DNA of 64,000 nt from Pseudomonas bubulae (lineage in GTDB: Bacteria > Pseudomonadota > Gammaproteobacteria > Pseudomonadales > Pseudomonadaceae): the NCBI RefSeq assembly GCF_900618535.1, contig NZ_UYJA01000001.1, positions 124,001 through 188,000 on the forward strand, in the 5' to 3' direction. Each line of letters starts with the position of its first letter. Positions within the stretch are counted from its first letter, which is position 1. The notes under the pieces were generated by a model. It searched no databases, was not told the DNA's origin, and saw only the letters and a program-made list of their open reading frames with translations. Both the position numbers and the translations under genes were made by a program. Below are positions 1-64,000 of this stretch, piece after piece.

Positions 1-540
1 TGACTGCGCCTTGGGATGATCCAGGGGCAGGGCCATGACTATGGCCTCGTCGAGCAACAGGCGCGATTCGATGTCGGCTGCGATGAAGGGCAGTTTGCGC
101 ATAAAGGCGATATCGGTCTCGGCAGCCAGCAGCGCTTCGGCCTGGCTGGAGGAAGGCATTTCCTTGATCACCAGCTGGACCTGGGGAAAGGTTTGGCGAA
201 ACTGCCTGAGGCTGTTGAGCAACGGCTCGTAGTACGCGATAGACACCGCGCTGACAGTGAGCACACCGGCTACCCCTTGCGCCACCTGGCGGGCGTACTC
301 CACCCCCTGTTCCAGTTCCTTGAGTGTGCGACAGGCCGCCTGCAAAAAGGCCTGGCCTGCGGGCGTCAGCTTGACCTCGCGCCTGCTGCGGGTGAACAGG
401 GCTAACCCCAGCTTGTCTTCCAGTCGGCTGATCGCCTGGCTCAGGGGTGGCTGGGCCATGTGCAGGCGCACGGCGGCCTTGTGGAAATGCAGTTCCTCAG
501 CCACCGCGATGAACTGACGGAGCAGTCGGGTTTCGATCAT
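1..540 (-). CDS. LysR-family transcriptional regulator (C-terminus beyond window)
   Basis: The start codon at 538-540 opens an uninterrupted frame that runs off the left edge, so about 180 N-terminal residues are visible. The first 60 residues form the LysR winged helix-turn-helix (LLRQFIAVAEELHFHKAA, then QPPLSQAISRLEDKLG and LFTRSRR). The start of the effector-binding domain follows. It is transcribed away from the SDR gene at 696, with 155 bp between them, the usual layout of a LysR activator and its target. The effector cannot be told from this fragment. Confidence 0.9.
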   Translation of the reverse strand, partial: MIETRLLRQFIAVAEELHFHKAAVRLHMAQPPLSQAISRLEDKLGLALFTRSRREVKLTPAGQAFLQAACRTLKELEQGVEYARQVAQGVAGVLTVSAVSIAYYEPLLNSLRQFRQTFPQVQLVIKEMPSSSQAEALLAAETDIAFMRKLPFIAADIESRLLLDEAIVMALPLDHPKAQS

Positions 541-695
541 GTGCAGTGTTCCTTCCTTTGAACGGGGTTATCTGCGAACACCGCCGCTCTCACAGAGGGG
601 CTGATAGGCAGCGGGTATCAACGGGCCTGTTGAACGGTATTAAACAACGCGCCTTTTGATTGTTACGGTGAAGTATCAATCAAGAGGGCATCCTT

Positions 696-1541
696 ATGGA
701 CTTTAACGGCAAAACCGCAATTGTAACGGGTGCTGGCCGGGGCCTGGGCTTGAGTTATGCCAGGGAGCTGGCACGGCTGGGCGCCCATGTGCTGATCAGT
801 GATATTAGCGCAGACAGGCAAGGCGCAGCAGCAGATGCATCCGTTGCCCATGACGCCGCGCAAGCGCTGGCAGCCCAGGGCTACAGCGTGATCGGTCATC
901 ACGGTGAGTTGGTCAGCGAGACGGGTTGCCGGCAGTTGGTCGAAACGGCCGTCGAAGCGTTCGGGCGGCTGGATATTGTGATCCACAACGCGGGCTGGGT
1001 CGGTTACCAGGCTATTGAAGAAGCGCAGCCTGAGTTTGTCGAGCGCGCGCTGGGGATCAATGTGTATAGCCCGATCTGGCTGTGCAAACATGCCTGGCCG
1101 TACCTGCGCCAATCATCGGCGGCGCGGGTGGTGCTGACCTCTTCGGACCGGGCCATGTACCAGCCCTATGCCCAGCCGGGCCTGACCGCCTACGCCGCCG
1201 GCAAGATGGCACAATTGGGCATCATGAATGCCCTGAGCAGGGAGGGTGCCGCCGATGGCATCCTGGTGAACGCAGTAGCGCCGGTGGCCAAGACCCGGAT
1301 GTGGGGCGTTAACGGCGAACCGGACAACCTCAAGCCCCAGTGGGTGACCCCCGGTGTGATCTTTCTGGCCTCGGCTCAGTGCCAGGACAGCGGCTATATT
1401 CTGCGGGCCAGCAATGGTCAGTTCACGGCAACGCGGTTTGTCGAGAATCCCGGGGTGGACTACCCCCTGGATCTGGCCCGGATCAGGGCCGACAGCGCCG
1501 AGCAGGTCGCCCGCCTGTGGGAGCAGATCAAGGAATGCTGA
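696..1541 (+). CDS. SDR-family NAD(P)-dependent oxidoreductase
   Basis: A 281-residue classical short-chain dehydrogenase/reductase. The cofactor motif TGAGRGLG is near residues 11-18, NAG of the central strand near residues 98-100, and the catalytic Ser and YAAGK (Tyr-x3-Lys) follow. An acidic residue at the end of strand 2 (LISDIS) suggests NAD(H) preference. The C-terminal part after the Rossmann core (VDYPLDLARIRADSAEQ) resembles the extension of multifunctional-enzyme-2-like SDRs. It is cytosolic and probably controlled by the divergent LysR regulator. The substrate is not predictable. Confidence 0.88.
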   Translation: MDFNGKTAIVTGAGRGLGLSYARELARLGAHVLISDISADRQGAAADASVAHDAAQALAAQGYSVIGHHGELVSETGCRQLVETAVEAFGRLDIVIHNAGWVGYQAIEEAQPEFVERALGINVYSPIWLCKHAWPYLRQSSAARVVLTSSDRAMYQPYAQPGLTAYAAGKMAQLGIMNALSREGAADGILVNAVAPVAKTRMWGVNGEPDNLKPQWVTPGVIFLASAQCQDSGYILRASNGQFTATRFVENPGVDYPLDLARIRADSAEQVARLWEQIKEC

Positions 1542-1821
1542 TGCTGGGGTCGGTCTTGTTAATTGTGCTTACCACTTAAGTAGGGGGCGCTGCGGCCATT
1601 GCGTGAAAAAGCCCTGTGCAAGTTGATATGCAGCGCTTTTTATAACCTGAGCATTAGTCCTTAAGTCGAGTCGCGGCAGCCTTATAGAGAGTATTAATAC
1701 CAAGGAGTGAGTTGTGGGTTCGAGCCCGTGGCGTTGTCATGTTCCCCAGGATGGAAACTCCCTCTGATGCGAGTGCTGGGAGCTTTCGAACTCAGGCATG
1801 ACAGATTCAAGGGAGCTGATT

Positions 1822-3021
1822 ATGAACACCCAACTCTGGTTGAAAACAAGCACGGCCCTGTTGTTGGTCATGAGCGCCAGCCTGGCGGGCTGCCACAGTG
1901 GTGGTGGCGGGCATCACAGCAGTGACAGCGCAAGCACGCCGACGCCGCCGACCAATCCGACCACGCCAACTGATCCCACTACACCGACAGATCCGACAGA
2001 TCCGACAGATCCGACTGATCCAACCAATCCAACCAATCCGCCTAACCCGGCAGTTACCCCGCCTCTGGTCACGGGGCAGGTCGCCGGTGAAGTCGGCACC
2101 GGACTGGGCGGTGTCGGCACCCTGGTCAGCGGCGTGGGCACCACCCTGACCACCGTTCCTGTGGTCGGCGCAGCAGGCGGGTTGGTGGTCAACACCGGTA
2201 ATGCCGTGACTTCCATTACCGATGGCGTGACCAATGGCCTGGGCTCGCTGGGCACTGACAAAAACTCGCTGGGCATTACCGTGGCAGGTGTTACCAATGG
2301 CGTCAGCGATGTGGGTAAAGGCGTTTCGTCTCTCGGCACAGGTGTCAGCGCTCTGGTCGACAACACACCGATCAGTCAGGTCCCGCTGGTAGGCGGCGTA
2401 GTGGGCAAGGTCACCGGCACCGCGGGCGGGCTGGTGGACAAGGTCGGCACCACCGTCACCATGCTTGGCAACACACTGACCACCAATGTGACCAGCGGGC
2501 AATTGGGCAAGGCTACCGGTGGTTTGAATGACAAGGTCGTGGTCCCCGTGATCTCAATGGTGGAAAACGTCACAGGCAAGGTAGGCACCACCACCGGGTT
2601 GGGGCAGCCGGTGGACGGGTTGTTGACGAAGGTTGGCGGCGTGGTCGGCGGGCTGGGTGACAAGGTAGTCGATACCGGCAAGAACCCGCTCACCAATGTG
2701 GTGGGCGGTGTGCTAGGCGGTGTGGGTGGGGCACTGGATAAATCCGGCGGTTACCTGAACCCGACGACAACCACCGGCACCGGCACAAGCACAACTACCG
2801 GCGGGCTGGGCGGTTTGCTGGGCGGGCTGGGCACGGCCACAGGTTCAACCGGTACTCAGACAACCACCGGCGGCACAGGTGGTTTACTGGGTGGCAGCAC
2901 TGGCTTGCTTGGCAGCCTGGGCGGCACGACCGGTACCCAGACAAACACCGGCACCTCGGGTGGCGCAAGTGCTTCCGGCGGGCTGGGTGGTCTGCTTGGC
3001 GGCCTGCTAAACAAAAACTGA
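1822..3021 (+). CDS. Gly/Thr/Val-rich lipoprotein with collagen-like low-complexity sequence
   Basis: A 399-residue surface-type lipoprotein. It starts at the ATG preceded by AAGGGAG. A hydrophobic signal peptide ends in the lipobox LAGC, with Cys near residue 24. Then come a Gly/His/Ser linker, a Pro-Thr-Asp repeat stretch (about residues 45-75), a long Gly/Val/Thr-rich region with loose periodicity (VGTGLGGVGTL and similar) and a C-terminal GGLGGLLGG-rich tail. Proteins of this look are often annotated as collagen-like in pseudomonads, although a strict Gly-X-Y period is not visible. An adhesive or matrix role is inference only. It is monocistronic and ends at a clear terminator. Confidence 0.75.
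   Translation: MNTQLWLKTSTALLLVMSASLAGCHSGGGGHHSSDSASTPTPPTNPTTPTDPTTPTDPTDPTDPTDPTNPTNPPNPAVTPPLVTGQVAGEVGTGLGGVGTLVSGVGTTLTTVPVVGAAGGLVVNTGNAVTSITDGVTNGLGSLGTDKNSLGITVAGVTNGVSDVGKGVSSLGTGVSALVDNTPISQVPLVGGVVGKVTGTAGGLVDKVGTTVTMLGNTLTTNVTSGQLGKATGGLNDKVVVPVISMVENVTGKVGTTTGLGQPVDGLLTKVGGVVGGLGDKVVDTGKNPLTNVVGGVLGGVGGALDKSGGYLNPTTTTGTGTSTTTGGLGGLLGGLGTATGSTGTQTTTGGTGGLLGGSTGLLGSLGGTTGTQTNTGTSGGASASGGLGGLLGGLLNKN
1951..2046 (+). repeat. 9-bp in-frame tandem repeats in the lipoprotein gene
   Basis: Degenerate 9-bp units (CCGACAGAT, CCGACTGAT, CCAACCAAT) encode repeated Pro-Thr-Asp/Asn triplets. Several adjacent copies are identical. The unit length is a multiple of three, so slippage would change spacer length without breaking the frame. 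Confidence 0.8.
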
Positions 3022-3051
3022 CTGGCCGCGCGCGGACGCTGTTGTACGGTT

Positions 3052-3094
3052 CGGTCTGTACCCCTGAAGTTCAGGTGCAGACCGGGCTGTTTTT
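3052..3094 (+). terminator. Rho-independent terminator after the lipoprotein gene
   Basis: An inverted repeat (CGGTCTG ... CAGACCG, with inner CCTGAA/TTCAGG) is followed by a five-T run. It lies about 30 bp after the lipoprotein stop codon and before the kinase gene. Confidence 0.85.
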
Positions 3095-3180
3095 CGTTCA
3101 CCCTTGGCTGGTTTTATTGGCAATTGCGTTCTCTGCCAGCGCTGGGCATCATCCAATGTCCGCACTCAAGGAAGCGTCCC

Positions 3181-3675
3181 ATGGTCACTGCGACACTGCA
3201 TCTGATGTGCGGCAAGATCGCATCAGGCAAATCAACCCTGGCCAGAACGCTTGCGGTGGAGCACAGCGCGATATTGCTGAGCGAAGATAAATGGCTCTCA
3301 TCGCTTTATCCCGGTGCGATCAATTCGGTAACCGATTACGCAGCCTACAGCCTGAGGATTCGCGGTGTGCTGGGGCCTCTGGTGATCGACCTGCTGGAGT
3401 CCGGTGTGGATGTGGTGCTGGATTTTCCTGCCAATACCATTGCCGGCCGTGAATGGTTGCTCGGCCTGGCAGAAACCGCGCGTGTGCCGCACTGCCTGCA
3501 TTATCTCGCTGTGGACGACGACACCTGCCGTGCGCGCCTGCATGTACGCAACCAGCTTGCCGAGCATGACTTTGCCGCATCGGATGCCGAGTTTGATCTG
3601 ATCACCACCTACTTTCGTTCCCCGGATGCAGACGAGGGGCTGGTGATTGTTACTTACCCCCGGCCTCTTGCATGA
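3181..3675 (+). CDS. P-loop kinase-like ATP-binding protein
   Basis: A 164-residue protein with Walker A GKIASGKST at about residues 11-19, an LSEDKW segment typical of AAA_33/zeta-toxin-like small-molecule kinases, and an LDFPAN strand in the Walker B region. The start is the ATG with AAGGAAG seven bases upstream. A longer in-frame start about 57 bp earlier lacks a ribosome site and would add an unconserved leader. It probably phosphorylates a small molecule. No antitoxin-like partner sits next to it. Its tail overlaps the convergent LysR gene by 26 bp. Confidence 0.8.
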   Translation: MVTATLHLMCGKIASGKSTLARTLAVEHSAILLSEDKWLSSLYPGAINSVTDYAAYSLRIRGVLGPLVIDLLESGVDVVLDFPANTIAGREWLLGLAETARVPHCLHYLAVDDDTCRARLHVRNQLAEHDFAASDAEFDLITTYFRSPDADEGLVIVTYPRPLA

Positions 3676-4537
3676 TCCAGTGCATAAATGCCCTGACCTC
3701 ATCCCGTTGCATTGCCTCCACCCGCGTTACGGCGTAGTAGGCAAAGCGCGCCGGCCAGGGCTTGTCCATGACTTGTACCAGGCGGCCTGCAGCGATTTCT
3801 TCGGTTGCGTACTCCTGGGGCACCAAGGCCAGCCCCTGGCCTGCTTCGGCTGCGCGGATCAATAAAAAATCGTCCTCAAAAGCTGTCCCGCGTTCGGCGC
3901 GCGGGTCTTTGCCCACGCCATGGGCGCTGAGCCACAACAGCCAGTCGGCACGGTCAGCGTCATGCAGCAGGGGGAAGTCGAGGCAGTCCTGCGGCTGTGC
4001 CGGCCCCGGGTTGCCAGCCAGCAGGGCGGGGCTGGCGACGGGGATCAGTACAGGTGCCATCAAACGGGTCACGTGCAGGCCGGGATAGACCCCAAGCCCA
4101 TGGCGCAAGGCAATATCGACACGCCCGCGGTGCATGTCCACCAGCGCGGAAGTGGCCTCCACCCGCACCTCGATATCCGGGTGCAGGCGGTTGAATCGTC
4201 CCAGGCGCGGCACCAGCCATGAGGCGGCAAAGGTTGCCACCGTACTGATCGTCAGGGTCTGGCGCGCAGTGCTTTGTTGCAGTGACAGCATGGCCTGCTC
4301 GATTTGCCCGAAGGCCTCAAGCAGGGCCGGGTGAACACCGGCGCCGGCCTCTGTAAGCCGCAAGCCGCTGCGTTCGCGGGTAAACAGCGGCATGCCGACC
4401 CGGTCTTCCAGCAGGCGGATCTGCTGGCTGACGGCACCTGAGGTGACATTCAGCGTTTGCGCGGCCGCCTTGATGCTGCCTTGCTGGCCAACTTCGACGA
4501 AAGCACGCAATGCGAGAAGGGGCAGTGAAGCTGCCAT
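3650..4537 (-). CDS. LysR-family transcriptional regulator (GcvA-like)
   Basis: A 295-residue regulator. The N-terminal HTH reads LPLLALRAFVEVGQQGSIKAAA, then TSGAVSQQIRLLEDRVG and LFTRERSGLRLT, a sequence style typical of the GcvA-like branch. The effector domain follows. The ATG at 4537 matches the usual family N-terminus; the frame is open further upstream but without homology. It diverges from the GST gene, so it probably regulates the GST/LLM pair. The effector is unknown. Confidence 0.88.
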   Translation of the reverse strand: MAASLPLLALRAFVEVGQQGSIKAAAQTLNVTSGAVSQQIRLLEDRVGMPLFTRERSGLRLTEAGAGVHPALLEAFGQIEQAMLSLQQSTARQTLTISTVATFAASWLVPRLGRFNRLHPDIEVRVEATSALVDMHRGRVDIALRHGLGVYPGLHVTRLMAPVLIPVASPALLAGNPGPAQPQDCLDFPLLHDADRADWLLWLSAHGVGKDPRAERGTAFEDDFLLIRAAEAGQGLALVPQEYATEEIAAGRLVQVMDKPWPARFAYYAVTRVEAMQRDEVRAFMHWIMQEAGGK

Positions 4538-4667
4538 AGGCTTTAGTTTTCCTGAATCTGGTGTGCAGAAATGATCGTTTCCGCTGACACACAGCGAAAG
4601 CGATGATGTTCCGAGTTTAGAGATGCTGTGCAAGTTCAGTAAAACTATATCTAACCGGACGCCCTGC

Positions 4668-5300
4668 ATGAACCCCATGATCACGTTGTATACCGACAGC
4701 TCGCCCAATGGTTTCAAGATCACCATTGCCCTGGAGGAACTCGGTTTAACCTACCACCTGCGGCACGTAAACATTGACCAGGGCGAGAACCGCAGCCCGG
4801 CGTTTTTGCGCCTCAACCCGCACGGGCGTATCCCGGTGCTGGTCGACGAAAGCAGTGGCATCACATTGTTTGAATCGGCAGCCATCCTCCTGTATCTGGC
4901 TGATATCAGTGGTCAGCTCTTGCCCGTCGAACCCGCCAAACGCTGGGAAGCCATCCAGTGGCTGATGTTTCATGCTGCCAGCGTGGGGCCTGTGATGGGC
5001 CAGCGCGTTCACTTCGAGCTGTTTGCCGCAGACAAAATTCCCCAGGCCATTTCGCGCTATCGGCGCTTGATGGATGAAGCCTTTACCACCCTGGACAACC
5101 GCCTGGCCGAGCACCCCTATCTGGCCGGTGACGAGTACTCGATTGCCGATATTGCCCAGTTTGGCTGGACCCATATCGCGCAGGTCATCGACTTCGATTT
5201 CAGCGCCTATAAGCACCTGAGCGCCTGGTACCAGCGCATTGGCACCAGACCCGCCGTGCAGCGCGGCATCGCTCTGCCAGCTCCCGCCACCGGCGCTTGA
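4668..5300 (+). CDS. Glutathione S-transferase family protein
   Basis: A 210-residue cytosolic GST. The N-terminal thioredoxin fold begins ITLYTDSSPNGFKITIALEELGL and includes the glutathione-binding NPHGRIPVL and ESAAILLYL motifs. The all-helical C-terminal domain contains YSIADIAQFGW. The order resembles YfcG/Ure2-like disulfide-bond oxidoreductases. The start was placed at MNPMITLY because the open frame upstream is not family sequence. The next gene follows within 20 bp, so they are probably co-transcribed. Confidence 0.88.
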   Translation: MNPMITLYTDSSPNGFKITIALEELGLTYHLRHVNIDQGENRSPAFLRLNPHGRIPVLVDESSGITLFESAAILLYLADISGQLLPVEPAKRWEAIQWLMFHAASVGPVMGQRVHFELFAADKIPQAISRYRRLMDEAFTTLDNRLAEHPYLAGDEYSIADIAQFGWTHIAQVIDFDFSAYKHLSAWYQRIGTRPAVQRGIALPAPATGA

Positions 5301-5314
5301 ACCAGGGGATCAAT

Positions 5315-6343
5315 ATGAACACTACAGATCAGATCACAGGCCAGTCGTCGCCCGCATTTGCCAGCCACCGCGGTTATCGGCGCATGTTCGCGGCCAATCA
5401 GCTGACCCTCGGGATTTTTCTGCCATTGCGCTTTTACAAGGGCGACATGGCGGTACTGGCCGGGCAGGCCGAGCGGGTTCGCGACATCGACCGATATGGT
5501 TTTGCCGCAGTCTGGGTGCGCGACGTACCGCTGTTCGATCCTGCCTTCGGTGATGCGGGGCAAGTATTCGATCCCTTTACCTACCTGGCGTTTCTGGCGG
5601 CTCACACCCGCTCAATTGCGCTGGCAACCGGCAGTGCAATCTTTTCGTTGCGCCATCCCATTGATCTGGCCAAGGCCAGCGCCACCATCGATCAGTTGTC
5701 GAACGGGCGCCTGGTCATGGGGATCGCCTCGGGAGACCGGGCCATTGAGTTTCCCGCCTATGGTCTGGAGCACGCCCGGCGGGGTGAGCGGTTTGCCCAG
5801 AGCGTGACGTATTTCCGCCAACTGATGCAGGCCCGTGCGCCGGTTATTGATTCGGCACTGGGGCACATGGCCGGAGCCGAATTTCTGCCCCGGCCCGTGG
5901 CGGGAGCCATCCCCCTGATGGTCACCGGTTCATCCCGTCAGTCACTGGCCTGGATTGGTGAGCATGCCGATGGCTGGCTGACCTTTCCCGAATCGACCCA
6001 CGACCGCGCAGGGCCGCAACGCCTGGGCGAAAAGATCCGGGCCTGGCGCCAGTTGATCCCGGACGGCGGGTTCAGGCCGCACATGACCAATGAATGGCTC
6101 GACCTGGTTGATGACCCCGATTATCCCCGCACCTCTTTACAGGGCGGTTATGTGTTGCGCACCGGGCGCAATGGCCTGATTGATCTGCTGGGTGAATGGC
6201 AAGCAGCAGGGGTCAACCATGCGGCCCTGGGTATCCAGTTTTCGGCGCGGCCTGCGGCAGAGGTCATACAGGAGCTGGCAGAGCACGTGTTGCCGCATTT
6301 TCCTTCCCATCAGGGGCCGGGGCGTGTCGGGCCAGCATGGTGA
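5315..6343 (+). CDS. LLM-class (luciferase-like) flavin-dependent oxidoreductase
   Basis: A 342-residue bacterial-luciferase-like TIM barrel: LTLGIFLPLRFY, GFAAVWVRDVP, LATGSAIFSLRHP, ATIDQLSNGRLVMGIASGD and VTGSSRQSLAWIGEHADGW are recognisable barrel strands. It resembles the subgroup of LLM oxidoreductases of about 340 residues in proteobacteria. The start was chosen at the ATG after AGGGGAT. It probably uses reduced FMN to oxygenate or oxidise an unknown substrate, together with the adjacent GST. Confidence 0.85.
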   Translation: MNTTDQITGQSSPAFASHRGYRRMFAANQLTLGIFLPLRFYKGDMAVLAGQAERVRDIDRYGFAAVWVRDVPLFDPAFGDAGQVFDPFTYLAFLAAHTRSIALATGSAIFSLRHPIDLAKASATIDQLSNGRLVMGIASGDRAIEFPAYGLEHARRGERFAQSVTYFRQLMQARAPVIDSALGHMAGAEFLPRPVAGAIPLMVTGSSRQSLAWIGEHADGWLTFPESTHDRAGPQRLGEKIRAWRQLIPDGGFRPHMTNEWLDLVDDPDYPRTSLQGGYVLRTGRNGLIDLLGEWQAAGVNHAALGIQFSARPAAEVIQELAEHVLPHFPSHQGPGRVGPAW

Positions 6344-6352
6344 AGGCACCTG

Positions 6353-7681
6353 TCAGGCCACTGCCTTGATCTCAACAACCGGGTCACTGCGCGTGCGTGA
6401 CACACTCAGGCCCAGCAGCCCGCCGAGCACTAGCGCGCCGGCCATAAAGTACATTGCCGCCTGGGTGTTGCCGGTCAACTGCGTCAACCAGCCGACCACA
6501 ATGGTGCTGAAAAATCCGGCGACATTGCCCAGGGAGTTGATCAGCGCGATCCCCGCAGCGGCGGCTGCACCGCCCACCACCGCGGTAGGCATGCCCCAGA
6601 ACACCGGCAAGCTGCTGATCATAGCTGCTGTGCCGACGGTCAGGCCGATCATCGACAGCCACAGGCTGGCGCCGAACAGGGTGCCAAATACCACCCCGCC
6701 AGCGCCGATAAAGGCGCAGATTGCCAGGTGCCAGCGATACTCGCGAACACGGTCGCTGCTGCGTCCCACCAGCACCATGCTCACGGCGGCCACGGAATAG
6801 GGAATAGCACTCAACACGCCAATGGCCCAGGGTTCGGCGACACCGCTGTTGCGGATAATGGTCGGCATCCAGAAACTGATCACGTACTGGCCCAGCACCA
6901 GGCAAAAGTACACCGCCCCCAGCAGCCAGATTTTCGGGTTGAGCAGACCATCGCGTACGGAGTGGTGGGATTTGGCACGGGTTTCGCGATCCAGCGCCGC
7001 CTGCATGCCGCGTTTTTCTTCGGCGCTGAGCCAGCGGGCGTCGGCAATCCGGTCGCGCAGCAGAAAGAACACGGCGGCGCCCAGGGCCACCGCCGGCAAG
7101 CCTTCGATCACGAACAGCCATTGCCAGCCGGCGTACCCTGCCACGCCATCGAGGGTTTGCATGATCAAGCCGGAAATCAGCGAGCCCAGCATGCTGGAGA
7201 TCGGCAGGGCGGCGATAAACAGTGAAATCATCACGCCCCGGCGATGGCTCGGAAACCAGGTGGTGAGATAGAAAATAATCCCCGGGAAAAAGCCTGCTTC
7301 GGCAATGCCGATCAAAAAGCGCAGCAGGTAGAAGCTCATGGGGGTTTCGACAAACATCATGGCCGCTGACAGCAGGCCCCAGGTCATCATGATCCGCGCG
7401 ATCCAGCGCCGGGCGCCAAACCTGTGCAGGGCGATATTGCTGGGGATTTCGAACATCAGGTAGCCGACAAAAAACACCCCGGCACCGAGCCCGTACACCG
7501 CCTCGCTGAACTTGAGGTCATCAAGCATCTGCAGTTTGGCAAAGCCCACATTGACCCGGTCCAGGTAGGCGACCAGATAACAGACCATCAGCAACGGAAT
7601 GACTCGCCAGGCGGTTTTGCGGTAGGCCGAATGCAGTGCATGGTCCGGCATGTCAGCAGGGGGTGGCGGTAGGGTGTTCAT
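6353..7681 (-). CDS. MFS transporter, anion:cation symporter type
   Basis: A 442-residue inner-membrane transporter with about 12 hydrophobic helices. The N-terminus has the ACS-family pattern VCYLVAYLDRVNVGFAKLQM, followed by AGFFPGIIFYLTTWFPSHRRG, as in phthalate, tartrate and glucarate transporters. The start has AAGAGG upstream. It lies downstream of a LysR gene and a FAD-dependent hydroxyacid dehydrogenase in the same direction. It probably imports the organic acid that the dehydrogenase oxidises, which is inference from context. Confidence 0.88.
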   Translation of the reverse strand: MNTLPPPPADMPDHALHSAYRKTAWRVIPLLMVCYLVAYLDRVNVGFAKLQMLDDLKFSEAVYGLGAGVFFVGYLMFEIPSNIALHRFGARRWIARIMMTWGLLSAAMMFVETPMSFYLLRFLIGIAEAGFFPGIIFYLTTWFPSHRRGVMISLFIAALPISSMLGSLISGLIMQTLDGVAGYAGWQWLFVIEGLPAVALGAAVFFLLRDRIADARWLSAEEKRGMQAALDRETRAKSHHSVRDGLLNPKIWLLGAVYFCLVLGQYVISFWMPTIIRNSGVAEPWAIGVLSAIPYSVAAVSMVLVGRSSDRVREYRWHLAICAFIGAGGVVFGTLFGASLWLSMIGLTVGTAAMISSLPVFWGMPTAVVGGAAAAAGIALINSLGNVAGFFSTIVVGWLTQLTGNTQAAMYFMAGALVLGGLLGLSVSRTRSDPVVEIKAVA

Positions 7682-7728
7682 CTGGAGCCTCTTTTTTGTT
7701 GTTGTAGGGGCAGGTGTGCAATCACCGA

Positions 7729-8667
7729 TCAGCGCGCACGGCCTCCCGGCCATTCGCCGCACGCGCACATGGCGTGCACGACTTCGCGGATCAACTCACT
7801 GATCAGGGTTTTAAGATGGCTGGCGGGCATCGAAGCGCAACTGCAGATACCCAGGGTTCGGGTCAAGCCGTCAGCGGCAATGCGGTGGGCCACCAGCCGA
7901 CCGTCATCGATTTCACGCACGGCCAGGTTCAACGGCATGATGGTGTGACCGATACCGGCCTCGACCGCGCTTTTGAGGATATGCACGGAGTTGACCTCCA
8001 TGACGATTTCGCCCACGGCCAGCCCGTGCTGTTTTACCGCGTGCTCGACCAGCGTGCGGGTGCAGTGACCGTGGGCCTGACTGGGAAATACCAGCGGCCG
8101 GGCCAGCGCCTGCGCCAGGCAAACTTCACCGGCAGCGGGGGCGTCGGCGGCATCGGCACGGTGTATCAGGTAAAAATCTTCTTCGATCAATGCGCTGAAC
8201 AACACTTGCGGGGGCAGGTCGATGGCGCTGAACAGGGCCAGGTCAATGCGCCCGTGCAGTAACTGGTCCATGACGTTGCCGGTCAGCTCTTCGTTGAGAT
8301 GGAATGCCACCTGCGGGTAACGGGCGGCCACGGCGCGCATCAGCGGCATGGCAAGGAGGGTGGCGACGCTTTGCGGCAGCGCCACGATAATCGAGCCACT
8401 GACCGAGTCGGGGCTGCTGCTGACGGCAGCCCGGGCATCGCTCAGATGCTTGAGCATGCCCTGGGCGTATTCGTAGAAGACCTTGCCGGCCTCGCTGGCG
8501 ACTACGCCGTTGTGGCTGCGATGGAACAGCTGAACCCCCAGATCCTCCTCCAGCGCCGACATTTGCTTGCTCAAGGCCGATTGCGCCACATGCACCTGGC
8601 GGGCGGCTTTGGACAGGCTGCCGCAATCGATCACGGCGACAAAGTATTTGATCTGGCGGATTTCCAT
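7729..8667 (-). CDS. LysR-family transcriptional regulator (CysB/nac-like)
   Basis: A 312-residue LysR protein. The HTH reads MEIRQIKYFVAVIDCGSLSKAA, then AQSALSKQMSALEEDLGVQLF, the nac/Cbl-like style of N-terminus. The effector domain follows. It sits between the dehydrogenase and the MFS gene, all on the same strand with about 50 bp gaps, so it probably controls this small uptake and oxidation locus. Confidence 0.88.
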   Translation of the reverse strand: MEIRQIKYFVAVIDCGSLSKAARQVHVAQSALSKQMSALEEDLGVQLFHRSHNGVVASEAGKVFYEYAQGMLKHLSDARAAVSSSPDSVSGSIIVALPQSVATLLAMPLMRAVAARYPQVAFHLNEELTGNVMDQLLHGRIDLALFSAIDLPPQVLFSALIEEDFYLIHRADAADAPAAGEVCLAQALARPLVFPSQAHGHCTRTLVEHAVKQHGLAVGEIVMEVNSVHILKSAVEAGIGHTIMPLNLAVREIDDGRLVAHRIAADGLTRTLGICSCASMPASHLKTLISELIREVVHAMCACGEWPGGRAR

Positions 8668-8719
8668 TGCGGTGCTTCCTGCAGGACTCGGATATGCGGG
8701 CCGGTGATGGTACCGCGGG

Positions 8720-10138
8720 TCAGCCTGCAGAGCGCCCTCGAGGGAATATCTTGCCGGGGTTCATCAACTGTTTCGGGTCGAGCGCCGCCTTGATCGACTG
8801 CATGACGTCCACGGCGTTTTGCCCGTGTTCAACGGCCATGAAGTGCTGTTTGGTCAAGCCGATGCCGTGCTCGCCGGTGCAACTGCCCTGCAGGGCAATG
8901 GCCCGCTCGGCCAGGCGATGGGCCACGCCTTCGGCGCGTTCGATTTCGTCAGGGTTGTGCGGGTCGACCAGGATCACGGCATGGAAGTTACCATCGCCCA
9001 CATGACCGAAAATCGGTGCGAGAAAGCCGTTTTGCGCAAGGTCCGCTGCCGTCGCTTCAATGCACTCGGCCAGTCGTGAAATCGGTACCACGGCATCGGT
9101 GGTCAGGGCGCGGCAACCGGGGCGCAGGGCGAGGGCGGCGAAGTAGCCGTCATGCCGGGCCTGCCACAGACGGCTGCGATCCTCCGGATGCACGGCCCAC
9201 TCGAAGTCCATGCCCTGATGTTCATCGGCAACCATGCGCACGGTCTCGATCTGTTCTTTCACGCCGGCTTCAGAGCCATGCAGTTCAAAGAGCAGCGACG
9301 GCGCCTCGCGCAACTGCGTGCTGCTGTAGGCGTTGAGGGCGCGCATGGTCAAGGCATCGAGCAGTTCAATGCGGGCGACCGGCACACCGAGCTGGATGAT
9401 CTGGATCACCGCGCGTACGGCCAGATCCACGCTGGGAAAGCGGCACACGGCAGCCGAAATGGCTTCAGGAATCGGGTGCAACTTGACGGTCAGTTCGGCG
9501 ATGGTCGCCAGCGTCCCGCCCGAGCCGACCAGTAAATGGGTCAAGTCATAGCCGGCGGAAGACTTGCGCGCCCGCCCGCCGGTGTTGATCACCCGGCCGT
9601 CGGCCAACACTGCCGTCATGGCCAGCACGTTTTCGCGCATGGTGCCGTAGCGCACGGCGTTGGTCCCGGAAGCACGGGTCGCCGCCATGCCGCCCAGTGA
9701 CGCATCGGCCCCGGGGTCGATAGGGAAAAACAGCCCTGTACCGTGCAACGCCGCATTCAACTGTTTGCGGGTCACCCCCGGTTGTACAGTGGCGTCCATA
9801 TCGTCAACGCGAATGGCAAGCACCTGGTTCATGCCCGAGACATCAATGCTGACGCCACCGTGGGAGGCTTGCAGCCAGCCTTCCAGCGAGGTGCCGCTGC
9901 CATAGGCGATCATCGGCGTATCGTGGCGATAACAGGCGCTGCTGATACTGACGATATCCTCAAGGCTGTTGGCATAGGCCACGGCATCCGGCGGCATGGG
10001 GTCTAGTGCGGAAATATCGCTGCCGTGGTGCTCGCGCACGCTGGCCGAGGTGGAGAAGCGGGTGCCGAGCAATTGGCCCAGCTCCTCGCGCAAGGATTCG
10101 GCCAGGGGCGGGTGTTCGCAGGCAGCAGGATGGGTCAT
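8720..10138 (-). CDS. FAD-binding oxidase, D-lactate dehydrogenase (cytochrome)-like
   Basis: A 472-residue flavoprotein of the FAD-linked oxidase family: GSGTSLEGW, VQPGVTRKQLNAAL, DPGADASLGGMAATRASGTNAVRYG and ARKSSAGYDLTHL form the PCMH-type FAD domain. HVGDGNFHAVILVDP and TGEHGIGLTKQ are in the C-terminal domain. This motif set is typical of Dld/GlcD-type 2-hydroxyacid dehydrogenases that pass electrons to the respiratory chain. The next-door MFS transporter suggests growth on a D-2-hydroxyacid. The exact substrate is not assigned. Confidence 0.87.
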   Translation of the reverse strand: MTHPAACEHPPLAESLREELGQLLGTRFSTSASVREHHGSDISALDPMPPDAVAYANSLEDIVSISSACYRHDTPMIAYGSGTSLEGWLQASHGGVSIDVSGMNQVLAIRVDDMDATVQPGVTRKQLNAALHGTGLFFPIDPGADASLGGMAATRASGTNAVRYGTMRENVLAMTAVLADGRVINTGGRARKSSAGYDLTHLLVGSGGTLATIAELTVKLHPIPEAISAAVCRFPSVDLAVRAVIQIIQLGVPVARIELLDALTMRALNAYSSTQLREAPSLLFELHGSEAGVKEQIETVRMVADEHQGMDFEWAVHPEDRSRLWQARHDGYFAALALRPGCRALTTDAVVPISRLAECIEATAADLAQNGFLAPIFGHVGDGNFHAVILVDPHNPDEIERAEGVAHRLAERAIALQGSCTGEHGIGLTKQHFMAVEHGQNAVDVMQSIKAALDPKQLMNPGKIFPRGRSAG

Positions 10139-10284
10139 CAGACAATCTCCGGTTGTTGTGCACCGCGTAAAACGGGCGGCATTATCAGGGAGTTATGACT
10201 TATCTTAGGCAGCCTTGGGTACACACTCGTAGTGCTGAATTCAGATGGATCCATCTGTTTTTGAGATGGCCTGTGACAGGCGTA

Positions 10285-10932
10285 ATGATCAAGAAGGAAC
10301 TTGAGTTGAGTGACTGGGAAGCCTATTACCAGGCAAGTGAACAGCGCGGGCAATCGCCCTTGCTGAGTAGGGCCTTGAACCTGATCAGCGCGAATGAGGG
10401 TTCACGTCAGGCCGTGGACCTGGGTTGTGGGGCCGGAATGGAAACCCGGCAATTGCTGGCCGCAGGCTGGGACGTACTGGCCATTGACCGCGAAGCCGGC
10501 GCCATTGCGCGAACATCTGCATTGTCACAAGGTGTCAGCGGTGGGCGGCTGGCGACCCTGGCCTGCGATTTTGAACAGCTGACGCAGTTACCTGCATCCA
10601 GATTGATCCATGCCGGTCTCGCCTTGCCGTTCTGTCGGCCAGAATATTTTGAAACCCTTTGGCGGCTTGTTACTGCGGCGCTTGAACCGGGTGGTGTATT
10701 TGTCGGCCATCTGTTTGGCGAACGGCACGGCTGGGCGGCACTTGCCCATATGACCTTTCAGACCGAAGCGCAGGCGCGCTTGCTGTGCGGTAATCTTGAG
10801 CTGCATCTGTTGCGCGAATTCGAGCAACCGGGTGCCAGTTTGCAGGGGGACATCGCCTGGCACCGCTTCGATATCATTGCCAGCAAGCCGCAAGGCGACG
10901 ATAAATACCGTACTGAACAAAGGAGCCTGTGA
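10285..10932 (+). CDS. Class I SAM-dependent methyltransferase
   Basis: A 215-residue protein with SAM motif I AVDLGCGAGMETRQLL near residues 44-60, an acidic end of strand 2 (VLAIDREAGA) and the later EPGGVFVGHLFG strand, similar to TehB-like methyltransferases. The start was set at MIKKELEL; the longer frame upstream has no family sequence. The stop overlaps the ATG of the GFA gene, so the two are translationally coupled. The substrate is unknown. Confidence 0.85.
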   Translation: MIKKELELSDWEAYYQASEQRGQSPLLSRALNLISANEGSRQAVDLGCGAGMETRQLLAAGWDVLAIDREAGAIARTSALSQGVSGGRLATLACDFEQLTQLPASRLIHAGLALPFCRPEYFETLWRLVTAALEPGGVFVGHLFGERHGWAALAHMTFQTEAQARLLCGNLELHLLREFEQPGASLQGDIAWHRFDIIASKPQGDDKYRTEQRSL

Positions 10933-11327
10933 TGAAGGGAAGTTGCGCCTGCGGTGCCGTTGGCTATGAAATTGATCGTATCGACCTGCCTGTAAGCCAT
11001 TGTCATTGCCAGTCGTGCCGCAAAACCCATGCTGCTGCGTTTGTCACCACGGCCGGTGTTTTGCGTGAGCACTTCCATTGGACGAGGGGGCAGGAAAAGC
11101 TCAGCAACTACGAGTCTTCCCCCGGCAAGCTGCGGCGCTTTTGCTCGCTGTGCGGTTGTCACCTTGTGGCTGAACGTGACACAGCCGCGGCTGTGATTGT
11201 TCGTGTTGCGACCCTGGAAGAGGACCCGGGCGATCGCCCGCAATACCATATCTGGGCTGAGCATGATGTCCCATGGCTTGAACATGAAGACCTTGCGGTC
11301 TACCCGCAATGGCAGCCGGGGCGCTAG
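10932..11327 (+). CDS. GFA-family (Mss4-like fold) protein
   Basis: A 131-residue zinc-binding protein of the glutathione-dependent formaldehyde-activating family. Cysteine motifs CACGAV, HCHCQSCRK and FCSLCGCHL match the family's Zn ligands. The start ATG follows AGGAG by six bases and overlaps the upstream stop. Most members are of unknown function, and formaldehyde chemistry should not be assumed. Confidence 0.88.
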   Translation: MKGSCACGAVGYEIDRIDLPVSHCHCQSCRKTHAAAFVTTAGVLREHFHWTRGQEKLSNYESSPGKLRRFCSLCGCHLVAERDTAAAVIVRVATLEEDPGDRPQYHIWAEHDVPWLEHEDLAVYPQWQPGR

Positions 11328-11372
11328 GGCTTCAGTGGCATTATTTAACTTTTATCAGGGAGATAACCGTTA

Positions 11373-11858
11373 GTGACCCGTGCATCTGTGCATACCCTGC
11401 GCCCGCTGCCCGAGCTTGATTACCATGACAGCAGATCGGTGCTGCTGCCTGTGCAGATCACGGCGCTGCAAGCCTGGAACCTGATGACAGCCGGGCAGGG
11501 GCCGCTGATGCGCCTGGCGTTTCGAACCCGAGACGGGATTTCTTCGTTATTTGGCGTAAAGCGCATTGGCGGTTTCTCCGGTACCCGGCGCGAGGCCGTG
11601 CAGGCAGGCGACTACCTGGATTTCTTTCTGGTAGAGCACAGCGCCCCCGAGGTATTGGTGCTGACCGAGCGTGACCGGCATCTGGATGTGATGACCTGTG
11701 TGTCGATGGCTGATCGGGTACTGACAATCACCTCCTCTGTGGTCACCCATAACACCTTTGGCCGTCTGTATATGCTGCCGGTGGGGCCGGCGCACAAACT
11801 TATTGTCAACAGCTACCTCAAGCGCCTGAAGCGCAAGCTGCAAGGGATGGAGCCCTGA
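11373..11858 (+). CDS. DUF2867 domain-containing protein
   Basis: A 161-residue protein resembling DUF2867: an N-terminal DYHDSRSV segment, a central DYLDFFLVE strand, and a C-terminal THNTFGRLYMLPVGPAHKLIV block characteristic of the family. It uses a GTG start with a GGGAG site upstream. Function unknown. It lies in a run of small, closely spaced genes with the GFA and GNAT genes. Confidence 0.75.
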   Translation: MTRASVHTLRPLPELDYHDSRSVLLPVQITALQAWNLMTAGQGPLMRLAFRTRDGISSLFGVKRIGGFSGTRREAVQAGDYLDFFLVEHSAPEVLVLTERDRHLDVMTCVSMADRVLTITSSVVTHNTFGRLYMLPVGPAHKLIVNSYLKRLKRKLQGMEP

Positions 11859-11862
11859 ATTT

Positions 11863-12300
11863 ATGAACATAGCCATAAGACTTGCCAATCAGGCAGATAT
11901 CCCGACAATTTTTGTCATCCGTACCCGCGTCAGGGAGAACCCTCTTTCTCACCAACAGTTAACTGAAATGGGCATTACCCCCGACGCCATAGGTCAGGCG
12001 ATGGAAGCCGCTCCCTGTATCTGGGTGGCCGAGGTCGAGGGTGTTACGGTGGGGTTTGCCATGGCCGATGCCGAGGATGGCTTTGTCTTTGCCGCATTTG
12101 TCCTGGCCGAATTCGAGGGGCTCGGGCTGGGTCGCAGACTGATGGCGAAGGCCGAGGCGTTTCTGTTTCAGCATCACCCCACGATTTGGCTGGAGACCGC
12201 TGAAAACAGCCGTGCCAGCGGTTTTTATCGGCACCTTGGCTGGCAGGCGGTGGCGAATTTGCCTGAAGGTGATGTTCGTTTTGAAAAATCACGGACGTAG
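11863..12300 (+). CDS. GNAT-family N-acetyltransferase
   Basis: A 145-residue GNAT protein. Motif A, the acetyl-CoA pyrophosphate-binding segment, is EFEGLGLGRRLMAKAE. WLETAENSRASGFYRHLGW is the usual C-terminal motif B region. It follows the DUF2867 gene by four bases. The acyl acceptor is unknown. Confidence 0.88.
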   Translation: MNIAIRLANQADIPTIFVIRTRVRENPLSHQQLTEMGITPDAIGQAMEAAPCIWVAEVEGVTVGFAMADAEDGFVFAAFVLAEFEGLGLGRRLMAKAEAFLFQHHPTIWLETAENSRASGFYRHLGWQAVANLPEGDVRFEKSRT

Positions 12301-12311
12301 CAGGGAAGGGT

Positions 12312-12806
12312 ATGCACATTCGATTGACGCAAGCCAGTGACTGGATGCTGTTGAAGCAGGTTCGCCTGGCAGCGCTTCTGGAGGCCCCGACGGCATTTGG
12401 CGTGAGCTATCAAACGGCGGCCAGTTACACCGACGAGCAGTGGCAAGAGCGCGCTGATTCAGGGGCGGGGACGCAATTCTGGCTGGCCATCGAGGACAGC
12501 AAGGCGGTGGGCATGATCGGTGCCGGGGTGAGCGAAAACCGGCGCTATAACTTGATCGGCATGTGGGTCGAGCCCGGCGTGCGCGGCGCCGATGTGGCCG
12601 CCCGGCTGGTTGGCGCAGTCAAGGCCCGGGCGCTGCAGGGTGGGCATGAGTACGTTTATCTCGAGGTAGCCCCGGACAACGCAAGAGCTGCCAGCTTCTA
12701 CCTGAAGCAAGGGTTCAGGTTCAGGGATGAATGGGAACCCTTGGCAAGTCATCCCTCTATCAGGTTGCAGACGATGTGCTGGGTTGTGACTCCAGACAGC
12801 CCCTGA
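12312..12806 (+). CDS. GNAT-family N-acetyltransferase
   Basis: A 164-residue GNAT protein: the strand-4/loop region is WVEPGVRGADVAARLVGAV, and EVAPDNARAASFYLKQGF is the motif B region. It is only about 38 percent similar by eye to the preceding GNAT, so it is not a recent duplicate. Both are in the same direction and 11 bp apart. Confidence 0.87.
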   Translation: MHIRLTQASDWMLLKQVRLAALLEAPTAFGVSYQTAASYTDEQWQERADSGAGTQFWLAIEDSKAVGMIGAGVSENRRYNLIGMWVEPGVRGADVAARLVGAVKARALQGGHEYVYLEVAPDNARAASFYLKQGFRFRDEWEPLASHPSIRLQTMCWVVTPDSP

Positions 12807-12876
12807 AATCGGCTACACACTCCTCTCGTCGAAATATCTGTCAGAAAAATTGACCAGAATGATCCTACGCAGTTTA

Positions 12877-12892
12877 CTGTATGTTCATACAG
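12877..12892 (+). promoter_or_regulatory. LexA (SOS) box upstream of resident umuDC
   Basis: CTGTATGTTCATACAG fits the gamma-proteobacterial LexA consensus CTGT-N8-ACAG, with only one mismatch in its palindrome. It lies 19 bp upstream of the umuD start, so the umuD and broken umuC transcription unit should be DNA-damage inducible. Confidence 0.9.
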
Positions 12893-12911
12893 TTATCGTA
12901 AGGCGTGCGTC

Positions 12912-13340
12912 ATGAGCTTCACTTCCTTGGGTCCCATTGCTGAAGATGGCGTTCGCCTGCCACTTTGCTCCTTCAAAGTCCCCGCGGGGTTTCCGTCACC
13001 GGCGGCGGATCATATCGAGAAGGAAATTTCCCTCGATGAACTGCTCGGTATCCGTGCGCCCCATGTGTATCTGGTGCGCATCGACGGCGACAGCATGCAG
13101 GGAGTGGGGATTTTTTCCGGGGATCTGGCGGTGGTGGACCGTGCTATCGAGCCCGGGCATGGCCATGTGGTGGTGGCGCTGCTCAATAACGAGCCGATAT
13201 GCAAACGCCTGTGCCTGCGTGGCAAGAGCGTTGTGCTGCAATCCGAAAACCCGAAGTATCCGGACCGGTATGTACTCGAAGGTGATGAACTGACAGTCTG
13301 GGGCGTGATTACCTATACCGTGCGCAGCCATGGCCACTAA
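12912..13340 (+). CDS. umuD: UmuD/RulA-like translesion polymerase subunit (S24 peptidase)
   Basis: A 142-residue LexA-type autoprotease. The probable cleavage site is Ala-Gly in VPAGFPSPA, near residues 25-26. The catalytic Ser lies in GDSMQGVG and the Lys in NNEPICKRL. It is the accessory subunit of polymerase V: self-cleavage on RecA filaments gives UmuD'. It overlaps the umuC start by 11 bp. The gene is intact, but its partner umuC is split by the island, so resident Pol V should be lost unless UmuD pairs with the island UmuC. Confidence 0.92.
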
Positions 13341-13680
13341 GCCTGCGCCGGTTTTTGCCCTGATCGATTGCAACAGTTTTTACGCCAGTTGTGAGCGTGT
13401 GTTCAGGCCCGACCTGGCCAAGGTGCCCATTGTGGTGCTGAGCAACAACGACGGCTGCGTGATCGCCCGCAGTTATGACGCCAAGCCTCACGTGAAAATG
13501 GGCGAGCCGTATTTCCAGATCAAGGATCGGCTCGAGCAACTGGGGATTGTGGCGTTCTCGTCCAACTATGCGTTGTATGGCGACATGAGCGAGCGTGTCA
13601 TGAGCCTGATCGAGGCGATGTTGCCGGCTGTCGAGGTCTACAGCATCGATAAGAATAAGTTGCATACTATGGACGTCTAA
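13330..13680 (+). pseudogene. umuC: umuC (rulB), 5' part, truncated by island insertion
   Basis: The first about 108 residues of Y-family polymerase UmuC are present, including the catalytic [17 protein letters not shown] and [10 protein letters not shown]. The frame then leaves the family right after YSID and gains nine foreign residues and a stop. The missing remainder, beginning IDESFADLSG, is at the far end of the island. The split falls within the Ser-Ile-Asp-Glu catalytic motif, so the truncated product cannot be an active polymerase. Confidence 0.93.
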
Positions 13681-13703
13681 AGTTAAATTTTGTCCCCATG
13701 GAC
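13645..13703. repeat. Left island end with ATGGAC repeats
   Basis: The core ATCGA is followed by TATGGAC (13668-13674) and CCATGGAC (13696-13703). The same motifs occur near the right end, partly inverted. These are candidate recombinase-binding sites, seen only as short sequence matches. Confidence 0.5.
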
Positions 13704-13711
13704 ATTGATGC

Positions 13712-15025
13712 TTGTTCTTACAGAGATTTCCCTTGCCTACCGTCGAACACATTCACTTCAGTCCGCATGACCTTTCTGTCAAAGACCGCATGATTACCTA
13801 TTCGCTGAATAGCTCCCGTGCAGTGATCGAAGGATTACCACAAATATTCTGGGAAGACGGCTTGCCCTGGAGAGAAGCCAATCTCTGGGCTATGGAGAGA
13901 GTCACCAATGGTGAGGCACTCCTTAAGACCGTTTCTAGCAACCTGAACGGGCTGTTGAACTACGCGAAGTTTTTGGAGAGTCGCAGGCTTCAGTGGTTCG
14001 AGTTTCCGTCTCGAAAGGCTGATCGATGTCTTGTTCAGTACCGTGGGGCGCTTATCAAGGCTCGTGATGCTGGTAATATCAGTCCTGCCACGGCTTCCGA
14101 GTACATGCGTAACTGCATCAGTTTCTACAGGTGGGTTAGGAGGCGTGGCCTTCTAAATCCGCTATTGCCGCTGTGGAAAGACAAGCGCTATTTCATCAAA
14201 TACTTTGACCAGGTCGGCTTCGAGCGAACGCTAGCTGGCACCACCACCGATCTGGGTATTCCAAACCGACAACGCATTGGGATCACTTTGGAAGGTGGGC
14301 TACTTCCTGTGTCTGCGGTTGATCGAGACGCCATTCTTGATTTCGTTAAACAGAACGCCTCACCCGAGCTTTATCTGATGTTGGCTCTAGGTTTCTTTAC
14401 GGGTATGCGACTAGGAACGATCTGTGACCTTCGTATCGATACGTTGGAGCGTGCCCTACATGATCCGTCTGCTAAAGGTCTGCTTCTAATATCCGTAGGG
14501 CCAGGTGCGTCGCCGCCCGCGCATACCAAATTTGGTGTAACTGGCCAGGTATGGATTCCCGAAGCGTTGTGTTCAGAAGTCTTGGAGTACGCCAAGGGTC
14601 TTCGCAGGTTGACTCGCGAGGCATCTGCTGCTGGCGAGCATCAAGACTTAGTGTTCTTGACACGTTTCGGAAACCCTTTCGGACGTCGCAACAGTGATCA
14701 ATCCTCGGCCATAAACGTTGAGATGTCATCGCTTAGAAAATTAGGCATCGCGTCGGGCATCAAGGCGCTCAGGAAGTTTCGCTTCCACCAATCCCGGTGC
14801 ACCTTCGGAACTGAGCTAGCTATGCTCGCTTTAGCAAATTGCACTGATGTGGCGATAGTGATTGCGATGGTCAGCAATGCATTGCTTCACGGTCGAAACT
14901 CGGAAGCCACCACCTTCAAATACATTAAGTTTGTGCAGGCCGCACCTGCTAAGCAGGCCCTTGCGAACAGCTTCATGACTGCGTTTACAGGAATTGCTTC
15001 AAGGCAGGGAGCGAGCAATGAGTAA
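13712..15025 (+). CDS. Tyrosine recombinase/integrase, first of the left-end trio
   Basis: About 437 residues. The C-terminal catalytic domain of the phage-integrase family is visible: GFFTGMRLGTICDLR (first Arg, near residue 230), FHQSRCTFGTEL (His-x2-Arg), LLHGRNSEATTFKYI (second His region and putative Tyr nucleophile). The N-terminal about 170 residues look like a core-binding domain. The start is uncertain: TTG at 13712 lacks a good ribosome site, and other starts exist up to ATG 13790. It overlaps the next gene by 8 bp. It probably cuts the island ends and may correspond to GmtY of Gamma-Mobile-Trio islands, which was not tested. Confidence 0.82.
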   Translation: MFLQRFPLPTVEHIHFSPHDLSVKDRMITYSLNSSRAVIEGLPQIFWEDGLPWREANLWAMERVTNGEALLKTVSSNLNGLLNYAKFLESRRLQWFEFPSRKADRCLVQYRGALIKARDAGNISPATASEYMRNCISFYRWVRRRGLLNPLLPLWKDKRYFIKYFDQVGFERTLAGTTTDLGIPNRQRIGITLEGGLLPVSAVDRDAILDFVKQNASPELYLMLALGFFTGMRLGTICDLRIDTLERALHDPSAKGLLLISVGPGASPPAHTKFGVTGQVWIPEALCSEVLEYAKGLRRLTREASAAGEHQDLVFLTRFGNPFGRRNSDQSSAINVEMSSLRKLGIASGIKALRKFRFHQSRCTFGTELAMLALANCTDVAIVIAMVSNALLHGRNSEATTFKYIKFVQAAPAKQALANSFMTAFTGIASRQGASNE

Positions 15026-16754
15026 CCTGACGTCTTTAGACCTGACGTTTCCAATGCTTGAGTACGGGAAAACCGAGACGCCATGGGATTTGGCACCGCT
15101 TTTATACAGCGGTGGTGCTGGGGCAAAAGTGAAGACCGTGCGCAGTGAAATCACATCAGGTGTTTTAGGTGATCTTTTGCTGGAACGGGTAGAGCTTGTG
15201 AAGGAGCTTCATGACTGTTTGACCGACGACCTTGTCGGCGGGGGGAGCCGCTTTTCGGCAAATAACAAGATTGGTGCGTTGAGGAAGTTTTTCCAGTGGG
15301 TGGATCAGTGCGAGCGTCCGTTGAGCATTGATACGGTCACGGAGGAATACCTGAGGTGGGCTGAACATCTTTTACAGCGTCATCGCGTGGAAGGATATTT
15401 AGCTGCCGGATCGTTATATGACGCGGCAAGTTTAACCGCGACGATGCTCGACCGAGTTCTAGGCCGAAGCTCGACGCTTCTGTACAGCACCCGAATTCGC
15501 AAGCCTAGAGGCAACGGAAAGGCCAGTAATGGGAGCGCTGATAAGCAAAGTTTAGAAGAGAGCTTTTCATTTGGGCAATTCATTGCCGACGTCTGTACGT
15601 CCCTTACCTATGAAGCTATGACGGGGCCGCTTCCCATCCATGTAGAATTGCGGTCGGGTTCGACGCTATCTATCTGGTGCGGCTTGCGCGATACAGAGAA
15701 GGCAGCGTCACGACGGAGCCGACCTCAAACCAAATTCCAGATTGCGGACATCCTTCGAAACCGCGAACTTCGGAACGCTGACGTTTCAATCGAGACTCGA
15801 TACCCGGCGGTGAATCTACGAATCGAAGCCGAGTTGCTGATGTTCATCGCACAAACCGGCATGAATTTATCCCAGGCGCATCAGCTTCGAATTGACCAAT
15901 ACCATTACACGAGTCATCTCGATGGTTACCAAGTGCGGTCTTACAAAAATCGCCGTCAGGGTGAAGTGCTGTTTGACGTTTTCTCAAGCTATAAGCAGTG
16001 GTTCGAACGCTACATTGAGTGGCGAAACACGTGGTTTCCAGACGATCCAGATGGACTTCTTTTCCCTCTCGTCCGTCCTGGGGGACGTCTCATTTCAGAA
16101 GCTCCCCAGTTCACGGCTACTGCGCGCGTTTGCACCGATTCAAATGTTCGATTCGTTCGACCTCGTAAGCTCCGGGGTGCGCGTATTAATTGGCTGTTAC
16201 GTGAGTCGCAACGCCCCGAACTGGTGGCCGAAATCGCACAGCACACTGCTGAAACTTTGATCCGTGTGTACGCCGAGCCCAATCCGCAAATTGCGATGAT
16301 TGAAATCACACGATTTCATCGGCAAGCAGATCCCGTCGTTTGCTCACCTGCTCCAGGTACTTGTGTCGCGCCGATACCAGAATCGGTCGTGTATGCTCCG
16401 ACTAATGCTCCTGAACCCGATTGTATTAACGCAGCGGGTTGCCTTTTCTGCGTCAATCATCGGGATATTGAAAGCGAGGATCACGTCTGGTCTCTGAGTA
16501 GTTTGCGAGTGCTCAAGAGCTTGGAGCTAGTTAGATATCGCCCAGCTTGCAAGGATAGATCTGACGAGGCTGACCATCCAGCAATGCTCGCAATCGAGCG
16601 TCTGAGTGCGAAGTTACGGTTTTTTCAAGAGAGTAGCGAGGTGCGTCGGCTTTGGGTGGATGAGGCACTGGCCCGCATAGCTGAGGAGGACTATCACCCA
16701 GCTTGGGACGGATTTATTCGGCTTGCGGAAGTTACAGCGGGGCCTTCCCTATGA
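15018..16754 (+). CDS. Large recombinase-like protein, second of the trio, with altered catalytic Arg
   Basis: 578 residues. A degenerate integrase domain is seen in the middle: FIAQTGMNLSQAHQLR occupies the position of the usual TGMRxSE box but has Asn for the first catalytic Arg. RPRKLRGARINWLL replaces the His-x2-Arg box. IAQHTAETLIRVYAEP keeps a His and Tyr. The C-terminus has clustered cysteines (CINAAGCLFCVNH) suggesting a metal site. ATG overlaps the first integrase stop, and the stop overlaps the third gene's ATG. It may be a structural or regulatory partner rather than a catalyst. Confidence 0.75.
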   Translation: MSNLTSLDLTFPMLEYGKTETPWDLAPLLYSGGAGAKVKTVRSEITSGVLGDLLLERVELVKELHDCLTDDLVGGGSRFSANNKIGALRKFFQWVDQCERPLSIDTVTEEYLRWAEHLLQRHRVEGYLAAGSLYDAASLTATMLDRVLGRSSTLLYSTRIRKPRGNGKASNGSADKQSLEESFSFGQFIADVCTSLTYEAMTGPLPIHVELRSGSTLSIWCGLRDTEKAASRRSRPQTKFQIADILRNRELRNADVSIETRYPAVNLRIEAELLMFIAQTGMNLSQAHQLRIDQYHYTSHLDGYQVRSYKNRRQGEVLFDVFSSYKQWFERYIEWRNTWFPDDPDGLLFPLVRPGGRLISEAPQFTATARVCTDSNVRFVRPRKLRGARINWLLRESQRPELVAEIAQHTAETLIRVYAEPNPQIAMIEITRFHRQADPVVCSPAPGTCVAPIPESVVYAPTNAPEPDCINAAGCLFCVNHRDIESEDHVWSLSSLRVLKSLELVRYRPACKDRSDEADHPAMLAIERLSAKLRFFQESSEVRRLWVDEALARIAEEDYHPAWDGFIRLAEVTAGPSL

Positions 16755-18772
16755 ACATGCTCACGACGTTAGGGCTTTCTATCGAGTCGCCTCTCGCTGT
16801 TCCTGGGGCATCGAATTACCGTCCAGAGAGCTGGCCTCCGCCACCTGATTGGCCGGTCGTAATTGATGCACAGGGCAAAGTAATAAGCCGTTGGGGCGAT
16901 CCAATTTGGAGGCTTGATCCATGGGCCAAGAAGGCACTGACGCTGAATTTTGGTGATGGGCCAGTCAAAAAGTCAGCGGCGCCAATCAGCTCAAAGAACG
17001 CAAATTTACTTCGAATCATCACTGGCTGGTGGCTATATGGGCCGTATGGCGCTCGTGGCTGTAGATCCCTTAAGACGCGTTTCGACCAGATGCGGCGGCT
17101 GTTTGTTCTTTGCGAAGAGTCAGGAATACTTGCCAGCGAATTAAGCCACTTTCCACGCGTATGTGAGCGGATCCCTACCTTTCTTAATACCTCAAGAAAA
17201 ACCGAGTTTCTGACGTTAATGCATGAGCTTTACGCGTCCAGGGATGCCGTAGGGTTTACGTTGCTGGATTCAGGCTCCCTGACCCGTCTGGCTGCGCTTT
17301 TTCCAACTCACTACACAGCTCAAACACCGTACATCCCTCCGCGTATTTGGCGCTATCAAATCACCCGGTTGCGAGAGTGCCTTGATGACTTCCTGTCCCA
17401 TCGAGAACAGGTTGAAGCTTGTTATCGGTTCTGCTTCGCGGCCTACGAACATAACCAGAGGGTTTCGGAGAGAACGGCGTGCGTAAATGCCCCGCCTTTT
17501 AGCGGCCATAAAAATCAGCTTTCGGGCTTTAAAACGGGGCTTCGTTTTCTCGGCGCGTTTGCAGATACCGCGAAACGCTTCGGCATCTTTGAGCTACTTG
17601 AACGTTGGGTAGGTCGAAGTGGCGACTTGCAAGTAACAGCGCTGACTAGCTATCTGAGACTGGTCAACGGCGCGGGATTAGCTTACATCCTTAACTTCAG
17701 TCTCATGCGGGTCGAGGAGGCATGGAATCTTCGAGCAGGGTGCCTTGACATAGAGCACGACAAGAGCTTCGGCGACATTTTTTTGTTACGTGGGCAGACG
17801 ACAAAAACGCTCTCTGATAGCGACGCCGTTTGGGTCACATCCCCATCTGTGACAGTCGCAGTGAAGGCGATGGAGGTTATTTCTCTGTTTCGCTCACTAC
17901 ACGCACCTCACGAAGTCGCGAGAGTTCTCACCGGGCGTTACTTGACCGATTTTTCTTACGAGCCTTGGAGTTCGTTGCGCAATAAAGGTAATCACTCACT
18001 GAGGCCGAGCATTCAGTCATATTCCGATCTTTTGGTGAAATACGGGAAGCTTTTTGACTTAGAGCGTTTGCGTATCACGCCTGAGGATTTGAAATTGGCC
18101 CGGCTAGCTACCCCTTCATTGCCCGAGGAGTATCAAGTGGGTGCTGTATGGCCGTTGGCCTGGCATCAGTTGCGTAGAACTGGGGCAGTGAACATGCAAG
18201 CTTCCGGGCTTGTAAGTGATGCTTCGCTTCAGTACCAGCTCAAGCACGCCACACGAGCGATGAGCCTTTACTACGGACAAAATCACTCACGGATACGCCT
18301 AGAGGAGAAGGCTCACACTCTGTACGTTCGCACAATGTACGAGACGCTTGGAAGAGAGTTACAGCAGCTTACGAGTGAGCGTTTTGTCAGTCCCCATGGA
18401 GACAAACGAAAGGCTGAGATCGTTCGGCTGATTTCGCCAGAGGATGCGAAGAAGATGATTGGTTTGGCAAAGAAAGGCACGATCGCCTGTCGCTCGATAA
18501 TTCTTGGCGTTTGCTCTAGTCGCGAGCCTTGTCCGTACGGTGGAATTGACAACATTGCCCATTGCGGGGGCGGTGATTCAGTGGATGCAAAACCTTGCCC
18601 TGATGTGCTGTATGACTCAGAACGATTGGGCGTGGTAGATGATCTTGAATATGTACTCAAAGAGCGGCTTGCTACTGCTCAGGATGGGAGTCCGCTAATG
18701 GAATCGTTGATGGCTCAACAGCGAAGCGTAGAGAGCTTCCGTCGTGTCGTAGGGAGCGCAAATGGACGTTGA
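16751..18772 (+). CDS. Large tyrosine recombinase, third of the trio
   Basis: 673 residues. The long N-terminal region is unrecognised. The integrase domain is in the second half: FSLMRVEEAWNLR (Arg), WHQLRRTGAVNM (His-x2-Arg) and LKHATRAMSLYYG (His and Tyr). The C-terminal Cys/His-rich segment (CRSIILGVCSSREPCPYGG) suggests zinc binding, as in the second protein. The start ATG overlaps the upstream TGA. The length and Cys-rich tail resemble the large integrases of Gamma-Mobile-Trio or Tn554-like systems; the assignment is tentative. Confidence 0.78.
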   Translation: MNMLTTLGLSIESPLAVPGASNYRPESWPPPPDWPVVIDAQGKVISRWGDPIWRLDPWAKKALTLNFGDGPVKKSAAPISSKNANLLRIITGWWLYGPYGARGCRSLKTRFDQMRRLFVLCEESGILASELSHFPRVCERIPTFLNTSRKTEFLTLMHELYASRDAVGFTLLDSGSLTRLAALFPTHYTAQTPYIPPRIWRYQITRLRECLDDFLSHREQVEACYRFCFAAYEHNQRVSERTACVNAPPFSGHKNQLSGFKTGLRFLGAFADTAKRFGIFELLERWVGRSGDLQVTALTSYLRLVNGAGLAYILNFSLMRVEEAWNLRAGCLDIEHDKSFGDIFLLRGQTTKTLSDSDAVWVTSPSVTVAVKAMEVISLFRSLHAPHEVARVLTGRYLTDFSYEPWSSLRNKGNHSLRPSIQSYSDLLVKYGKLFDLERLRITPEDLKLARLATPSLPEEYQVGAVWPLAWHQLRRTGAVNMQASGLVSDASLQYQLKHATRAMSLYYGQNHSRIRLEEKAHTLYVRTMYETLGRELQQLTSERFVSPHGDKRKAEIVRLISPEDAKKMIGLAKKGTIACRSIILGVCSSREPCPYGGIDNIAHCGGGDSVDAKPCPDVLYDSERLGVVDDLEYVLKERLATAQDGSPLMESLMAQQRSVESFRRVVGSANGR

Positions 18773-19208
18773 ACTCCCTACTCGCCGCAGCGCGGCGGAT
18801 CAATATCGTGACGCTTTTGAGCGCCTCAAACTCAATAGGCCACAGCTTCTACCGAAGGGGACACCGGTCACTCAAAACAACGTAGCCAAAGAGGCCGGGA
18901 GCGATCCGTCGGCGCTTAAGAAATCTCGTTTCCCGAGTCTCATCGCAGAGATAAAAACCTACGTGGAACAACATGCGGAGGAACGGCCTCCTTCGTTGAA
19001 CAAGGTAAATCTTCTCGCCCGGCAGAAAAGCCGCGCCCTGCGTGATCGGATTGAGCAAGTTGCCCGGCAGCGTGACCAACTCGCAAGCTTATTGAGCGAA
19101 GCGGATGCGAAAATCCTTGAGCTGTATGACCGTATCGCTGAGCTTGAGCGACAGCTGCCTGCGTCGAATATAATTTCGTTGGATACGCGCGGGCCGAGAA
19201 AGCTTTGA
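18762..19208 (+). CDS. Small HTH/coiled-coil protein at the end of the recombinase operon
   Basis: 148 residues. The first half has a helix-turn-helix-like segment (TQNNVAKEAGSDPSALKKSRFP), and residues about 85-130 form a heptad-like coiled coil (ALRDRIEQVARQRDQLASLL). AGGGAG precedes the ATG, which lies 11 bp inside the end of the third recombinase gene. Small proteins of this kind end Tn554-like (TnpC) and Gamma-Mobile-Trio (GmtX) operons and help recombination. An equivalent role here is inference from position. Confidence 0.68.
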   Translation: MDVELPTRRSAADQYRDAFERLKLNRPQLLPKGTPVTQNNVAKEAGSDPSALKKSRFPSLIAEIKTYVEQHAEERPPSLNKVNLLARQKSRALRDRIEQVARQRDQLASLLSEADAKILELYDRIAELERQLPASNIISLDTRGPRKL

Positions 19209-19673
19209 GATAACAGTGCGCATGCAGCTAGTCACCTGGGTGTAGGGGCTGGCCTATTCCGACCACTCTGCTGCTACCTTGATGCGGTGAGCCGGAAAGA
19301 GATGACCTGCTAGATTGAGGCATCTCAGCCGGCAGCTCCGGGCTAGCTGCTTCCTGTCTACTGGCTGCGATCCGCCGATGGAAACAGGCAGGTAAGGGTC
19401 GATTGCTGCCTGTCATTTACAGCTGCTACAGGGTAAGGATGTCCAGCCAGCGCCTCCAGCACAGTGCCCATGCTTTACAAATACGGTGTACCAGCCAAAA
19501 CCCGCAGGCACGATCATATGCACCCTGGGTACGTACGACCCGCGACTAGCAGCTAGGCGTAGGTTTTTTTGATTGGCAGGCAAATTTCGCGGCAGTTCAT
19601 TGCCATTGCCATGTTTGGCTCCTTTTACGAGCATTTCGTCAGTCCGTCTTGCCCTAAGCATTCGACCGCTATA
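19209..19673. other. Non-coding stretch between the recombinase operon and island umuDC
   Basis: No convincing gene is seen. Reading frames here are short and lack family sequence or ribosome sites. It contains the upstream region of the island umuDC. Short interrupted inverted repeats around CAGGCAG/CTGCCTG (19387-19420) are visible but do not form a clear terminator or attC. Confidence 0.5.
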
Positions 19674-19689
19674 CTGTACATATGAACAG
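19674..19689 (+). promoter_or_regulatory. LexA (SOS) box upstream of island umuDC
   Basis: CTGTACATATGAACAG matches CTGT-N8-ACAG. It sits 18 bp upstream of the island umuD start, nearly the same spacing as at the resident operon, so both should respond to the host LexA. Confidence 0.9.
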
Positions 19690-19707
19690 CTACTTTGGTT
19701 GAATTAT

Positions 19708-20139
19708 ATGTCGATTGATTATCTCGGGCACATTGATACTCCAGGGCAGGCCTTGCCGCTTTACTCGTTTACTGTCCCATCAGGATTTCCTTCACTAGCA
19801 CAGGATCACATCGAACGAGAGATATCGTTAGACGAGCTTCTAGGGCTATGTCTGCCTCAAGTTTTTCTGGCTAGAGCTGGTGGCGATAGCATGAAAGGCG
19901 TCGGGATTTTCGATGGTGATCTAGTCGTAGTAGACCGAGCTATCGAAGCGAAACCTGGCTTAATAGTCATCACCGCGCCAAACAATGAGCCGCTTATCAA
20001 GACGCTTTGCAAAGATGGGGAGCAGCCTCACTCCGAAAACGCTACCTTCGCGCCCAGATATATTTTTGAAAGCGATGAGCTGCTTATCTGGGGAGTGGTT
20101 CTCTACAGCATTCACAGTCACACCCATGCAAGAGCCTAA
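19708..20139 (+). CDS. umuD: Island UmuD/RulA-like protein (S24 peptidase)
   Basis: 143 residues, clearly homologous to the resident UmuD but diverged throughout. The catalytic Ser is in GGDSMKGVG and the Lys in NNEPLIKTL. The putative cleavage site is Ser-Gly (VPSGFPSL) rather than Ala-Gly. The ATG at 19708 gives the family length; the frame is open upstream but crosses the LexA box. The 3' end overlaps umuC by 14 bp. With the island umuC it should give the host a complete SOS polymerase. Confidence 0.92.
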
Positions 20140-21406
20140 ACCGTGCTTTGCCCTAGTGGATTGCAACAGCTTTTATGCAAGCTGCGAGCGTGTCTTCCGG
20201 CCCGACTTGGCCCGCGTTCCCATTGTAGTTCTAAGCAATAACGATGGCTGTGTGATTGCTCGTAGCGCCGAAGCAAAGCCATTCATCAAGATGGGCGAGC
20301 CCTACTTTCAGATCAGAGACAAACTCGCGCAGCACGGGATTGTGGCTTTCTCTAGCAACTACGCCCTCTACGGTGATTTGAGCCAGCGAGTGATGACCGT
20401 TATCGACAGTCTGGTTGTAAATTCGATGGCCTACAGCATCGACGAAGCATTTTGTGACCTAAGCGGAATGACTGTGCCATTGGAGCAGTTGGGCCGGCAA
20501 ATACGCTCGAAGGTGCTTCGTTACACCGGCATTCCTGTGGGGGTAGGTATTGCCGGAACCAAGACACTGGCCAAGCTCGCAAACCATGCATCAAAGCGTT
20601 GGCAACTCCAAACCGGTGGTGTCGTAGACATCACTGACTCAGTTCGCCGAGACAAGCTGTTAAAGGCCTGCGACGTCAGCGATGTATGGGGCATCGGTAG
20701 AAAAATGACCGAACATCTTAAGGGAATGGATATCAACACTGCTTGGGACTTGGCCAAGGCCGATCCCTGGACTTTACGTAAGCGGTTCAGTGTATTGGTC
20801 GAGAAAACCGCTAGAGAGCTTCAAGGTGTTCCCTGCCTTGAGATGGACGAGATAGATCCACCGAAGCAGGAAATCTGTTGCAGCCGAATGTTCGGAACCC
20901 GTCTTACTGCTATCGAACCTCTCCGAGAGGCCGTCGCTACGTATTCAGCCAGGGCCTGTGAAAAGCTAAGGGCGCAAAACTCTCTCTGCAAAAAGGTACG
21001 GGTGAGCATACGCACCGGCATGTTCAATCCCGACGAGCCCAAATATGCTCGCGGTGTTATCTGTGAGCTGCCATATCCAACGGACGACACACGGGTCATC
21101 ACAAAGGCTGCGGTCGCGGCCCTGAGCGAGCTGTTCCAGGAGGGATTTAAATTCAGCAAGGCGGAGATACTGCTGATGGATCTGCGGCAGCCTAACGAAT
21201 TCACCGGCGACCTTTTCTCTGTTTCTCAACCTGAAGCAACCGAGAAAGTCATGAGCGTGTTGGATGCAATTAACGGTAGGTGGGGCAGGGGGACACTACG
21301 TGTTGCCAGGGTGCCCTCAGATCCTGCTTGGGGCATGCGCAGGGAGATGATGAGTCAGAGTTTCACTACGCGTGTTGATCAGCTCTGGACGGTGTACTGC
21401 AAGTGA
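20126..21406 (+). CDS. umuC: Island UmuC/RulB-like Y-family DNA polymerase, intact
   Basis: 426 residues, full family length. Catalytic motifs [17 protein letters not shown] and [13 protein letters not shown] (Asp-Glu) are intact. [34 protein letters not shown] (helix-hairpin-helix) and the little-finger region through [14 protein letters not shown] follow. It contains an uninterrupted copy of the island's own target site (TACAGCATCGACGA at 20432). Codon use and divergence from the split copy indicate an old acquisition, not a recent duplication of the resident gene. Confidence 0.94.
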
Positions 21407-21433
21407 GGCGACGGTGGCAATGACAAGAACTGA

Positions 21434-21660
21434 ATCGCGACGGGTTCCGTAGACACATCCATGCATCAAAGTGGACTGCCCCCGGCACCGTAGACACCTC
21501 CAGCCTATGCTTGGACTGCCCCCTGCATCATAGACATCTCCAGCCTATGCTTTGAGCATAGGAGGAAGTCTATGAGCACCCAACGATTCACCTCGGAATT
21601 TAAGGCAGAAGCAATCAGGCAAGTCATCGGTAACCGTCCGGCCAAGGCACCTACCGAACT
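21434..21660 (+). pseudogene. IS3-family 5' remnants (two nested ends)
   Basis: Two overlapping copies of an IS3-type terminal sequence (GGACTGCCCCC...TAGACA...TCCAGCCTATGC) precede ATGAGCACCCAACGATT, the start of an OrfA reading MSTQRFTSEFKAEAIRQVIG. The frame stops after about 34 codons, just before the IS66 element. A nearly identical remnant occurs at 39680-39862. Confidence 0.75.
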
Positions 21661-21667
21661 CCAGCAT

Positions 21668-21715
21668 TAAGGGCGATGGTGTCCGCGTATTTTTAAGCGG
21701 ACACCATCGCCCTTA
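21668..21715. repeat. Perfect 19-bp inverted repeat at the IS66 left edge
   Basis: TAAGGGCGATGGTGTCCGC and its exact reverse complement flank a 10-base loop. The right arm runs into the presumed IS66 terminus (AAGCGGACACC). It may be two IS ends head to head, or a strong hairpin blocking read-through into tnpA. Confidence 0.8.
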
Positions 21716-21729
21716 TCGCTAGGACTTTC

Positions 21730-22047
21730 ATGCGCCAACGAAGCTCTTACCCCAAACCATTCAAAGCCCAGGTCGTCCAGGAATGTCTGCAACCCGGAGC
21801 GACGATTTCCAGCGTGGCCATCCATCACGGCATCAACGCTAACGTGATCCGCAAGTGGCTACCTGCTTACCGGGATCAATCGCCTGCAACCTTGCCGGCT
21901 TTTGTTCCAGTAAAAGCGGTACCAAGGCGAGCAACAGAAGAAATGGTCACCATCTCGCTGCCTCTGGGTGATAAATCCATCACCGTAAAGTGGCCAGCCT
22001 CGGATCCGGACGGCTGCGCGTGTTTTATTCGTGGCCTGGCCCAATGA
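21730..22047 (+). CDS. tnpA: IS66 accessory protein TnpA
   Basis: 105 residues. The N-terminal helix-turn-helix is typical of IS66 OrfA (YPKPFKAQVVQECLQ, ISSVAIHHGINANVIRKWL). The C-terminal VTISLPLGDKSITVKWPASD segment is also family-like. Its stop overlaps the tnpB ATG (ATGA). Confidence 0.9.
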   Translation: MRQRSSYPKPFKAQVVQECLQPGATISSVAIHHGINANVIRKWLPAYRDQSPATLPAFVPVKAVPRRATEEMVTISLPLGDKSITVKWPASDPDGCACFIRGLAQ

Positions 22048-22379
22048 TTCGTGTCGATGCCATCTGGCTCGCCACCGAGCCCCTGGACATGCGCGCCGGC
22101 ACTGAGACCGCGTTGGCCAGAGTGGTCGCAGTGTTCGGTGCGGCGAAGCCGCACTGCGCTTACCTCTTCGCCAACCGCCGGGCGAACCGGATGAAAGTCC
22201 TGGTGCACGATGGCGTCGGTATCTGGCTGGCGGCGCGGCGCTTGAACCAAGGTAAGTTTCATTGGCCAGGCATCCATCGTGGGATGGAGGTCGAACTCGA
22301 CCCCGAACAACTCCAGGCGCTGGTGCTTGGATTGCCTTGGCAACGAGTCGGTGCGGGCGGCGCAATTACATTGCTTTAA
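22044..22379 (+). CDS. tnpB: IS66 accessory protein TnpB
   Basis: 111 residues of IS66 Orf2: VDAIWLATEPLDMRAGTETAL, AYLFANRRANRMKVLVHDG and WLAARRLNQGKF are the conserved family segments. It is required with TnpA and TnpC for transposition of IS66 elements. Full length. Confidence 0.92.
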   Translation: MIRVDAIWLATEPLDMRAGTETALARVVAVFGAAKPHCAYLFANRRANRMKVLVHDGVGIWLAARRLNQGKFHWPGIHRGMEVELDPEQLQALVLGLPWQRVGAGGAITLL

Positions 22380-22428
22380 ATGCTCCTTTCAGCTTTAGCA
22401 CTCGGACGGCTTTGGTAAAATCCACGGC

Positions 22429-23955
22429 ATGACTTCCTTGCCCGATCTCGACCAAATGACTCCCGAACAACTGCGCGCACTGGCTGCGCAGTTGATGTCC
22501 AAGGTCGACACCATGGGCCGAAAGATCCATCGTGATGAAACGATCATTGAACAGCTCACTCACGAGATCGCCATCCTCAAACGGCACAAGTTCGCCAAGC
22601 GCAGCGAGCAGATCAGCCCGGCGCAAGGCAGCTTACTTGATGACCTGCTCAATACCGACCTCGAAGCCATCGAGGCCGAGTTAAAAGCCCTTCATCCAGC
22701 GCCCGCAGAGACAGAACCACGCCAGCAACCCAAGCGTGCGCCGCTGCCGCCGCAGTTCCCTCGCACTGTGATCCATCACGAACCGGACAGCACTCAGTGC
22801 GCGTGCGGCTGCCAGCTTCAGCGCATCGGTGAAGATGTCAGCGAAAAGCTGGACTACACGCCGGGCGTGTTCACCGTTGAACATCACGTCCGTGGGAAGT
22901 GGGCCTGCCGGCAGTGCGAAACGTTGATCCAGGCGCCGGTGCCGCCGCAAGTAATCGATAAGGGCATCCCCACGGCGGGCCTGCTGGCCCACGTGATGGT
23001 GGCCAAATTCGCCGATCACCTGCCGCTCTATCGACAGGAAAAGATCTTCGGCCGTGCCGGCCTGGCTATCCCGCGCTCAACACTGGCGCAGTGGGTGGGT
23101 CAAACTGGAGTGCAGCTTCAGCCGCTGGTCGATGCACTGCGCGAAGTGGTGCTGGCCCAGCGCGTGGTTCACGCCGATGAAACGCCGGTACCAATGCTGG
23201 CACCGGGCGAGAAGAAAACCCACCGCGCCTATGTCTGGGCCTACAGCACGACGCCGTTTTCGGCCTTAAAGGCCGTGGTCTACGACTTCAGTCCCAGCCG
23301 TGCTGGCGAACATGCGCGTAACTTTCTGGGCACCTGGAACGGCAAGCTCGTCTGTGATGACTTTGCCGGCTACAAGGCCAGCTTCGAGTTGGGCATCATC
23401 GAAATCGGCTGCATGGCCCATGCGCGCCGCAAGTTCTTCGACCTGCATGTCGCCAATAAAAGCCAATTGGCGGAGCAGGCGCTTCACTCGATTGGCGGGC
23501 TGTACGAAGTCGAGCGACACGCCAAGGAAATGAGCGATGAAGACCGTTGGCGATTACGCCAGGAAACAGCGGTGCCCATCGCCGAAAAACTGCATGAGTG
23601 GATGCTGGCCCAACGCGAACTTGTGCCCGAGGGTTCGGCTACGGCCAAGGCTCTGGATTACAGCCTCAAACGCTGGATAGCGCTGACGCGCTACCTGGAA
23701 GATGGTGCTGTGCCCATCGACAACAATCAAATCGAGAACCTAATCCGGCCGTGGGCTCTTGGCCGCTCGAATTGGTTGTTCGCAGGCTCGCTACGCAGTG
23801 GCAAACGTGCCGCAGCGATCATGAGTTTGATCCAGTCTGCGCGGCTCAATGGGCATGATCCATATGCATACCTGAAGGATGTTCTTACACGCCTGCCGAC
23901 GCAACGGGCGAGTGAGGTTGATCAGTTGTTGCCACATGGGTGGACGCCTACCTAA
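22429..23955 (+). CDS. tnpC: IS66 transposase TnpC
   Basis: 508 residues. The N-terminal leucine-zipper-like region (MTPEQLRALAAQLM) is followed by a Cys-rich zinc motif (CACGCQLQ...CRQCE), then the DDE transposase domain with VVHADETPVP, VCDDFAGYK and NNQIENLIRPWALGR (Asp, Asp, Glu). The length is normal and no frameshift is seen. Confidence 0.94.
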   Translation: MTSLPDLDQMTPEQLRALAAQLMSKVDTMGRKIHRDETIIEQLTHEIAILKRHKFAKRSEQISPAQGSLLDDLLNTDLEAIEAELKALHPAPAETEPRQQPKRAPLPPQFPRTVIHHEPDSTQCACGCQLQRIGEDVSEKLDYTPGVFTVEHHVRGKWACRQCETLIQAPVPPQVIDKGIPTAGLLAHVMVAKFADHLPLYRQEKIFGRAGLAIPRSTLAQWVGQTGVQLQPLVDALREVVLAQRVVHADETPVPMLAPGEKKTHRAYVWAYSTTPFSALKAVVYDFSPSRAGEHARNFLGTWNGKLVCDDFAGYKASFELGIIEIGCMAHARRKFFDLHVANKSQLAEQALHSIGGLYEVERHAKEMSDEDRWRLRQETAVPIAEKLHEWMLAQRELVPEGSATAKALDYSLKRWIALTRYLEDGAVPIDNNQIENLIRPWALGRSNWLFAGSLRSGKRAAAIMSLIQSARLNGHDPYAYLKDVLTRLPTQRASEVDQLLPHGWTPT

Positions 23956-24038
23956 CCACGGAAGTGGATTTAGGTAGGCGCTATTCCGCTAGTTATAGGA
24001 TCCGAGACGGATCAGATCCAATCTAGCGTCCAGCGGAT

Positions 24039-24569
24039 TCAGCTTTGGCAGAATCTTATCCGATTACCGAAAGGGTCATAAACCTCCAGAACCTGCCCCC
24101 ATCCCTGCTGGACAATATCCGGACGACCGTATCCGTACCGTTTGCCAAGTAGCTCATCACGAAGCATTTCGATATTTTGCATCGGAACAAATATCGTCGA
24201 CCCTGGACTGGCATCACCATGATGTTCGGACAAGTGGAGCTGTAACCCGTTTCGATTGATCCCTAAATACAGCGGTAGATCCGCTTCGAATCGGTGCTCA
24301 AACTCGACGCTGAAGCCCAGAAAATCAAAATAAAACTCGCGGGCCTTGGTTTCGTCAAATATTCGCAATATGGGAATTGCTTTGTCGAATGTGACAGCGG
24401 GTTGAGGATTTTCATCCGGAAGCATCGCTGATGCTACGTTCCAGTCCTTATAGCCCAGTTGCTGTGCCACCAGTTCGAGTGCAACGGAGTGCGACACTTC
24501 CTGATTGCGCTTCTCCAACGAAGCACGCAGGCTCTTGGCCATCTGTTTGGCTTTCTGGATTGAAGACAT
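24039..24569 (-). CDS. Glyoxalase/bleomycin-resistance (VOC) protein with N-terminal glyoxalase-related domain
   Basis: 176 residues. Residues about 1-50 are a small helical domain (SVALELVAQQLGYKDWN) found ahead of some VOC proteins. Residues about 55-175 form a single VOC unit: ILRIFDETKAREFYFDFLGF, then YLGINRNGLQLHLSEHHGD and VYDPFGNRIRFCQS. This resembles bleomycin-resistance-like proteins. The start was chosen at MSSIQKAK, preceded by AAGGAGAAAT. It is monocistronic and flanked by IS debris. The N-terminal domain resembles that of the right-end integrase. Confidence 0.82.
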   Translation of the reverse strand: MSSIQKAKQMAKSLRASLEKRNQEVSHSVALELVAQQLGYKDWNVASAMLPDENPQPAVTFDKAIPILRIFDETKAREFYFDFLGFSVEFEHRFEADLPLYLGINRNGLQLHLSEHHGDASPGSTIFVPMQNIEMLRDELLGKRYGYGRPDIVQQGWGQVLEVYDPFGNRIRFCQS

Positions 24570-24749
24570 TATTTCTCCTTGAGTCGAAGCATTTTGGTGC
24601 TCGCCTTGCCAAACCTCGACCATCAAGAGAGATACGATGTGGTTTGTATAAATATGCTTTCATCTTTCCTTTACGGAGCGAGCGGCTGGCAGCATCGGCC
24701 AGCCCTGATCATACACAACCACTAATAAAGGCGAAAGTTTGTGCCAGCA

Positions 24750-24880
24750 GGCCGCGTAAAATCACGCAAGGTGGGTTAACCGGGCGCATACAGTCATCGA
24801 GCGCGGATACTCTGTTGCAGACATCGCCGAGCGCCTCGGAGTCTCAAGCGTAAGTACGTTCAGAGGGCGAACATGTAGTT
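24750..24880 (+). pseudogene. IS3 OrfA internal fragment
   Basis: A short frame reads VIERGYSVADIAERLGVSS, the helix-turn-helix of an IS3 OrfA, with no start and a quick stop. It may belong to the same element as the 5' remnant before the IS66 insertion. Confidence 0.6.
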
Positions 24881-24920
24881 TGGAGTCTCGCTAAGCCCGG
24901 CGGGTGATATTCAGTTCGGC

Positions 24921-25157
24921 ATGACCTACGATGCATCTTGGGTTCGCTCCGCCGCGCTGGATGAGCTGACCAAAGGCATGAAAAGTCCCATGCGGATGGA
25001 GTCCGTGATCAAAACCCCAGAGAGGAGCTTGCGAGTCGAAAAGTCAGGTCGCAACGATCCGTGCCTCTGCGGGAGCGGGAAGAAGTACAAGAAATGTTCC
25101 TTATCCTCACTCCAAGGCCTGGGGCACTTTGTGCCCCATATAGGAGATTTCACTTGA
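24921..25157 (+). CDS. Small SEC-C motif protein (possibly a gene fragment)
   Basis: 78 residues. A canonical SEC-C zinc motif, GRNDPCLCGSGKKYKKC, occupies residues about 44-60. The rest is unrecognised. SEC-C normally sits at the C-terminus of larger proteins such as SecA, so this may be the remaining tail of one. The start codon is uncertain. Confidence 0.55.
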   Translation: MTYDASWVRSAALDELTKGMKSPMRMESVIKTPERSLRVEKSGRNDPCLCGSGKKYKKCSLSSLQGLGHFVPHIGDFT

Positions 25158-25321
25158 GACGTGTCTTTCTCGACTCCCGAGCTATGTCATCCCTACTAAA
25201 TTGCCCTTCCACAAAGGCTGTTTCTAAAAATCACGTCAGATTGACCGTGTGGGAGGACAGTTGAGACTGGACTTCAATCAGTCGCTCGATATCATTGCGC
25301 CACCATACAGGAAGTGGCCAT

Positions 25322-25666
25322 ATGACATCGCTCGCGGTATCTATTCACGGGACTGAGATTCGCAAAAAGGTGCAGAAGGGCCTGAGCGCCAATTTGCTTC
25401 GAGCAATGCAGGTCGCCGGCAGTCGAGATGACGGCAAGCCTAAGAAGCTCAGTCAACAACTACTCTCCGATACGTCCGGAGTAGCTCGCTCCACGATCAG
25501 CAAATACCTGACACAAGAGTCCGAAGCGAATCCAGACTTGGAGACTCTTTGTCGACTCGCGGCCACGCTCAACATCTCACCAGCACTTTTGCTTATGACT
25601 GAGGACGACTGGCTACACCTGGCACATGGGTTACCGGTCGGTACTCGGCGGGGGATCGTGAGTTGA
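25322..25666 (+). CDS. XRE-family helix-turn-helix regulator
   Basis: 114 residues. The HTH lies at about residues 36-95: LSQQLLSDTSGVARSTISKYLTQ, then PDLETLCRLAATLNISPALLLM. AGGAAG precedes the ATG. The stop overlaps the TTG start of the YaaW-like gene (TTGA), so the two are translationally coupled. It could be an autoregulator of this pair. Confidence 0.82.
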   Translation: MTSLAVSIHGTEIRKKVQKGLSANLLRAMQVAGSRDDGKPKKLSQQLLSDTSGVARSTISKYLTQESEANPDLETLCRLAATLNISPALLLMTEDDWLHLAHGLPVGTRRGIVS

Positions 25667-26292
25667 TCGCCAAAGAAGTCCGGCTCTTTGGTGGCAATTC
25701 CATTCTCAACCTGTTCCGCAAGGACGGCGTTCCATATCAGGAAATCGTCGAAGACGTTGCCAAGCATCTGAAAGTCAATTTTGGCAAAGACCCCATCAAC
25801 GTCATTGAGCAGGAAATCCTCGGAAAGATTCTGTCCCGCGCGTTTGAGCAGATGTCTGAAGAAGAGCGCAAGATCATCCTGGATGAGTTGGGTGTTACCA
25901 GTTTTTCCACCGCAGGGCCCGCTGCCGCTATTGCCACGATCTGCGCTGCGAAAGCGGGTGGATTCGCAACCTACAAGCTCGCTGCCATCGTTGCCAACGC
26001 CATTGCAAAAGCCATCTTGGGTAAAGGTCTGTCCTTTGCCGTTACTGGCCAGATGATGCGGACAATCAGTGTCGCGATCGGCCCGATTGGCTGGGCTATC
26101 ACCGCGCTCTGGACAGCTGCTGATCTGGCGAGCCCTGCCTATCGTGTGACCGTTCCTTGTGTGGTGCAGCTCGCTTACATGCGCCAGAAAGCGATCATGG
26201 CTTTGAGTGCAAAAACTTGCAGAAACTGCAATGCCAGCATGGTTTGTACTTCTCGCTTCTGCTCCGAGTGCGGTACTCCTGCTGCGGCTTGA
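25663..26292 (+). CDS. YaaW/UPF0174-like protein with C-terminal zinc ribbon
   Basis: 209 residues. EVRLFGGNSILNLFRKDGVPYQEIVEDVAKHL matches the conserved block of E. coli YaaW, and AYRVTVPCVVQLAYMRQKAI its C-terminal block. The hydrophobic Ala/Gly-rich middle may insert in membrane. The usual N-terminal about 70 residues of YaaW are absent, replaced by the coupled HTH gene. A CRNC...CSECG zinc ribbon is added at the end. It uses a TTG start in a stop-start overlap. Function unknown. Confidence 0.72.
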   Translation: MIAKEVRLFGGNSILNLFRKDGVPYQEIVEDVAKHLKVNFGKDPINVIEQEILGKILSRAFEQMSEEERKIILDELGVTSFSTAGPAAAIATICAAKAGGFATYKLAAIVANAIAKAILGKGLSFAVTGQMMRTISVAIGPIGWAITALWTAADLASPAYRVTVPCVVQLAYMRQKAIMALSAKTCRNCNASMVCTSRFCSECGTPAAA

Positions 26293-26333
26293 TCAATGGC
26301 TGGGCACTGCACAGAGTTCCCTCCGCATTATCG

Positions 26334-26356
26334 AAACGGCCTACGGGCCGTTTTTT
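26334..26356 (+). terminator. Rho-independent terminator after the YaaW-like gene
   Basis: AACGGCC-TAC-GGGCCGTT hairpin followed by six T, about 40 bp after the stop codon. Confidence 0.88.
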
Positions 26357-26500
26357 GAGGTGCGTGTCGGCATTGTTGTTTCTGGCTTCGTCCAATCTCC
26401 CCTTGGTTATTGACCCCGCTCATAACTCTCATGAGCAGCAAACGTCGAAACTTTGGTGCGTTCGGGTAGGGTGATAACGAATGCTGTCACGTGGGTGCAA

Positions 26501-26788
26501 CTATTTGCCGGGTGCCCGAGAGGCGTAAGTAAGCAGCGCTCTTTCCTGCATGCGGGTCTGCAGGGCTGCAGGGTGTACCCGATAAACGCCTCGCGCCACA
26601 CGTACCGTGAAGTGCTTGTAGGTTGGGCTATGTTGCCCAGTCCGCATTTCTGAATTTGAAAGGAAGCACCCCGTGTAATTTGGACTCAAATTCGGGAAGG
26701 CCGAAATAACCTCTTGGCGCGTGAAGTCGGTTCCATTTCCGATGAGGCCACCAATGATGGCATCTACCAGGTCTGTGCGAAGACTCAT
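26501..26788 (-). CDS. Hypothetical protein, coupled to the upstream gene
   Basis: 95 residues. The N-terminal part (LRTDLVDAIIGGLIGNGTDFTRQEVISAFP) looks like a winged-helix-type fold. The C-terminus is basic. GGAG precedes the ATG, which overlaps the stop of the next gene upstream (ATGA), so the two are co-translated. I do not recognise a family with certainty. Confidence 0.6.
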   Translation of the reverse strand: MSLRTDLVDAIIGGLIGNGTDFTRQEVISAFPNLSPNYTGCFLSNSEMRTGQHSPTYKHFTVRVARGVYRVHPAALQTRMQERALLTYASRAPGK

Positions 26789-27177
26789 TGTTTTTCTCCA
26801 GGGGCAGGTTGATCAGGGGAGCGTTTATAGATCGCTTTGTTAGCGCTATTACGAGTTTCCCATTCGGCCAGGCCGGCACTCTCTGCTTCCTTGCGGAACC
26901 GCTTTCCGAACGATTTTCTGTCGCCGGTAGACATCGAGCCCCATGTCTGCGGTGAAATCACATCGTCGAGAGTAAATATCTCGCCGACCTTAAACTGCCG
27001 GACTTTTTTGAGGCATGCCTCGAGAACGTCTGCTACGACAACCCCCACGAACGACGGCTGCTCAAGTGCTTCGCGCAGCAATTCATCAAGCACGGTTTCC
27101 ACGGAACTGTTGGTTTCTGCACTCCGTGAAAGGAGAGCAGCGAGGATGTCATTTTTTACTTCAATATTGATGTTCAT
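26785..27177 (-). CDS. Hypothetical protein, possibly DUF1413-like
   Basis: 130 residues. The middle (FKVGEIFTLDDVISPQTWGSMSTGDRKSFGKRFRKEAE) resembles DUF1413, a small family found with toxin-antitoxin and mobile elements. The N-terminus has an amphipathic helix pattern like a short DNA-binding protein. It is first in a two-gene unit, and a perfect palindrome lies just upstream. Confidence 0.58.
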   Translation of the reverse strand: MNINIEVKNDILAALLSRSAETNSSVETVLDELLREALEQPSFVGVVVADVLEACLKKVRQFKVGEIFTLDDVISPQTWGSMSTGDRKSFGKRFRKEAESAGLAEWETRNSANKAIYKRSPDQPAPGEKQ

Positions 27178-27190
27178 AAGTGAAAACCTT

Positions 27191-27214
27191 TTATCTCATC
27201 ATTTGATGAGATAA
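27191..27214. promoter_or_regulatory. Perfect 11-bp palindrome, candidate operator
   Basis: TTATCTCATCA-TT-TGATGAGATAA lies 14 bp upstream of the DUF1413-like gene start. A half-site-like TGATGAGAG recurs at 27249. The position suggests autoregulation of the two-gene unit. Confidence 0.6.
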
Positions 27215-27641
27215 TGCGCTGATTAGGTATGGTTTTCAAACCTTTCATGATGAGAGATACATGATTTTCTTGGGGTTGGAGGCGGTAGGCAGAGAGCGGG
27301 CGGGGTTCGGCAGCCCTGTATTAAGCTCTAGGAGCACACGAGTCAGTGGATGGTGGCACCAGTTTTCGGCCATGTATGCAGTGTTGATGGCTTGCGTGTA
27401 GCCCAACTGCGCTCTTGAGTCGCCTCGGGCGAGTTCACTGCTCTTCGAGATCTTAGAGTGGTGGATCTATCGAAGTCGCTCCCTGTTCCCAGCCTCTTCG
27501 ATCCAACACTCCAGAAGCTTTGTAGTGGTCAACTAATCCCGGACACTGCATTAAGTTTTTTCTCGGCCTTAGCGGGCGCGAGCCCGCCATTTAATGTTTG
27601 GCTCGGGAACATCGAATTCACGATTCAGTGTATTTGGAATG

Positions 27642-27920
27642 TCAGGCCGCTCGACCGTTGCTTTTTTGTAGGCATGCGAGCCGGGCTGCTTGCTGATCAA
27701 CCCCCAGTTCCCGCATCAAGCCACGTACCTTGAAACGCCCGATCTGCTCGCCATCATCCTGCATCATCGACACGATACTGCGGCTGCCAGCAGCGCTTCG
27801 GCTCTGGGTGAACAATTCGTTGACTCGACTGCGTAATCGAATTCTCTCGATGCCCGGAGATCGCCGCCTGAGGCGATGGGCGTAGTAAGTCGAACGGTTG
27901 ATTTCGAACACCTCGCACAA
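27642..27920 (-). pseudogene. IS3 OrfB transposase remnant
   Basis: The N-terminal HTH_21-like part of OrfB is present (CEVFEINRSTYYAHRLRRRSP, VRGLMRELGV). The DDE catalytic core is deleted, so the element cannot transpose by itself. Confidence 0.72.
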
Positions 27921-27955
27921 GCAGTCAACAGGTTCATGGGCGCTTAGCTGATGGA

Positions 27956-28249
<294 letters not shown>

Positions 28250-28330
28250 GACGTTGTTTGGTCATCTGACACCTCGATATGGCGAGCATTCTCGCCTAAA
28301 TGGGTGTCCGGTTTCATTAGACCACTACAT

Positions 28331-28524
28331 TCCTAAGGCACTTTTTTGATGAGGCCTCAGCCCTGATTGTTGAAACGATGCAGAAGATAGAGGCAGGAGA
28401 AAAAGCTTTTGAAATTGTGCAGCACGAGTTTGGTGATGGCCGGCATGAGCGTTTCCTGTTTGACCTTGAGTATGGGGGTAAGCATTCATCGGTCGATTTT
28501 GGAGACCTGGGCCTTCAGAACTAA
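28331..28524 (+). pseudogene. 3' remnant of a gene cut by the IS3 element
   Basis: An open frame starting at the IS edge reads FFDEASALIVETMQKIEAGEK, then FEIVQHEFGDGRHERFLFDLEYG, and ends at 28522-28524. Codon pattern and composition look coding. No start remains, and I do not recognise the family. Confidence 0.45.
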
Positions 28525-29418
28525 GGTCAACGTCAATCTACGTTTGGTAAGGGTTTTGAAGCGTCCTTCCCTAGGGGCTTTCTCGGGTGCGGTAGTGGAG
28601 TGCTTCCACATGCCCAGGACTACGACCTCATCGTCCTTTTCAATGCCTTTGAGCCACGCAGGATCCCTGGCCCAAATGCTCACCTCCAGGCCAATGCCAT
28701 TTTCGGCGTCATCCGGATCGACTCGGAACTTGTTCATTTGCAGGTTAAAGACGTTCTTGGTTTTGTCACCCCTGATCTCAGTCCTGACGCTGCTCACCGC
28801 ACCCTGAATCGCGATGGGGTGTTGAACGGCGTTGTGCGACACTGCGTAATACGCTTCTGCGTGGCGCTCCGGCTCGAAATAGAACTGATTCCAGGCGACC
28901 TTCACATTACCCTCGAAAACCAGTTCCAGATGCTGTTCGATGTCCTGGTCTTTGTCACAGAGTGCGCGGAGCTTCAGGGCTCGCTTGGCGGAGTTGATGT
29001 ACGCAGGAAGAAGATTTGGGTTGTGGGTGTAAGTCCGACCCGCTGTAGCCCGAGTGCCCCCATCATCCTCGAAATTACGGCCACCTTTTTCTAGGGCTTC
29101 CTTGATCATGACCAGACGCATCCGGTAACGATTGTGCTGGATGCTTTCGATCAGATCTTCGGAAGTGCTTGCAATCTCGGTGATTTCCTCGTCCACCCCG
29201 AAACGACAATTCGCGGTGTGAGCACCTTTGGGGTAGAGACGAAAATAGCCCTGAACGAAAACAGACTTGTCATACATTTCCCGGCTGTATGGCGGGTTGT
29301 GGGTGACTGGAGTGCCACACTTGCACTGCAGGGGTTCGGCACCGGTTCCCTTCGTGTACGTGGCAGCTTCCCAACGATCGCCATTCTGGTCGAAGGCGTG
29401 ATCCATTTTGATGCCCAT
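28486..29418 (-). CDS. Hypothetical protein with N-terminal Cys motif
   Basis: 310 residues, unrecognised. The N-terminus has a possible metal site (CKCGTPV near residue 33, HTANCRFG near residue 68), similar to the leading zinc-ribbon of CoiA-like competence proteins, followed by an alpha/beta region without clear catalytic motifs. GAGGGG precedes the ATG. It is tail-to-tail with the IS-truncated gene. Function unknown. Confidence 0.62.
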   Translation of the reverse strand: MGIKMDHAFDQNGDRWEAATYTKGTGAEPLQCKCGTPVTHNPPYSREMYDKSVFVQGYFRLYPKGAHTANCRFGVDEEITEIASTSEDLIESIQHNRYRMRLVMIKEALEKGGRNFEDDGGTRATAGRTYTHNPNLLPAYINSAKRALKLRALCDKDQDIEQHLELVFEGNVKVAWNQFYFEPERHAEAYYAVSHNAVQHPIAIQGAVSSVRTEIRGDKTKNVFNLQMNKFRVDPDDAENGIGLEVSIWARDPAWLKGIEKDDEVVVLGMWKHSTTAPEKAPREGRFKTLTKRRLTLTLVLKAQVSKIDR

Positions 29419-29689
29419 GCAAACCCCTCATGTCAAAGGTGGATTAAGTCCAATCCTCATATCGAGCATAAAGCCACGGTCATCCTGCCGAAGACTGCGT
29501 GGTAGCCGATACGGTTGTGCTCCAGATGTTACGGACAGCTCTAGCGTCCTAGTTTCTGGCTATAGGCCATCAGTGTACCGATCGAGGGCTGATCTTCAAG
29601 CCACATGGTTCGGGGTAGGGCTGTAGCTCAAACCAAAGTGTGACCGGATAGACTTGAAGGATTATGGAGTAGAGGTTGATGACGTTGGG

Positions 29690-29876
29690 TACCCACGCAT
29701 AAAAGCTGTAAGTCGATACGCCGAAACGTGCTGCCACATCAGCGACAGGCAGCTTCTTTTCGATCACTTGATTGACCGCTTGGATTTTGAGTTCTTCGGG
29801 ATAACGTGGGTTGCTTATGGCACCTCCTGATTGGCCTCAGTTTAAGGCAAAGAGGTGTCTACGAAACCCGTGGTGA
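29690..29876 (-). pseudogene. IS3 OrfA remnant with terminal end
   Basis: The frame reads NPRYPEELKIQAVNQVIEKKLPVADVAARFGV, clearly an IS3 OrfA. Its start codon position reads ATA, and the frame decays after SFYAWV. The IS terminus (AGACACCTCTTTGCC) follows at about 29846-29870. Confidence 0.72.
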
Positions 29877-29911
29877 TTCAAACAACACGCCGCCACTAAC
29901 CTAAATTGCCG

Positions 29912-30085
29912 TTATTCCTTCTGCCAGTACCGATAAACCGTGGAACTGGCCAATCCAAGCCTCTGCGTCACCTCCGCCTGACTCAATCCTAACGCCTTCA
30001 CTTCTCTCACAGCATAGGTATTCTTGGTATTGCCAGGCTTACCCGAAGGCCTCTTTTTCAGCTCTTTGCCCACAAACCGACATCG
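29912..30085 (-). pseudogene. Serine resolvase C-terminal remnant
   Basis: The frame ends ALGLSQAEVTQRLGLASSTVYRYWQKE-stop, the C-terminal DNA-binding HTH of a Tn3-type resolvase/invertase. The catalytic domain is absent. Confidence 0.65.
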
Positions 30086-30267
30086 AAGAACCTACCGCGC
30101 CTGATGTCCACAAATCGTTTTCATCGGTCGTGCCCGGTTCAATAGGTCATTTATGTGATTGCCATCCTGCAAGTAATACGGAATGAAAGCTTAGTGAAGA
30201 GAGGTCAAGTGGAAAGGAAACGTGCCTGAGAGGTAGATCATTATATCGGTAATTTCAGCGCTTACCG

Positions 30268-30735
30268 TTAATGAGGAGCCTTGGCAAGATAACGTTGTAC
30301 TGTTGACTTAGAAACGTCCAATTCTCGTGCTATCTCTGAATTAGATAGTCCGTTTTGTTTCAGCTGTGGAGCAAGTTTTAGCCTTTCACTTGCAGCGAGG
30401 TTAGAAGGTCGTCCATGTTGGAGTGGCATACCGCCGCTGGAGATGAGCTCGAACACTCCAGTCTCTTTCAGTGTCTCTATCTTCCGCGAGATCCGCTCCA
30501 ATGCCACATCTGTCGCCTCCTTAGAGAGCAAAGAAGTTGTTAGGAGCATTAGAACAGTGGGCTCAGTGTCTAGCATTTTTGAAATTTTCATAAACATTTC
30601 GATCGATACGTTCCCTTTGCCGCGCTCCACGCGGCTCAGGTAAGAGCGATCAATTAAGGGTAGATCGTCCTGGGACATTCCTGATTTCTGTCTCAAGGCC
30701 CTGACAACGGCCGCAAATGCTTGGCTGAGAGACAT
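30268..30735 (-). CDS. XRE-family regulator with a second C-terminal HTH
   Basis: 155 residues. The N-terminal XRE HTH is at about residues 8-60 (ALRQKSGMSQDDLPLIDRSYLSRVERGKG). A second HTH near the C-terminus (LKQNGLSNSEIARELDVSKSTVQRYL) is of the resolvase type. Two DNA-binding units in one small protein is uncommon, and the tail may derive from a resolvase. It diverges from the DUF6957 gene. Confidence 0.8.
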   Translation of the reverse strand: MSLSQAFAAVVRALRQKSGMSQDDLPLIDRSYLSRVERGKGNVSIEMFMKISKMLDTEPTVLMLLTTSLLSKEATDVALERISRKIETLKETGVFELISSGGMPLQHGRPSNLAASERLKLAPQLKQNGLSNSEIARELDVSKSTVQRYLAKAPH

Positions 30736-30923
30736 TTATGATCCTCTACAAAACAGAGGATATAGCCACATTGCGTCGACCCGTAACACGTCATATAATC
30801 CTCTATCTGGGTCGATTGATTTCTTCATCCATGTGAAGGGAATGCCCGAGGTAGTGTCGCATCCGTGAGCTTTCCTAAAACTGATGCGCTTAAACATATG
30901 ACATGTATTGACGGGAATGAAGC

Positions 30924-31331
30924 ATGGAGTTCGAAAATATCCAAGCAGCCAGCGAGCTCCTCTCCACCACCGGAGAGCCACACTCTGGATCTGGAGAAAG
31001 CCAAGAAGCGCTAATTCATATCGCGCAGACCCGCTTCCCAAACAAAGGTTTTTGCATCGTCCAGCAGTGGACAATCGTGCGCGCGATAGCGAGCGATGGG
31101 GATCTCACCAAAATCCACGTTCATGGCCACCTGCCGCTCTTTGTTTTCGCCGAAAAAGTCATCCTAGACAGCCGAGGACGCTTCGATTACGGACATTGGG
31201 TGCGCAGCACCATGGCCATTTCATTCCAAGATGGCTTTCTCTTTGAAACCAAAAACACTGTGTACGTTTTGATGGGAGACGGCGACGAAAAGTCAGCCCG
31301 TCTCGCCGCGATACTGTCTCTTTATCAATGA
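30924..31331 (+). CDS. DUF6957-like protein
   Basis: 135 residues, with the pattern FPNKGFCIVQQWTIV, FAEKVILDSRGRF, WVRSTMAISFQDGFLFETKNTVYVLMG seen in a family of small Pseudomonas proteins that I believe is DUF6957. No catalytic residues are evident. A broken paralogue lies 1.8 kb downstream at 32744. Such genes are frequent in mobile islands. Function unknown. Confidence 0.72.
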   Translation: MEFENIQAASELLSTTGEPHSGSGESQEALIHIAQTRFPNKGFCIVQQWTIVRAIASDGDLTKIHVHGHLPLFVFAEKVILDSRGRFDYGHWVRSTMAISFQDGFLFETKNTVYVLMGDGDEKSARLAAILSLYQ

Positions 31332-31373
31332 TGTCAGCTGCAACTGCGGTCTGTAGATCCACGGGAATGTGAA

Positions 31374-31796
31374 ATGTTTAGAAGTCATGAAGCCTTTGCC
31401 GACGGCACCCATAATATCTTTGGGGATGGGTATTCAAACTGGCGGATATTTGAACGCCACTTGGCTCATCCTTGGTATCACGTCGTTCTTGAAGAGTGCT
31501 TGGATGGCAAGGTGTGGCCACGCACCATGATGATTAGTGACATCGATATGCTCGACGAAATACTTTCTCAACAAACCAGCGAGTTTGTCATTACGGAAAT
31601 TCAGGTCGTCACACCCGGGTGGATGAACAAAACCGGTAAATGGATCATGGAGGGGCTTTCTGGGTTGCTGGTGGGATATGACTCCACGGGATGTCGGGTA
31701 TGTCTTCACAACATAGATGACGAAAAGGCTTATACCGATGCCCCAGGTCGTCTTATTGATGCTCACTCTCTCAAAGGGCTTCGAGTGATTTTTTAA
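31374..31796 (+). CDS. Hypothetical protein
   Basis: 140 residues. No family recognised. The sequence is acidic and rich in aromatic residues (RIFERHLAHPWYHVVLEECLDG, ITEIQVVTPGWMN). It follows the DUF6957 gene by 42 bp in the same direction and precedes the metallophosphoesterase, so the three may form one transcript. Confidence 0.6.
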   Translation: MFRSHEAFADGTHNIFGDGYSNWRIFERHLAHPWYHVVLEECLDGKVWPRTMMISDIDMLDEILSQQTSEFVITEIQVVTPGWMNKTGKWIMEGLSGLLVGYDSTGCRVCLHNIDDEKAYTDAPGRLIDAHSLKGLRVIF

Positions 31797-31901
31797 TCCT
31801 AGGACGTAAATGCACCCTTTCCTTGCAAGGCGAGTCAGGCTCGGAGGCCTGCCGCCGCAGCGGTGTCCAAAGTACAACTAAATCGAAACTGGTCGTCTGA
31901 T

Positions 31902-32630
31902 ATGAAAATTCAGATTTACTCTGATCTGCACCTCGAGTTCGCTCGGTTCGATCCCATCCCAAGCGACGCGGACGTAGTGATTCTCGCCGGCGACATTGAT
32001 ATCAAATCGCGTGGAGTCTCATGGGCGAACGACACATTCAAGTGCCCTGTTATCTATGTGTGTGGCAATCATGAGTATTACGGTGGGCACATAGGTCACA
32101 CACTGCGAAAAATGAAAGATGCGACATTGCCCCATGTGCATGTGCTCGAAAACGAGATGCTCATTTTCAATGACACTCGCTTTTTGGTCACAACTGGCTG
32201 GACGGATTATTCGGCGACGGGTGATGTGGTTGCGGCAAAGCGCGTGGCTTGGGATTGTATGAACGATTTCTTGGTGATTCGAGCCGACCTGGATTACAGG
32301 CGCTTACGTCCAGACGATTTGGTCGCCAAATCAATGAGGGCTCGCAGCTGGTTAACCCAGGAACTCGGTAAACCCTTCGACGGTAAAACAGTGGTCGTCA
32401 CACACCATGCACCCGCGTTGGATCATCTAGGTGACGTTCACACCGGACATCTGGCTGCAGCATATGCGAACGATTGGTCAGAGCTACTTAGTAAGGCTGA
32501 TCTGTGGATACATGGACATACGCATTTTGCAGCAGACTTCCTCAAGAACGGGTGCCGAGTGGTTTCAAATCCGCGCGGTTACCCGGGTCAAAGCACAGGC
32601 TTCGATCCTGAGTGCTTGGTGGTGGTTTGA
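31902..32630 (+). CDS. Calcineurin-like metallophosphoesterase
   Basis: 242 residues with all metal motifs: YSDLHLEF, LAGDIDI, CGNHEYY, VTHHAPALDH and WIHGHTHFA. It is a cytosolic binuclear metal phosphohydrolase of the YmdB/MPE superfamily. The start ATG was chosen at MKIQIYSDLH; a 13-residue longer start lacks a ribosome site. The substrate is unknown. Confidence 0.88.
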   Translation: MKIQIYSDLHLEFARFDPIPSDADVVILAGDIDIKSRGVSWANDTFKCPVIYVCGNHEYYGGHIGHTLRKMKDATLPHVHVLENEMLIFNDTRFLVTTGWTDYSATGDVVAAKRVAWDCMNDFLVIRADLDYRRLRPDDLVAKSMRARSWLTQELGKPFDGKTVVVTHHAPALDHLGDVHTGHLAAAYANDWSELLSKADLWIHGHTHFAADFLKNGCRVVSNPRGYPGQSTGFDPECLVVV

Positions 32631-32743
32631 GGGTGAATAGATCTCGTCAGTGTCCTCCATTGGGCTCGGAGTTGATAGATCGAAACTAGCCGGTGTGAGC
32701 TTGCTCGAACGGTTGATATTTAGTGTGAATCTAAGGTTTTTGA

Positions 32744-33148
32744 ATGGTCACTTTGAATGAAATCTCGCAGTTACTATACGGAACCGGAGATGAGTCGCCT
32801 GGCTGGCAGTTCTCTGAAGAAGAACTGATCTCTTTGGCAGCAAAGACATTCCCGGGCAAAGCATTCTGTGTGGTGAAGCAGTGGATCTTGATCGACCTCA
32901 CCGTGACGTCGGTTTAAAGGGAAAAACTTACGAGTCTTGGTCTACTTCCCGCGACATTTTTCGCTCATGAAATCGTCCTAGACAGTAAAGGTCGTTTCCA
33001 GCCAGCCATGTGGGCACGCAGTAACTTCGGAAAATCTTTCACTGAAGGCTGCATGTTTGAAACCAAGAGTACCGTCTACCTCCTTTTAGGTTCAGGTCTG
33101 AGAAAAGAGGCAAGCATTGGCGCTGCTTTTTCCATGAAAACCGGGTAA
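32744..33148 (+). pseudogene. DUF6957-like paralogue, frameshifted
   Basis: Starts as a normal gene (FPGKAFCVVKQWILIDLTVTSV), stops at 32915-32917, then continues in another frame (ATFFAHEIVLDSKGRFQPAMWARS, EGCMFETKSTVYLLLG) to a stop at 33146-33148. It aligns with the intact copy at 30924 along its whole length. One indel near 32915-32925 explains the break. Confidence 0.78.
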
Positions 33149-33240
33149 TCGACGGTCAGCACATATACATAATGTGTAATTTTGGAGTTTTGGCCGGATG
33201 CTAGAAATCATTGAAATTGAATTACAGGGATTGGTGAAAG

Positions 33241-33420
33241 AGTGAGAAATTGCATCAGTAATGCAATCGCTGCAAGGCCACCAGTCGCTACGAAAGCGCC
33301 GCGCTATGAAAAAATCTCAGCAAGATAGGTTCCCAGTGGCAAGCCGAAGATCATGGCGGCAGATACACCAGCAAATATGGCAGCAGTAGCCTTTGGGACA
33401 GGCGAGAACGACGAATGCCA
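33241..33420 (-). pseudogene. MFS transporter fragment
   Basis: The minus strand reads PVPKATAAIFAGVSAAMIFGLPLGTYLAEIF, a stop, then RGAFVATGGLAAIALLMQF: two transmembrane helices of a DHA1-type MFS efflux protein, with an in-frame stop and no surrounding gene. The region 33149-33648 holds no other gene. Confidence 0.6.
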
Positions 33421-33648
33421 ACATCACAGAGAGGGGTAGCTAGTAGCTACTGTTTTAGCCGCTCTATCGAAACAGTTTTGCGTTACGCCGAGCCAGTTCT
33501 GCATGAGCCAGGCGCTAAACCTCGAGCATACAGACCATGCCGGATCTCAACGCATGCCGTGCGTACCAGGGGCCCAGCGTCGCGTCTTGATGGCAAAATG
33601 ATGCTGCTCCGAGTACGCTGAGCCATCTTCGGGTGGTGGGGGTAAAAC

Positions 33649-36483
33649 GTGAGTCAGTTCCTGTTAAGTTTCGCGAGGATTCATCTGACGGATAAAACCG
33701 ATGGCTACCTGGCGCTTCTCTGGTGCATGTACAAGGCTAACCAGCAACGAGGTCGGTATACGGAGCACATCAAGGCCTATCTCTCCTCTTCCGCTGACCT
33801 GATGCTGCAGTTGAATTTTCAAAGAACAGCCGTTCGCTTCAAAAAGGTGTTGGACGCCAAGCCAGAGCTGAATTGGGTTGCGCCCTCTGGCCTAAGTTCG
33901 TTGGCTTTCTTGCAAGTAAAGAATTTCAGGGGATTCGGTGAACTGTCAGCAGAGGACAAGGGCTGCCTTTTGCGATTCAGCAAAATGAAGAACATTTTTT
34001 ATGCACCCAATGGCGGAGGAAAATCGTCATTGTGTGAAGCTTTGGAGTTCGGCACGACCGGTCATATCAAGGAAGCAGATAGACGAAAGACCAAGCTTAA
34101 ACCATACGTATCGAGGAGAGGGACAAAAATGAGTCTCTCTCTGATGGGTAGAGACAAGCTGCCCGTGACCAAAAGCTTGGCCTGGTCGAGCTGTTTTATC
34201 GACCGTAACCGTCTTCAAGAATTTTCGTTACTTGGCTCGAAGGACACGGGGAGTGCCGAGAGTGATGTTCTGGCCAGCCTGATTGGCCTCGAAGAGTTCC
34301 AAGAGGTCTTATCGCGGTTCGTGCGTCCGGAGAGCTTCAACCTCTCTCAGTTCCTTCGACGAGACCAAGCAGAAGCATTGGCGCAGATCCAAACAGATCG
34401 TGCGAGTCTCATAGCCGAGCGTCAGCAAAACCTTGCCAGTATCGAAGAAATCAATCGTCAGGTTTGGACTCACCTTGACCTTAAGCCGGATCAGCATGCG
34501 AAAACGCGTCCACGATTTGCACTTCTTCGAAAGCTGATTAACACGAAGATCCGTAAAGCTGAGCGGTTGAAGCTCCAAGAGCTACCTGCCACTGACGCGC
34601 TGTCTCGTATCGAACGCGCCGCTCAAGCTGCACACTATTTGCTGAGTCGGAGGGAGAAAATCACCGCCGGATTTTCCAGAAACGCAGCAGCCATCAATTA
34701 CCAAGCGATCTATGCTGCAATCCAAGCACTTGACGAGGCTGAATTTCATGATGTGTGTCCCGCTTGCTCTACGCCTCTGAGCCAGGTCGTCGAACAGCCT
34801 TATGAGAAAGCACAGCGTGAACTACAGGCGCTAGGGGCATTGGAGAGGCTGACGATTGCTCAAAAGCGTAACGATCAGCGCATCGTTCGAATGGCAGTGG
34901 AAGTCGCTGCCTCAGTGACTGCAATAGAAAGCAATGCTCGGAAGGGCATCACTACTGTCTTGCCCCTGCTCGACCTCCAAGAAGCAATCGCTCAATTTGA
35001 TGTTGCCTCCGACAGGACTGAGGTTGCACCTCAGGTTCTGCGCCAATTTACGGCGCTCATGATTAAGGACACCGCTGGTGTTGCTGCGTACCTTGATGCA
35101 TGCATGAAGAAACACGAAGAGGTCGCTCAAGCAGGTGCAGAGGTCAAGCGCTTAGAAGAGGAGGCTTCACTGCTCCAACAAAAGGTCAATACCATCCGGG
35201 AGCTGTCGACAGACAAAACGACATATCAGGGATTGATCAAAGCTGCAGGAGTCAAGATCGGCCAGCTCATTGTTCGTAGAACTGCCCTGAAACACGACGA
35301 TGCCGACATTGCCCGCTTCAACAATTTGATTCGTCAGGTGGAGGTGGAATATGGAAACCTTTACCGCGACCTACTGGGCTACAAGTTGTCCCTTGAGAAA
35401 GAACGCATAGCGGGAATCGAGGTAAAGGCGGCCGAGTATTACAGGGCTATCAACGATCATGACGATGAGCACGAACAGATAGATTCTCTTCGGTTTGAAA
35501 AGGTAAGCGATAGCTACCGGATAAAGATCCAGAATGCTGACGGATCTTCACATGATGCTTTCTCTATTCTCAGCGAGGGACATCTTCGCGCATTAGGCTT
35601 GTCGCTCCTTCTGGCAATGGCGGAGAAGAACAAGTTTCCGTTAATCGTCTTCGACGATGTGGTAAACGCGATCGACACTGACCATCGCTCGAACATCATC
35701 GACCTGTTCTTTTCCGATTCTTACCTCAAGCGTACCCAGATGGTGGTTACCACCCACGACCGCCTTTTTTGGGAACGATTCTGCATCATTGCCGAGCGGC
35801 ATCCCCAGGCCGATCAGCACTCCAGCTGTGTGCTCACTTACACGAACAGAGGTATCGTAGCAATTCACCATGCTGGCGGATTCCAGGCCAAGGTGCATGA
35901 GGCATTGAATGTCTATGACATTCGTCAGGCGCTGATCTACTGTCGGGTCTGGTTTGAATCCATTGTGATCGAGTATTGCCTTGAGAACGCTGTAGCCGTC
36001 ACGGCTCAATTCGGCAAATCTCAGCTGAAAAAGAACAACTATCTGCAGGTTAGTCTGGAAAAAACGTTCTCTCTCGTGGAGCCACATTTGGCCTACGATC
36101 CGCAAAATTTTGACCTGATCAAAAATGACCTTGTGAACTGGGGAGGACAAAATCAGGAGCACCATGCGTTCGACGAGGGTAGTCTGAATTTCGTGCACTC
36201 TAAAACCAGTCGAGAAGTGATCAGGATTTACGACGCAATTCGGCTGCTCGAATGCCAGCTTTTTCCACATAAAAAGCAGCAAACGTGTGAGGCCTTCTTA
36301 GCCGAGGTTAACGGGAAGATAACCGAGTGGGCAACGAGACTCGAAAGGCTCGACAAAGCACCTCCTCATGTGCGCGAGGCCGCCCAACAACGCTTGGGTC
36401 TCTTGCGCAAGAGGGGTGATGAGCTAACACAGGAGATTACATATATCGCCAGGTGCTTGGAGGGAATGTCCCGACTGAACTAG
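33649..36483 (+). CDS. SMC/Rad50-like AAA ATPase with zinc-hook motif
   Basis: 944 residues. Walker A APNGGGKSS is at 119-127, preceded by a helical domain of about 90 residues. Coiled-coil arms flank CPAC at 370-373, a Rad50-type hook. The ABC signature-like LSEG is at 641-644, Walker B LIVFDDV at about 664-670 and the H-loop THD near 702. A C-terminal about 230-residue region (NWGGQNQEHHAFDEGSLNFVH) is unrecognised and could hold an effector activity. GTG start. Stand-alone ATPases of this build are common in defence islands. The next gene is broken. Confidence 0.82.
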   Translation: MSQFLLSFARIHLTDKTDGYLALLWCMYKANQQRGRYTEHIKAYLSSSADLMLQLNFQRTAVRFKKVLDAKPELNWVAPSGLSSLAFLQVKNFRGFGELSAEDKGCLLRFSKMKNIFYAPNGGGKSSLCEALEFGTTGHIKEADRRKTKLKPYVSRRGTKMSLSLMGRDKLPVTKSLAWSSCFIDRNRLQEFSLLGSKDTGSAESDVLASLIGLEEFQEVLSRFVRPESFNLSQFLRRDQAEALAQIQTDRASLIAERQQNLASIEEINRQVWTHLDLKPDQHAKTRPRFALLRKLINTKIRKAERLKLQELPATDALSRIERAAQAAHYLLSRREKITAGFSRNAAAINYQAIYAAIQALDEAEFHDVCPACSTPLSQVVEQPYEKAQRELQALGALERLTIAQKRNDQRIVRMAVEVAASVTAIESNARKGITTVLPLLDLQEAIAQFDVASDRTEVAPQVLRQFTALMIKDTAGVAAYLDACMKKHEEVAQAGAEVKRLEEEASLLQQKVNTIRELSTDKTTYQGLIKAAGVKIGQLIVRRTALKHDDADIARFNNLIRQVEVEYGNLYRDLLGYKLSLEKERIAGIEVKAAEYYRAINDHDDEHEQIDSLRFEKVSDSYRIKIQNADGSSHDAFSILSEGHLRALGLSLLLAMAEKNKFPLIVFDDVVNAIDTDHRSNIIDLFFSDSYLKRTQMVVTTHDRLFWERFCIIAERHPQADQHSSCVLTYTNRGIVAIHHAGGFQAKVHEALNVYDIRQALIYCRVWFESIVIEYCLENAVAVTAQFGKSQLKKNNYLQVSLEKTFSLVEPHLAYDPQNFDLIKNDLVNWGGQNQEHHAFDEGSLNFVHSKTSREVIRIYDAIRLLECQLFPHKKQQTCEAFLAEVNGKITEWATRLERLDKAPPHVREAAQQRLGLLRKRGDELTQEITYIARCLEGMSRLN

Positions 36484-36496
36484 CTACAGTACCGAT

Positions 36497-37048
36497 ATGG
36501 AACGGCTTGTAGTAGCTGCGATCAAGGAGGCAGCACACCGCAGAAACCCTCAAGCTTGCGTGTATTACGGAGACAATCTGCGGCAGGTTGGGGAGTTTGG
36601 TGAGGCGGAGGAGATGCTGACTTTCGGTGCGACTTCTGAGCAGTCACAGGCCTATCTGGGCTTGTTCTTTCTCTACAGCACAGCGGAATCACCTTGCTAC
36701 TCTCCGGAGAAGGCTATCGGCATTCTTGAAAAGGGAGTGTCCCGCGACGCCCCAGATTGCAAGTTTCAGCTTGGTGTCGCTCTTCATGATGGGGAATTAG
36801 CAGCTCAGGACAAAGCTTGTGCATCGCCAGATGCTAACCGAGGCTGCCCAGCAGGGTGTCAAGCGTGCTGCCGCATACCTCAATCTCGTTGTTGACGATA
36901 CCTTTCAGCGACATCTTCAGATGGTGGGGCTCTCACTTCTGGCCAGCGTCATTCTGAGCGAGACAAGTACAAGTCATCGGTCATCGGCCGTAATGACCCT
37001 TGTCCACGTCAGTCAGGCTCAAAATACAAGAAATGTCACGGTCGATGA
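36497..37048 (+). pseudogene. Sel1/TPR-like protein with SEC-C tail, frameshifted
   Basis: The first frame gives helical repeats (CVYYGDNLRQVGEFGEAEEML, AIGILEKGVSRDAPDCKFQLGVAL). Near 36810 it shifts to MLTEAAQQGVKRAAAYLNLVV. A third segment ends in GRNDPCPRQSGSKYKKCHG-stop, a SEC-C motif with its second Cys-Gly changed to Arg-Gln. At least two frameshifts separate the parts. It starts 14 bp after the ATPase stop, so it may once have been its operon partner. Confidence 0.65.
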
Positions 37049-37246
37049 TTGATGCATGCTTAAGGTGAGAATTGTGAAGCTTTGCCTTCTACCTATATTT
37101 GAGCCAGCTTCGCCCTTGGAAAGGCTGCAAGCTCCGATTTAGACGCATTTTTGTTTGCACCACCCATCTCGCGTTGCCATCATCAATGACCTCTTGGCCA
37201 CTGCGGTGGCATACCTTAACGGCAGAGATGAAAGGAAGCGTAGCTG

Positions 37247-37828
37247 ATGCACATGACGTCCCTGAGGGCCCTTCACCAAAGCATGATCGCGATTCGCTCA
37301 GACGTTCAGCAGTTTCAAGTGAACCGCGGAGCAGCCAGTTTTGACTGCCTCTTTTCAACCCGGGACGATCCATTCGTTCTGGCGATGACGTCTCGAGGAA
37401 ATGCACCGAAATTTTTCCGGTTTGAGGTCGAGCGAGGCTACCTAATCAAGAATTACCTAGGTGGCATGTACGGAGATTTGCTGGCGGTGTTGCGTGTTGA
37501 TGGCACCACAGGGCAACGGCTGAATCCCTTAGTGTTTCTGGGGCAGTTCAACGACGCTTTACCCACTCAAGCCACCGCGCAGGCGAAACCTAAGCCCTCT
37601 GAAATTGTGCGTCTAAGGCCCGATATTGTAGAGGAGAGGGACAAACCGTACTTCGATACCTGGACGCGTTGGGATCCACAAGGCAACCGCCGTCCTAGCG
37701 CAGAGAATCAGCATAAAACATTATTGCTCCTCGGTCGCGATGCGCTTGCGTTCAGTCGGCAGATGAATGCCTCCTCTCGGTGGAGTGCTACTGATACAGA
37801 ACGTGAATGGCAAGATAACGCACGCTAA
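37247..37828 (+). CDS. DUF6037-like hypothetical protein
   Basis: 193 residues. The N-terminal half (LRALHQSMIAIRSDVQQFQVN, FDCLFSTRDDPFVLAM, FEVERGYLIKNYLG) resembles the family I know as DUF6037. The C-terminal half is charged and low in structure. AAAGGAAG precedes the ATG. Function unknown. DUF6037 genes are often seen in accessory regions. Confidence 0.55.
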   Translation: MHMTSLRALHQSMIAIRSDVQQFQVNRGAASFDCLFSTRDDPFVLAMTSRGNAPKFFRFEVERGYLIKNYLGGMYGDLLAVLRVDGTTGQRLNPLVFLGQFNDALPTQATAQAKPKPSEIVRLRPDIVEERDKPYFDTWTRWDPQGNRRPSAENQHKTLLLLGRDALAFSRQMNASSRWSATDTEREWQDNAR

Positions 37829-37912
37829 CATTTTGCGTTGACAAACTTCTCAGCTCTCACTGCTACACGCCTTTTTTCATAAGCTTCACATCGATAATGC
37901 AATGCTCTACTT

Positions 37913-37921
37913 GGGGGGGGG
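37913..37921 (+). repeat. Nine-G homopolymer just upstream of a start codon
   Basis: A run of nine G ends three bases before the ATG at 37925, in the place of the Shine-Dalgarno sequence. Such tracts slip during replication and can make expression phase-variable. Confidence 0.7.
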
Positions 37922-37924
37922 ATC

Positions 37925-38131
37925 ATGGTCGTTTGCGAAGGTCAGCTGAGCAGTGAATTCAAAGGTTTTGAAGACCAAAATACCGTTTTCGAGTTTCACG
38001 GCGGTCAGAAGTGGAGGCAGGTGCTGTACTACTACGCCTACATGCCCAGGGTGAAGGTTGTCAGGGATGGCGGTAGGTACATCCTGCACGTTTCCGGTGT
38101 TCAACCAACTGTGGAGGTGACTCCAGTCTGA
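37925..38131 (+). CDS. Small conserved hypothetical protein
   Basis: 68 residues: LSSEFKGFEDQNTVFEFHGGQKWRQ, then YYYAYMPRVKVVRDGGRYILHVSG. This small beta-rich pattern recurs in many proteobacteria with no known function. It converges on the Mrr-like gene with a 12 bp gap. The start is preceded by the nine-G tract. Confidence 0.65.
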   Translation: MVVCEGQLSSEFKGFEDQNTVFEFHGGQKWRQVLYYYAYMPRVKVVRDGGRYILHVSGVQPTVEVTPV

Positions 38132-38143
38132 ATGGCTGCAACG

Positions 38144-39433
38144 TCACGTCTTGGCCTGGTTTGATCTCGCTTTCTGGGCGGTTTTTGCCAGCGCCGCAGT
38201 CATCCGGTAACTGCATACCCGTTTGGCGACATCCATAAGCTCATCAAGTGACTCGACGGACAGCTCGGAGAAAGACAGCGGGCAGCCTTTAACCTCGTTG
38301 ACCTGGAAGCCTACATCACAGGGCGTGTGGCGATGCTCAATCCACAGCACGCGGTCGTCATCCTCTTTAGGAGTGCCTCTAGGCACAAAGCGCTGCCAAT
38401 AAGTCGCGAGATCATCGCCATCGCTTGTTAAGTCCTTGCTGCGCAATCTAGAGATGCGTCGGCAATCGGGCTGACAGACATCAGCGAGCTCCGCCGCAAT
38501 GGAGTTAAGAATAGGTTCGAGAATGATCTTCAGCACCTCTTCTGGCAGCGGCACACCGTTGCGCTCCGCGACTTCCGTGCGAATCAACGCTGCCACCTCA
38601 ATTGGTGTCGTATGCCGTAAGGAAATGAAGATGCAGTACGTTAGGGCTTTGAACAGAGCTGTCTGATTCACCCCTGCCCGAATGATGCGGGAAAAAAGAT
38701 AGAAAATGTTGGCGAGCGCGTAATGCGTCGTCTCGAGGGCGTCTTCTCGTGATGCAGCGGCTCCCCAGGGTCGCTTTTCCAACGTTCGATTGGCGCACTC
38801 GTTGACAATGAGGGCAAACCTTTCCAGTGGGCCTATCTCCACCGACGCTCTTTCGACCCAAAGGTCTTCCAACACCTTAGCGGGTGTGAACTCCAAACGA
38901 TTCCAGAATCGAGAGCTCATTGCCTGAAGCCTACCTTGAAGGCTCAAAGATTCATTGAATAGCCTCAGCGCGACGCTCGGCTGACGTGAGATTAATTGCT
39001 CGAGTTTCGTCCTGTCCCAAAGCTGAATCTGAGGTCGGCTGTGGGATTGGTTCCAAGATTTCGCCCAATCAACAGTAGGGTTTGAAAAAGTGGTGTTGGT
39101 GACGACTACGAGGATTTCTACCTGTTCGTAGGCCATCGCATTGACCGCGGCATATCTCACAGCCTCCGGTTCCAGTGTTCCTTTCCTACCTTTACATTCG
39201 AACCAATAATGCTTGGGCGAAAGGTCGCCATCGGGCGAGGGCACCAAAATATTGGCCTCCAGATCCCGTCCACCATCTGATGCTCCGCCCCCGCTTCCGC
39301 CTACTCGCCACTCAATATCCTGAGCGCCCATGGCCTCAAGTAGCCAATAGACACACTCCTCAAGGTCGCGGGCTTTCAGATCCTCAAAGGGTATGGATGC
39401 CGGGATTACCCAGTCAATTTCTTCGGCAGGCAT
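38144..39433 (-). CDS. Mrr-like restriction endonuclease-fold protein
   Basis: 429 residues. The N-terminal nuclease domain has DGGRDLEA (Asp57) and HYWFECKGRKG (Glu79-x-Lys81), the D-(20-25)-ExK signature of Mrr-type restriction enzymes, followed by an alternating strand/helix (VEILVVVTNTTFSNPTVDWAKS). The C-terminal about 280 helical residues are unrecognised and may sense the target. No methylase is nearby, which suits a modification-dependent or abortive nuclease. Confidence 0.75.
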   Translation of the reverse strand: MPAEEIDWVIPASIPFEDLKARDLEECVYWLLEAMGAQDIEWRVGGSGGGASDGGRDLEANILVPSPDGDLSPKHYWFECKGRKGTLEPEAVRYAAVNAMAYEQVEILVVVTNTTFSNPTVDWAKSWNQSHSRPQIQLWDRTKLEQLISRQPSVALRLFNESLSLQGRLQAMSSRFWNRLEFTPAKVLEDLWVERASVEIGPLERFALIVNECANRTLEKRPWGAAASREDALETTHYALANIFYLFSRIIRAGVNQTALFKALTYCIFISLRHTTPIEVAALIRTEVAERNGVPLPEEVLKIILEPILNSIAAELADVCQPDCRRISRLRSKDLTSDGDDLATYWQRFVPRGTPKEDDDRVLWIEHRHTPCDVGFQVNEVKGCPLSFSELSVESLDELMDVAKRVCSYRMTAALAKTAQKARSNQAKT

Positions 39434-39679
39434 AGAATTAGACTCGGATGATCATGAACATTCGGTTGAAGCAGATTTAAGCTGGCAGCTGAGACCATAG
39501 CCGCTCACCTGAACACATACAATGGAAGCTCTTAGTTTAAGTCAGAAGTTTAAGTCAGATCTGCGCTGCATCCTGGGTCTTTAGCACTTCATGTGAGTGG
39601 ACTGGCTAAGTGCGGCTGGATAGCGGGTTCGGTCTCGGAGATCAGCTAGAAGGGCAGGTCACCAATAATCATGGCCGTC

Positions 39680-39862
39680 CCACTGAATCGCCCCGGGTTT
39701 CTTAGACACCTCCAAGCCTATGCTGGACTGCCCCCGGCACCGTAGACATCTCCAGCCTATGCTTTGAGCATAGGAGGAAGTCTATGAGCACCCAACGATT
39801 TACCCCGGAATTCAAGGCAGAAACCGTCAGGAACGTCATCGAGTGCGGATACCAGTTGTAGG
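39680..39862 (+). pseudogene. IS3-family 5' remnants (second locus)
   Basis: Carries nested IS ends and ATGAGCACCCAACGATT, with OrfA MSTQRFTPEFKAETVRNVIECGYQL then stop. The about 80 bp before the ATG are nearly identical to the remnant at 21500-21580. The rest of 39434-39908 shows no gene; it holds the upstream region of the nuclease gene. Confidence 0.75.
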
Positions 39863-39908
39863 GGCGATTGATAGTCGCCCTACACCAGATTTATTGAATA
39901 TTTGTTTA

Positions 39909-42900
39909 CTACGGAGAGACGAATATTTTCAGCTCAATATCATTACTGTTTGCTGTTGATAACCAACTCTGAACGAGTTGGTAGGCTTGTAAAGACTCGG
40001 CACTTCCATTGTGCCCTGCATTTAACTGTGCTTCGAAGTGGGTCGCCGAAAAGCTATTTGCCGCAATGATCCAAACTTCTTTTTGTACCCGACTAGATTG
40101 ACGACGCTGTGTAACTAGCTCCCACACCTCCTGAACCTTCTGCTCACGTTCTGCTTGGTCAATAGCTGAAAAGCGCGCGTTGGAAAAAAGCCTGATTCGC
40201 TCTGACATTTGCTGCGGTGCATTACGTGTTGGCCAACTTGCATTCAACGAATTCCAGTTCGCCGCCCTGAGATTTTGGTTGCCACTGATCAGCATTTCGA
40301 TATTCTTTATTGCTTGTCCTCCAACCTCTGCCAACGCACCAGCAGAAGACAATGGCCTGACTTTTGCTTTACCACATTTAACATGTATATAAACAAGCTT
40401 ATTAACTGAAGACAGAATGAAATCAGCAGGTTCGGTATCCATATCCGTACAAAAAATCAGGTCAACATTTGGTATGTAAGTGGCAAATGGCCCAAGTTGA
40501 GATCGTGTTGGGTCAGGTAGAGATGTTTCCTTGAGCTTATCTATCATATGGAAAACTGAATTGGCACTAAATTCTTCATTTGGTACCTGAATCTCTTCGT
40601 TTATGTAGCCTTTTTCATCAAGTATGCGATCGAGTAACTCAGGTAACCCTATAATAACGTTTGCGAGACTTGAGCTTGCAATGCGGAACTCATTCTCGAC
40701 TGGTAGTTTTAGCTCATAAAACTTTCCTTTTGAGTAACTGATCCCCTTTTCTAGTAAAATTTTGTGTAAGTGTTCAAGCAAAAAAGGTAGGAGGTCGTCG
40801 TATTGATGGTCGTCTCCATTAACGTCGTATACGATGTCGTGATCGGAATTAATAACTATGAAAGGGCTTTCGTCGCAAAGTGAAATATTGATCTTCAGGT
40901 GTGGATGTTGTGAGTCAATTACGAAGCCATTACGGTATTCAAGGTAAATGAAGCTGTTGTCTAGGCTAGTTACATGTCCGTCAATTATGACTCGTATAGG
41001 GTTGGGTAATTCACTGAGGTCAAAAAAGACACTTTCGATTGAAAGGCTTAAGTCTACTGGAATGGGCTTTGCAAAAGAGTGCAAAAGGTTGCTGCTTATG
41101 ACATTGTTTGCTGAAATAGTGGCCTCCATATGCTGAAGCCATTCATCCAGTTCGTTCAGCGTGTATTGACCGTCTTTCTGGTCGGAGATTCTGCCAGAGT
41201 CAACGCCGATATAGTAACTACTTTGTTTGCCACCCAAGTGATCAAGGTTGTCACATTTAAGATTGGAGACTCTATAGGAGGAATTTCTTTGGAGATCAGC
41301 TAGTTGCTCTAGATTTCGCCCCTTTATTGAAATGCTTTCCGGTCTTTTGTTAGTGGTTCCTACAGATCTGCTACTTGCTTCTTTAGTAACTGTGGAAGAT
41401 CCAAGCCCCATAACATTTAACAGCTTGTCTTGAGCTACTGCGCTCCCTATGTGCATTTCTAGATCATGATTGAATCTACGACCTCTGCTATCATAGATTG
41501 CCACGATATTGTTCTGAAGCTGCTTAAAGAGCGTAACCTCTAACGAAGGCTCGAAAAAGAATTGGTCTTTTAAAAATTTTGATCTGTTGAAAGCAACTGA
41601 AATAATTGTTTTTATACCGCCAATTGAATCAAATTTCTTAGCTAGCTCTCCGGATTGGTTACTTCTCCAGTACAATAAATCTGATGCTGCCTGGATATTG
41701 AAATCTGTTAGAGTGTTTAAGAAACAGATCGATGCAGTAGGGATGATCAATGATTCATCGGGGGTGAAATCATTAATATCAAATTTCTTGAGGAATCTAT
41801 TTCCGTAATAACTCGCGTCCGGAAATGATTGGAGGTAAATATCAATTAATTTACTTACGTCCAGAGATGATATGAACGTTCGTACAGCCGCCGGATTGCT
41901 AAGGGATCTATCAAAATATCGGTAGTTTAGCCACATTCTCTGATTGGCATTTACGCCAGTTTCGATGATGATCGGTTCGATTCCCTGATGTAATCTCACA
42001 ACTCGACCTATAGTTTGTACCAGTTCTCTACCTGAGTTTACGGGGTAAGTCAAAATCAGGAGCTTTGCTTCTGGGATATCTACCCCTTCGTCTAATTTTC
42101 GTTGATGAATTATAATTTGATATTGAGATGTGCGGAGGTTGGCGGGGATATGAACCTTTACATTGGGTCGACCATCGCGTACAAATTGCTCGTGCACAGC
42201 TAGAATTTCAAAGCGGTCGTTAAGTAGATTGTAATAGTGTTCTATGTCGGAGAATTCTTTGCATTTTACAATGCATTTTGCACTTGGGTGGTTTTCTAAA
42301 AACTCTGATATTTCGTTAGTGATTTGATCTTCAGATATTGTACGGAATATGGGTTCCATCAGAATCTGTTGGTCTAAAGCCTCTGCAAATGTATAAATGT
42401 AGCTCGAGCGTTCATCAATATCAAACTGAAATAGGTCGTTACGGTATGGTGTTGCCGTTATAACTATTTTGTGAGTGTTGGCGCCTCGGACTAAGTCCTT
42501 CCATACAGGGGACGGTTCAGAGTGCCCTTCGTCAACGATAATAAGGTCTATGTTATCCTTAAGTGTGGCCAATTGTTGGGGGGTGAAGCTGATTAATTTT
42601 TGGAATGTTGAGACATAAATTCCGGGAGCGTCGGTGTTAGTAACATCGGAGTAGACGCTCTTTAGATGATCTGGGTATCCAGGCACTCGAGCCTCAAAGA
42701 AACCACCGTCAATTTCTTTTAGCAATTGATCGCGTACCGCTCGACGATGGCATAAAATCAAGACTCTACGTTGTGTCGACTTATGCGCCACTAATGCAAT
42801 AACTCCGGTTTTTCCGGCGCCCGTAGGTAAACTAATTAAGCAAGACTTTGAGTTCAATCTATCAAGAGGGCGTCTAACGTAGGAGAGGGCTGTCTCGATG

Positions 42901-43037
42901 CTTTTTTGCTGGCACTCTCTCAATTTTCCCCACAACCTTGCGTGTAGTCGAAAGCCACTAACGCTAATACTCACAGACAGCTCCCTATGTGGAAATATTT
43001 TATGTTTGTCAAATACTAAAGCGCGTGAGATATGCAA
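39909..43037 (-). CDS. SF2 helicase with C-terminal putative PD-(D/E)xK nuclease
   Basis: 1042 residues, strikingly A+T-rich. Helicase motifs: PTGAGKT 71-77, DEGH 169-172, TATP 194-197, QTIGRVVR 341-348. After about 450 unrecognised residues, DLIFCTDMDTEPADF followed by LVYIHVKCGKAK has the Asp...x-x-Lys spacing of a PD-(D/E)xK nuclease, then a typical trailing helix. The start is presumptive TTG; a good GGAGAAG site upstream instead precedes an ATG in another frame with an 11-codon reading. It resembles helicase-nuclease defence proteins. The divergent HEPN-motif gene may be its partner. Confidence 0.78.
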   Translation of the reverse strand: MHISRALVFDKHKIFPHRELSVSISVSGFRLHARLWGKLRECQQKSIETALSYVRRPLDRLNSKSCLISLPTGAGKTGVIALVAHKSTQRRVLILCHRRAVRDQLLKEIDGGFFEARVPGYPDHLKSVYSDVTNTDAPGIYVSTFQKLISFTPQQLATLKDNIDLIIVDEGHSEPSPVWKDLVRGANTHKIVITATPYRNDLFQFDIDERSSYIYTFAEALDQQILMEPIFRTISEDQITNEISEFLENHPSAKCIVKCKEFSDIEHYYNLLNDRFEILAVHEQFVRDGRPNVKVHIPANLRTSQYQIIIHQRKLDEGVDIPEAKLLILTYPVNSGRELVQTIGRVVRLHQGIEPIIIETGVNANQRMWLNYRYFDRSLSNPAAVRTFISSLDVSKLIDIYLQSFPDASYYGNRFLKKFDINDFTPDESLIIPTASICFLNTLTDFNIQAASDLLYWRSNQSGELAKKFDSIGGIKTIISVAFNRSKFLKDQFFFEPSLEVTLFKQLQNNIVAIYDSRGRRFNHDLEMHIGSAVAQDKLLNVMGLGSSTVTKEASSRSVGTTNKRPESISIKGRNLEQLADLQRNSSYRVSNLKCDNLDHLGGKQSSYYIGVDSGRISDQKDGQYTLNELDEWLQHMEATISANNVISSNLLHSFAKPIPVDLSLSIESVFFDLSELPNPIRVIIDGHVTSLDNSFIYLEYRNGFVIDSQHPHLKINISLCDESPFIVINSDHDIVYDVNGDDHQYDDLLPFLLEHLHKILLEKGISYSKGKFYELKLPVENEFRIASSSLANVIIGLPELLDRILDEKGYINEEIQVPNEEFSANSVFHMIDKLKETSLPDPTRSQLGPFATYIPNVDLIFCTDMDTEPADFILSSVNKLVYIHVKCGKAKVRPLSSAGALAEVGGQAIKNIEMLISGNQNLRAANWNSLNASWPTRNAPQQMSERIRLFSNARFSAIDQAEREQKVQEVWELVTQRRQSSRVQKEVWIIAANSFSATHFEAQLNAGHNGSAESLQAYQLVQSWLSTANSNDIELKIFVSP

Positions 43038-43181
43038 TTGTCATATTGTCACTTCTCCAAGATATCATAGTGCTACTAAGACAACCAAAGCTCGGCTGGT
43101 ACGTTCAGCCCAGTTCGTAGGAAATCGCTCATGATTTGGAAGACGATTCAGGGGCATTTAATGGAATGGATACGATAGACG

Positions 43182-44198
43182 ATGATTAGTCAATGTAAGC
43201 AATTGGGCCCGAACTCCATTGTTCTGCGTCTTAATGGTATCGCGACCGGTCTCGGCGACGGCCTTGCAGGTGAGGGTTTTGTGCTTGATCCCATGGGTAG
43301 CTGGCGGCCGCTAATCGACGACAACCTTTTTGCGATTGAGGAACAGTGTGTCCGTCTGCACGAAGAACTCGCCGCGCAAATATTCGGAAGTCTCGGCTAC
43401 TATCATGCGCTTCTACCAGCGACTCCCTTTTTCTGCGCGGAAGCCGGACTCAATTCAGAGTCGCCAGTCGGGCGCGACAAGTTCGAACAGCTACTGCTGG
43501 AGTTTGCGACCATCCCTGAGCTCAACCGGTTCTTGTATCTTTATGACTGTCGCATTCTGGTGTCGGCAATACAGGAATGCAGCAAGGAAGTGAGCCAGCT
43601 TACCGGTGAGTTTTACCGGATACTTAACATCGAACCCTTCTTCACACCAGGAATTGCTCTTGAGGACGGAACACGATGGAGTACGTCTCCGATCGTCACC
43701 AATCTCAACGCGACGCTTGGCTTTTTGTTCATTCGGATGCACAGCCTGCTCGACTATCTGGCTAAGCTGGCAAAGGAGACTGAGAGCCTACAAACAAACT
43801 TTACGATCTACCCACGGCTCGCGTCAGCTAACTTCTTGTTTGGCAAACGCAACAAGCTAAGTGTAAACCAACGTAAGGGTTCGCTTTTTGAGTCCTGCGA
43901 GGAGGTCGCCGAGGTTGAACTGGTAAGAAATCTCCTTATCCATGAAGGGCTGCTTGACGATATGCCTAAAGCCTATGAAGTCATCCAGGGTGGTGTGGCG
44001 GTGGAGCGGTTTGTTCTGATGCCGGATCGCAAGAATGGTCAGTTTGAGCGGTTTAAGAACCGACGTCTTTTCTACGGTCGCGAGGATAAGATTAACCTGC
44101 GCTTGGCTAGTCTTGTTCGCGCCTTCCAAGCGCGCGAGGTCGAAACATTGAAAGGGATCCGTGCAGGTCTCAATCCTTCAATTGGCACCAGCGCCTGA
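43182..44198 (+). CDS. Hypothetical protein with HEPN-like RNxxxH motif
   Basis: 338 residues, mostly helical. LVRNLLIHEG near residues 246-255 fits the Rx4-6H motif, with Asn after Arg, typical of HEPN ribonucleases. An earlier helix, FIRMHSLLDYLAKLAKE, resembles the first helix of Cthe_2314-type HEPN domains. The rest is unrecognised. It diverges from the helicase across 144 bp. A defence effector or RNase role is inference from motif and place. The ribosome site is weak. Confidence 0.55.
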   Translation: MISQCKQLGPNSIVLRLNGIATGLGDGLAGEGFVLDPMGSWRPLIDDNLFAIEEQCVRLHEELAAQIFGSLGYYHALLPATPFFCAEAGLNSESPVGRDKFEQLLLEFATIPELNRFLYLYDCRILVSAIQECSKEVSQLTGEFYRILNIEPFFTPGIALEDGTRWSTSPIVTNLNATLGFLFIRMHSLLDYLAKLAKETESLQTNFTIYPRLASANFLFGKRNKLSVNQRKGSLFESCEEVAEVELVRNLLIHEGLLDDMPKAYEVIQGGVAVERFVLMPDRKNGQFERFKNRRLFYGREDKINLRLASLVRAFQAREVETLKGIRAGLNPSIGTSA

Positions 44199-44266
44199 TT
44201 TATATGTTCAAAGATCGCTATTGGGGCTTTTCGCGGAGGGAGAGATACTCGTCCAAATGACCGAAC

Positions 44267-44402
44267 GACACCAGAACAGCTGCGCGCCTTGGCCGAAATG
44301 GCCTTGCAGTCGCTTTCCAGAGTCGGCTCGATGTGTCATAAAACCTCCGCGTTGAGAAGTTCGACGAGCAACGCGTATGGGTGTCTTAGAGAGCTTACGC
44401 TT
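44267..44402 (+). pseudogene. IS66 TnpC N-terminal remnant
   Basis: A short frame reads PEQLRALAEMALQSLSRVGSM, similar to the start of IS66 TnpC (TPEQLRALAAQLMS). It has no start and ends within 45 codons, so it looks like a decayed IS66 copy. Confidence 0.4.
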
Positions 44403-46344
44403 TGAGCGGCCATTCCTCTGGTACCAAAGCTGGAGGTTTAGACCAGGGATCTTCTACCAGTGCATCCTGGAACCACTGATCTCGGAGGTTCGCGTGCTCG
44501 GTGATGATAATTTGAAACCCAGGAACCTCATCCTGGGTAAATTTTAGAAGTAGCTCAAACAGCTTACGCACGGACACCATGTCAGCATCTGCCTCGGTCA
44601 TCTGTACAGAGCCATCGGCCTCCTGATAAACCTTTTCGGAGGGAAAATAGACCTGCGTTGGCTGGTCGATCATCAGGAATCGTGGAAGAGGGCGATTGCT
44701 CTTGGCCGCGAACCAGTGGAGTGCGAGCAGCGCACTTAGATGGTAAGCAAGATGGTTTTCACCGCCCCCCGTTCTGGCCATCGGCACCGGACGTTCTGTT
44801 TTGTCGAACACCACTGTCAGTTGCTTCAGATCGAAGCGTGCAGGGTAATCACTGAACTCCGCCCCAAAGCGTGTGATGTATCGCGACATCTGGGCGGATA
44901 TATTATTCAAGATCGATGTTAGGCGATCATCACTGTCATCCGCCCCAATCGCACTCTCTAGATCCTTGACACGCAGTTCGCGACGCTTGTGCTCAGCGCG
45001 GAGATTGCTCAAGTCAGCATCAGGGATCAGTTGTTCCAAAAACCAGCTGATTCTGCCGACAACAACGGCGGCAGCGGTGGTACGAGCTTCTGCTGAAGCG
45101 AGCGCGACATTTGCAGCGATTGCAGCGCTTAACTCCGCATCTTTCTCGGCGATCTGATCGGAGATTTTTTGATGAGTTTCCTCCTCCGTAGTCAAGTAGG
45201 CCTGCAACTTCGGCCGCTGTCCGGCAACGACAGTCATTTCCACTTCTAGCGAGGCTAGTTCCTGTAGGAACGATGCGGCAATTGGGGTATCCATTGCCAG
45301 GTTGCTTTCACAGAACGGCCACTGCCACTCACCTGTAGCGACGTTTTTGGGAAGCGATTTGATTGAGGCTAAACGATCGATATGTTGGCTAGCTTCATTC
45401 GAAAAGCCGCCAGCTCTTCTCTCAAACTGCTTGCCGGCATCGATCCGGATCTTTATCTCCCGACGCGTCTTACGCAGAATAGCGAGCTCAGCCTCTAATT
45501 TTGTCACCCTATCGCCGTCGTCAGCCTCCCGTTTTAGAGGTATCCATTGAGTCACCTCGCGCAGGGCCCTAATCAACCCATTCTCACCGCTAGGCGTAGC
45601 ATTGGAGCTGATGATGCCAACAGCCTTGGCCTCTGAGTACAGCGAGACGGCTTTGAGTTGGAAGGTGTCGAGGCTCTGCTGTGCTTCCGAGAGCAGTTTC
45701 GCCTGAAGCCTAAGGTCTCGTTTTGCAATTCGTAGTTTTGCTTCGTGCTCAAACCGTTCATTCGTCGACACGCCCAGTAAAATTGGAAGGGTGTCTCGAA
45801 TGGCCTGTGGCTGAAACTGCTCGTTCTGTCGGTAAAACAGCTGGTCTTTGTTTGCGACCAAACCCTGCTTTTGGAACATGTAGTAGTACGTATGCTTGAT
45901 ATTCGCGTCAAAGCTTACACGGCTATGCTCAGCGCCGACGTCGGTACGGTTTTCCGGAATTCCGATTAAACGTGAGAGCAGGGACGTGACGGTATCGTCA
46001 TCAGCGTTAACTGCTAGCTCGCCGAAGGGAAGTGCAACTACCTGGTCACCGTATCTAACCATCGCGGTGCTACAGCTCACACCACCCGCTGGGGGGGTGG
46101 GCTTTGCAATCATCACCTGGATGCCAGGCAGCTGGTAGATAACTGCAAACCAGGACACCTTGTCACGGATGATCCCTTCCGGGACGTTGAACGTGGATCG
46201 CCCCATGCAGTATTCGATGATGTCCGAAAGCGCGGATTTACCTGTTGAGGATCTCCCCGTAATGACGTTCAGTCCGTCGACCTTGAATTTGAGATCTCGA
46301 CGCTGACCGTCGTGGCTATACACATGGATGGAGCTAATCTTCAT
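44395..46344 (-). CDS. ABC-3C system ATPase (DUF3732 family)
   Basis: 649 residues. Walker A GRSSTGKS is at 30-37. Long coiled-coil arms occupy the middle. The C-terminal half has the ABC signature region (RTGGGENHLAYHLSALLALHWF) and Walker B RFLMIDQPTQVYFP, the pattern of DUF3732 ATPases. The start ATG overlaps the stop of the middle-component gene (ATGA), so a longer frame start was rejected. It is the motor of a three-gene ABC-3C conflict system and is thought to gate the effector on sensing nucleoprotein or invader DNA. Confidence 0.85.
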   Translation of the reverse strand: MKISSIHVYSHDGQRRDLKFKVDGLNVITGRSSTGKSALSDIIEYCMGRSTFNVPEGIIRDKVSWFAVIYQLPGIQVMIAKPTPPAGGVSCSTAMVRYGDQVVALPFGELAVNADDDTVTSLLSRLIGIPENRTDVGAEHSRVSFDANIKHTYYYMFQKQGLVANKDQLFYRQNEQFQPQAIRDTLPILLGVSTNERFEHEAKLRIAKRDLRLQAKLLSEAQQSLDTFQLKAVSLYSEAKAVGIISSNATPSGENGLIRALREVTQWIPLKREADDGDRVTKLEAELAILRKTRREIKIRIDAGKQFERRAGGFSNEASQHIDRLASIKSLPKNVATGEWQWPFCESNLAMDTPIAASFLQELASLEVEMTVVAGQRPKLQAYLTTEEETHQKISDQIAEKDAELSAAIAANVALASAEARTTAAAVVVGRISWFLEQLIPDADLSNLRAEHKRRELRVKDLESAIGADDSDDRLTSILNNISAQMSRYITRFGAEFSDYPARFDLKQLTVVFDKTERPVPMARTGGGENHLAYHLSALLALHWFAAKSNRPLPRFLMIDQPTQVYFPSEKVYQEADGSVQMTEADADMVSVRKLFELLLKFTQDEVPGFQIIITEHANLRDQWFQDALVEDPWSKPPALVPEEWPLKA

Positions 46345-46829
46345 GGTCTGATTCCGAATGCTGTATATATCGTTGATCTGTCGCCAATGCGCGCAAATTC
46401 GCGGCCTAGAAGGCGGGCCACTCGCTGGCAACTGATCGATTCCTCAGTTCCTGTGATCGCTTTCTTGGTCGTCTTGGGCGTTCCGATTAGTCGACCTTCT
46501 GGCGTGACCTGAAAGCAGCCCATATGCATGGCCAGCCCGAATGCTTCAAATGTGAACGGGAGCATCTCGGTTACCCGCTCAGCAAACGCAATGAGAAGCT
46601 GGGGATTATCCTCAATGGTCTTAAGTAAGTAGCTTCGACTGCTAGGGGCGAAAACTTCCCGGCTACCCTTGTGAAGCGATAACGGTAGAATCAATAGAGA
46701 TAATGAGAAGGGAATGCCCCTTGCGTCTTCGAGCTCAAATGCCTCAAGTGAGCGCATCATTAGGAGCGCGCAAAAGGCCGGATTGAAGAGGTTCTTCGTT
46801 TCAAATGGCCTCAAGTCCCATCGCTTCAT
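46341..46829 (-). CDS. ABC-3C system middle component
   Basis: 162 residues. RPFETKNLFNPAFCALLMMRSLEAF, then FSLSLLILPLSLHKGSREVF and LLIAFAERVTEMLPFTFEAFGLAM are typical of the small middle components of ABC-3C systems. It overlaps both neighbours by four bases (ATGA), so the three genes are translated as a unit. It probably bridges effector and ATPase. Confidence 0.83.
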   Translation of the reverse strand: MKRWDLRPFETKNLFNPAFCALLMMRSLEAFELEDARGIPFSLSLLILPLSLHKGSREVFAPSSRSYLLKTIEDNPQLLIAFAERVTEMLPFTFEAFGLAMHMGCFQVTPEGRLIGTPKTTKKAITGTEESISCQRVARLLGREFARIGDRSTIYTAFGIRP

Positions 46830-48040
46830 GGGTTAACCCCCACGACTCGCTGTACTCCGGCGAGGAAAGACGGATGCCAATACACCCTAGGGGTAGGGCG
46901 ATGATTGGCTAAAATATGAAAGCCCCCGCGTAGGACATAAGGCTCGGTAACGCGGGCTCGGATCTGCAGTGAGGCCATGCTGCCGCTGCCTAGTTCGGCC
47001 CACCTGTAGAGGTTCTTGCCGGCGTCAGTAAGAACTGAGTCTGCGCTGTTCTCGTTCAAGTCCTCGAAGACTATCTCGCGGTACCGTTCCCATTCGTCAA
47101 CCAAGCGATCTTCGTAGAGCTCAATTTCCTGCGAAACGAGAAGATTCTCACGTGCCCATGCAGATCGCTGCTCGAAAGCGCGATAGTAGTCCAAGATGGC
47201 ATTTCGGATTCGGATTGAGCTGATGCCCAGAGCTCGGATCTGCTGAACGAACACCCTGGTATCAGACTCCACATCGACTTCTTCAGCCGGGGATACATTC
47301 CTGAATGTGATCGGCAGGTTGTCCGAGGCATACTCTTCACAATACGAAGAAAGCTTGTCGGATATCTCATTGTTGTTGATCGGAGCGTCCTCTTGGCCTG
47401 ACAGCATTCGGACGATCAGATCGTTCCACCACCCTTCAAGTCGCTCGTAAATAGCGCCCCTGATTTCGCGGCGAACGGTTCTCATTTTACCTTTGATAAT
47501 CCCTGGTATATCGACGATCCTCGGGCTTTCATCAAAAATGGTAATCCTCGCGAAGAAGTCCTCTTTCTCTGAGTCAGAAAAGTCCCGCAGGGCTTCTTGG
47601 ATAGGTAGCAGTAGTTGAGATTTACTGCTTTCCAACGCATCAACAGCCGTCACCCATAGCCTGGGTTCTAAGTCAGCGGGCGAGGCGTCCGGCGAGAAAT
47701 GGCGCAGAAATGAGTCGGATGACACTGTGGCCGTGCTGAACAAGAAGAATCTCAGATCGGACTGGATCCTATCTTGGTCATTATACCGATGGATCCAAAT
47801 GTTCACCGACTTCCAGAAGTCGACCGAAAGGTTAGTAATTCGATCCCCTAAGGCCTTGTGTTTCAGTGACGCGAGGGTCTTTACACCGTTAGCGTCAATG
47901 AAGTCCAAGTCATCTTCTTTCTCGATCAGTACAGATGTGCTTTCAGGCATTTCAAACATTTTTAATAGGGCAAATCTAGGCTGGTAAATATAGCCAAGTC
48001 CCTGCTCGCTCGCTGAAAAGCGATCCATTGAGCTACTCAC
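46826..48040 (-). CDS. ABC-3C effector: Cap4-like nuclease domain plus ABC-3C C-terminal domain
   Basis: 404 residues. The N-terminus has GYIYQ (16-20), EKEDDLD (40-46) and LKHK (59-62), matching the DUF4297/Cap4 dsDNA-nuclease pattern of E-D-x-K type. The C-terminal region ending RVYWHPSFLAGV is the ABC-3C C-terminal domain that docks to the other components. GTG start with GGAGG seven bases upstream. It is the first gene of the operon and the probable toxic DNase of the system. Confidence 0.78.
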   Translation of the reverse strand: MSSSMDRFSASEQGLGYIYQPRFALLKMFEMPESTSVLIEKEDDLDFIDANGVKTLASLKHKALGDRITNLSVDFWKSVNIWIHRYNDQDRIQSDLRFFLFSTATVSSDSFLRHFSPDASPADLEPRLWVTAVDALESSKSQLLLPIQEALRDFSDSEKEDFFARITIFDESPRIVDIPGIIKGKMRTVRREIRGAIYERLEGWWNDLIVRMLSGQEDAPINNNEISDKLSSYCEEYASDNLPITFRNVSPAEEVDVESDTRVFVQQIRALGISSIRIRNAILDYYRAFEQRSAWARENLLVSQEIELYEDRLVDEWERYREIVFEDLNENSADSVLTDAGKNLYRWAELGSGSMASLQIRARVTEPYVLRGGFHILANHRPTPRVYWHPSFLAGVQRVVGVNP

Positions 48041-48461
48041 AGCATACCTCCGATGTACACGCTAGCTTGATTTTTCCCTTCAATGCTCGTACAAAAAGCA
48101 CTCAGATACGGTGCCTTGAAGCCCCTCTAGTAGGTAAGGAGGCTTGGCGTAGCAACGGTATCAAGATGATATCACTGGGGCAGGGGCAGACACGACTAAC
48201 AAAGTGCTTCGAAGACACTATCTCGGCGCGCCAACCGCTGCAGCATCCGAGAATCATCGGACAATGTCGTCGTATAGTGGCAAAGGAACAGAAAAGGTCG
48301 CCGGAGGTGCAAGAGGCTCAGCATGTCGATGTTGACAGCTGTTATCGGCTTACGATCAAGAATAGAGCAAGCTCGAGCACCCACCCACACACCCAACTGT
48401 GCTGATGCAATACTGTTGATGGGGGCATCACTTCTTCGGCGCCTGGGCTCGGCTAGCGCAG
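48041..48461. other. Intergenic stretch upstream of the ABC-3C operon
   Basis: No convincing gene. A 125-codon frame on the plus strand has no family features or ribosome site. The part near 48040-48100 should hold the operon promoter. The region is otherwise featureless. Confidence 0.5.
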
Positions 48462-48850
48462 TCAGTCCAGCATTTCTTTAACGACGGACGCCACATCTCT
48501 CGCATCGTCTATCCCACGGTGATAGGTACCCCGCGAAACCAGCCCCAAAGACTCTACCGTATGCTTAAGTGATTTAGGTCGATCGTCATATAAGCCGGCA
48601 TGCCATTTCCTGGCATTGAAATGTGGTAAGCCTTCGAGCAGGGAAGGGCACCCAGTAAAGCCAGCATCGCCCACATCCGCTTGTTGAATGGGTGTGAGCC
48701 TTTGTTGCCGGGGTCGGTGAGGATGGGATTGACTTGATTACGAACGAAGCGCTGGAATTCAGCGACTACTCCCGAATCGATAACCTACGACGACTACGGT
48801 TAACCGCCGAGCTTCAAGCTAATGAAGCTCGGACATGCTTACAAAACCCT
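48462..48850 (-). pseudogene. DnaQ-like 3'-5' exonuclease remnant
   Basis: Two frames together give EFQRFVRNQVNPILT, then LTPIQQADVGDAGFTGCPSLL and the C-terminal SLGLVSRGTYHRGIDDARDVASVV (Exo III motif H-x4-D). The N-terminal catalytic DxE motif is missing and a frameshift lies near 48700. It resembles ERI-1/KapD-type exonucleases. Confidence 0.65.
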
Positions 48851-49883
48851 ATTTCTTTGGTTTCTTCCTCAAACCCGATATGTAATCAAGCGTAGTTTTA
48901 GGTGAGGAATGTCTAATTATGTCCGACACCGATGATGCACTCGCCTTCATGATGTTGACGATCACCGGTTGCCGGATCCTGTGTATAGATCTTTGTGCAG
49001 GATCATTTAATGCTTCACGCAGATAGGAACCGATGATTCTGCTCATCTGCTGCGAACTCATGGGAGCCCTTGCGTCTGTTTCGGATGGAAACAGAAAGTC
49101 ATTCACTGAAAGGCCTGCTTCCAGGATATACCTGCCAACCACGTGTCCAAAACTGCCGGGTAAGAGGGACAAACCTTCATTTAAGCGGGATTTAGCGTAA
49201 TGCACGCGCATTATGACTCCCGAGTCGACGTACGAGAAGTCGTTTGGCTTGGCTGATAGGAGTTCATGAAGACGTAGTCCCTGCAGCAACATGGCAATAC
49301 AGCTTTGATCCCGAAGACTGCCTTTGCGCTGCACCACTTCCCACAGAGCCTTCAGGCCCTGCTCATCAATGAGGTTTAAGGGGGCAGCTGAATGCCTACG
49401 CTTCAAACCTACGTCAGTCGGCTGACCAGCATGATCAATGCTGGTTTGATTTGATGGGCCCGAAAACTCTGGTTTTGCATCGAAAGGGCGAGCGAGCACA
49501 GTTAGTGCCGAGGAATCAGCCTGATGCCCATGGTCGAAGTCTTGGAACGCACCTAGCTCTTGAAGGGGGAGTAATTTCACCAAACTGTCGATATCGATCT
49601 CTTCAATATCGATGATATTACTCGCCTGGCAAAATGAAATAATCGACGTGCGGATACAACCCCGAACATCACTCTGGGTAGGCTTGAGAGCCTTTGAATC
49701 GGTTGTTTCAGCCGATTGCTGGATATCATGGAAGTCGCGATAGCCTAAGCCCCGTGACAAGATTGCTTGGGCGGAGGCAAGACTCATAGGAGTGCCTCTG
49801 GGCCAGTTTTTCTGTAGTTTTTTTGCTATACGTTTGAAGCCGCGCTTGTCGCTAAGATCGGCGGTATAGATGGTTACACGCAT
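48849..49883 (-). CDS. Right-end tyrosine recombinase
   Basis: 344 residues. Catalytic pattern: LLQGLRLHELLSAKP (Arg), IHRIRQPVIVNIM (His-x2-Arg), RHSSPKTTLDYISGL (His and Tyr). Residues about 12-55 form a small helical domain (SLASAQAILSRGLGYRDFHD) that resembles the one before the VOC protein at 24039. The start was chosen at the ATG preceded by GGAG. It points inward from the right end of the island and may act with, or independently of, the left trio. Confidence 0.85.
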   Translation of the reverse strand: MRVTIYTADLSDKRGFKRIAKKLQKNWPRGTPMSLASAQAILSRGLGYRDFHDIQQSAETTDSKALKPTQSDVRGCIRTSIISFCQASNIIDIEEIDIDSLVKLLPLQELGAFQDFDHGHQADSSALTVLARPFDAKPEFSGPSNQTSIDHAGQPTDVGLKRRHSAAPLNLIDEQGLKALWEVVQRKGSLRDQSCIAMLLQGLRLHELLSAKPNDFSYVDSGVIMRVHYAKSRLNEGLSLLPGSFGHVVGRYILEAGLSVNDFLFPSETDARAPMSSQQMSRIIGSYLREALNDPAQRSIHRIRQPVIVNIMKASASSVSDIIRHSSPKTTLDYISGLRKKPKK

Positions 49884-50394
49884 GACATTCTCCATGTCAG
49901 GGTGTCGGCTGCCCTCTGACGATTGTCGAATAGGCATGCGAAGCAATAAATTAAATCAACCTGTGGCAAACCACCTTTGCGAGCCGACCGCACGATCCAG
50001 AAACCGCGAAATTATGCTAGCACAGCTATCGAACCTGTCTAGAAAATTGGTTTCCTAAAAGCGTCTTTGTGGCCTACCCATGCAGCTAAGCTTCGTCGTC
50101 TACGATTATCGAGCTAAGCCTGTCGGCTGGTTGTGTGTCGTCAGATTTTCTATCTGCAGAAATGTGACAATCAGCTGAATCTAGATCAAATCTTGCGTTG
50201 GCTGCTATGAGCGTCATGACGAGCCTCCTAGCCACATCTCTTATGCCCACTGCTGCGATTTGCTCGTTGAGCTGGTCTGTATTCCCGTAGCATTCGAGAT
50301 ACCTCTCTGGAGGATGCTACTCAGGTCGGACACCAAAGCGTGGCCTCTGAACATGGCCAATGCAATTACGCGTTTAGGCAGCCAGAAAAGGTTC
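49884..50394. other. Non-coding right-end region of the island
   Basis: No gene is seen. It holds the upstream region of the right-end recombinase and leads to the terminal repeats. Confidence 0.5.
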
Positions 50395-50522
50395 TATGGA
50401 CGGAATGCCGAAAATGGCAGTGATAAATTGGTATTTCCATGGACGCACGGCCTCAACCCTGGATGACCGGAGAGAGAGGCAGAGATGTATGTCCATAAGG
50501 TGGCATCTTTCCTTTACATCGA
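50395..50522. repeat. Right island end with ATGGAC repeats
   Basis: TATGGAC at 50395-50401, CCATGGAC at 50438-50445, inverted GTCCATA at 50491-50497, then the core ATCGA at 50518-50522. The last copy and the core form an imperfect inverted repeat with the left end (TCGAT, then TATGGAC after 22-25 bases). Confidence 0.5.
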
Positions 50523-51483
50523 CGAGTCCTTTGCCGACCTGAGCGGTATCGTTGACGTCACCGCCATGGGCCGTCAGTTGCGCAGTCGCATCCTGCAATG
50601 CACGGGCATTCCGGTGGGGGTCGGCATCGCGCATACCAAGACCCTGGCCAAGCTGGCGAATCACACCGCCAAGCGCTTGCAGGCCCACACGGGGGGCGTG
50701 GTGAACCTGTGTGGCGACCATGAACGTGACTGGGTACTGCGCAATACCGCGGTGTCGGAGGTCTGGGGCGTTGGCCGACGCATGACCGCGCATCTTGAAG
50801 GTATGGGGATTCGCACAGCGATGGACCTGGCCAAAGCGGACCCGTGGTCGCTGCGCAAAAAATTCAGCGTGGTGATCGAAAAAACGGCCCGTGAATTGAA
50901 CGGTACATCCTGCCTGGCCCTGGACGAGCCCGACCCGCCCAAGCAGGAGATCTGCTGCAGCCGCATGTTTGGCAAGCGCCTGACCGAGCTGGCACCGATC
51001 AAGGAGGCCGTAGCCACCTATATGATGCGTGCCTCGGAAAAACTCAGGGCACAAAAGTCGTACTGCCAAAAAGTCCGGGTCAGCATTCGTACCGGCATGT
51101 TCAACCCGGACGAGGCGAAGTACGCCAAGGGCGTGGTGGTGACCTTGCCCTATCCTACCGATGATGTGCGGTTACTCACCAGAGCAGCGGTGGATGCTCT
51201 GGAGCATGTGTTTCAGCCCGGTTTCAGATACAGCAAGGCCGAAGTGTTGTTGCTCGACCTGCGCCAGCCGGGGGAGTTTTCCGACGATCTGTTTGCCGTC
51301 AATCAACCGGCAGAAGCTTCACGGGTGATGGCGGTACTGGATGCCATCAATGGCCGCTGGGGCAGGGGCACGTTACGGGCCGCCAGCGTGCCGGGCAAAC
51401 CCGACTGGGGGATGCGCCGGGAGATGATGAGCCAGAGTTATACGACGCGGGTGGATCAGCTTTGGCAGGTTTCGTGCCGATAA
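50485..51483 (+). pseudogene. umuC: umuC (rulB), 3' part, with island-derived start
   Basis: From YIDESFADLSG onward this is the rest of the resident UmuC ([48 protein letters not shown]). The first 10 codons come from the island end. They include an ATG preceded by GAGG, so a protein lacking the N-terminal catalytic Asp could be made. It cannot be an active polymerase. Confidence 0.92.
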
Positions 51484-51889
51484 ATACGGCCGTTGATTGT
51501 GCAGAACTGTGGGCAATGAACTGTACGCGCAAAGTGGAGATCCGGTGTGTGAAGTTCAAACATATGGCCTGCTCAGAACACTGGGCTGTCGTGTGCTGCT
51601 GGTTTGCTTGTTGAAGACTCAAGAAAAATCAAGGTAGGAAAACCCTGAATTAATAGTGGGGTTATTCTTGCGCTTGCTCCTGGCAGTTGAATGTTAGTAC
51701 TGATGCTGTACTAATGGTGTTGCCCTGTTATATCAATTGCCGAACAGGCACTGGTTTTAATTGCAAGAGTGGCGGGCTATCAAGACTATCAAGAAAAGTC
51801 AAAAAAGCAGATGCCGGTACGTGCCTGCTATCAGGCAAGGTCAGGATTAAAGATGATAAACACAGTTGCATTGTATTGGTTGCTCACTT
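51484..51889. other. Intergenic region upstream of the tripartite exporter
   Basis: No gene is supported. It is A+T-richer than its neighbours and should hold the exporter promoter; no clear operator was recognised. Confidence 0.45.
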
Positions 51890-53017
51890 ATGCGATTTAA
51901 ATGGATTGTTTTTGTTGTCGGGCTGGTCGCATTATCTTCTTTTGCATTTTATGGGTTGTTTGATCGGTCTGATGAAGTGAGCCATATCGTTGCGCCAGTA
52001 ACGAAAATCGACATGGAAAGTCTGGTTTTGGCAACAGGCCCGATAGTCGCAACGGGCTTGGTCGATGTCGGCGCGCAGGTTAATGGTCAAGTTAAAACAA
52101 TCCATGTGCGACTGGGTGACAAGGTCAAAAAAGGCCAGGTATTAGTGGAGATTGATCCGGAGCTTCAGGAAAATGCCTTGAGCAAGGCGAAAGCCAGCCG
52201 CGATCTTGTACTGGCACAGCAAAAGGCCAAGGAAAAAGCGCGCCAGCGCGCAGAGAGGGTATTTACCCGCCAGCAAGCGCTGTACCAGGCAGATGCCAGC
52301 GCAAAAAGAGACCTTGAGCAAGCCGAAGTGGAGCTGGAAAATGCCCGGGCTGAAGTCTTCGTTCTAAAAAGCCAGATTCATTTGGCTCAAATCGAGATGG
52401 ATAGCGCAGTGGCTAATCTCGGGTATACGAAAATCAAGGCGCCTGCCGATGGCGAAATCATCGCTATTGTGACTAAAGAGGGCCAGACAATTGTGTCCGC
52501 CCAGACATCACCGACCATTCTGATTATGGGCAATATGGACAGGATGACAGTCAAGGCCAGAATATCCGAGTCGGATATTGTACGAGTGCAGGAGGGGCAA
52601 AAGGTTGTTTTTACCGTGACCGGTGCACCGGAGCTGTCTTTCGAATCGAACATTCTTGCCGTTGAACTTCTGCCGGAGTCCGTCGTTACTGACAGCAAAG
52701 AACTCTCAAAGCCCAATGCAACGTCCAATGTTCCTGTTTACTACAATGCTACGTTTGAAGTTGATAACCCTGATCGTCTGCTCAAGCCTTTGATGACAGC
52801 CAACGTTAAAATCACTCAGGAAAGCGTTGGTCAGGTGATGGCAATTCCTTTGGCCGCTCTCGGAAAAAAGCAGTCTGCGGGCAATCTTTATGAAGTGCGT
52901 ATATTGACGGAGCAGAAAGAAGTGATTGCAAGATCCATTGCGATCGGTCTGCGAAACAATACGCATGTGCAAGTTAAGTCGGGGCTTGAGCTAGGCGACA
53001 ATGTCATTATCGAATAG
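51890..53017 (+). CDS. macA: MacA-like periplasmic adaptor subunit
   Basis: 375 residues. An N-terminal membrane anchor (WIVFVVGLVALSSFAFYGLF), a lipoyl half (GAQVNGQVKTIHVRLGDKVKKGQVLVEID), a helical hairpin (residues about 90-160) and the second lipoyl half (IKAPADGEIIAIVTKEGQTI), followed by a beta-barrel region, are in MacA/PvdR order. It joins the MacB-type ABC pump to the outer-membrane channel encoded downstream. Confidence 0.85.
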   Translation: MRFKWIVFVVGLVALSSFAFYGLFDRSDEVSHIVAPVTKIDMESLVLATGPIVATGLVDVGAQVNGQVKTIHVRLGDKVKKGQVLVEIDPELQENALSKAKASRDLVLAQQKAKEKARQRAERVFTRQQALYQADASAKRDLEQAEVELENARAEVFVLKSQIHLAQIEMDSAVANLGYTKIKAPADGEIIAIVTKEGQTIVSAQTSPTILIMGNMDRMTVKARISESDIVRVQEGQKVVFTVTGAPELSFESNILAVELLPESVVTDSKELSKPNATSNVPVYYNATFEVDNPDRLLKPLMTANVKITQESVGQVMAIPLAALGKKQSAGNLYEVRILTEQKEVIARSIAIGLRNNTHVQVKSGLELGDNVIIE

Positions 53018-53075
53018 GCGTTGATTGACGTTGTGCTGTGGGAGTCATTGTTAATATTTATTTGTCGGGTAGTGT

Positions 53076-55118
53076 ATGGAATGTCTCAGGAAAATAAAGT
53101 TTCGAACTCGGCCCACGAAGGATGCCGTAAAGCCTGGCAACCTGCCAGAGGAAAACCTGAGCTTATCCGCGCCATTAATCCAATTGATAAATGTCAGCAG
53201 GAGCTATTTCAATGGTCATTCATCTACAGAGGCTTTACGAGACGTCAACCTGAATATCCGTGCAGGTGAGATGGTTGCAATTGTCGGGACATCGGGCTCG
53301 GGAAAATCGACCCTTCTCAATATTCTGGGGTGCCTTGTCCCGCCTTCGCAAGGGCAATACATCCTGCACGGGCGGAGTGTGACCCGTCTGACGAATAATG
53401 AGTTGGCAGATTTGCGCAGGGGCACTTTCGGATTCGTATTCCAGCGCTACCATTTGCTGGGCCACCTGAATGCTGAAGAAAACGTTTTGTCTCCAGGCCT
53501 TTATGTCGAAGGGGAGAAGAAAACACTGCGTGCACGCGCGCAAATGCTGTTGAGCAGTCTTGGGTTGAGTGACCGCTTGCACTTCTTTCCGGGACAGTTG
53601 TCAGGTGGGCAGCAACAGCGTGTCAGCATTGCGCGTGCACTGATGAATGGCGGCGACATCATATTGGCCGATGAGCCGACCGGTGCGCTGGATACCAAGA
53701 GCGGTGAGGAGGTGATGGCCGCCTTATGTGAACTGAATGCAAAAGGGCATACCGTCATTATTGTTACGCACAATAATGACATTGCTTCATATGCGCAGCG
53801 GCTGATTCATATTCAGGATGGCTGCATCTCTTCGGATACAGGCAATCACCCTGCCTCGTCAACGGCAGGGCCGCGAGGGGGCCCGGGGTTGAAACCTGCA
53901 CAGGGCTCCTCGATAAACATGCTGTCAGGCTGGGTGGAGGCAATTAAAATTGCTTTTTCGTGGCTGGTCAGAAAGCCCTTGCATGCGGGATTGACGGTAC
54001 TGGGAATCGTCATCGGCATTGCTGCGGTTTCATCGGTTATTGCCCTGGGTGAGGGGGCGCGCGACCGCATAGTTCAAGAGATCAGCGCCCTGGGTGCTGA
54101 CACCATCGATATTTACTCCGGGAAGGACTGGGGTGATATCTACAAGGGTTCAAACAAAGCGCTGAGTGAATCTGATGTGGACTATCTGCGATCACTTCCC
54201 TACGTTGACAGCATCTCCCCGGTCACTTCTGCGACAGCCACCATTACATCAAAAAACGCCAACCTTTCAGCTCAGGTATTGGGTGTCGGTGAAGCGTTTG
54301 CCAGGGTGAGAGGCGAGGTATTTGCGCAAGGTACTTTTTTTTCCAGTGATGATGTTAAACGGCAGGCGCAAGTTGCAGTCATTGATGAAAATATGCGCAA
54401 AAGACTTTTCCCGAGCTGGGAGGACCCGATTGGAAAAGTCATATTGGTAGGCCCGATGCCGGCAATCGTCATAGCGGTTATCAAGAATACACCGTCTTCA
54501 TTTGGTGAGGCGCCTGTTCTGCAGATGTATATGCCTTATACCACGTTGATGTCACGTATTTCGGGCCAGCCATTTCTTGAGAGCATTGTAGTGCGCGTGG
54601 CTGACGGGATTTCAAACGAACTGGCCGAAAGTAATATCAATCGTCTTTTGGAACTCAAACGCGGCAGCAAAGACTTTTTCACAAGTTCTGCAGACTCAAT
54701 ACTCCGGTCGGTGACCAGTGCTACCAGAGTCTTGAACGTGCTAAGCATATCGGTCGCATCGATTTCTCTCCTGGTTGGAGGAATTGGCTTGATGAATATG
54801 ATGCTTTACTCAGTAGCAGAGCGAACCTATGAGGTAGGCGTTCGTATGGCGTTCGGTGCCCGTCGACGAGATATCATGCAGCAGTTTCTCAGCGAATCCT
54901 GTTTGCTGTGCATATTTGGCGGTGGTTTTGGGTTTTTGCTGGCCCTGCTTGCCGGGGAAATTTTAGGCGGATTACAAACTGATTTTCCGCTTAAATTTTC
55001 TTATTGGTCGTTCATGGTAGCGTTTGCAAGTTCTACCGTTATTGGTCTTGTATTTGGTTATATACCTGCTCGAAATGCCGCCAGGCTGGATCCTGTCGAG
55101 GCTTTGTCCCGGGCGTAA
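53076..55118 (+). CDS. macB: MacB-like ABC transporter, fused ATPase and permease
   Basis: 680 residues. The ATPase: GTSGSGKST (about 70-78), FVFQRYHLLGHLNAEENV, LSGGQQQR near 175, Walker B IILADEPTGALDTKSG, H-loop VTHNND. The permease has a TM helix near 300, a large periplasmic domain, and three C-terminal helices (SISVASISLLVGGIGLMNMML onward). This is the MacB/PvdT architecture. The substrate may be a siderophore or lipopeptide, as in related pseudomonads, but no biosynthetic genes are in view. Confidence 0.9.
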   Translation: MECLRKIKFRTRPTKDAVKPGNLPEENLSLSAPLIQLINVSRSYFNGHSSTEALRDVNLNIRAGEMVAIVGTSGSGKSTLLNILGCLVPPSQGQYILHGRSVTRLTNNELADLRRGTFGFVFQRYHLLGHLNAEENVLSPGLYVEGEKKTLRARAQMLLSSLGLSDRLHFFPGQLSGGQQQRVSIARALMNGGDIILADEPTGALDTKSGEEVMAALCELNAKGHTVIIVTHNNDIASYAQRLIHIQDGCISSDTGNHPASSTAGPRGGPGLKPAQGSSINMLSGWVEAIKIAFSWLVRKPLHAGLTVLGIVIGIAAVSSVIALGEGARDRIVQEISALGADTIDIYSGKDWGDIYKGSNKALSESDVDYLRSLPYVDSISPVTSATATITSKNANLSAQVLGVGEAFARVRGEVFAQGTFFSSDDVKRQAQVAVIDENMRKRLFPSWEDPIGKVILVGPMPAIVIAVIKNTPSSFGEAPVLQMYMPYTTLMSRISGQPFLESIVVRVADGISNELAESNINRLLELKRGSKDFFTSSADSILRSVTSATRVLNVLSISVASISLLVGGIGLMNMMLYSVAERTYEVGVRMAFGARRRDIMQQFLSESCLLCIFGGGFGFLLALLAGEILGGLQTDFPLKFSYWSFMVAFASSTVIGLVFGYIPARNAARLDPVEALSRA

Positions 55119-55149
55119 GTCAATGGGTTTGCCATCGTAATCATTCAAC

Positions 55150-56619
55150 ATGAAGTCGATGCCTTACTGGACGCAGTCAACACTGCGCTCCAATGTTCTT
55201 GAGAATATCATTGTGATTACTAGATATTACCCTGCTGTGTTTTGTAGCGTGATGCTGTTGGCAGGTTGTAGCACTCATCTGCCCGATGTGAACGCTGTCA
55301 AATCACAACTGGCGCTGCCTGCAAAATGGCGTAATGCATTACCTGAGGGTAAAGATATAAAGCAGACACAGCATTGGTGGCGCTCATTTCAGGACCCTGA
55401 CCTGGACGCTCTGGTGGAACGTGTACTGCGCAATAATAATAACCTGGCAGCGGCTGCATACAGGGTCAAAAAGGCAGAGGCACAAGCGGGTATTGTCAGG
55501 ACGAATTTAACACCAGATGTATCAAGTGGATTCAAACTGAGCAGTAGCAAGGAACTGAACAGAGGAAGTTCGGAACAAAAGGCTTTTACCAGCACATTCT
55601 CCTTGAGCTACGAGCTGGATTTATGGGGGCGTCTTGCAAAGGCTCGCGATATCTCGGCCTGGGAAGCCATGGCGACCCGGGAGGATCGTGAGCACATCGC
55701 GATGCAACTGATCGGTACAACAATGGAGCTGTACTGGCGATTAGCGTTTTTGAATGAAAGCATTGAAATTAACGACACCAGCATTGCCAGCGCCCGTTCA
55801 ATCCTTGAGCTGGCACGCCTGGGTGAATCCGTTGGGCAGGAGGGGCGTCTTCAGTCGATTCAGGCAGAGCAACAGTTAAGTGTACTGCTGGCCGATAAAA
55901 CAGGGCGGCTTCAACAGCGTGAAGAAAGCCGCAATGCCTTGTTGGTTTTATTGGCGTCGCCTATGGGATGGGATGACACGATCAAGATTCGTCCAGTTCC
56001 GACTCAACCGTCTACAGCGCTACGGTCGGAGATACCTGCCCACATTCTGAGCCAGCGACCCGACATGAGGGCTGCTGAACTCAGGTTGCGCGCTCATTTC
56101 AGCAATATTGAGATCCAGCAAAGAAACCTCTATCCGGCAGTGAATCTTACGGCAGGTATCACTGGAGGAGGGACACGCGAACTGTCAAATATTCTGCGAA
56201 ATCCGGTGGGTTTTTTTACGGCAGATTTACTGCTTCCGTTTTTTGAGTTCAATAAAGGCAAGTTGCAAGTTGAAATCGCCGAAGCAACGTACCAGGAGAG
56301 TATCGAGTTATACAAAAAGCAGTTGCTTGATGCACTGCAGGATGTTGAGAACTCACTGTCGGCCTATAAACAGCTCACCGATGAGGGGCTCTACCTGGCC
56401 CGTGCCCATGAATCTTCATCCCGGGCAGAGCGCATTGCTGAAATACGCTATCGCCTTGGGCAGTCGAATATAAAAGAATGGCTGGATCAACAGGATGCGA
56501 AGCGCAGTATCGAACTGCGACTGGGTAAGAGTCGCACTGATCGGTTGATTGCCATGGTCAAGTTTCATCAGTCTATCGGTGGCGGCTGCGGTGATGGATG
56601 CGCTGATGCCTTGCGATGA
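55150..56619 (+). CDS. Outer-membrane efflux lipoprotein (NodT/OprM family)
   Basis: 489 residues. The lipobox is LLAGC, with Cys near residue 38; the longer N-terminus before it is unusual, and a later start is possible. Two OEP repeats follow: WWRSFQDPDLDALVERVLRNNNNLAAA and the second half after ILSQRPDMRAAELRL. It is third in the operon and completes the tripartite pump. Confidence 0.88.
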   Translation: MKSMPYWTQSTLRSNVLENIIVITRYYPAVFCSVMLLAGCSTHLPDVNAVKSQLALPAKWRNALPEGKDIKQTQHWWRSFQDPDLDALVERVLRNNNNLAAAAYRVKKAEAQAGIVRTNLTPDVSSGFKLSSSKELNRGSSEQKAFTSTFSLSYELDLWGRLAKARDISAWEAMATREDREHIAMQLIGTTMELYWRLAFLNESIEINDTSIASARSILELARLGESVGQEGRLQSIQAEQQLSVLLADKTGRLQQREESRNALLVLLASPMGWDDTIKIRPVPTQPSTALRSEIPAHILSQRPDMRAAELRLRAHFSNIEIQQRNLYPAVNLTAGITGGGTRELSNILRNPVGFFTADLLLPFFEFNKGKLQVEIAEATYQESIELYKKQLLDALQDVENSLSAYKQLTDEGLYLARAHESSSRAERIAEIRYRLGQSNIKEWLDQQDAKRSIELRLGKSRTDRLIAMVKFHQSIGGGCGDGCADALR

Positions 56620-56763
56620 AAGGTACCTGGTCAGGTGCTTCAGGTTTATTTGCCGGCTGTGTGCGTTAAGTGCTCGCAGGCCTGGTTGATGTGTGAGTTT
56701 CAACTCAAGCCATGCGTTTAATGGAATGTAATGTTTTCCGGGGCCGGCCAATCCTGCTGCACG

Positions 56764-57978
56764 TCAACGCACAGCCATGCAAAACCTCCTGATCGCCTCG
56801 CAGGCCCGGCGCAACAAGGCGTCATCCAGGGCATAGGCAATACGGATATAGGGCCCCAGGCCAAAGGCGCTGCCATGCACCACGGCTACACCGGCTTCGT
56901 CGAGCAGGGCCAGGGCCACGTCTTCATCGGTGGACAGCACCCTGCCTGCGGGCGAGGTGCGGCCGATCAGTCCGGCGCAGCAGGCGAACGCGTAGAAGGC
57001 GCCTGCCGGGCTGGTGCATTCAAGGCCCGGTATGCTATTGAGCTGGTCGACCATCAGATCGCGGCGCTTCTGGAACGCGATACGGCTGCTGTGGATAAAG
57101 TCCTTGGGGCCTTCCAGAGCGGCGAGAGCGGCCTGCTGCGAGATTGAGCCGGCTCCCGAAGTCTGCTGGCCTTGCAATGTTTCCATGGCTTGCAACAGCC
57201 AGCGCGGGCCTGTGGCAAAACCGATACGCCAGCCGGTCATGGCGTAGGCCTTGGACACGCCGTTCATGGTCAGGGTGCGCGCTGCCAGGCGTGGTTCAAC
57301 CTGGGCCAGGGTATGGAACAGCTGATCATCGAAGATCAGGTGTTCGTAGATATCATCCGCCAGGATCAATACATGAGGATGGGCCAGCAGCACATCGGCC
57401 AGTGCCGCCAGCTCGTCGCGGCTGTACACCGCCCCCGTCGGGTTGGAGGGCGAGTTGAGGATCAGCCAGCGCGTTTGCGGGGTGATTGCCGCTGCCAGTG
57501 CCGCTGCGGTCAGCTTGAAACCGGACGCTGCGTGGCAGGTCACGAAGCAGCTTTGTGCGCCGCATAACTGAACCATCTCGGGATAACTGACCCAGTAAGG
57601 CGCCGGGATGATGACCTGATCTCCCTCATTGAGGGTCGCGGCCAGGGCATTGTAGATCACCTGTTTGCCACCGTTGCAGACCAGGGTGTCCTGCCAGCCG
57701 ACATCCAGGCCGTTTTCACCACGGAATTTGGCTGCCACCGCTTCTCGCAGTGAACGTGCGCCAGCGACCTGGGTGTAGCGGGTGTGGCCCTGGCCTATGG
57801 CGCGGATTGCAGCGTCGCGCACAGGCTCGGGCGTATCGAAGTCCGGTTCGCCAGCGCACAGTGAAATGATCGTGGCGCCTTGGGCGCGGCGCTCTGCAAC
57901 ACGGTCGATGATCCGATAGGTGGCCGAGGGCAGGGCGCTTGCCAGGTGCCGGTTGAGCCGCTGGATATCGCTGCTCAT
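56764..57978 (-). CDS. Class I aminotransferase (aspartate aminotransferase-like)
   Basis: 404 residues of a PLP-dependent fold-type I enzyme: LCAGEPDFDTP, GHTRYTQVAGARSLREAVA, SPSNPTGAVYSRDEL, ADDIYEHLIF and the PLP Lys in NGVSKAYAMTGWRIGF. AspC-like subgroup I-beta. It is the last gene of the RraA operon, overlapping the preceding gene's stop by four bases, so it probably supplies or removes an oxo-acid in the same pathway. Confidence 0.88.
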   Translation of the reverse strand: MSSDIQRLNRHLASALPSATYRIIDRVAERRAQGATIISLCAGEPDFDTPEPVRDAAIRAIGQGHTRYTQVAGARSLREAVAAKFRGENGLDVGWQDTLVCNGGKQVIYNALAATLNEGDQVIIPAPYWVSYPEMVQLCGAQSCFVTCHAASGFKLTAAALAAAITPQTRWLILNSPSNPTGAVYSRDELAALADVLLAHPHVLILADDIYEHLIFDDQLFHTLAQVEPRLAARTLTMNGVSKAYAMTGWRIGFATGPRWLLQAMETLQGQQTSGAGSISQQAALAALEGPKDFIHSSRIAFQKRRDLMVDQLNSIPGLECTSPAGAFYAFACCAGLIGRTSPAGRVLSTDEDVALALLDEAGVAVVHGSAFGLGPYIRIAYALDDALLRRACEAIRRFCMAVR

Positions 57979-58613
57979 GGGCGGTGTCTCCAGTGAGTCA
58001 GGTTCATCAGTTCGAGCGTGGAGCGGCCTTCAGTCAGTGCCTGCATCATATGGGCTTCCTTGTCGGCACGGGATTCGCCTTCGGCGAAGGTACGTGCGGC
58101 GTGTGCCTTGGGAATGATGATCACACCATCGTCGTCAGCCACCAGCAGATCCCCCGGCGCCACCTCTGCGCCGTTGAAATTGAAAGCCTGGCCTACCGAG
58201 GTGGCGCTGGCCTTGACGGTGCCTCTGACCGAGATGCCGCGGGCAAATACCGGAAACCGGCGCGCCTTCAAGGCCGCGATATCACGTACCCCGCCGTCGA
58301 TGACCAGGCCGACCACACCGGCTGCCTGTGCCGCTACGGTAAGGACTTCGCCCCAGTAACCGGCAATAAAATTACCGGTACCCACTACCAGCACACTGCC
58401 GCGGGGCACTTGTTCCAGTGCCAGGTGCAGGGCCAGGTTATCGCCAGGAGCGCATTGCAGCGGGTACGCCGGCGCGGCGATAAAGGCGCCATCCCAGATC
58501 GGGCGGATGCCGCTGTCCACGGCACAGGCCAGGTGTGATGCCTCATACAGGGTCGAACTGCCGAGGATTCTGGCCCGTTCGTGGTAGTTCAGGGGCAGGG
58601 CGAGTGTGCTCAT
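57975..58613 (-). CDS. RraA-family protein, third of three
   Basis: 212 residues. RraA fold motifs: SVLVVGTGNFIAGYWGEVL, VVGLVIDGGVRDIAALKARRFPVFARG (Gly...Arg-Asp). The acidic residue expected three after Arg-Asp in pyruvate aldolases of this fold is Ala here. Most similar members are oxo-acid aldolases or decarboxylases. It follows the second RraA gene with a start-stop contact. Confidence 0.83.
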   Translation of the reverse strand: MSTLALPLNYHERARILGSSTLYEASHLACAVDSGIRPIWDGAFIAAPAYPLQCAPGDNLALHLALEQVPRGSVLVVGTGNFIAGYWGEVLTVAAQAAGVVGLVIDGGVRDIAALKARRFPVFARGISVRGTVKASATSVGQAFNFNGAEVAPGDLLVADDDGVIIIPKAHAARTFAEGESRADKEAHMMQALTEGRSTLELMNLTHWRHRP

Positions 58614-59275
58614 CAGGCTTTCCTCTGCAGGCTGTGGTAGCCCAGTGCAGCGCGGGCGCTTGCAAGGGTCTGGCCTTGACTGATCAAGGTACGGATTTGC
58701 GCTTCGACGGTTTCAATCTGCCGCGCACAGGCGGCCACTTGTGCGGCATGGGCGCGGGGTACGATCACTACGCCATTGGCGTCGGCCACCACGATGTCAC
58801 GGGCACAGACGCGGGCGGTGCCAATGGAAACGGGCTGGTTGATCGACTGCACCTGGACACGGTCCTTGCCGGTGCGCATAAAGCGGCCCTTGCTGAAGAT
58901 CGGATAACCGTCTCCCAGCGCCTTGTTCACGTCACGGCAAACACCGTCGATAACCGTGGCAGCGATGTTTCGGCTGCCGGCGTACTGGGTCATGATGTCG
59001 CCCCATACGGTGCAGTCGGTGCGCCCGGCATTGTCGATCACCACTACGTCACCGGGCAGAACTTGCTCGATAAAGTCGCCCACGGTCCCGGCAGGCACGC
59101 TGGCCGGGACGTACTGCACCGTGAATGCCGGCCCGACAATAACCGTGCTGTAGTTGCCCAGCGGCATCACGCCCAGGCATTGACCGGGCAGGCCGAGCTT
59201 GTCCAGGGCATCGGAAACCCCCGGCGTGTCCAGGCCCTCAAACAGGGCGACCAGTGCTTGATCTTCAGGGTTCAT
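58613..59275 (-). CDS. RraA-family protein, second of three
   Basis: 220 residues: PGDVVVIDNAGRTDCTVWGDIM, then IDGVCRDVNKALGDGYPIFSKG. The residue three after Arg-Asp is Lys. It is clearly related to its two neighbours, yet all three differ, so the copies are old. Overlaps its neighbours by one base on each side. Confidence 0.85.
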   Translation of the reverse strand: MNPEDQALVALFEGLDTPGVSDALDKLGLPGQCLGVMPLGNYSTVIVGPAFTVQYVPASVPAGTVGDFIEQVLPGDVVVIDNAGRTDCTVWGDIMTQYAGSRNIAATVIDGVCRDVNKALGDGYPIFSKGRFMRTGKDRVQVQSINQPVSIGTARVCARDIVVADANGVVIVPRAHAAQVAACARQIETVEAQIRTLISQGQTLASARAALGYHSLQRKA

Positions 59276-59955
59276 CAGGCGTGCTCCGTGCGGATGGCTT
59301 CAAACTGGCTGTCATGCATGACTTCGGCTACGGAGCGACCACTGCGTACTGCGTCGAGCATGACTTGCTGACGCCGGGCGATACGTTCGCCAAGATCGAC
59401 GACCTGAGCGATATGGGCCTGGGGCACAAACACCGTGCCGCAGTTGTCGGCGATCACATAGTCGTCTTCGCTGACATTGACCCCGGCGACTTCGATGGTC
59501 ACGGCGGCCGCTATCTGCATCACGCGATTGCGCGCACTGATCATGGTGACGCCACGGCCGTAAACCGGATAACCGATTGCCGCACTGCCATCAATATCGC
59601 GGCTGCAACCGTCAATGATGGTGCCTCGCACCTGTTTGGCGAGCGCCGCATTGGCAAGGATATCGCCCCAGCAAGAGATGCCCTCGATACCGCCGGCGAT
59701 CACCAGCACCCGATCATCCGTGTTGATGTGTTCGACCACCGGGGTGATCAGGTGGGCGCTGGGCACCGTGTCGGTCTTTGCGGCCAACAGTACGGTACTG
59801 GCACGGCCAACGATCGGCGGGCAGTTCCACAGCGGCCGCAGCCCCACAGTGGCCCCTGCCAGACCAAGAAAATCCAGCGCATCGGACACGGTATTACTGT
59901 CCAGTGCCGCCAGACGCTGGAGTACAGTCCTTTCGGTCGTGCTTTTGAGCGTCAT
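59275..59955 (-). CDS. RraA-family protein, first of three
   Basis: 226 residues: DRVLVIAGGIEGISCWGDILA, IIDGCSRDIDGSAAIGYPVYGRG. The residue three after Arg-Asp is Gly. First gene of the four-gene operon, divergent from the LysR gene at 60061. RraA-like proteins include 4-hydroxy-4-methyl-2-oxoglutarate aldolases and oxaloacetate decarboxylases; true RNase E inhibition is unlikely for a catabolic trio. Confidence 0.85.
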   Translation of the reverse strand: MTLKSTTERTVLQRLAALDSNTVSDALDFLGLAGATVGLRPLWNCPPIVGRASTVLLAAKTDTVPSAHLITPVVEHINTDDRVLVIAGGIEGISCWGDILANAALAKQVRGTIIDGCSRDIDGSAAIGYPVYGRGVTMISARNRVMQIAAAVTIEVAGVNVSEDDYVIADNCGTVFVPQAHIAQVVDLGERIARRQQVMLDAVRSGRSVAEVMHDSQFEAIRTEHA

Positions 59956-60060
59956 CGCGCAGCCTCAGTGGTGGTGTAGGTGCTCAGTGTCGGCGAGGCT
60001 GTTTGATAGGTATATTCCTGTTCACGTAAGCTTTGGATACGTTAAACCTATGGAAAAACC
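59956..60060. promoter_or_regulatory. Divergent promoter region with LysR-type half-sites
   Basis: Contains TGATAGGTATATTCC (60004-60018) and an inverted ACCTAT at 60046-60051. The same ATAGG...CCTAT pattern appears as a full palindrome upstream of the hydrolase gene. Candidate LysR binding sites. Confidence 0.5.
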
Positions 60061-60954
60061 ATGATCAATTTCCGTCTTATCCGTCACCTCTGGCTCTTTC
60101 TGGCCGTCGCCGAAGAGCAGAACTTCGGCCGCGCCGCCAAGCGCCTAGGCATGTCCCAGCCGCCGCTGAGCGAGCAGATCCAGGTGCTGGAGCAAGCGCT
60201 CAAGGTCAAACTGTTCGAGCGCTCGCGGCGCGGTGCCAAGCTGACGCCGGTGGGGGCGGCAATTCTGCCGGCCGTACGCAAGTTCGCCGAGCAGTTGGAG
60301 CGTCTGGAGCTGGCCGTGGATGAAGCGCTGGCGGGGCAGTCGGGGATGTTGACCATTGGCGCAATTTCCACGGCCATGTTTGATGTACTGCCGGGCCTGA
60401 TCGAGCGGTTGAAAGAGGATTACCCGCACTTGACCGTCTCGGTGCGGGAAATTGACAGCGTTGAAGCGGTGCCGGCGCTGGAGGCGGGGGATATTGATCT
60501 GGCGTTTGCCCGTCTGGACGGTGATCTGGGGGACTCAATCCAGTCACTGCCGCTGCTGGAGGACCGCCTGATGCTGGCCCTGCCCAGTGATCACCCGCTG
60601 GCAGCGCGCACGCGCATCAGCCTGGCCAGCCTGTCCAATGAGCCTCTGGTGATGTTTTCGCGCAAGGTCAGCCCGGTGTATTTCGACAATCTGATTGCCA
60701 CCTGCCGGGCAAGCGGTTTTTCCCCGCGGGTGTTGCACGAAGTGCGTTCCGTGGCCTCGCAAATCGCCTTTGTCAGCTATGGCCAGGGTATTGCGCTGGT
60801 GCCTGCGTCCTTGAAAAAGCTGGCTCCCGCCAATGTGGTATTCCGTGCACTGAGCGAAAAGCTCAACGTGGTGACCACTGCCGTGGCGTGGAATGCCAAT
60901 CGGTCGAACCCGCTGATAGAGGCGATCATTGCTCGTTTAAGCGCCAAGGCATGA
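60061..60954 (+). CDS. LysR-family transcriptional regulator
   Basis: 297 residues. HTH INFRLIRHLWLFLAVAEEQNFGRAA, then SQPPLSEQIQVLEQALKVKLFERSRRGAKLT; effector domain after residue 90 with LTIGAISTAMFDVLP. It diverges from the RraA/aminotransferase operon and is followed by an alpha/beta hydrolase; both flanks carry an ATAGG-type motif, so it probably controls both. Confidence 0.9.
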   Translation: MINFRLIRHLWLFLAVAEEQNFGRAAKRLGMSQPPLSEQIQVLEQALKVKLFERSRRGAKLTPVGAAILPAVRKFAEQLERLELAVDEALAGQSGMLTIGAISTAMFDVLPGLIERLKEDYPHLTVSVREIDSVEAVPALEAGDIDLAFARLDGDLGDSIQSLPLLEDRLMLALPSDHPLAARTRISLASLSNEPLVMFSRKVSPVYFDNLIATCRASGFSPRVLHEVRSVASQIAFVSYGQGIALVPASLKKLAPANVVFRALSEKLNVVTTAVAWNANRSNPLIEAIIARLSAKA

Positions 60955-60962
60955 TGTTTTTG

Positions 60963-60977
60963 ATAGGTTTGGCCTAT
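60963..60977 (+). promoter_or_regulatory. ATAGG-N5-CCTAT palindrome upstream of hydrolase gene
   Basis: ATAGGTTTGGCCTAT is an exact 5+5 inverted repeat, the shape of a LysR T-N11-A site, and resembles the sequence upstream of the LysR gene. Confidence 0.5.
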
Positions 60978-61056
60978 GTAAACCTTCTGGCCTTAGGCAT
61001 TTACACCAGGGCCGATGTGCCTGACATTGGTCCGCCGTCTTAACGCTTCAGGAGTC

Positions 61057-61878
61057 ATGCCCGTGCCCGTACCCGCAACCTTTGCCCATACCCAAGTGCC
61101 GCTGGAGGTAGAGGGTGTGGACTTGACTATTGCCGCTCTTCACCGAGAAGGGGAACTGGCACCGATTGTCTTTCTGCATGGCTTCGGTTCGAGCAAGGAA
61201 GACTATGCCGATATCGCGCTGCGTGCGGAGTTCGCCGGGCATGCCTTTCTGGCCTACGATGCGCCGGGGTGTGGTGACAGCGGGTGCAGTGATCTTGCCC
61301 GGGTTTCCATCCCTTTTTTGCAGCAAACGGCGCTGCAAGTGCTCGAGCATTTCGGCATCGAACGCTTCCATCTGGTGGGCCATTCCATGGGCGGGTTGAC
61401 CGCCCTGATGCTGGCCCATCAGTTCCCGCAGCGGGTACTCAGTTTTGTCAATATCGAAGGCAATATTGCCCCCGAGGACTGCTTTCTCAGCCGTCAGATC
61501 ATCGACTGCCCGAGTGATGATCCTGAGCTGTTTTTTACGGCCTTTATCGAGCGTGCCCGCCATGCCCCGGCCTATGCCAGTGCCCTGTATGCCGCGAACC
61601 TGAGGCACAAGGTGCGTGTGCAAGCGGTGCGGGGGATTTTCGAATCGATGGTCGAGCTGTCCGATAACGCCAACCTGATGGGCAAGTTTCTCGGCTTGCC
61701 GTGCCCGAAGATGTTTATGTTTGGCGACCAGAACGCGTCACTGTCCTACCTGCCGCATATCGCGGCTCACGGCGTACGCCTGGGGCAGATCCCGGCTTGC
61801 GGCCACTTCCCGATGTATTCCAACCCGATTGCGATGTGGCAGCACATGGCGGATTTTTATGGGGCAATTTCAGGCTAG
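61057..61878 (+). CDS. Alpha/beta hydrolase
   Basis: 273 residues. Oxyanion region VFLHGFGSS, nucleophile elbow LVGHSMGG, Asp in FGDQNAS and His in ACGHFPMYSNP: a full catalytic triad. The start was set at MPVPVPA with AGGAG close upstream; an earlier in-frame start exists. It lies convergent to glcF with a 4 bp overlap. Substrate unknown. Confidence 0.87.
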   Translation: MPVPVPATFAHTQVPLEVEGVDLTIAALHREGELAPIVFLHGFGSSKEDYADIALRAEFAGHAFLAYDAPGCGDSGCSDLARVSIPFLQQTALQVLEHFGIERFHLVGHSMGGLTALMLAHQFPQRVLSFVNIEGNIAPEDCFLSRQIIDCPSDDPELFFTAFIERARHAPAYASALYAANLRHKVRVQAVRGIFESMVELSDNANLMGKFLGLPCPKMFMFGDQNASLSYLPHIAAHGVRLGQIPACGHFPMYSNPIAMWQHMADFYGAISG

Positions 61879-63092
61879 GGCAACGCCGCCTCGACCAGCT
61901 CGATCCAGTGCCGCACCGGGGTTCTGCCTGCACTGTCGAGGTGTGCCTGGCAGCCGATATTGGCCGTGACAATAACCTCGGGGTGCGCGCTTTCCAGTGC
62001 GTTGAGTTTGTTGTCGCGCAGTTGCCGGGACAGTTCGGGCTGGGTCAGCGAATAAGTGCCTGCCGAGCCGCAGCACAAGTGGCTGTCGGGCACCGCGGTC
62101 AGGTTGAACCCCAACCGGGTGAGAATGCCTTCAACCGCGCCGCCGAGTTTTTGCCCGTGCTGCAAGGTGCAGGGGCAGTGGAACGCCAGCCGTTGATTGC
62201 TGTGCACACCGAGGGTGTGCAGTGGCTCGTCGCGCAGCACTTCAACCAGATCCCTGGCCAGCGCACTGACCTTGGCAGCTTTTTCGGCATAGGCCGGGTC
62301 GTTGCCGAGCAGGTGGCCGTAATCCTTGATAAAGGCACCGCAGCCGCTGGCGGTTTGCACGATTGCTTCGGCCCCTTGTTCAATCCCCGGCCACCAGGCA
62401 TCGATATTGCGCCGGGCGCGATCAAGTCCTGCGGCCTGGGCGTCCAGGTGGTAGTCCACTGCACCGCAGCAAGCGGCTTCTCGGGCAGGAATCACGCTGA
62501 TGCCCAATCGGTCCAGCACTCGGGTCGCTGCTGCGTTGGTGTTGGGTGACAAGCTCGGTTGCACGCAGCCTTCGAGCAGCAGTACTTGCCGGGCATGGCG
62601 GGGGGTAGGTCGCAGCCCGGGCGTAGGGACCTGGCCTGGCAGTTTGTCTTGCAGGCGTGCGGGCAGCCAGGGGCGCAAGATCTGACCACTGCGCAGTAGC
62701 CACCTGAACCGGCCCGCATTGGGTATGACGCTGCGCAGCCCTTGACGCAGCAAGCGTTGCCCGAGCGATCTGGGTACCTGGGCCTCAACCATTGCCCGGC
62801 CAATGTCCAGCAAGTTGTGGTAGTCGACGCCTGAGGGGCAGGTGGTTTCGCAATTGCGGCAAGACAGGCAACGGTCCAGATGCTGTCGGGTTTTCTGCGT
62901 CACCTGATTGCCTTCCAGTACCTGTTTGATCAGGTAAATACGCCCCCTCGGGCCGTCCAGTTCATCACCGAGCAACTGATAGGTCGGACAGGTGGCGTTA
63001 CAGAAACCACAGTGCACGCAACTGCGCAGGATGCGTTCAGCTTCCCCGGCGCGGGGCAATTGGCGGGCCTGTTCGCTCAACGTGGTCTGCAT
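61875..63092 (-). CDS. glcF: Glycolate oxidase iron-sulfur subunit GlcF
   Basis: 405 residues. Two 4Fe-4S motifs, CVHCGFCNATCPTY (near residue 26) and CLSCRNCETTCPSG (near residue 76), then two CCG domains (AACCGAVDYHL, LCCGSAGTYSL). This is the standard GlcF layout. It accepts electrons from GlcDE at the inner membrane during glycolate-to-glyoxylate oxidation. It starts three bases after glcE. Confidence 0.92.
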   Translation of the reverse strand: MQTTLSEQARQLPRAGEAERILRSCVHCGFCNATCPTYQLLGDELDGPRGRIYLIKQVLEGNQVTQKTRQHLDRCLSCRNCETTCPSGVDYHNLLDIGRAMVEAQVPRSLGQRLLRQGLRSVIPNAGRFRWLLRSGQILRPWLPARLQDKLPGQVPTPGLRPTPRHARQVLLLEGCVQPSLSPNTNAAATRVLDRLGISVIPAREAACCGAVDYHLDAQAAGLDRARRNIDAWWPGIEQGAEAIVQTASGCGAFIKDYGHLLGNDPAYAEKAAKVSALARDLVEVLRDEPLHTLGVHSNQRLAFHCPCTLQHGQKLGGAVEGILTRLGFNLTAVPDSHLCCGSAGTYSLTQPELSRQLRDNKLNALESAHPEVIVTANIGCQAHLDSAGRTPVRHWIELVEAALP

Positions 63093-63095
63093 GGT

Positions 63096-64000
63096 TCAAA
63101 GCTCCGCGTACAGGCGCCCGGGGTTGAAAATACCCTGCGGGTCGAGTTGTTGTTTGAGGCTACGCTGGTAGCGCATCAGAGCGTCCGGCAACGGCTGGAA
63201 CGGGCTGTCGACAAGACCGTGGCTGTAGCAGGTGGCATGGCCGCCGACCTCGGTTACGACCGTGCGGATAAAGCTCGCCTCAGCATCCGACTTGAGCCAG
63301 CGCTGGGCACCGCCCCAATCGATCAACTGCTCACCGGGTAGCTCAAGTTCCGGGGTGTTGTTGGGCAAGGACAGGCGCCAGAGGGGCTGGCCCTCATCGA
63401 AGAAGCGCAATTGGTGTTCGTTGAGCCGTGTCCAGAACGAAGCGTCCAGGCGCTCGCCGCCCAGGCGTTCGTGAGCCGCCATCACCGAGCCTTCGCCACC
63501 CTCCAGGCGCAGGTGCAGGCGCTGGCCATCGTGGCAGGCAGCGCTGATCGGCAGCGGTTGCCGGCCCCATTCGGCGAGGCGCAGCAGGGCTCGCGCCGTG
63601 TCCAGTTCCAGGCTGATACTCAGGGATTGCCGCGGCTTGGGCAGCACCTTGAGTGACACTTCGGTGATGACTCCCAGTGCGCCGTAGCTGCCGGCCATCA
63701 AACGGGACAGGTCATAGCCAGCGACGTTTTTCATGACTTCGCCGCCAAAACGCAAATGCTTGCCGTGCCCGGTGATCACCCGGGTGCCGAGGACAAAGTC
63801 CCTGAGCGAACCTGACCAGGGCCGGCGCGGCCCCGACAGGCCGCTGGCAACCATGCCGCCGACCGTGGCAGCACCGAAAGAGGGCGGCTCGCAGGCCAGC
63901 ATTTGCCCGGCTTTATCCAGCACCTGCGCCAGCTCCATCAGAGGCGTACCGCAGCGTGCGGTGATCACCAGCTCGGTGGGGTCATAGCTGACAATGCCCC
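63096..64000 (-). CDS. glcE: Glycolate oxidase FAD-binding subunit GlcE (N-terminus beyond window)
   Basis: About 301 residues are visible, continuing off the right edge (the frame is open through SYDPTELVITARCGTPL). FAD-domain motifs: FGAATVGGMVASGLSGPRRPW, VAGYDLSRLMAGSYGALGVITEVSLKVLP; the C-terminus ends DPQGIFNPGRLYAEL. Shorter than GlcD, as usual for GlcE. glcD is expected just outside the window. Confidence 0.9.
   Translation of the reverse strand, partial: GIVSYDPTELVITARCGTPLMELAQVLDKAGQMLACEPPSFGAATVGGMVASGLSGPRRPWSGSLRDFVLGTRVITGHGKHLRFGGEVMKNVAGYDLSRLMAGSYGALGVITEVSLKVLPKPRQSLSISLELDTARALLRLAEWGRQPLPISAACHDGQRLHLRLEGGEGSVMAAHERLGGERLDASFWTRLNEHQLRFFDEGQPLWRLSLPNNTPELELPGEQLIDWGGAQRWLKSDAEASFIRTVVTEVGGHATCYSHGLVDSPFQPLPDALMRYQRSLKQQLDPQGIFNPGRLYAEL

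Follow-up and report, generated by a model that had tools for sequence, protein, structure and literature searches.

Elements that settle in working genes pay for the damage, and the usual cures are a restored target end or the choice of harmless sites. A whole divergent replacement operon is a rarer cure, for which the recA island of Vibrio is a precedent (PMC4405046). The island concerned, the recA mobile element (RME) of Vibrio cholerae S24, interrupts recA and brings an intact, divergent recA of its own, the function of which was demonstrated experimentally; in the authors' view, this second recA saves the host from the loss, and umuDC is part of the cargo as well (PMC4405046). GInts, as described in the available part of the corresponding paper, combine two genes that encode recombinase domains with a third that has no Pfam hit and a small fourth one; their cargo after ginD varies, their ends are imperfect short repeats around a 6-nt core, and ssb, a ribonucleotide reductase gene and a gene for an ABC transporter are named there as targets (PMC5385486). 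Further hallmarks of the class are a short AT-rich 3' end and excision as a circle that requires all four genes. The term 'umuC' occurs nowhere in the text of that paper and 'rulB' occurs once, and no carried copy of a target gene is described in its Results and Discussion (PMC5385486). For the rulB integron-like elements (ILEs) of Pseudomonas, SOS-driven integrases have been proposed, an insertion in rulB of pWW0 was accompanied by no loss of UV tolerance, and the accessible part of the report describes no carried rulAB (PMC4542609). Among open-licence papers on rulB/umuC islands, GInts, SEs and replacement copies, no GInt was found described with a copy of the gene that it breaks.

In the present study, these systems were compared with a locus in the window, that is, the whole stretch of 64,000 nucleotides of Pseudomonas bubulae DNA that was analysed; the island, its gin and umuDC genes, the host umuDC genes, the two LexA boxes and the core copies given below are on its + strand. 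A GInt-type island of 36,873 bp, one copy of the core included, lies at 13650-50522. The whole umuC of the same-species genome G344 represents the empty site, and the alignment of 11773-13649 and 50517-55736 with this genome at 99.4% and 99.7% identity, with a 6-base overlap of CATCGA, sets these limits and locates the left and right 6-bp cores, attL (13644-13649) and attR (50517-50522). The insertion looks recent. The island begins with a ginA-like tyrosine recombinase of 437 aa (13712-15025; PF00589), a ginB-like tyrosine recombinase of 586 aa (14994-16754; PF00589, below the curated cut-off), a ginC-like protein of 689 aa (16703-18772; no Pfam hit, relatives at 33-95%) and a ginD-like small protein of 148 aa (18762-19208; no Pfam hit, recognised by position and conservation). 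These genes stand in the same order as in GInts, with the recombinase domain in the first two, none in the third and a small fourth, and this assignment is based on gene order, domains, repeats and ends. The flanking repeats are short and imperfect with a 6-nt core, the insertion site is fixed, and the ends are conserved: left ends are alike in 16 loci compared, with a variant form in three distant ones, and right ends are alike in 26 rows compared (21 after duplicate removal). With small variants, relatives have the same junctions, GATAAGAATAAGTTGCATAC on the left and TTTCCTTTA(CATCGA) on the right. The module (13645-19408) is ~94% identical in five of the ten matched plasmid records, several of which annotate an adjoining RulB fragment, and none of the ten upstream ORFs chosen beside distant ginA relatives is ssb, a neighbour that is common but not defining for distant GInts. 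Elsewhere in the cargo, at 44395-48040, there is a Lamassu/ABC-3C-like defence set (LmuA, LmuB, LmuC), which a helicase and an Mrr-like nuclease adjoin.

The target of the island is the host umuDC operon. The LexA box of this operon (12877-12892; exact pattern, CTGTATGTTCATACAG) is now located 5' of host umuD, the umuC stub and ginABCD, all in one direction. Host umuD (12912-13340; Pfam Peptidase_S24, 56% identity to carried UmuD by tblastn) is intact, has an Ala-Gly cleavage site and lies inside the stretch 99.4% identical to G344. As an observation of its own, ~220 bases 5' of umuD (11552-11772) are present in the window yet absent from G344. The 5' part of the broken umuC (13339-13653; tblastn and sequence) ends with SID, followed by element-encoded residues, and the 3' part (50517-51483) was recognised by tblastn and by the empty-site comparison. 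The break point is the Asp codon of the SIDE motif (codon 106), so that D12 and the D-E pair end up on different pieces, and such a split of the catalytic residues should kill the host Pol V. The earlier note had the host copy destroyed by the island; this is correct for umuC, split at SIDE, and too broad for the operon, since host umuD and its LexA box are intact.

Directly after ginABCD, as the first cargo, the island carries a umuDC operon of its own, consisting of two complete, overlapping genes, umuD (19708-20139; 143 aa) and umuC (20126-21406; 426 aa), preceded 34 bp before the umuD start by an exact CTGT-N8-ACAG LexA box (19674-19689; CTGTACATATGAACAG). The whole window contains three exact matches to this pattern on both strands, compared with 0.79 expected, and 5 of 100 shuffles reach three; a chance box precisely 5' of carried umuD is thus unlikely. 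Scans for promoter and terminator consensus sequences gave nothing beyond chance level. Carried UmuC matches IMS, IMS_C and DUF4113 and aligns with Y-family polymerases, with D12 and D106-E107 (SIDE) in place, and carried UmuD matches Peptidase_S24 and aligns with E. coli-type UmuD chains, with Ser61 and Lys98 in place; we take these to be the catalytic residues of the two proteins. An S24 UmuD, a Y-family UmuC, overlapping genes and a LexA box together give the locus the sequence features of a DNA polymerase V operon (umuDC/rulAB). The statement that the island has an intact, LexA-boxed umuDC with complete catalytic motifs was therefore confirmed by the complete ORFs, the Pfam matches and the exact box. 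In the source genome, a UmuC search of the whole assembly returned the carried copy, the two host halves and one DinB-like gene, and the carried umuC is the sole intact umuC found. Compared with the copy in Stutzerimonas stutzeri 4C29, identity falls from ~90% to 54-62% in the last 200 bases of carried umuC, a sharp drop that is probably a recombination joint. The 3' end (~21210-21406) would then be of another origin than the rest, and either of the two genes may be the mosaic.

The genus and family surveys comprised 398 genomes each, drawn from larger groups, and the locus scan took in 64 loci, among them 20 dropped for having less than 2.2 kb after ginD, one without ginC/D by script and three without a readable ginA start. 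The script classed 25 islands as umuC-inserted and 15 as others, and L031, the ginA of which is split by an insert, was reassigned to the former, giving 26 and 14. Within the 4 kb searched after ginD, umuDC directly follows ginD in 4 of the 26 umuC-inserted GInts and in 0 of the 14 others, two of which (L054, with ~105 bases before ginA, and L066, with a truncated gin module) are hardly open to judgement. Nor do the rows represent independent cases, GinC and GinD being identical in L028, L035, L036 and L039 and likewise in L042 and L050. The enrichment of carriage in umuC-targeting islands is not significant (Fisher p = 0.16). The carriers are the window island and those of S. stutzeri 4C29 (L037), Pseudomonas sp. 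REP124 (L032) and MWU16-30317 (L034). All four carried operons are open, and in each of them an exact LexA box precedes umuD by 34-36 bp (21 of the 25 umuD starts checked have such a box); and the grouping with decayed genes of related islands that would have spoken against the earlier note was looked for and did not appear. A fifth candidate, L080 (G586:C242), was rejected, as the umuC after its ginD looks, from sequence alone, like the 3' part of the target; this distant GInt has almost no cargo and seemingly sits in umuC near codon 14, which would be a further insertion point. Two other loci deserve mention in their own right: within the island of L031, next to its right end, there is an extra umuC 3' fragment (11517-11792; codons 332-423), perhaps a relic of an older target or cargo, and L036, labelled Streptomyces sp. 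IBSBF 2953, has GinC and GinD identical to those of Pseudomonas islands, so that contamination is suspected.

These numbers bear on a simpler explanation, in which umuDC is an ordinary passenger, a common and useful mobile cargo caught at the usual entry point after ginD, and the umuC target is coincidental or results from shared plasmid neighbourhoods. We consider this explanation rather unlikely. The 22 of 26 umuC-inserted GInts without umuDC at that place and the p value are consistent with it, as is the frequency of UmuC matches on plasmids (4137 of 72,556 records). However, umuDC comes first among the cargo genes behind ginD in all four carriers, and the comparison of the window island with the whole 4C29 island revealed no other common cargo, the matches being limited to gin, umuDC and umuC-homologous stretches. 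The REP124 and MWU16 islands cease to match where umuC ends, at its stop codon, although the MWU16 contig continues for only ~1 kb from there. An origin of the carried umuDC from a known plasmid was rejected, as 0 of the 4137 records had their best place above 80% identity and 75 had it at 60-80%; the highest plasmid UmuC identity among the matches listed was 71.5%.

The phylogeny also bears on the passenger explanation, since the slot after ginD proved to be filled by two separate umuDC types. In a UmuC tree of 40 rows, built without duplicates and without the divergent rows L040/L122, L123 and L125, the window and 4C29 copies on the one hand and the REP124 and MWU16 copies on the other form two separate clades (100/100 each), the latter inside a 25-row Pseudomonas group (100/100) and the former adjoining that group. 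The phylogeny of the umuDC copies suggested in the earlier note thus places the carried umuC in a clade separate from the host copy, and a derivation of the carried operon from the host copy was rejected on this basis and on 56-74% protein identity (tblastn; UmuD 56%). In the gin tree, many inner branches of which are weak, the four carriers are scattered and four changes are needed; a single origin of carriage is supported by neither tree. Synonymous divergence between the window and 4C29 islands is 0.45-0.74 for gin, 0.68 for umuD and 0.46 for umuC (codons 1-360; 0.66 for the whole gene), and that between REP124 and MWU16 is 0.13-0.31, 0.20 and 0.21, respectively. Because gin and umuDC diverge similarly within each pair, each umuDC type may have been associated with its gin modules for a long time. 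The gin modules of the window and REP124 are only 0.14-0.27 apart at synonymous sites, whereas their umuDC operons are saturated, and such related modules with different operons suggest repeated capture or exchange in one slot. The dN/dS values of umuC are 0.05 for window-4C29 (codons 1-360; 0.10 for the whole gene) and 0.10 for REP124-MWU16, and those of umuD are 0.11 and 0.16; these low values show that the carried genes are under purifying selection and hence, as read from codon divergence, selected for function. Beside the 4C29 island, the host UmuD (L037, 6210-6629) has Ala-Ser in place of Ala-Gly, as if decaying, and the carried one is normal.

Copies of umuC were also counted in 13 genomes, searched whole, that have a gin module of the close family (GinC at 84% or more); several are many-contig drafts, where the lack of a umuC may be due to incomplete assembly. 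In three (G000, G167 and G485), no intact umuC other than the carried one was found, an intact umuC occurs elsewhere in two (G235 and G480), and none was found in eight (G030, where the best copy starts at codon 37, G056, G105, G171, G321, G362, G639 and G643). Among four genomes with 65% relatives, an intact umuC occurs elsewhere in G255, and none was found in G555, G578 and G678. As no intact umuC was found in 8 of the 13 genomes, drafts among them, the loss of umuC seems to be tolerated and the cost of insertion often bearable, which again agrees with an ordinary passenger. In contrast, the intact umuC genes away from ginD in G235, G255 and G480 adjoin no gin module, with the proviso that G480 is too fragmented to place fully and that for the second copy of G235 (C16) the comparison covered a short stretch only. 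In the three carrier genomes searched whole, no intact umuC was found besides the carried one. The suggestion that carriage lowers the cost of insertion is not borne out as a general rule, 22 of the 26 umuC-inserted GInts having no umuDC at that place.

We tentatively propose, as the best interpretation of these data, that the island replaces the polymerase it breaks, and regard as on balance probable the overall account in which a GInt breaks umuC and brings a LexA-boxed umuDC as the replacement. First, the island sits within the umuC SIDE motif, in the Asp codon, as the site, the 6-bp core and the empty site in the sister genome show; its ginABCD recombinases would have placed it there, and the separation of the catalytic residues would abolish host Pol V activity. 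Second, it carries a divergent, complete and LexA-boxed umuDC as the first cargo after ginD. Third, upon DNA damage LexA would leave both boxes, host UmuD, carried UmuD and carried UmuC would be made, and the cell would regain a working Pol V, now island-made. The presence of two types of umuDC, both under purifying selection, in the slot after ginD of four islands most likely reflects an advantage that a replacement on board gives to islands breaking umuC, which does not imply that they need one. The claim that the island would replace the polymerase it inactivates is thus partly supported, by the only intact umuC found in the genome, three other carriers and purifying selection, and does not amount to a general rule. 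If the account is true, it would describe a route for the one-step replacement of the error-prone polymerase of a lineage. A wider version, in which the slot after ginD in umuC-targeting GInts is a target-replacement cassette where separate umuDC operons are captured, kept and exchanged, so that the family swaps the SOS polymerase of its hosts for its own behind the LexA-controlled umuD promoter of the host, appears distinctly doubtful; were it true, the mutagenic polymerase of the cell would belong to the island, and so would the timing of its recombinases in the SOS response. The two umuDC types on one element family are natural replicates and the island-free same-species strain is a ready control, so that what a broken Pol V costs and what the carried copy brings in return are directly measurable.

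Two other explanations of the carried operon fare worse. It is very unlikely that the operon is decaying or half-used, with carried UmuC pairing with the intact host UmuD and carried UmuD losing self-cleavage. Carried UmuD has Ser-Gly at its cleavage site (Ser at P1), where most UmuDs compared have Ala-Gly and that of E. coli has Cys-Gly, it lacks two residues that its closest relative has, and it departs at 7 of 70 conserved columns compared with 3 in the sister copy (6 of 274 compared with 4 for UmuC). With 7 of 70 conserved columns altered and the cleavage residue among them, the activity of carried UmuD is uncertain; however, its dN/dS of 0.11 relative to the sister copy, its intact Ser/Lys dyad and the occurrence of Ser-Gly in a Kushneria UmuD (L041) all argue against decay. 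Less probable still is a portable landing site, with a still usable attB (TACAGCATCGACGAA) in the SOS-controlled carried umuC at which other elements could integrate. Of the 15 bases of the host att site in G344, 14 recur in the carried umuC of the window, those of the core among them, and umuC genes with two different elements do exist (L028, L064 and probably L123), but none of the four carried umuC genes is interrupted, and the two type-b copies (L032 13136-14392 and L034 8699-9955) read SIDE-IWLS for SIDE-AF-DL just after the att core, the core itself being kept despite these differences. An element-made immunity through a recoded att core was rejected for the window, where the carried umuC keeps TACAGCATCGACGAA.

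Finally, the window island, read as a replacement of the broken polymerase, can be set beside the described systems. Like it, the rulB ILEs insert site-specifically into genes of this family, always in one orientation and with a LexA box upstream, as far as the available part of the report goes (PMC4542609). Their GAT+CTGAGGG junction, however, sits near umuC codon 40 in three surveyed loci, whereas the window island sits at codon 106 with a left junction reading GATAAGAATAAG, and the genes beside the ILE junction (tested in L028) run recombinase, no hit, recombinase, small protein, unlike the GInt order of the window. The UV test on pWW0 rulB concerned the element type with the codon-40 junction, not the codon-106 one. 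The SEs (strand-biased circularizing integrative elements) likewise share a four-gene recombination module and a 6-bp core with the window island but have the order intA-tfp-intB-srap, and SEs and GInts are set apart by sequence in the part of the paper considered (PMC10214605). In L028 (6742-33236), as well as in L064 and probably L123, one umuC harbours both an SE-like element near codon 40 and a GInt at codon 106; the SE-like junction, GATCTGAGGG, is identical to the one published for rulB ILEs, and these ILEs resemble SEs, the gene order having been examined in L028. The closest likeness in principle is that with the RME, which also combines site-specific insertion in an SOS gene with a divergent, intact, LexA-boxed copy on the island (PMC4405046), just as the window island breaks umuC and carries an intact, divergent umuC. 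According to the available text, the RME differs in its target (recA, not umuC), in its XerS-like and phage integrases with 9-bp inverted repeats and in its occurrence in both orientations, and its carried copy was shown experimentally to function (PMC4405046). The break-and-replace principle is thus already in print through the Vibrio RME (PMC4405046), and the case of umuC and a GInt would appear to be a new variation of it.
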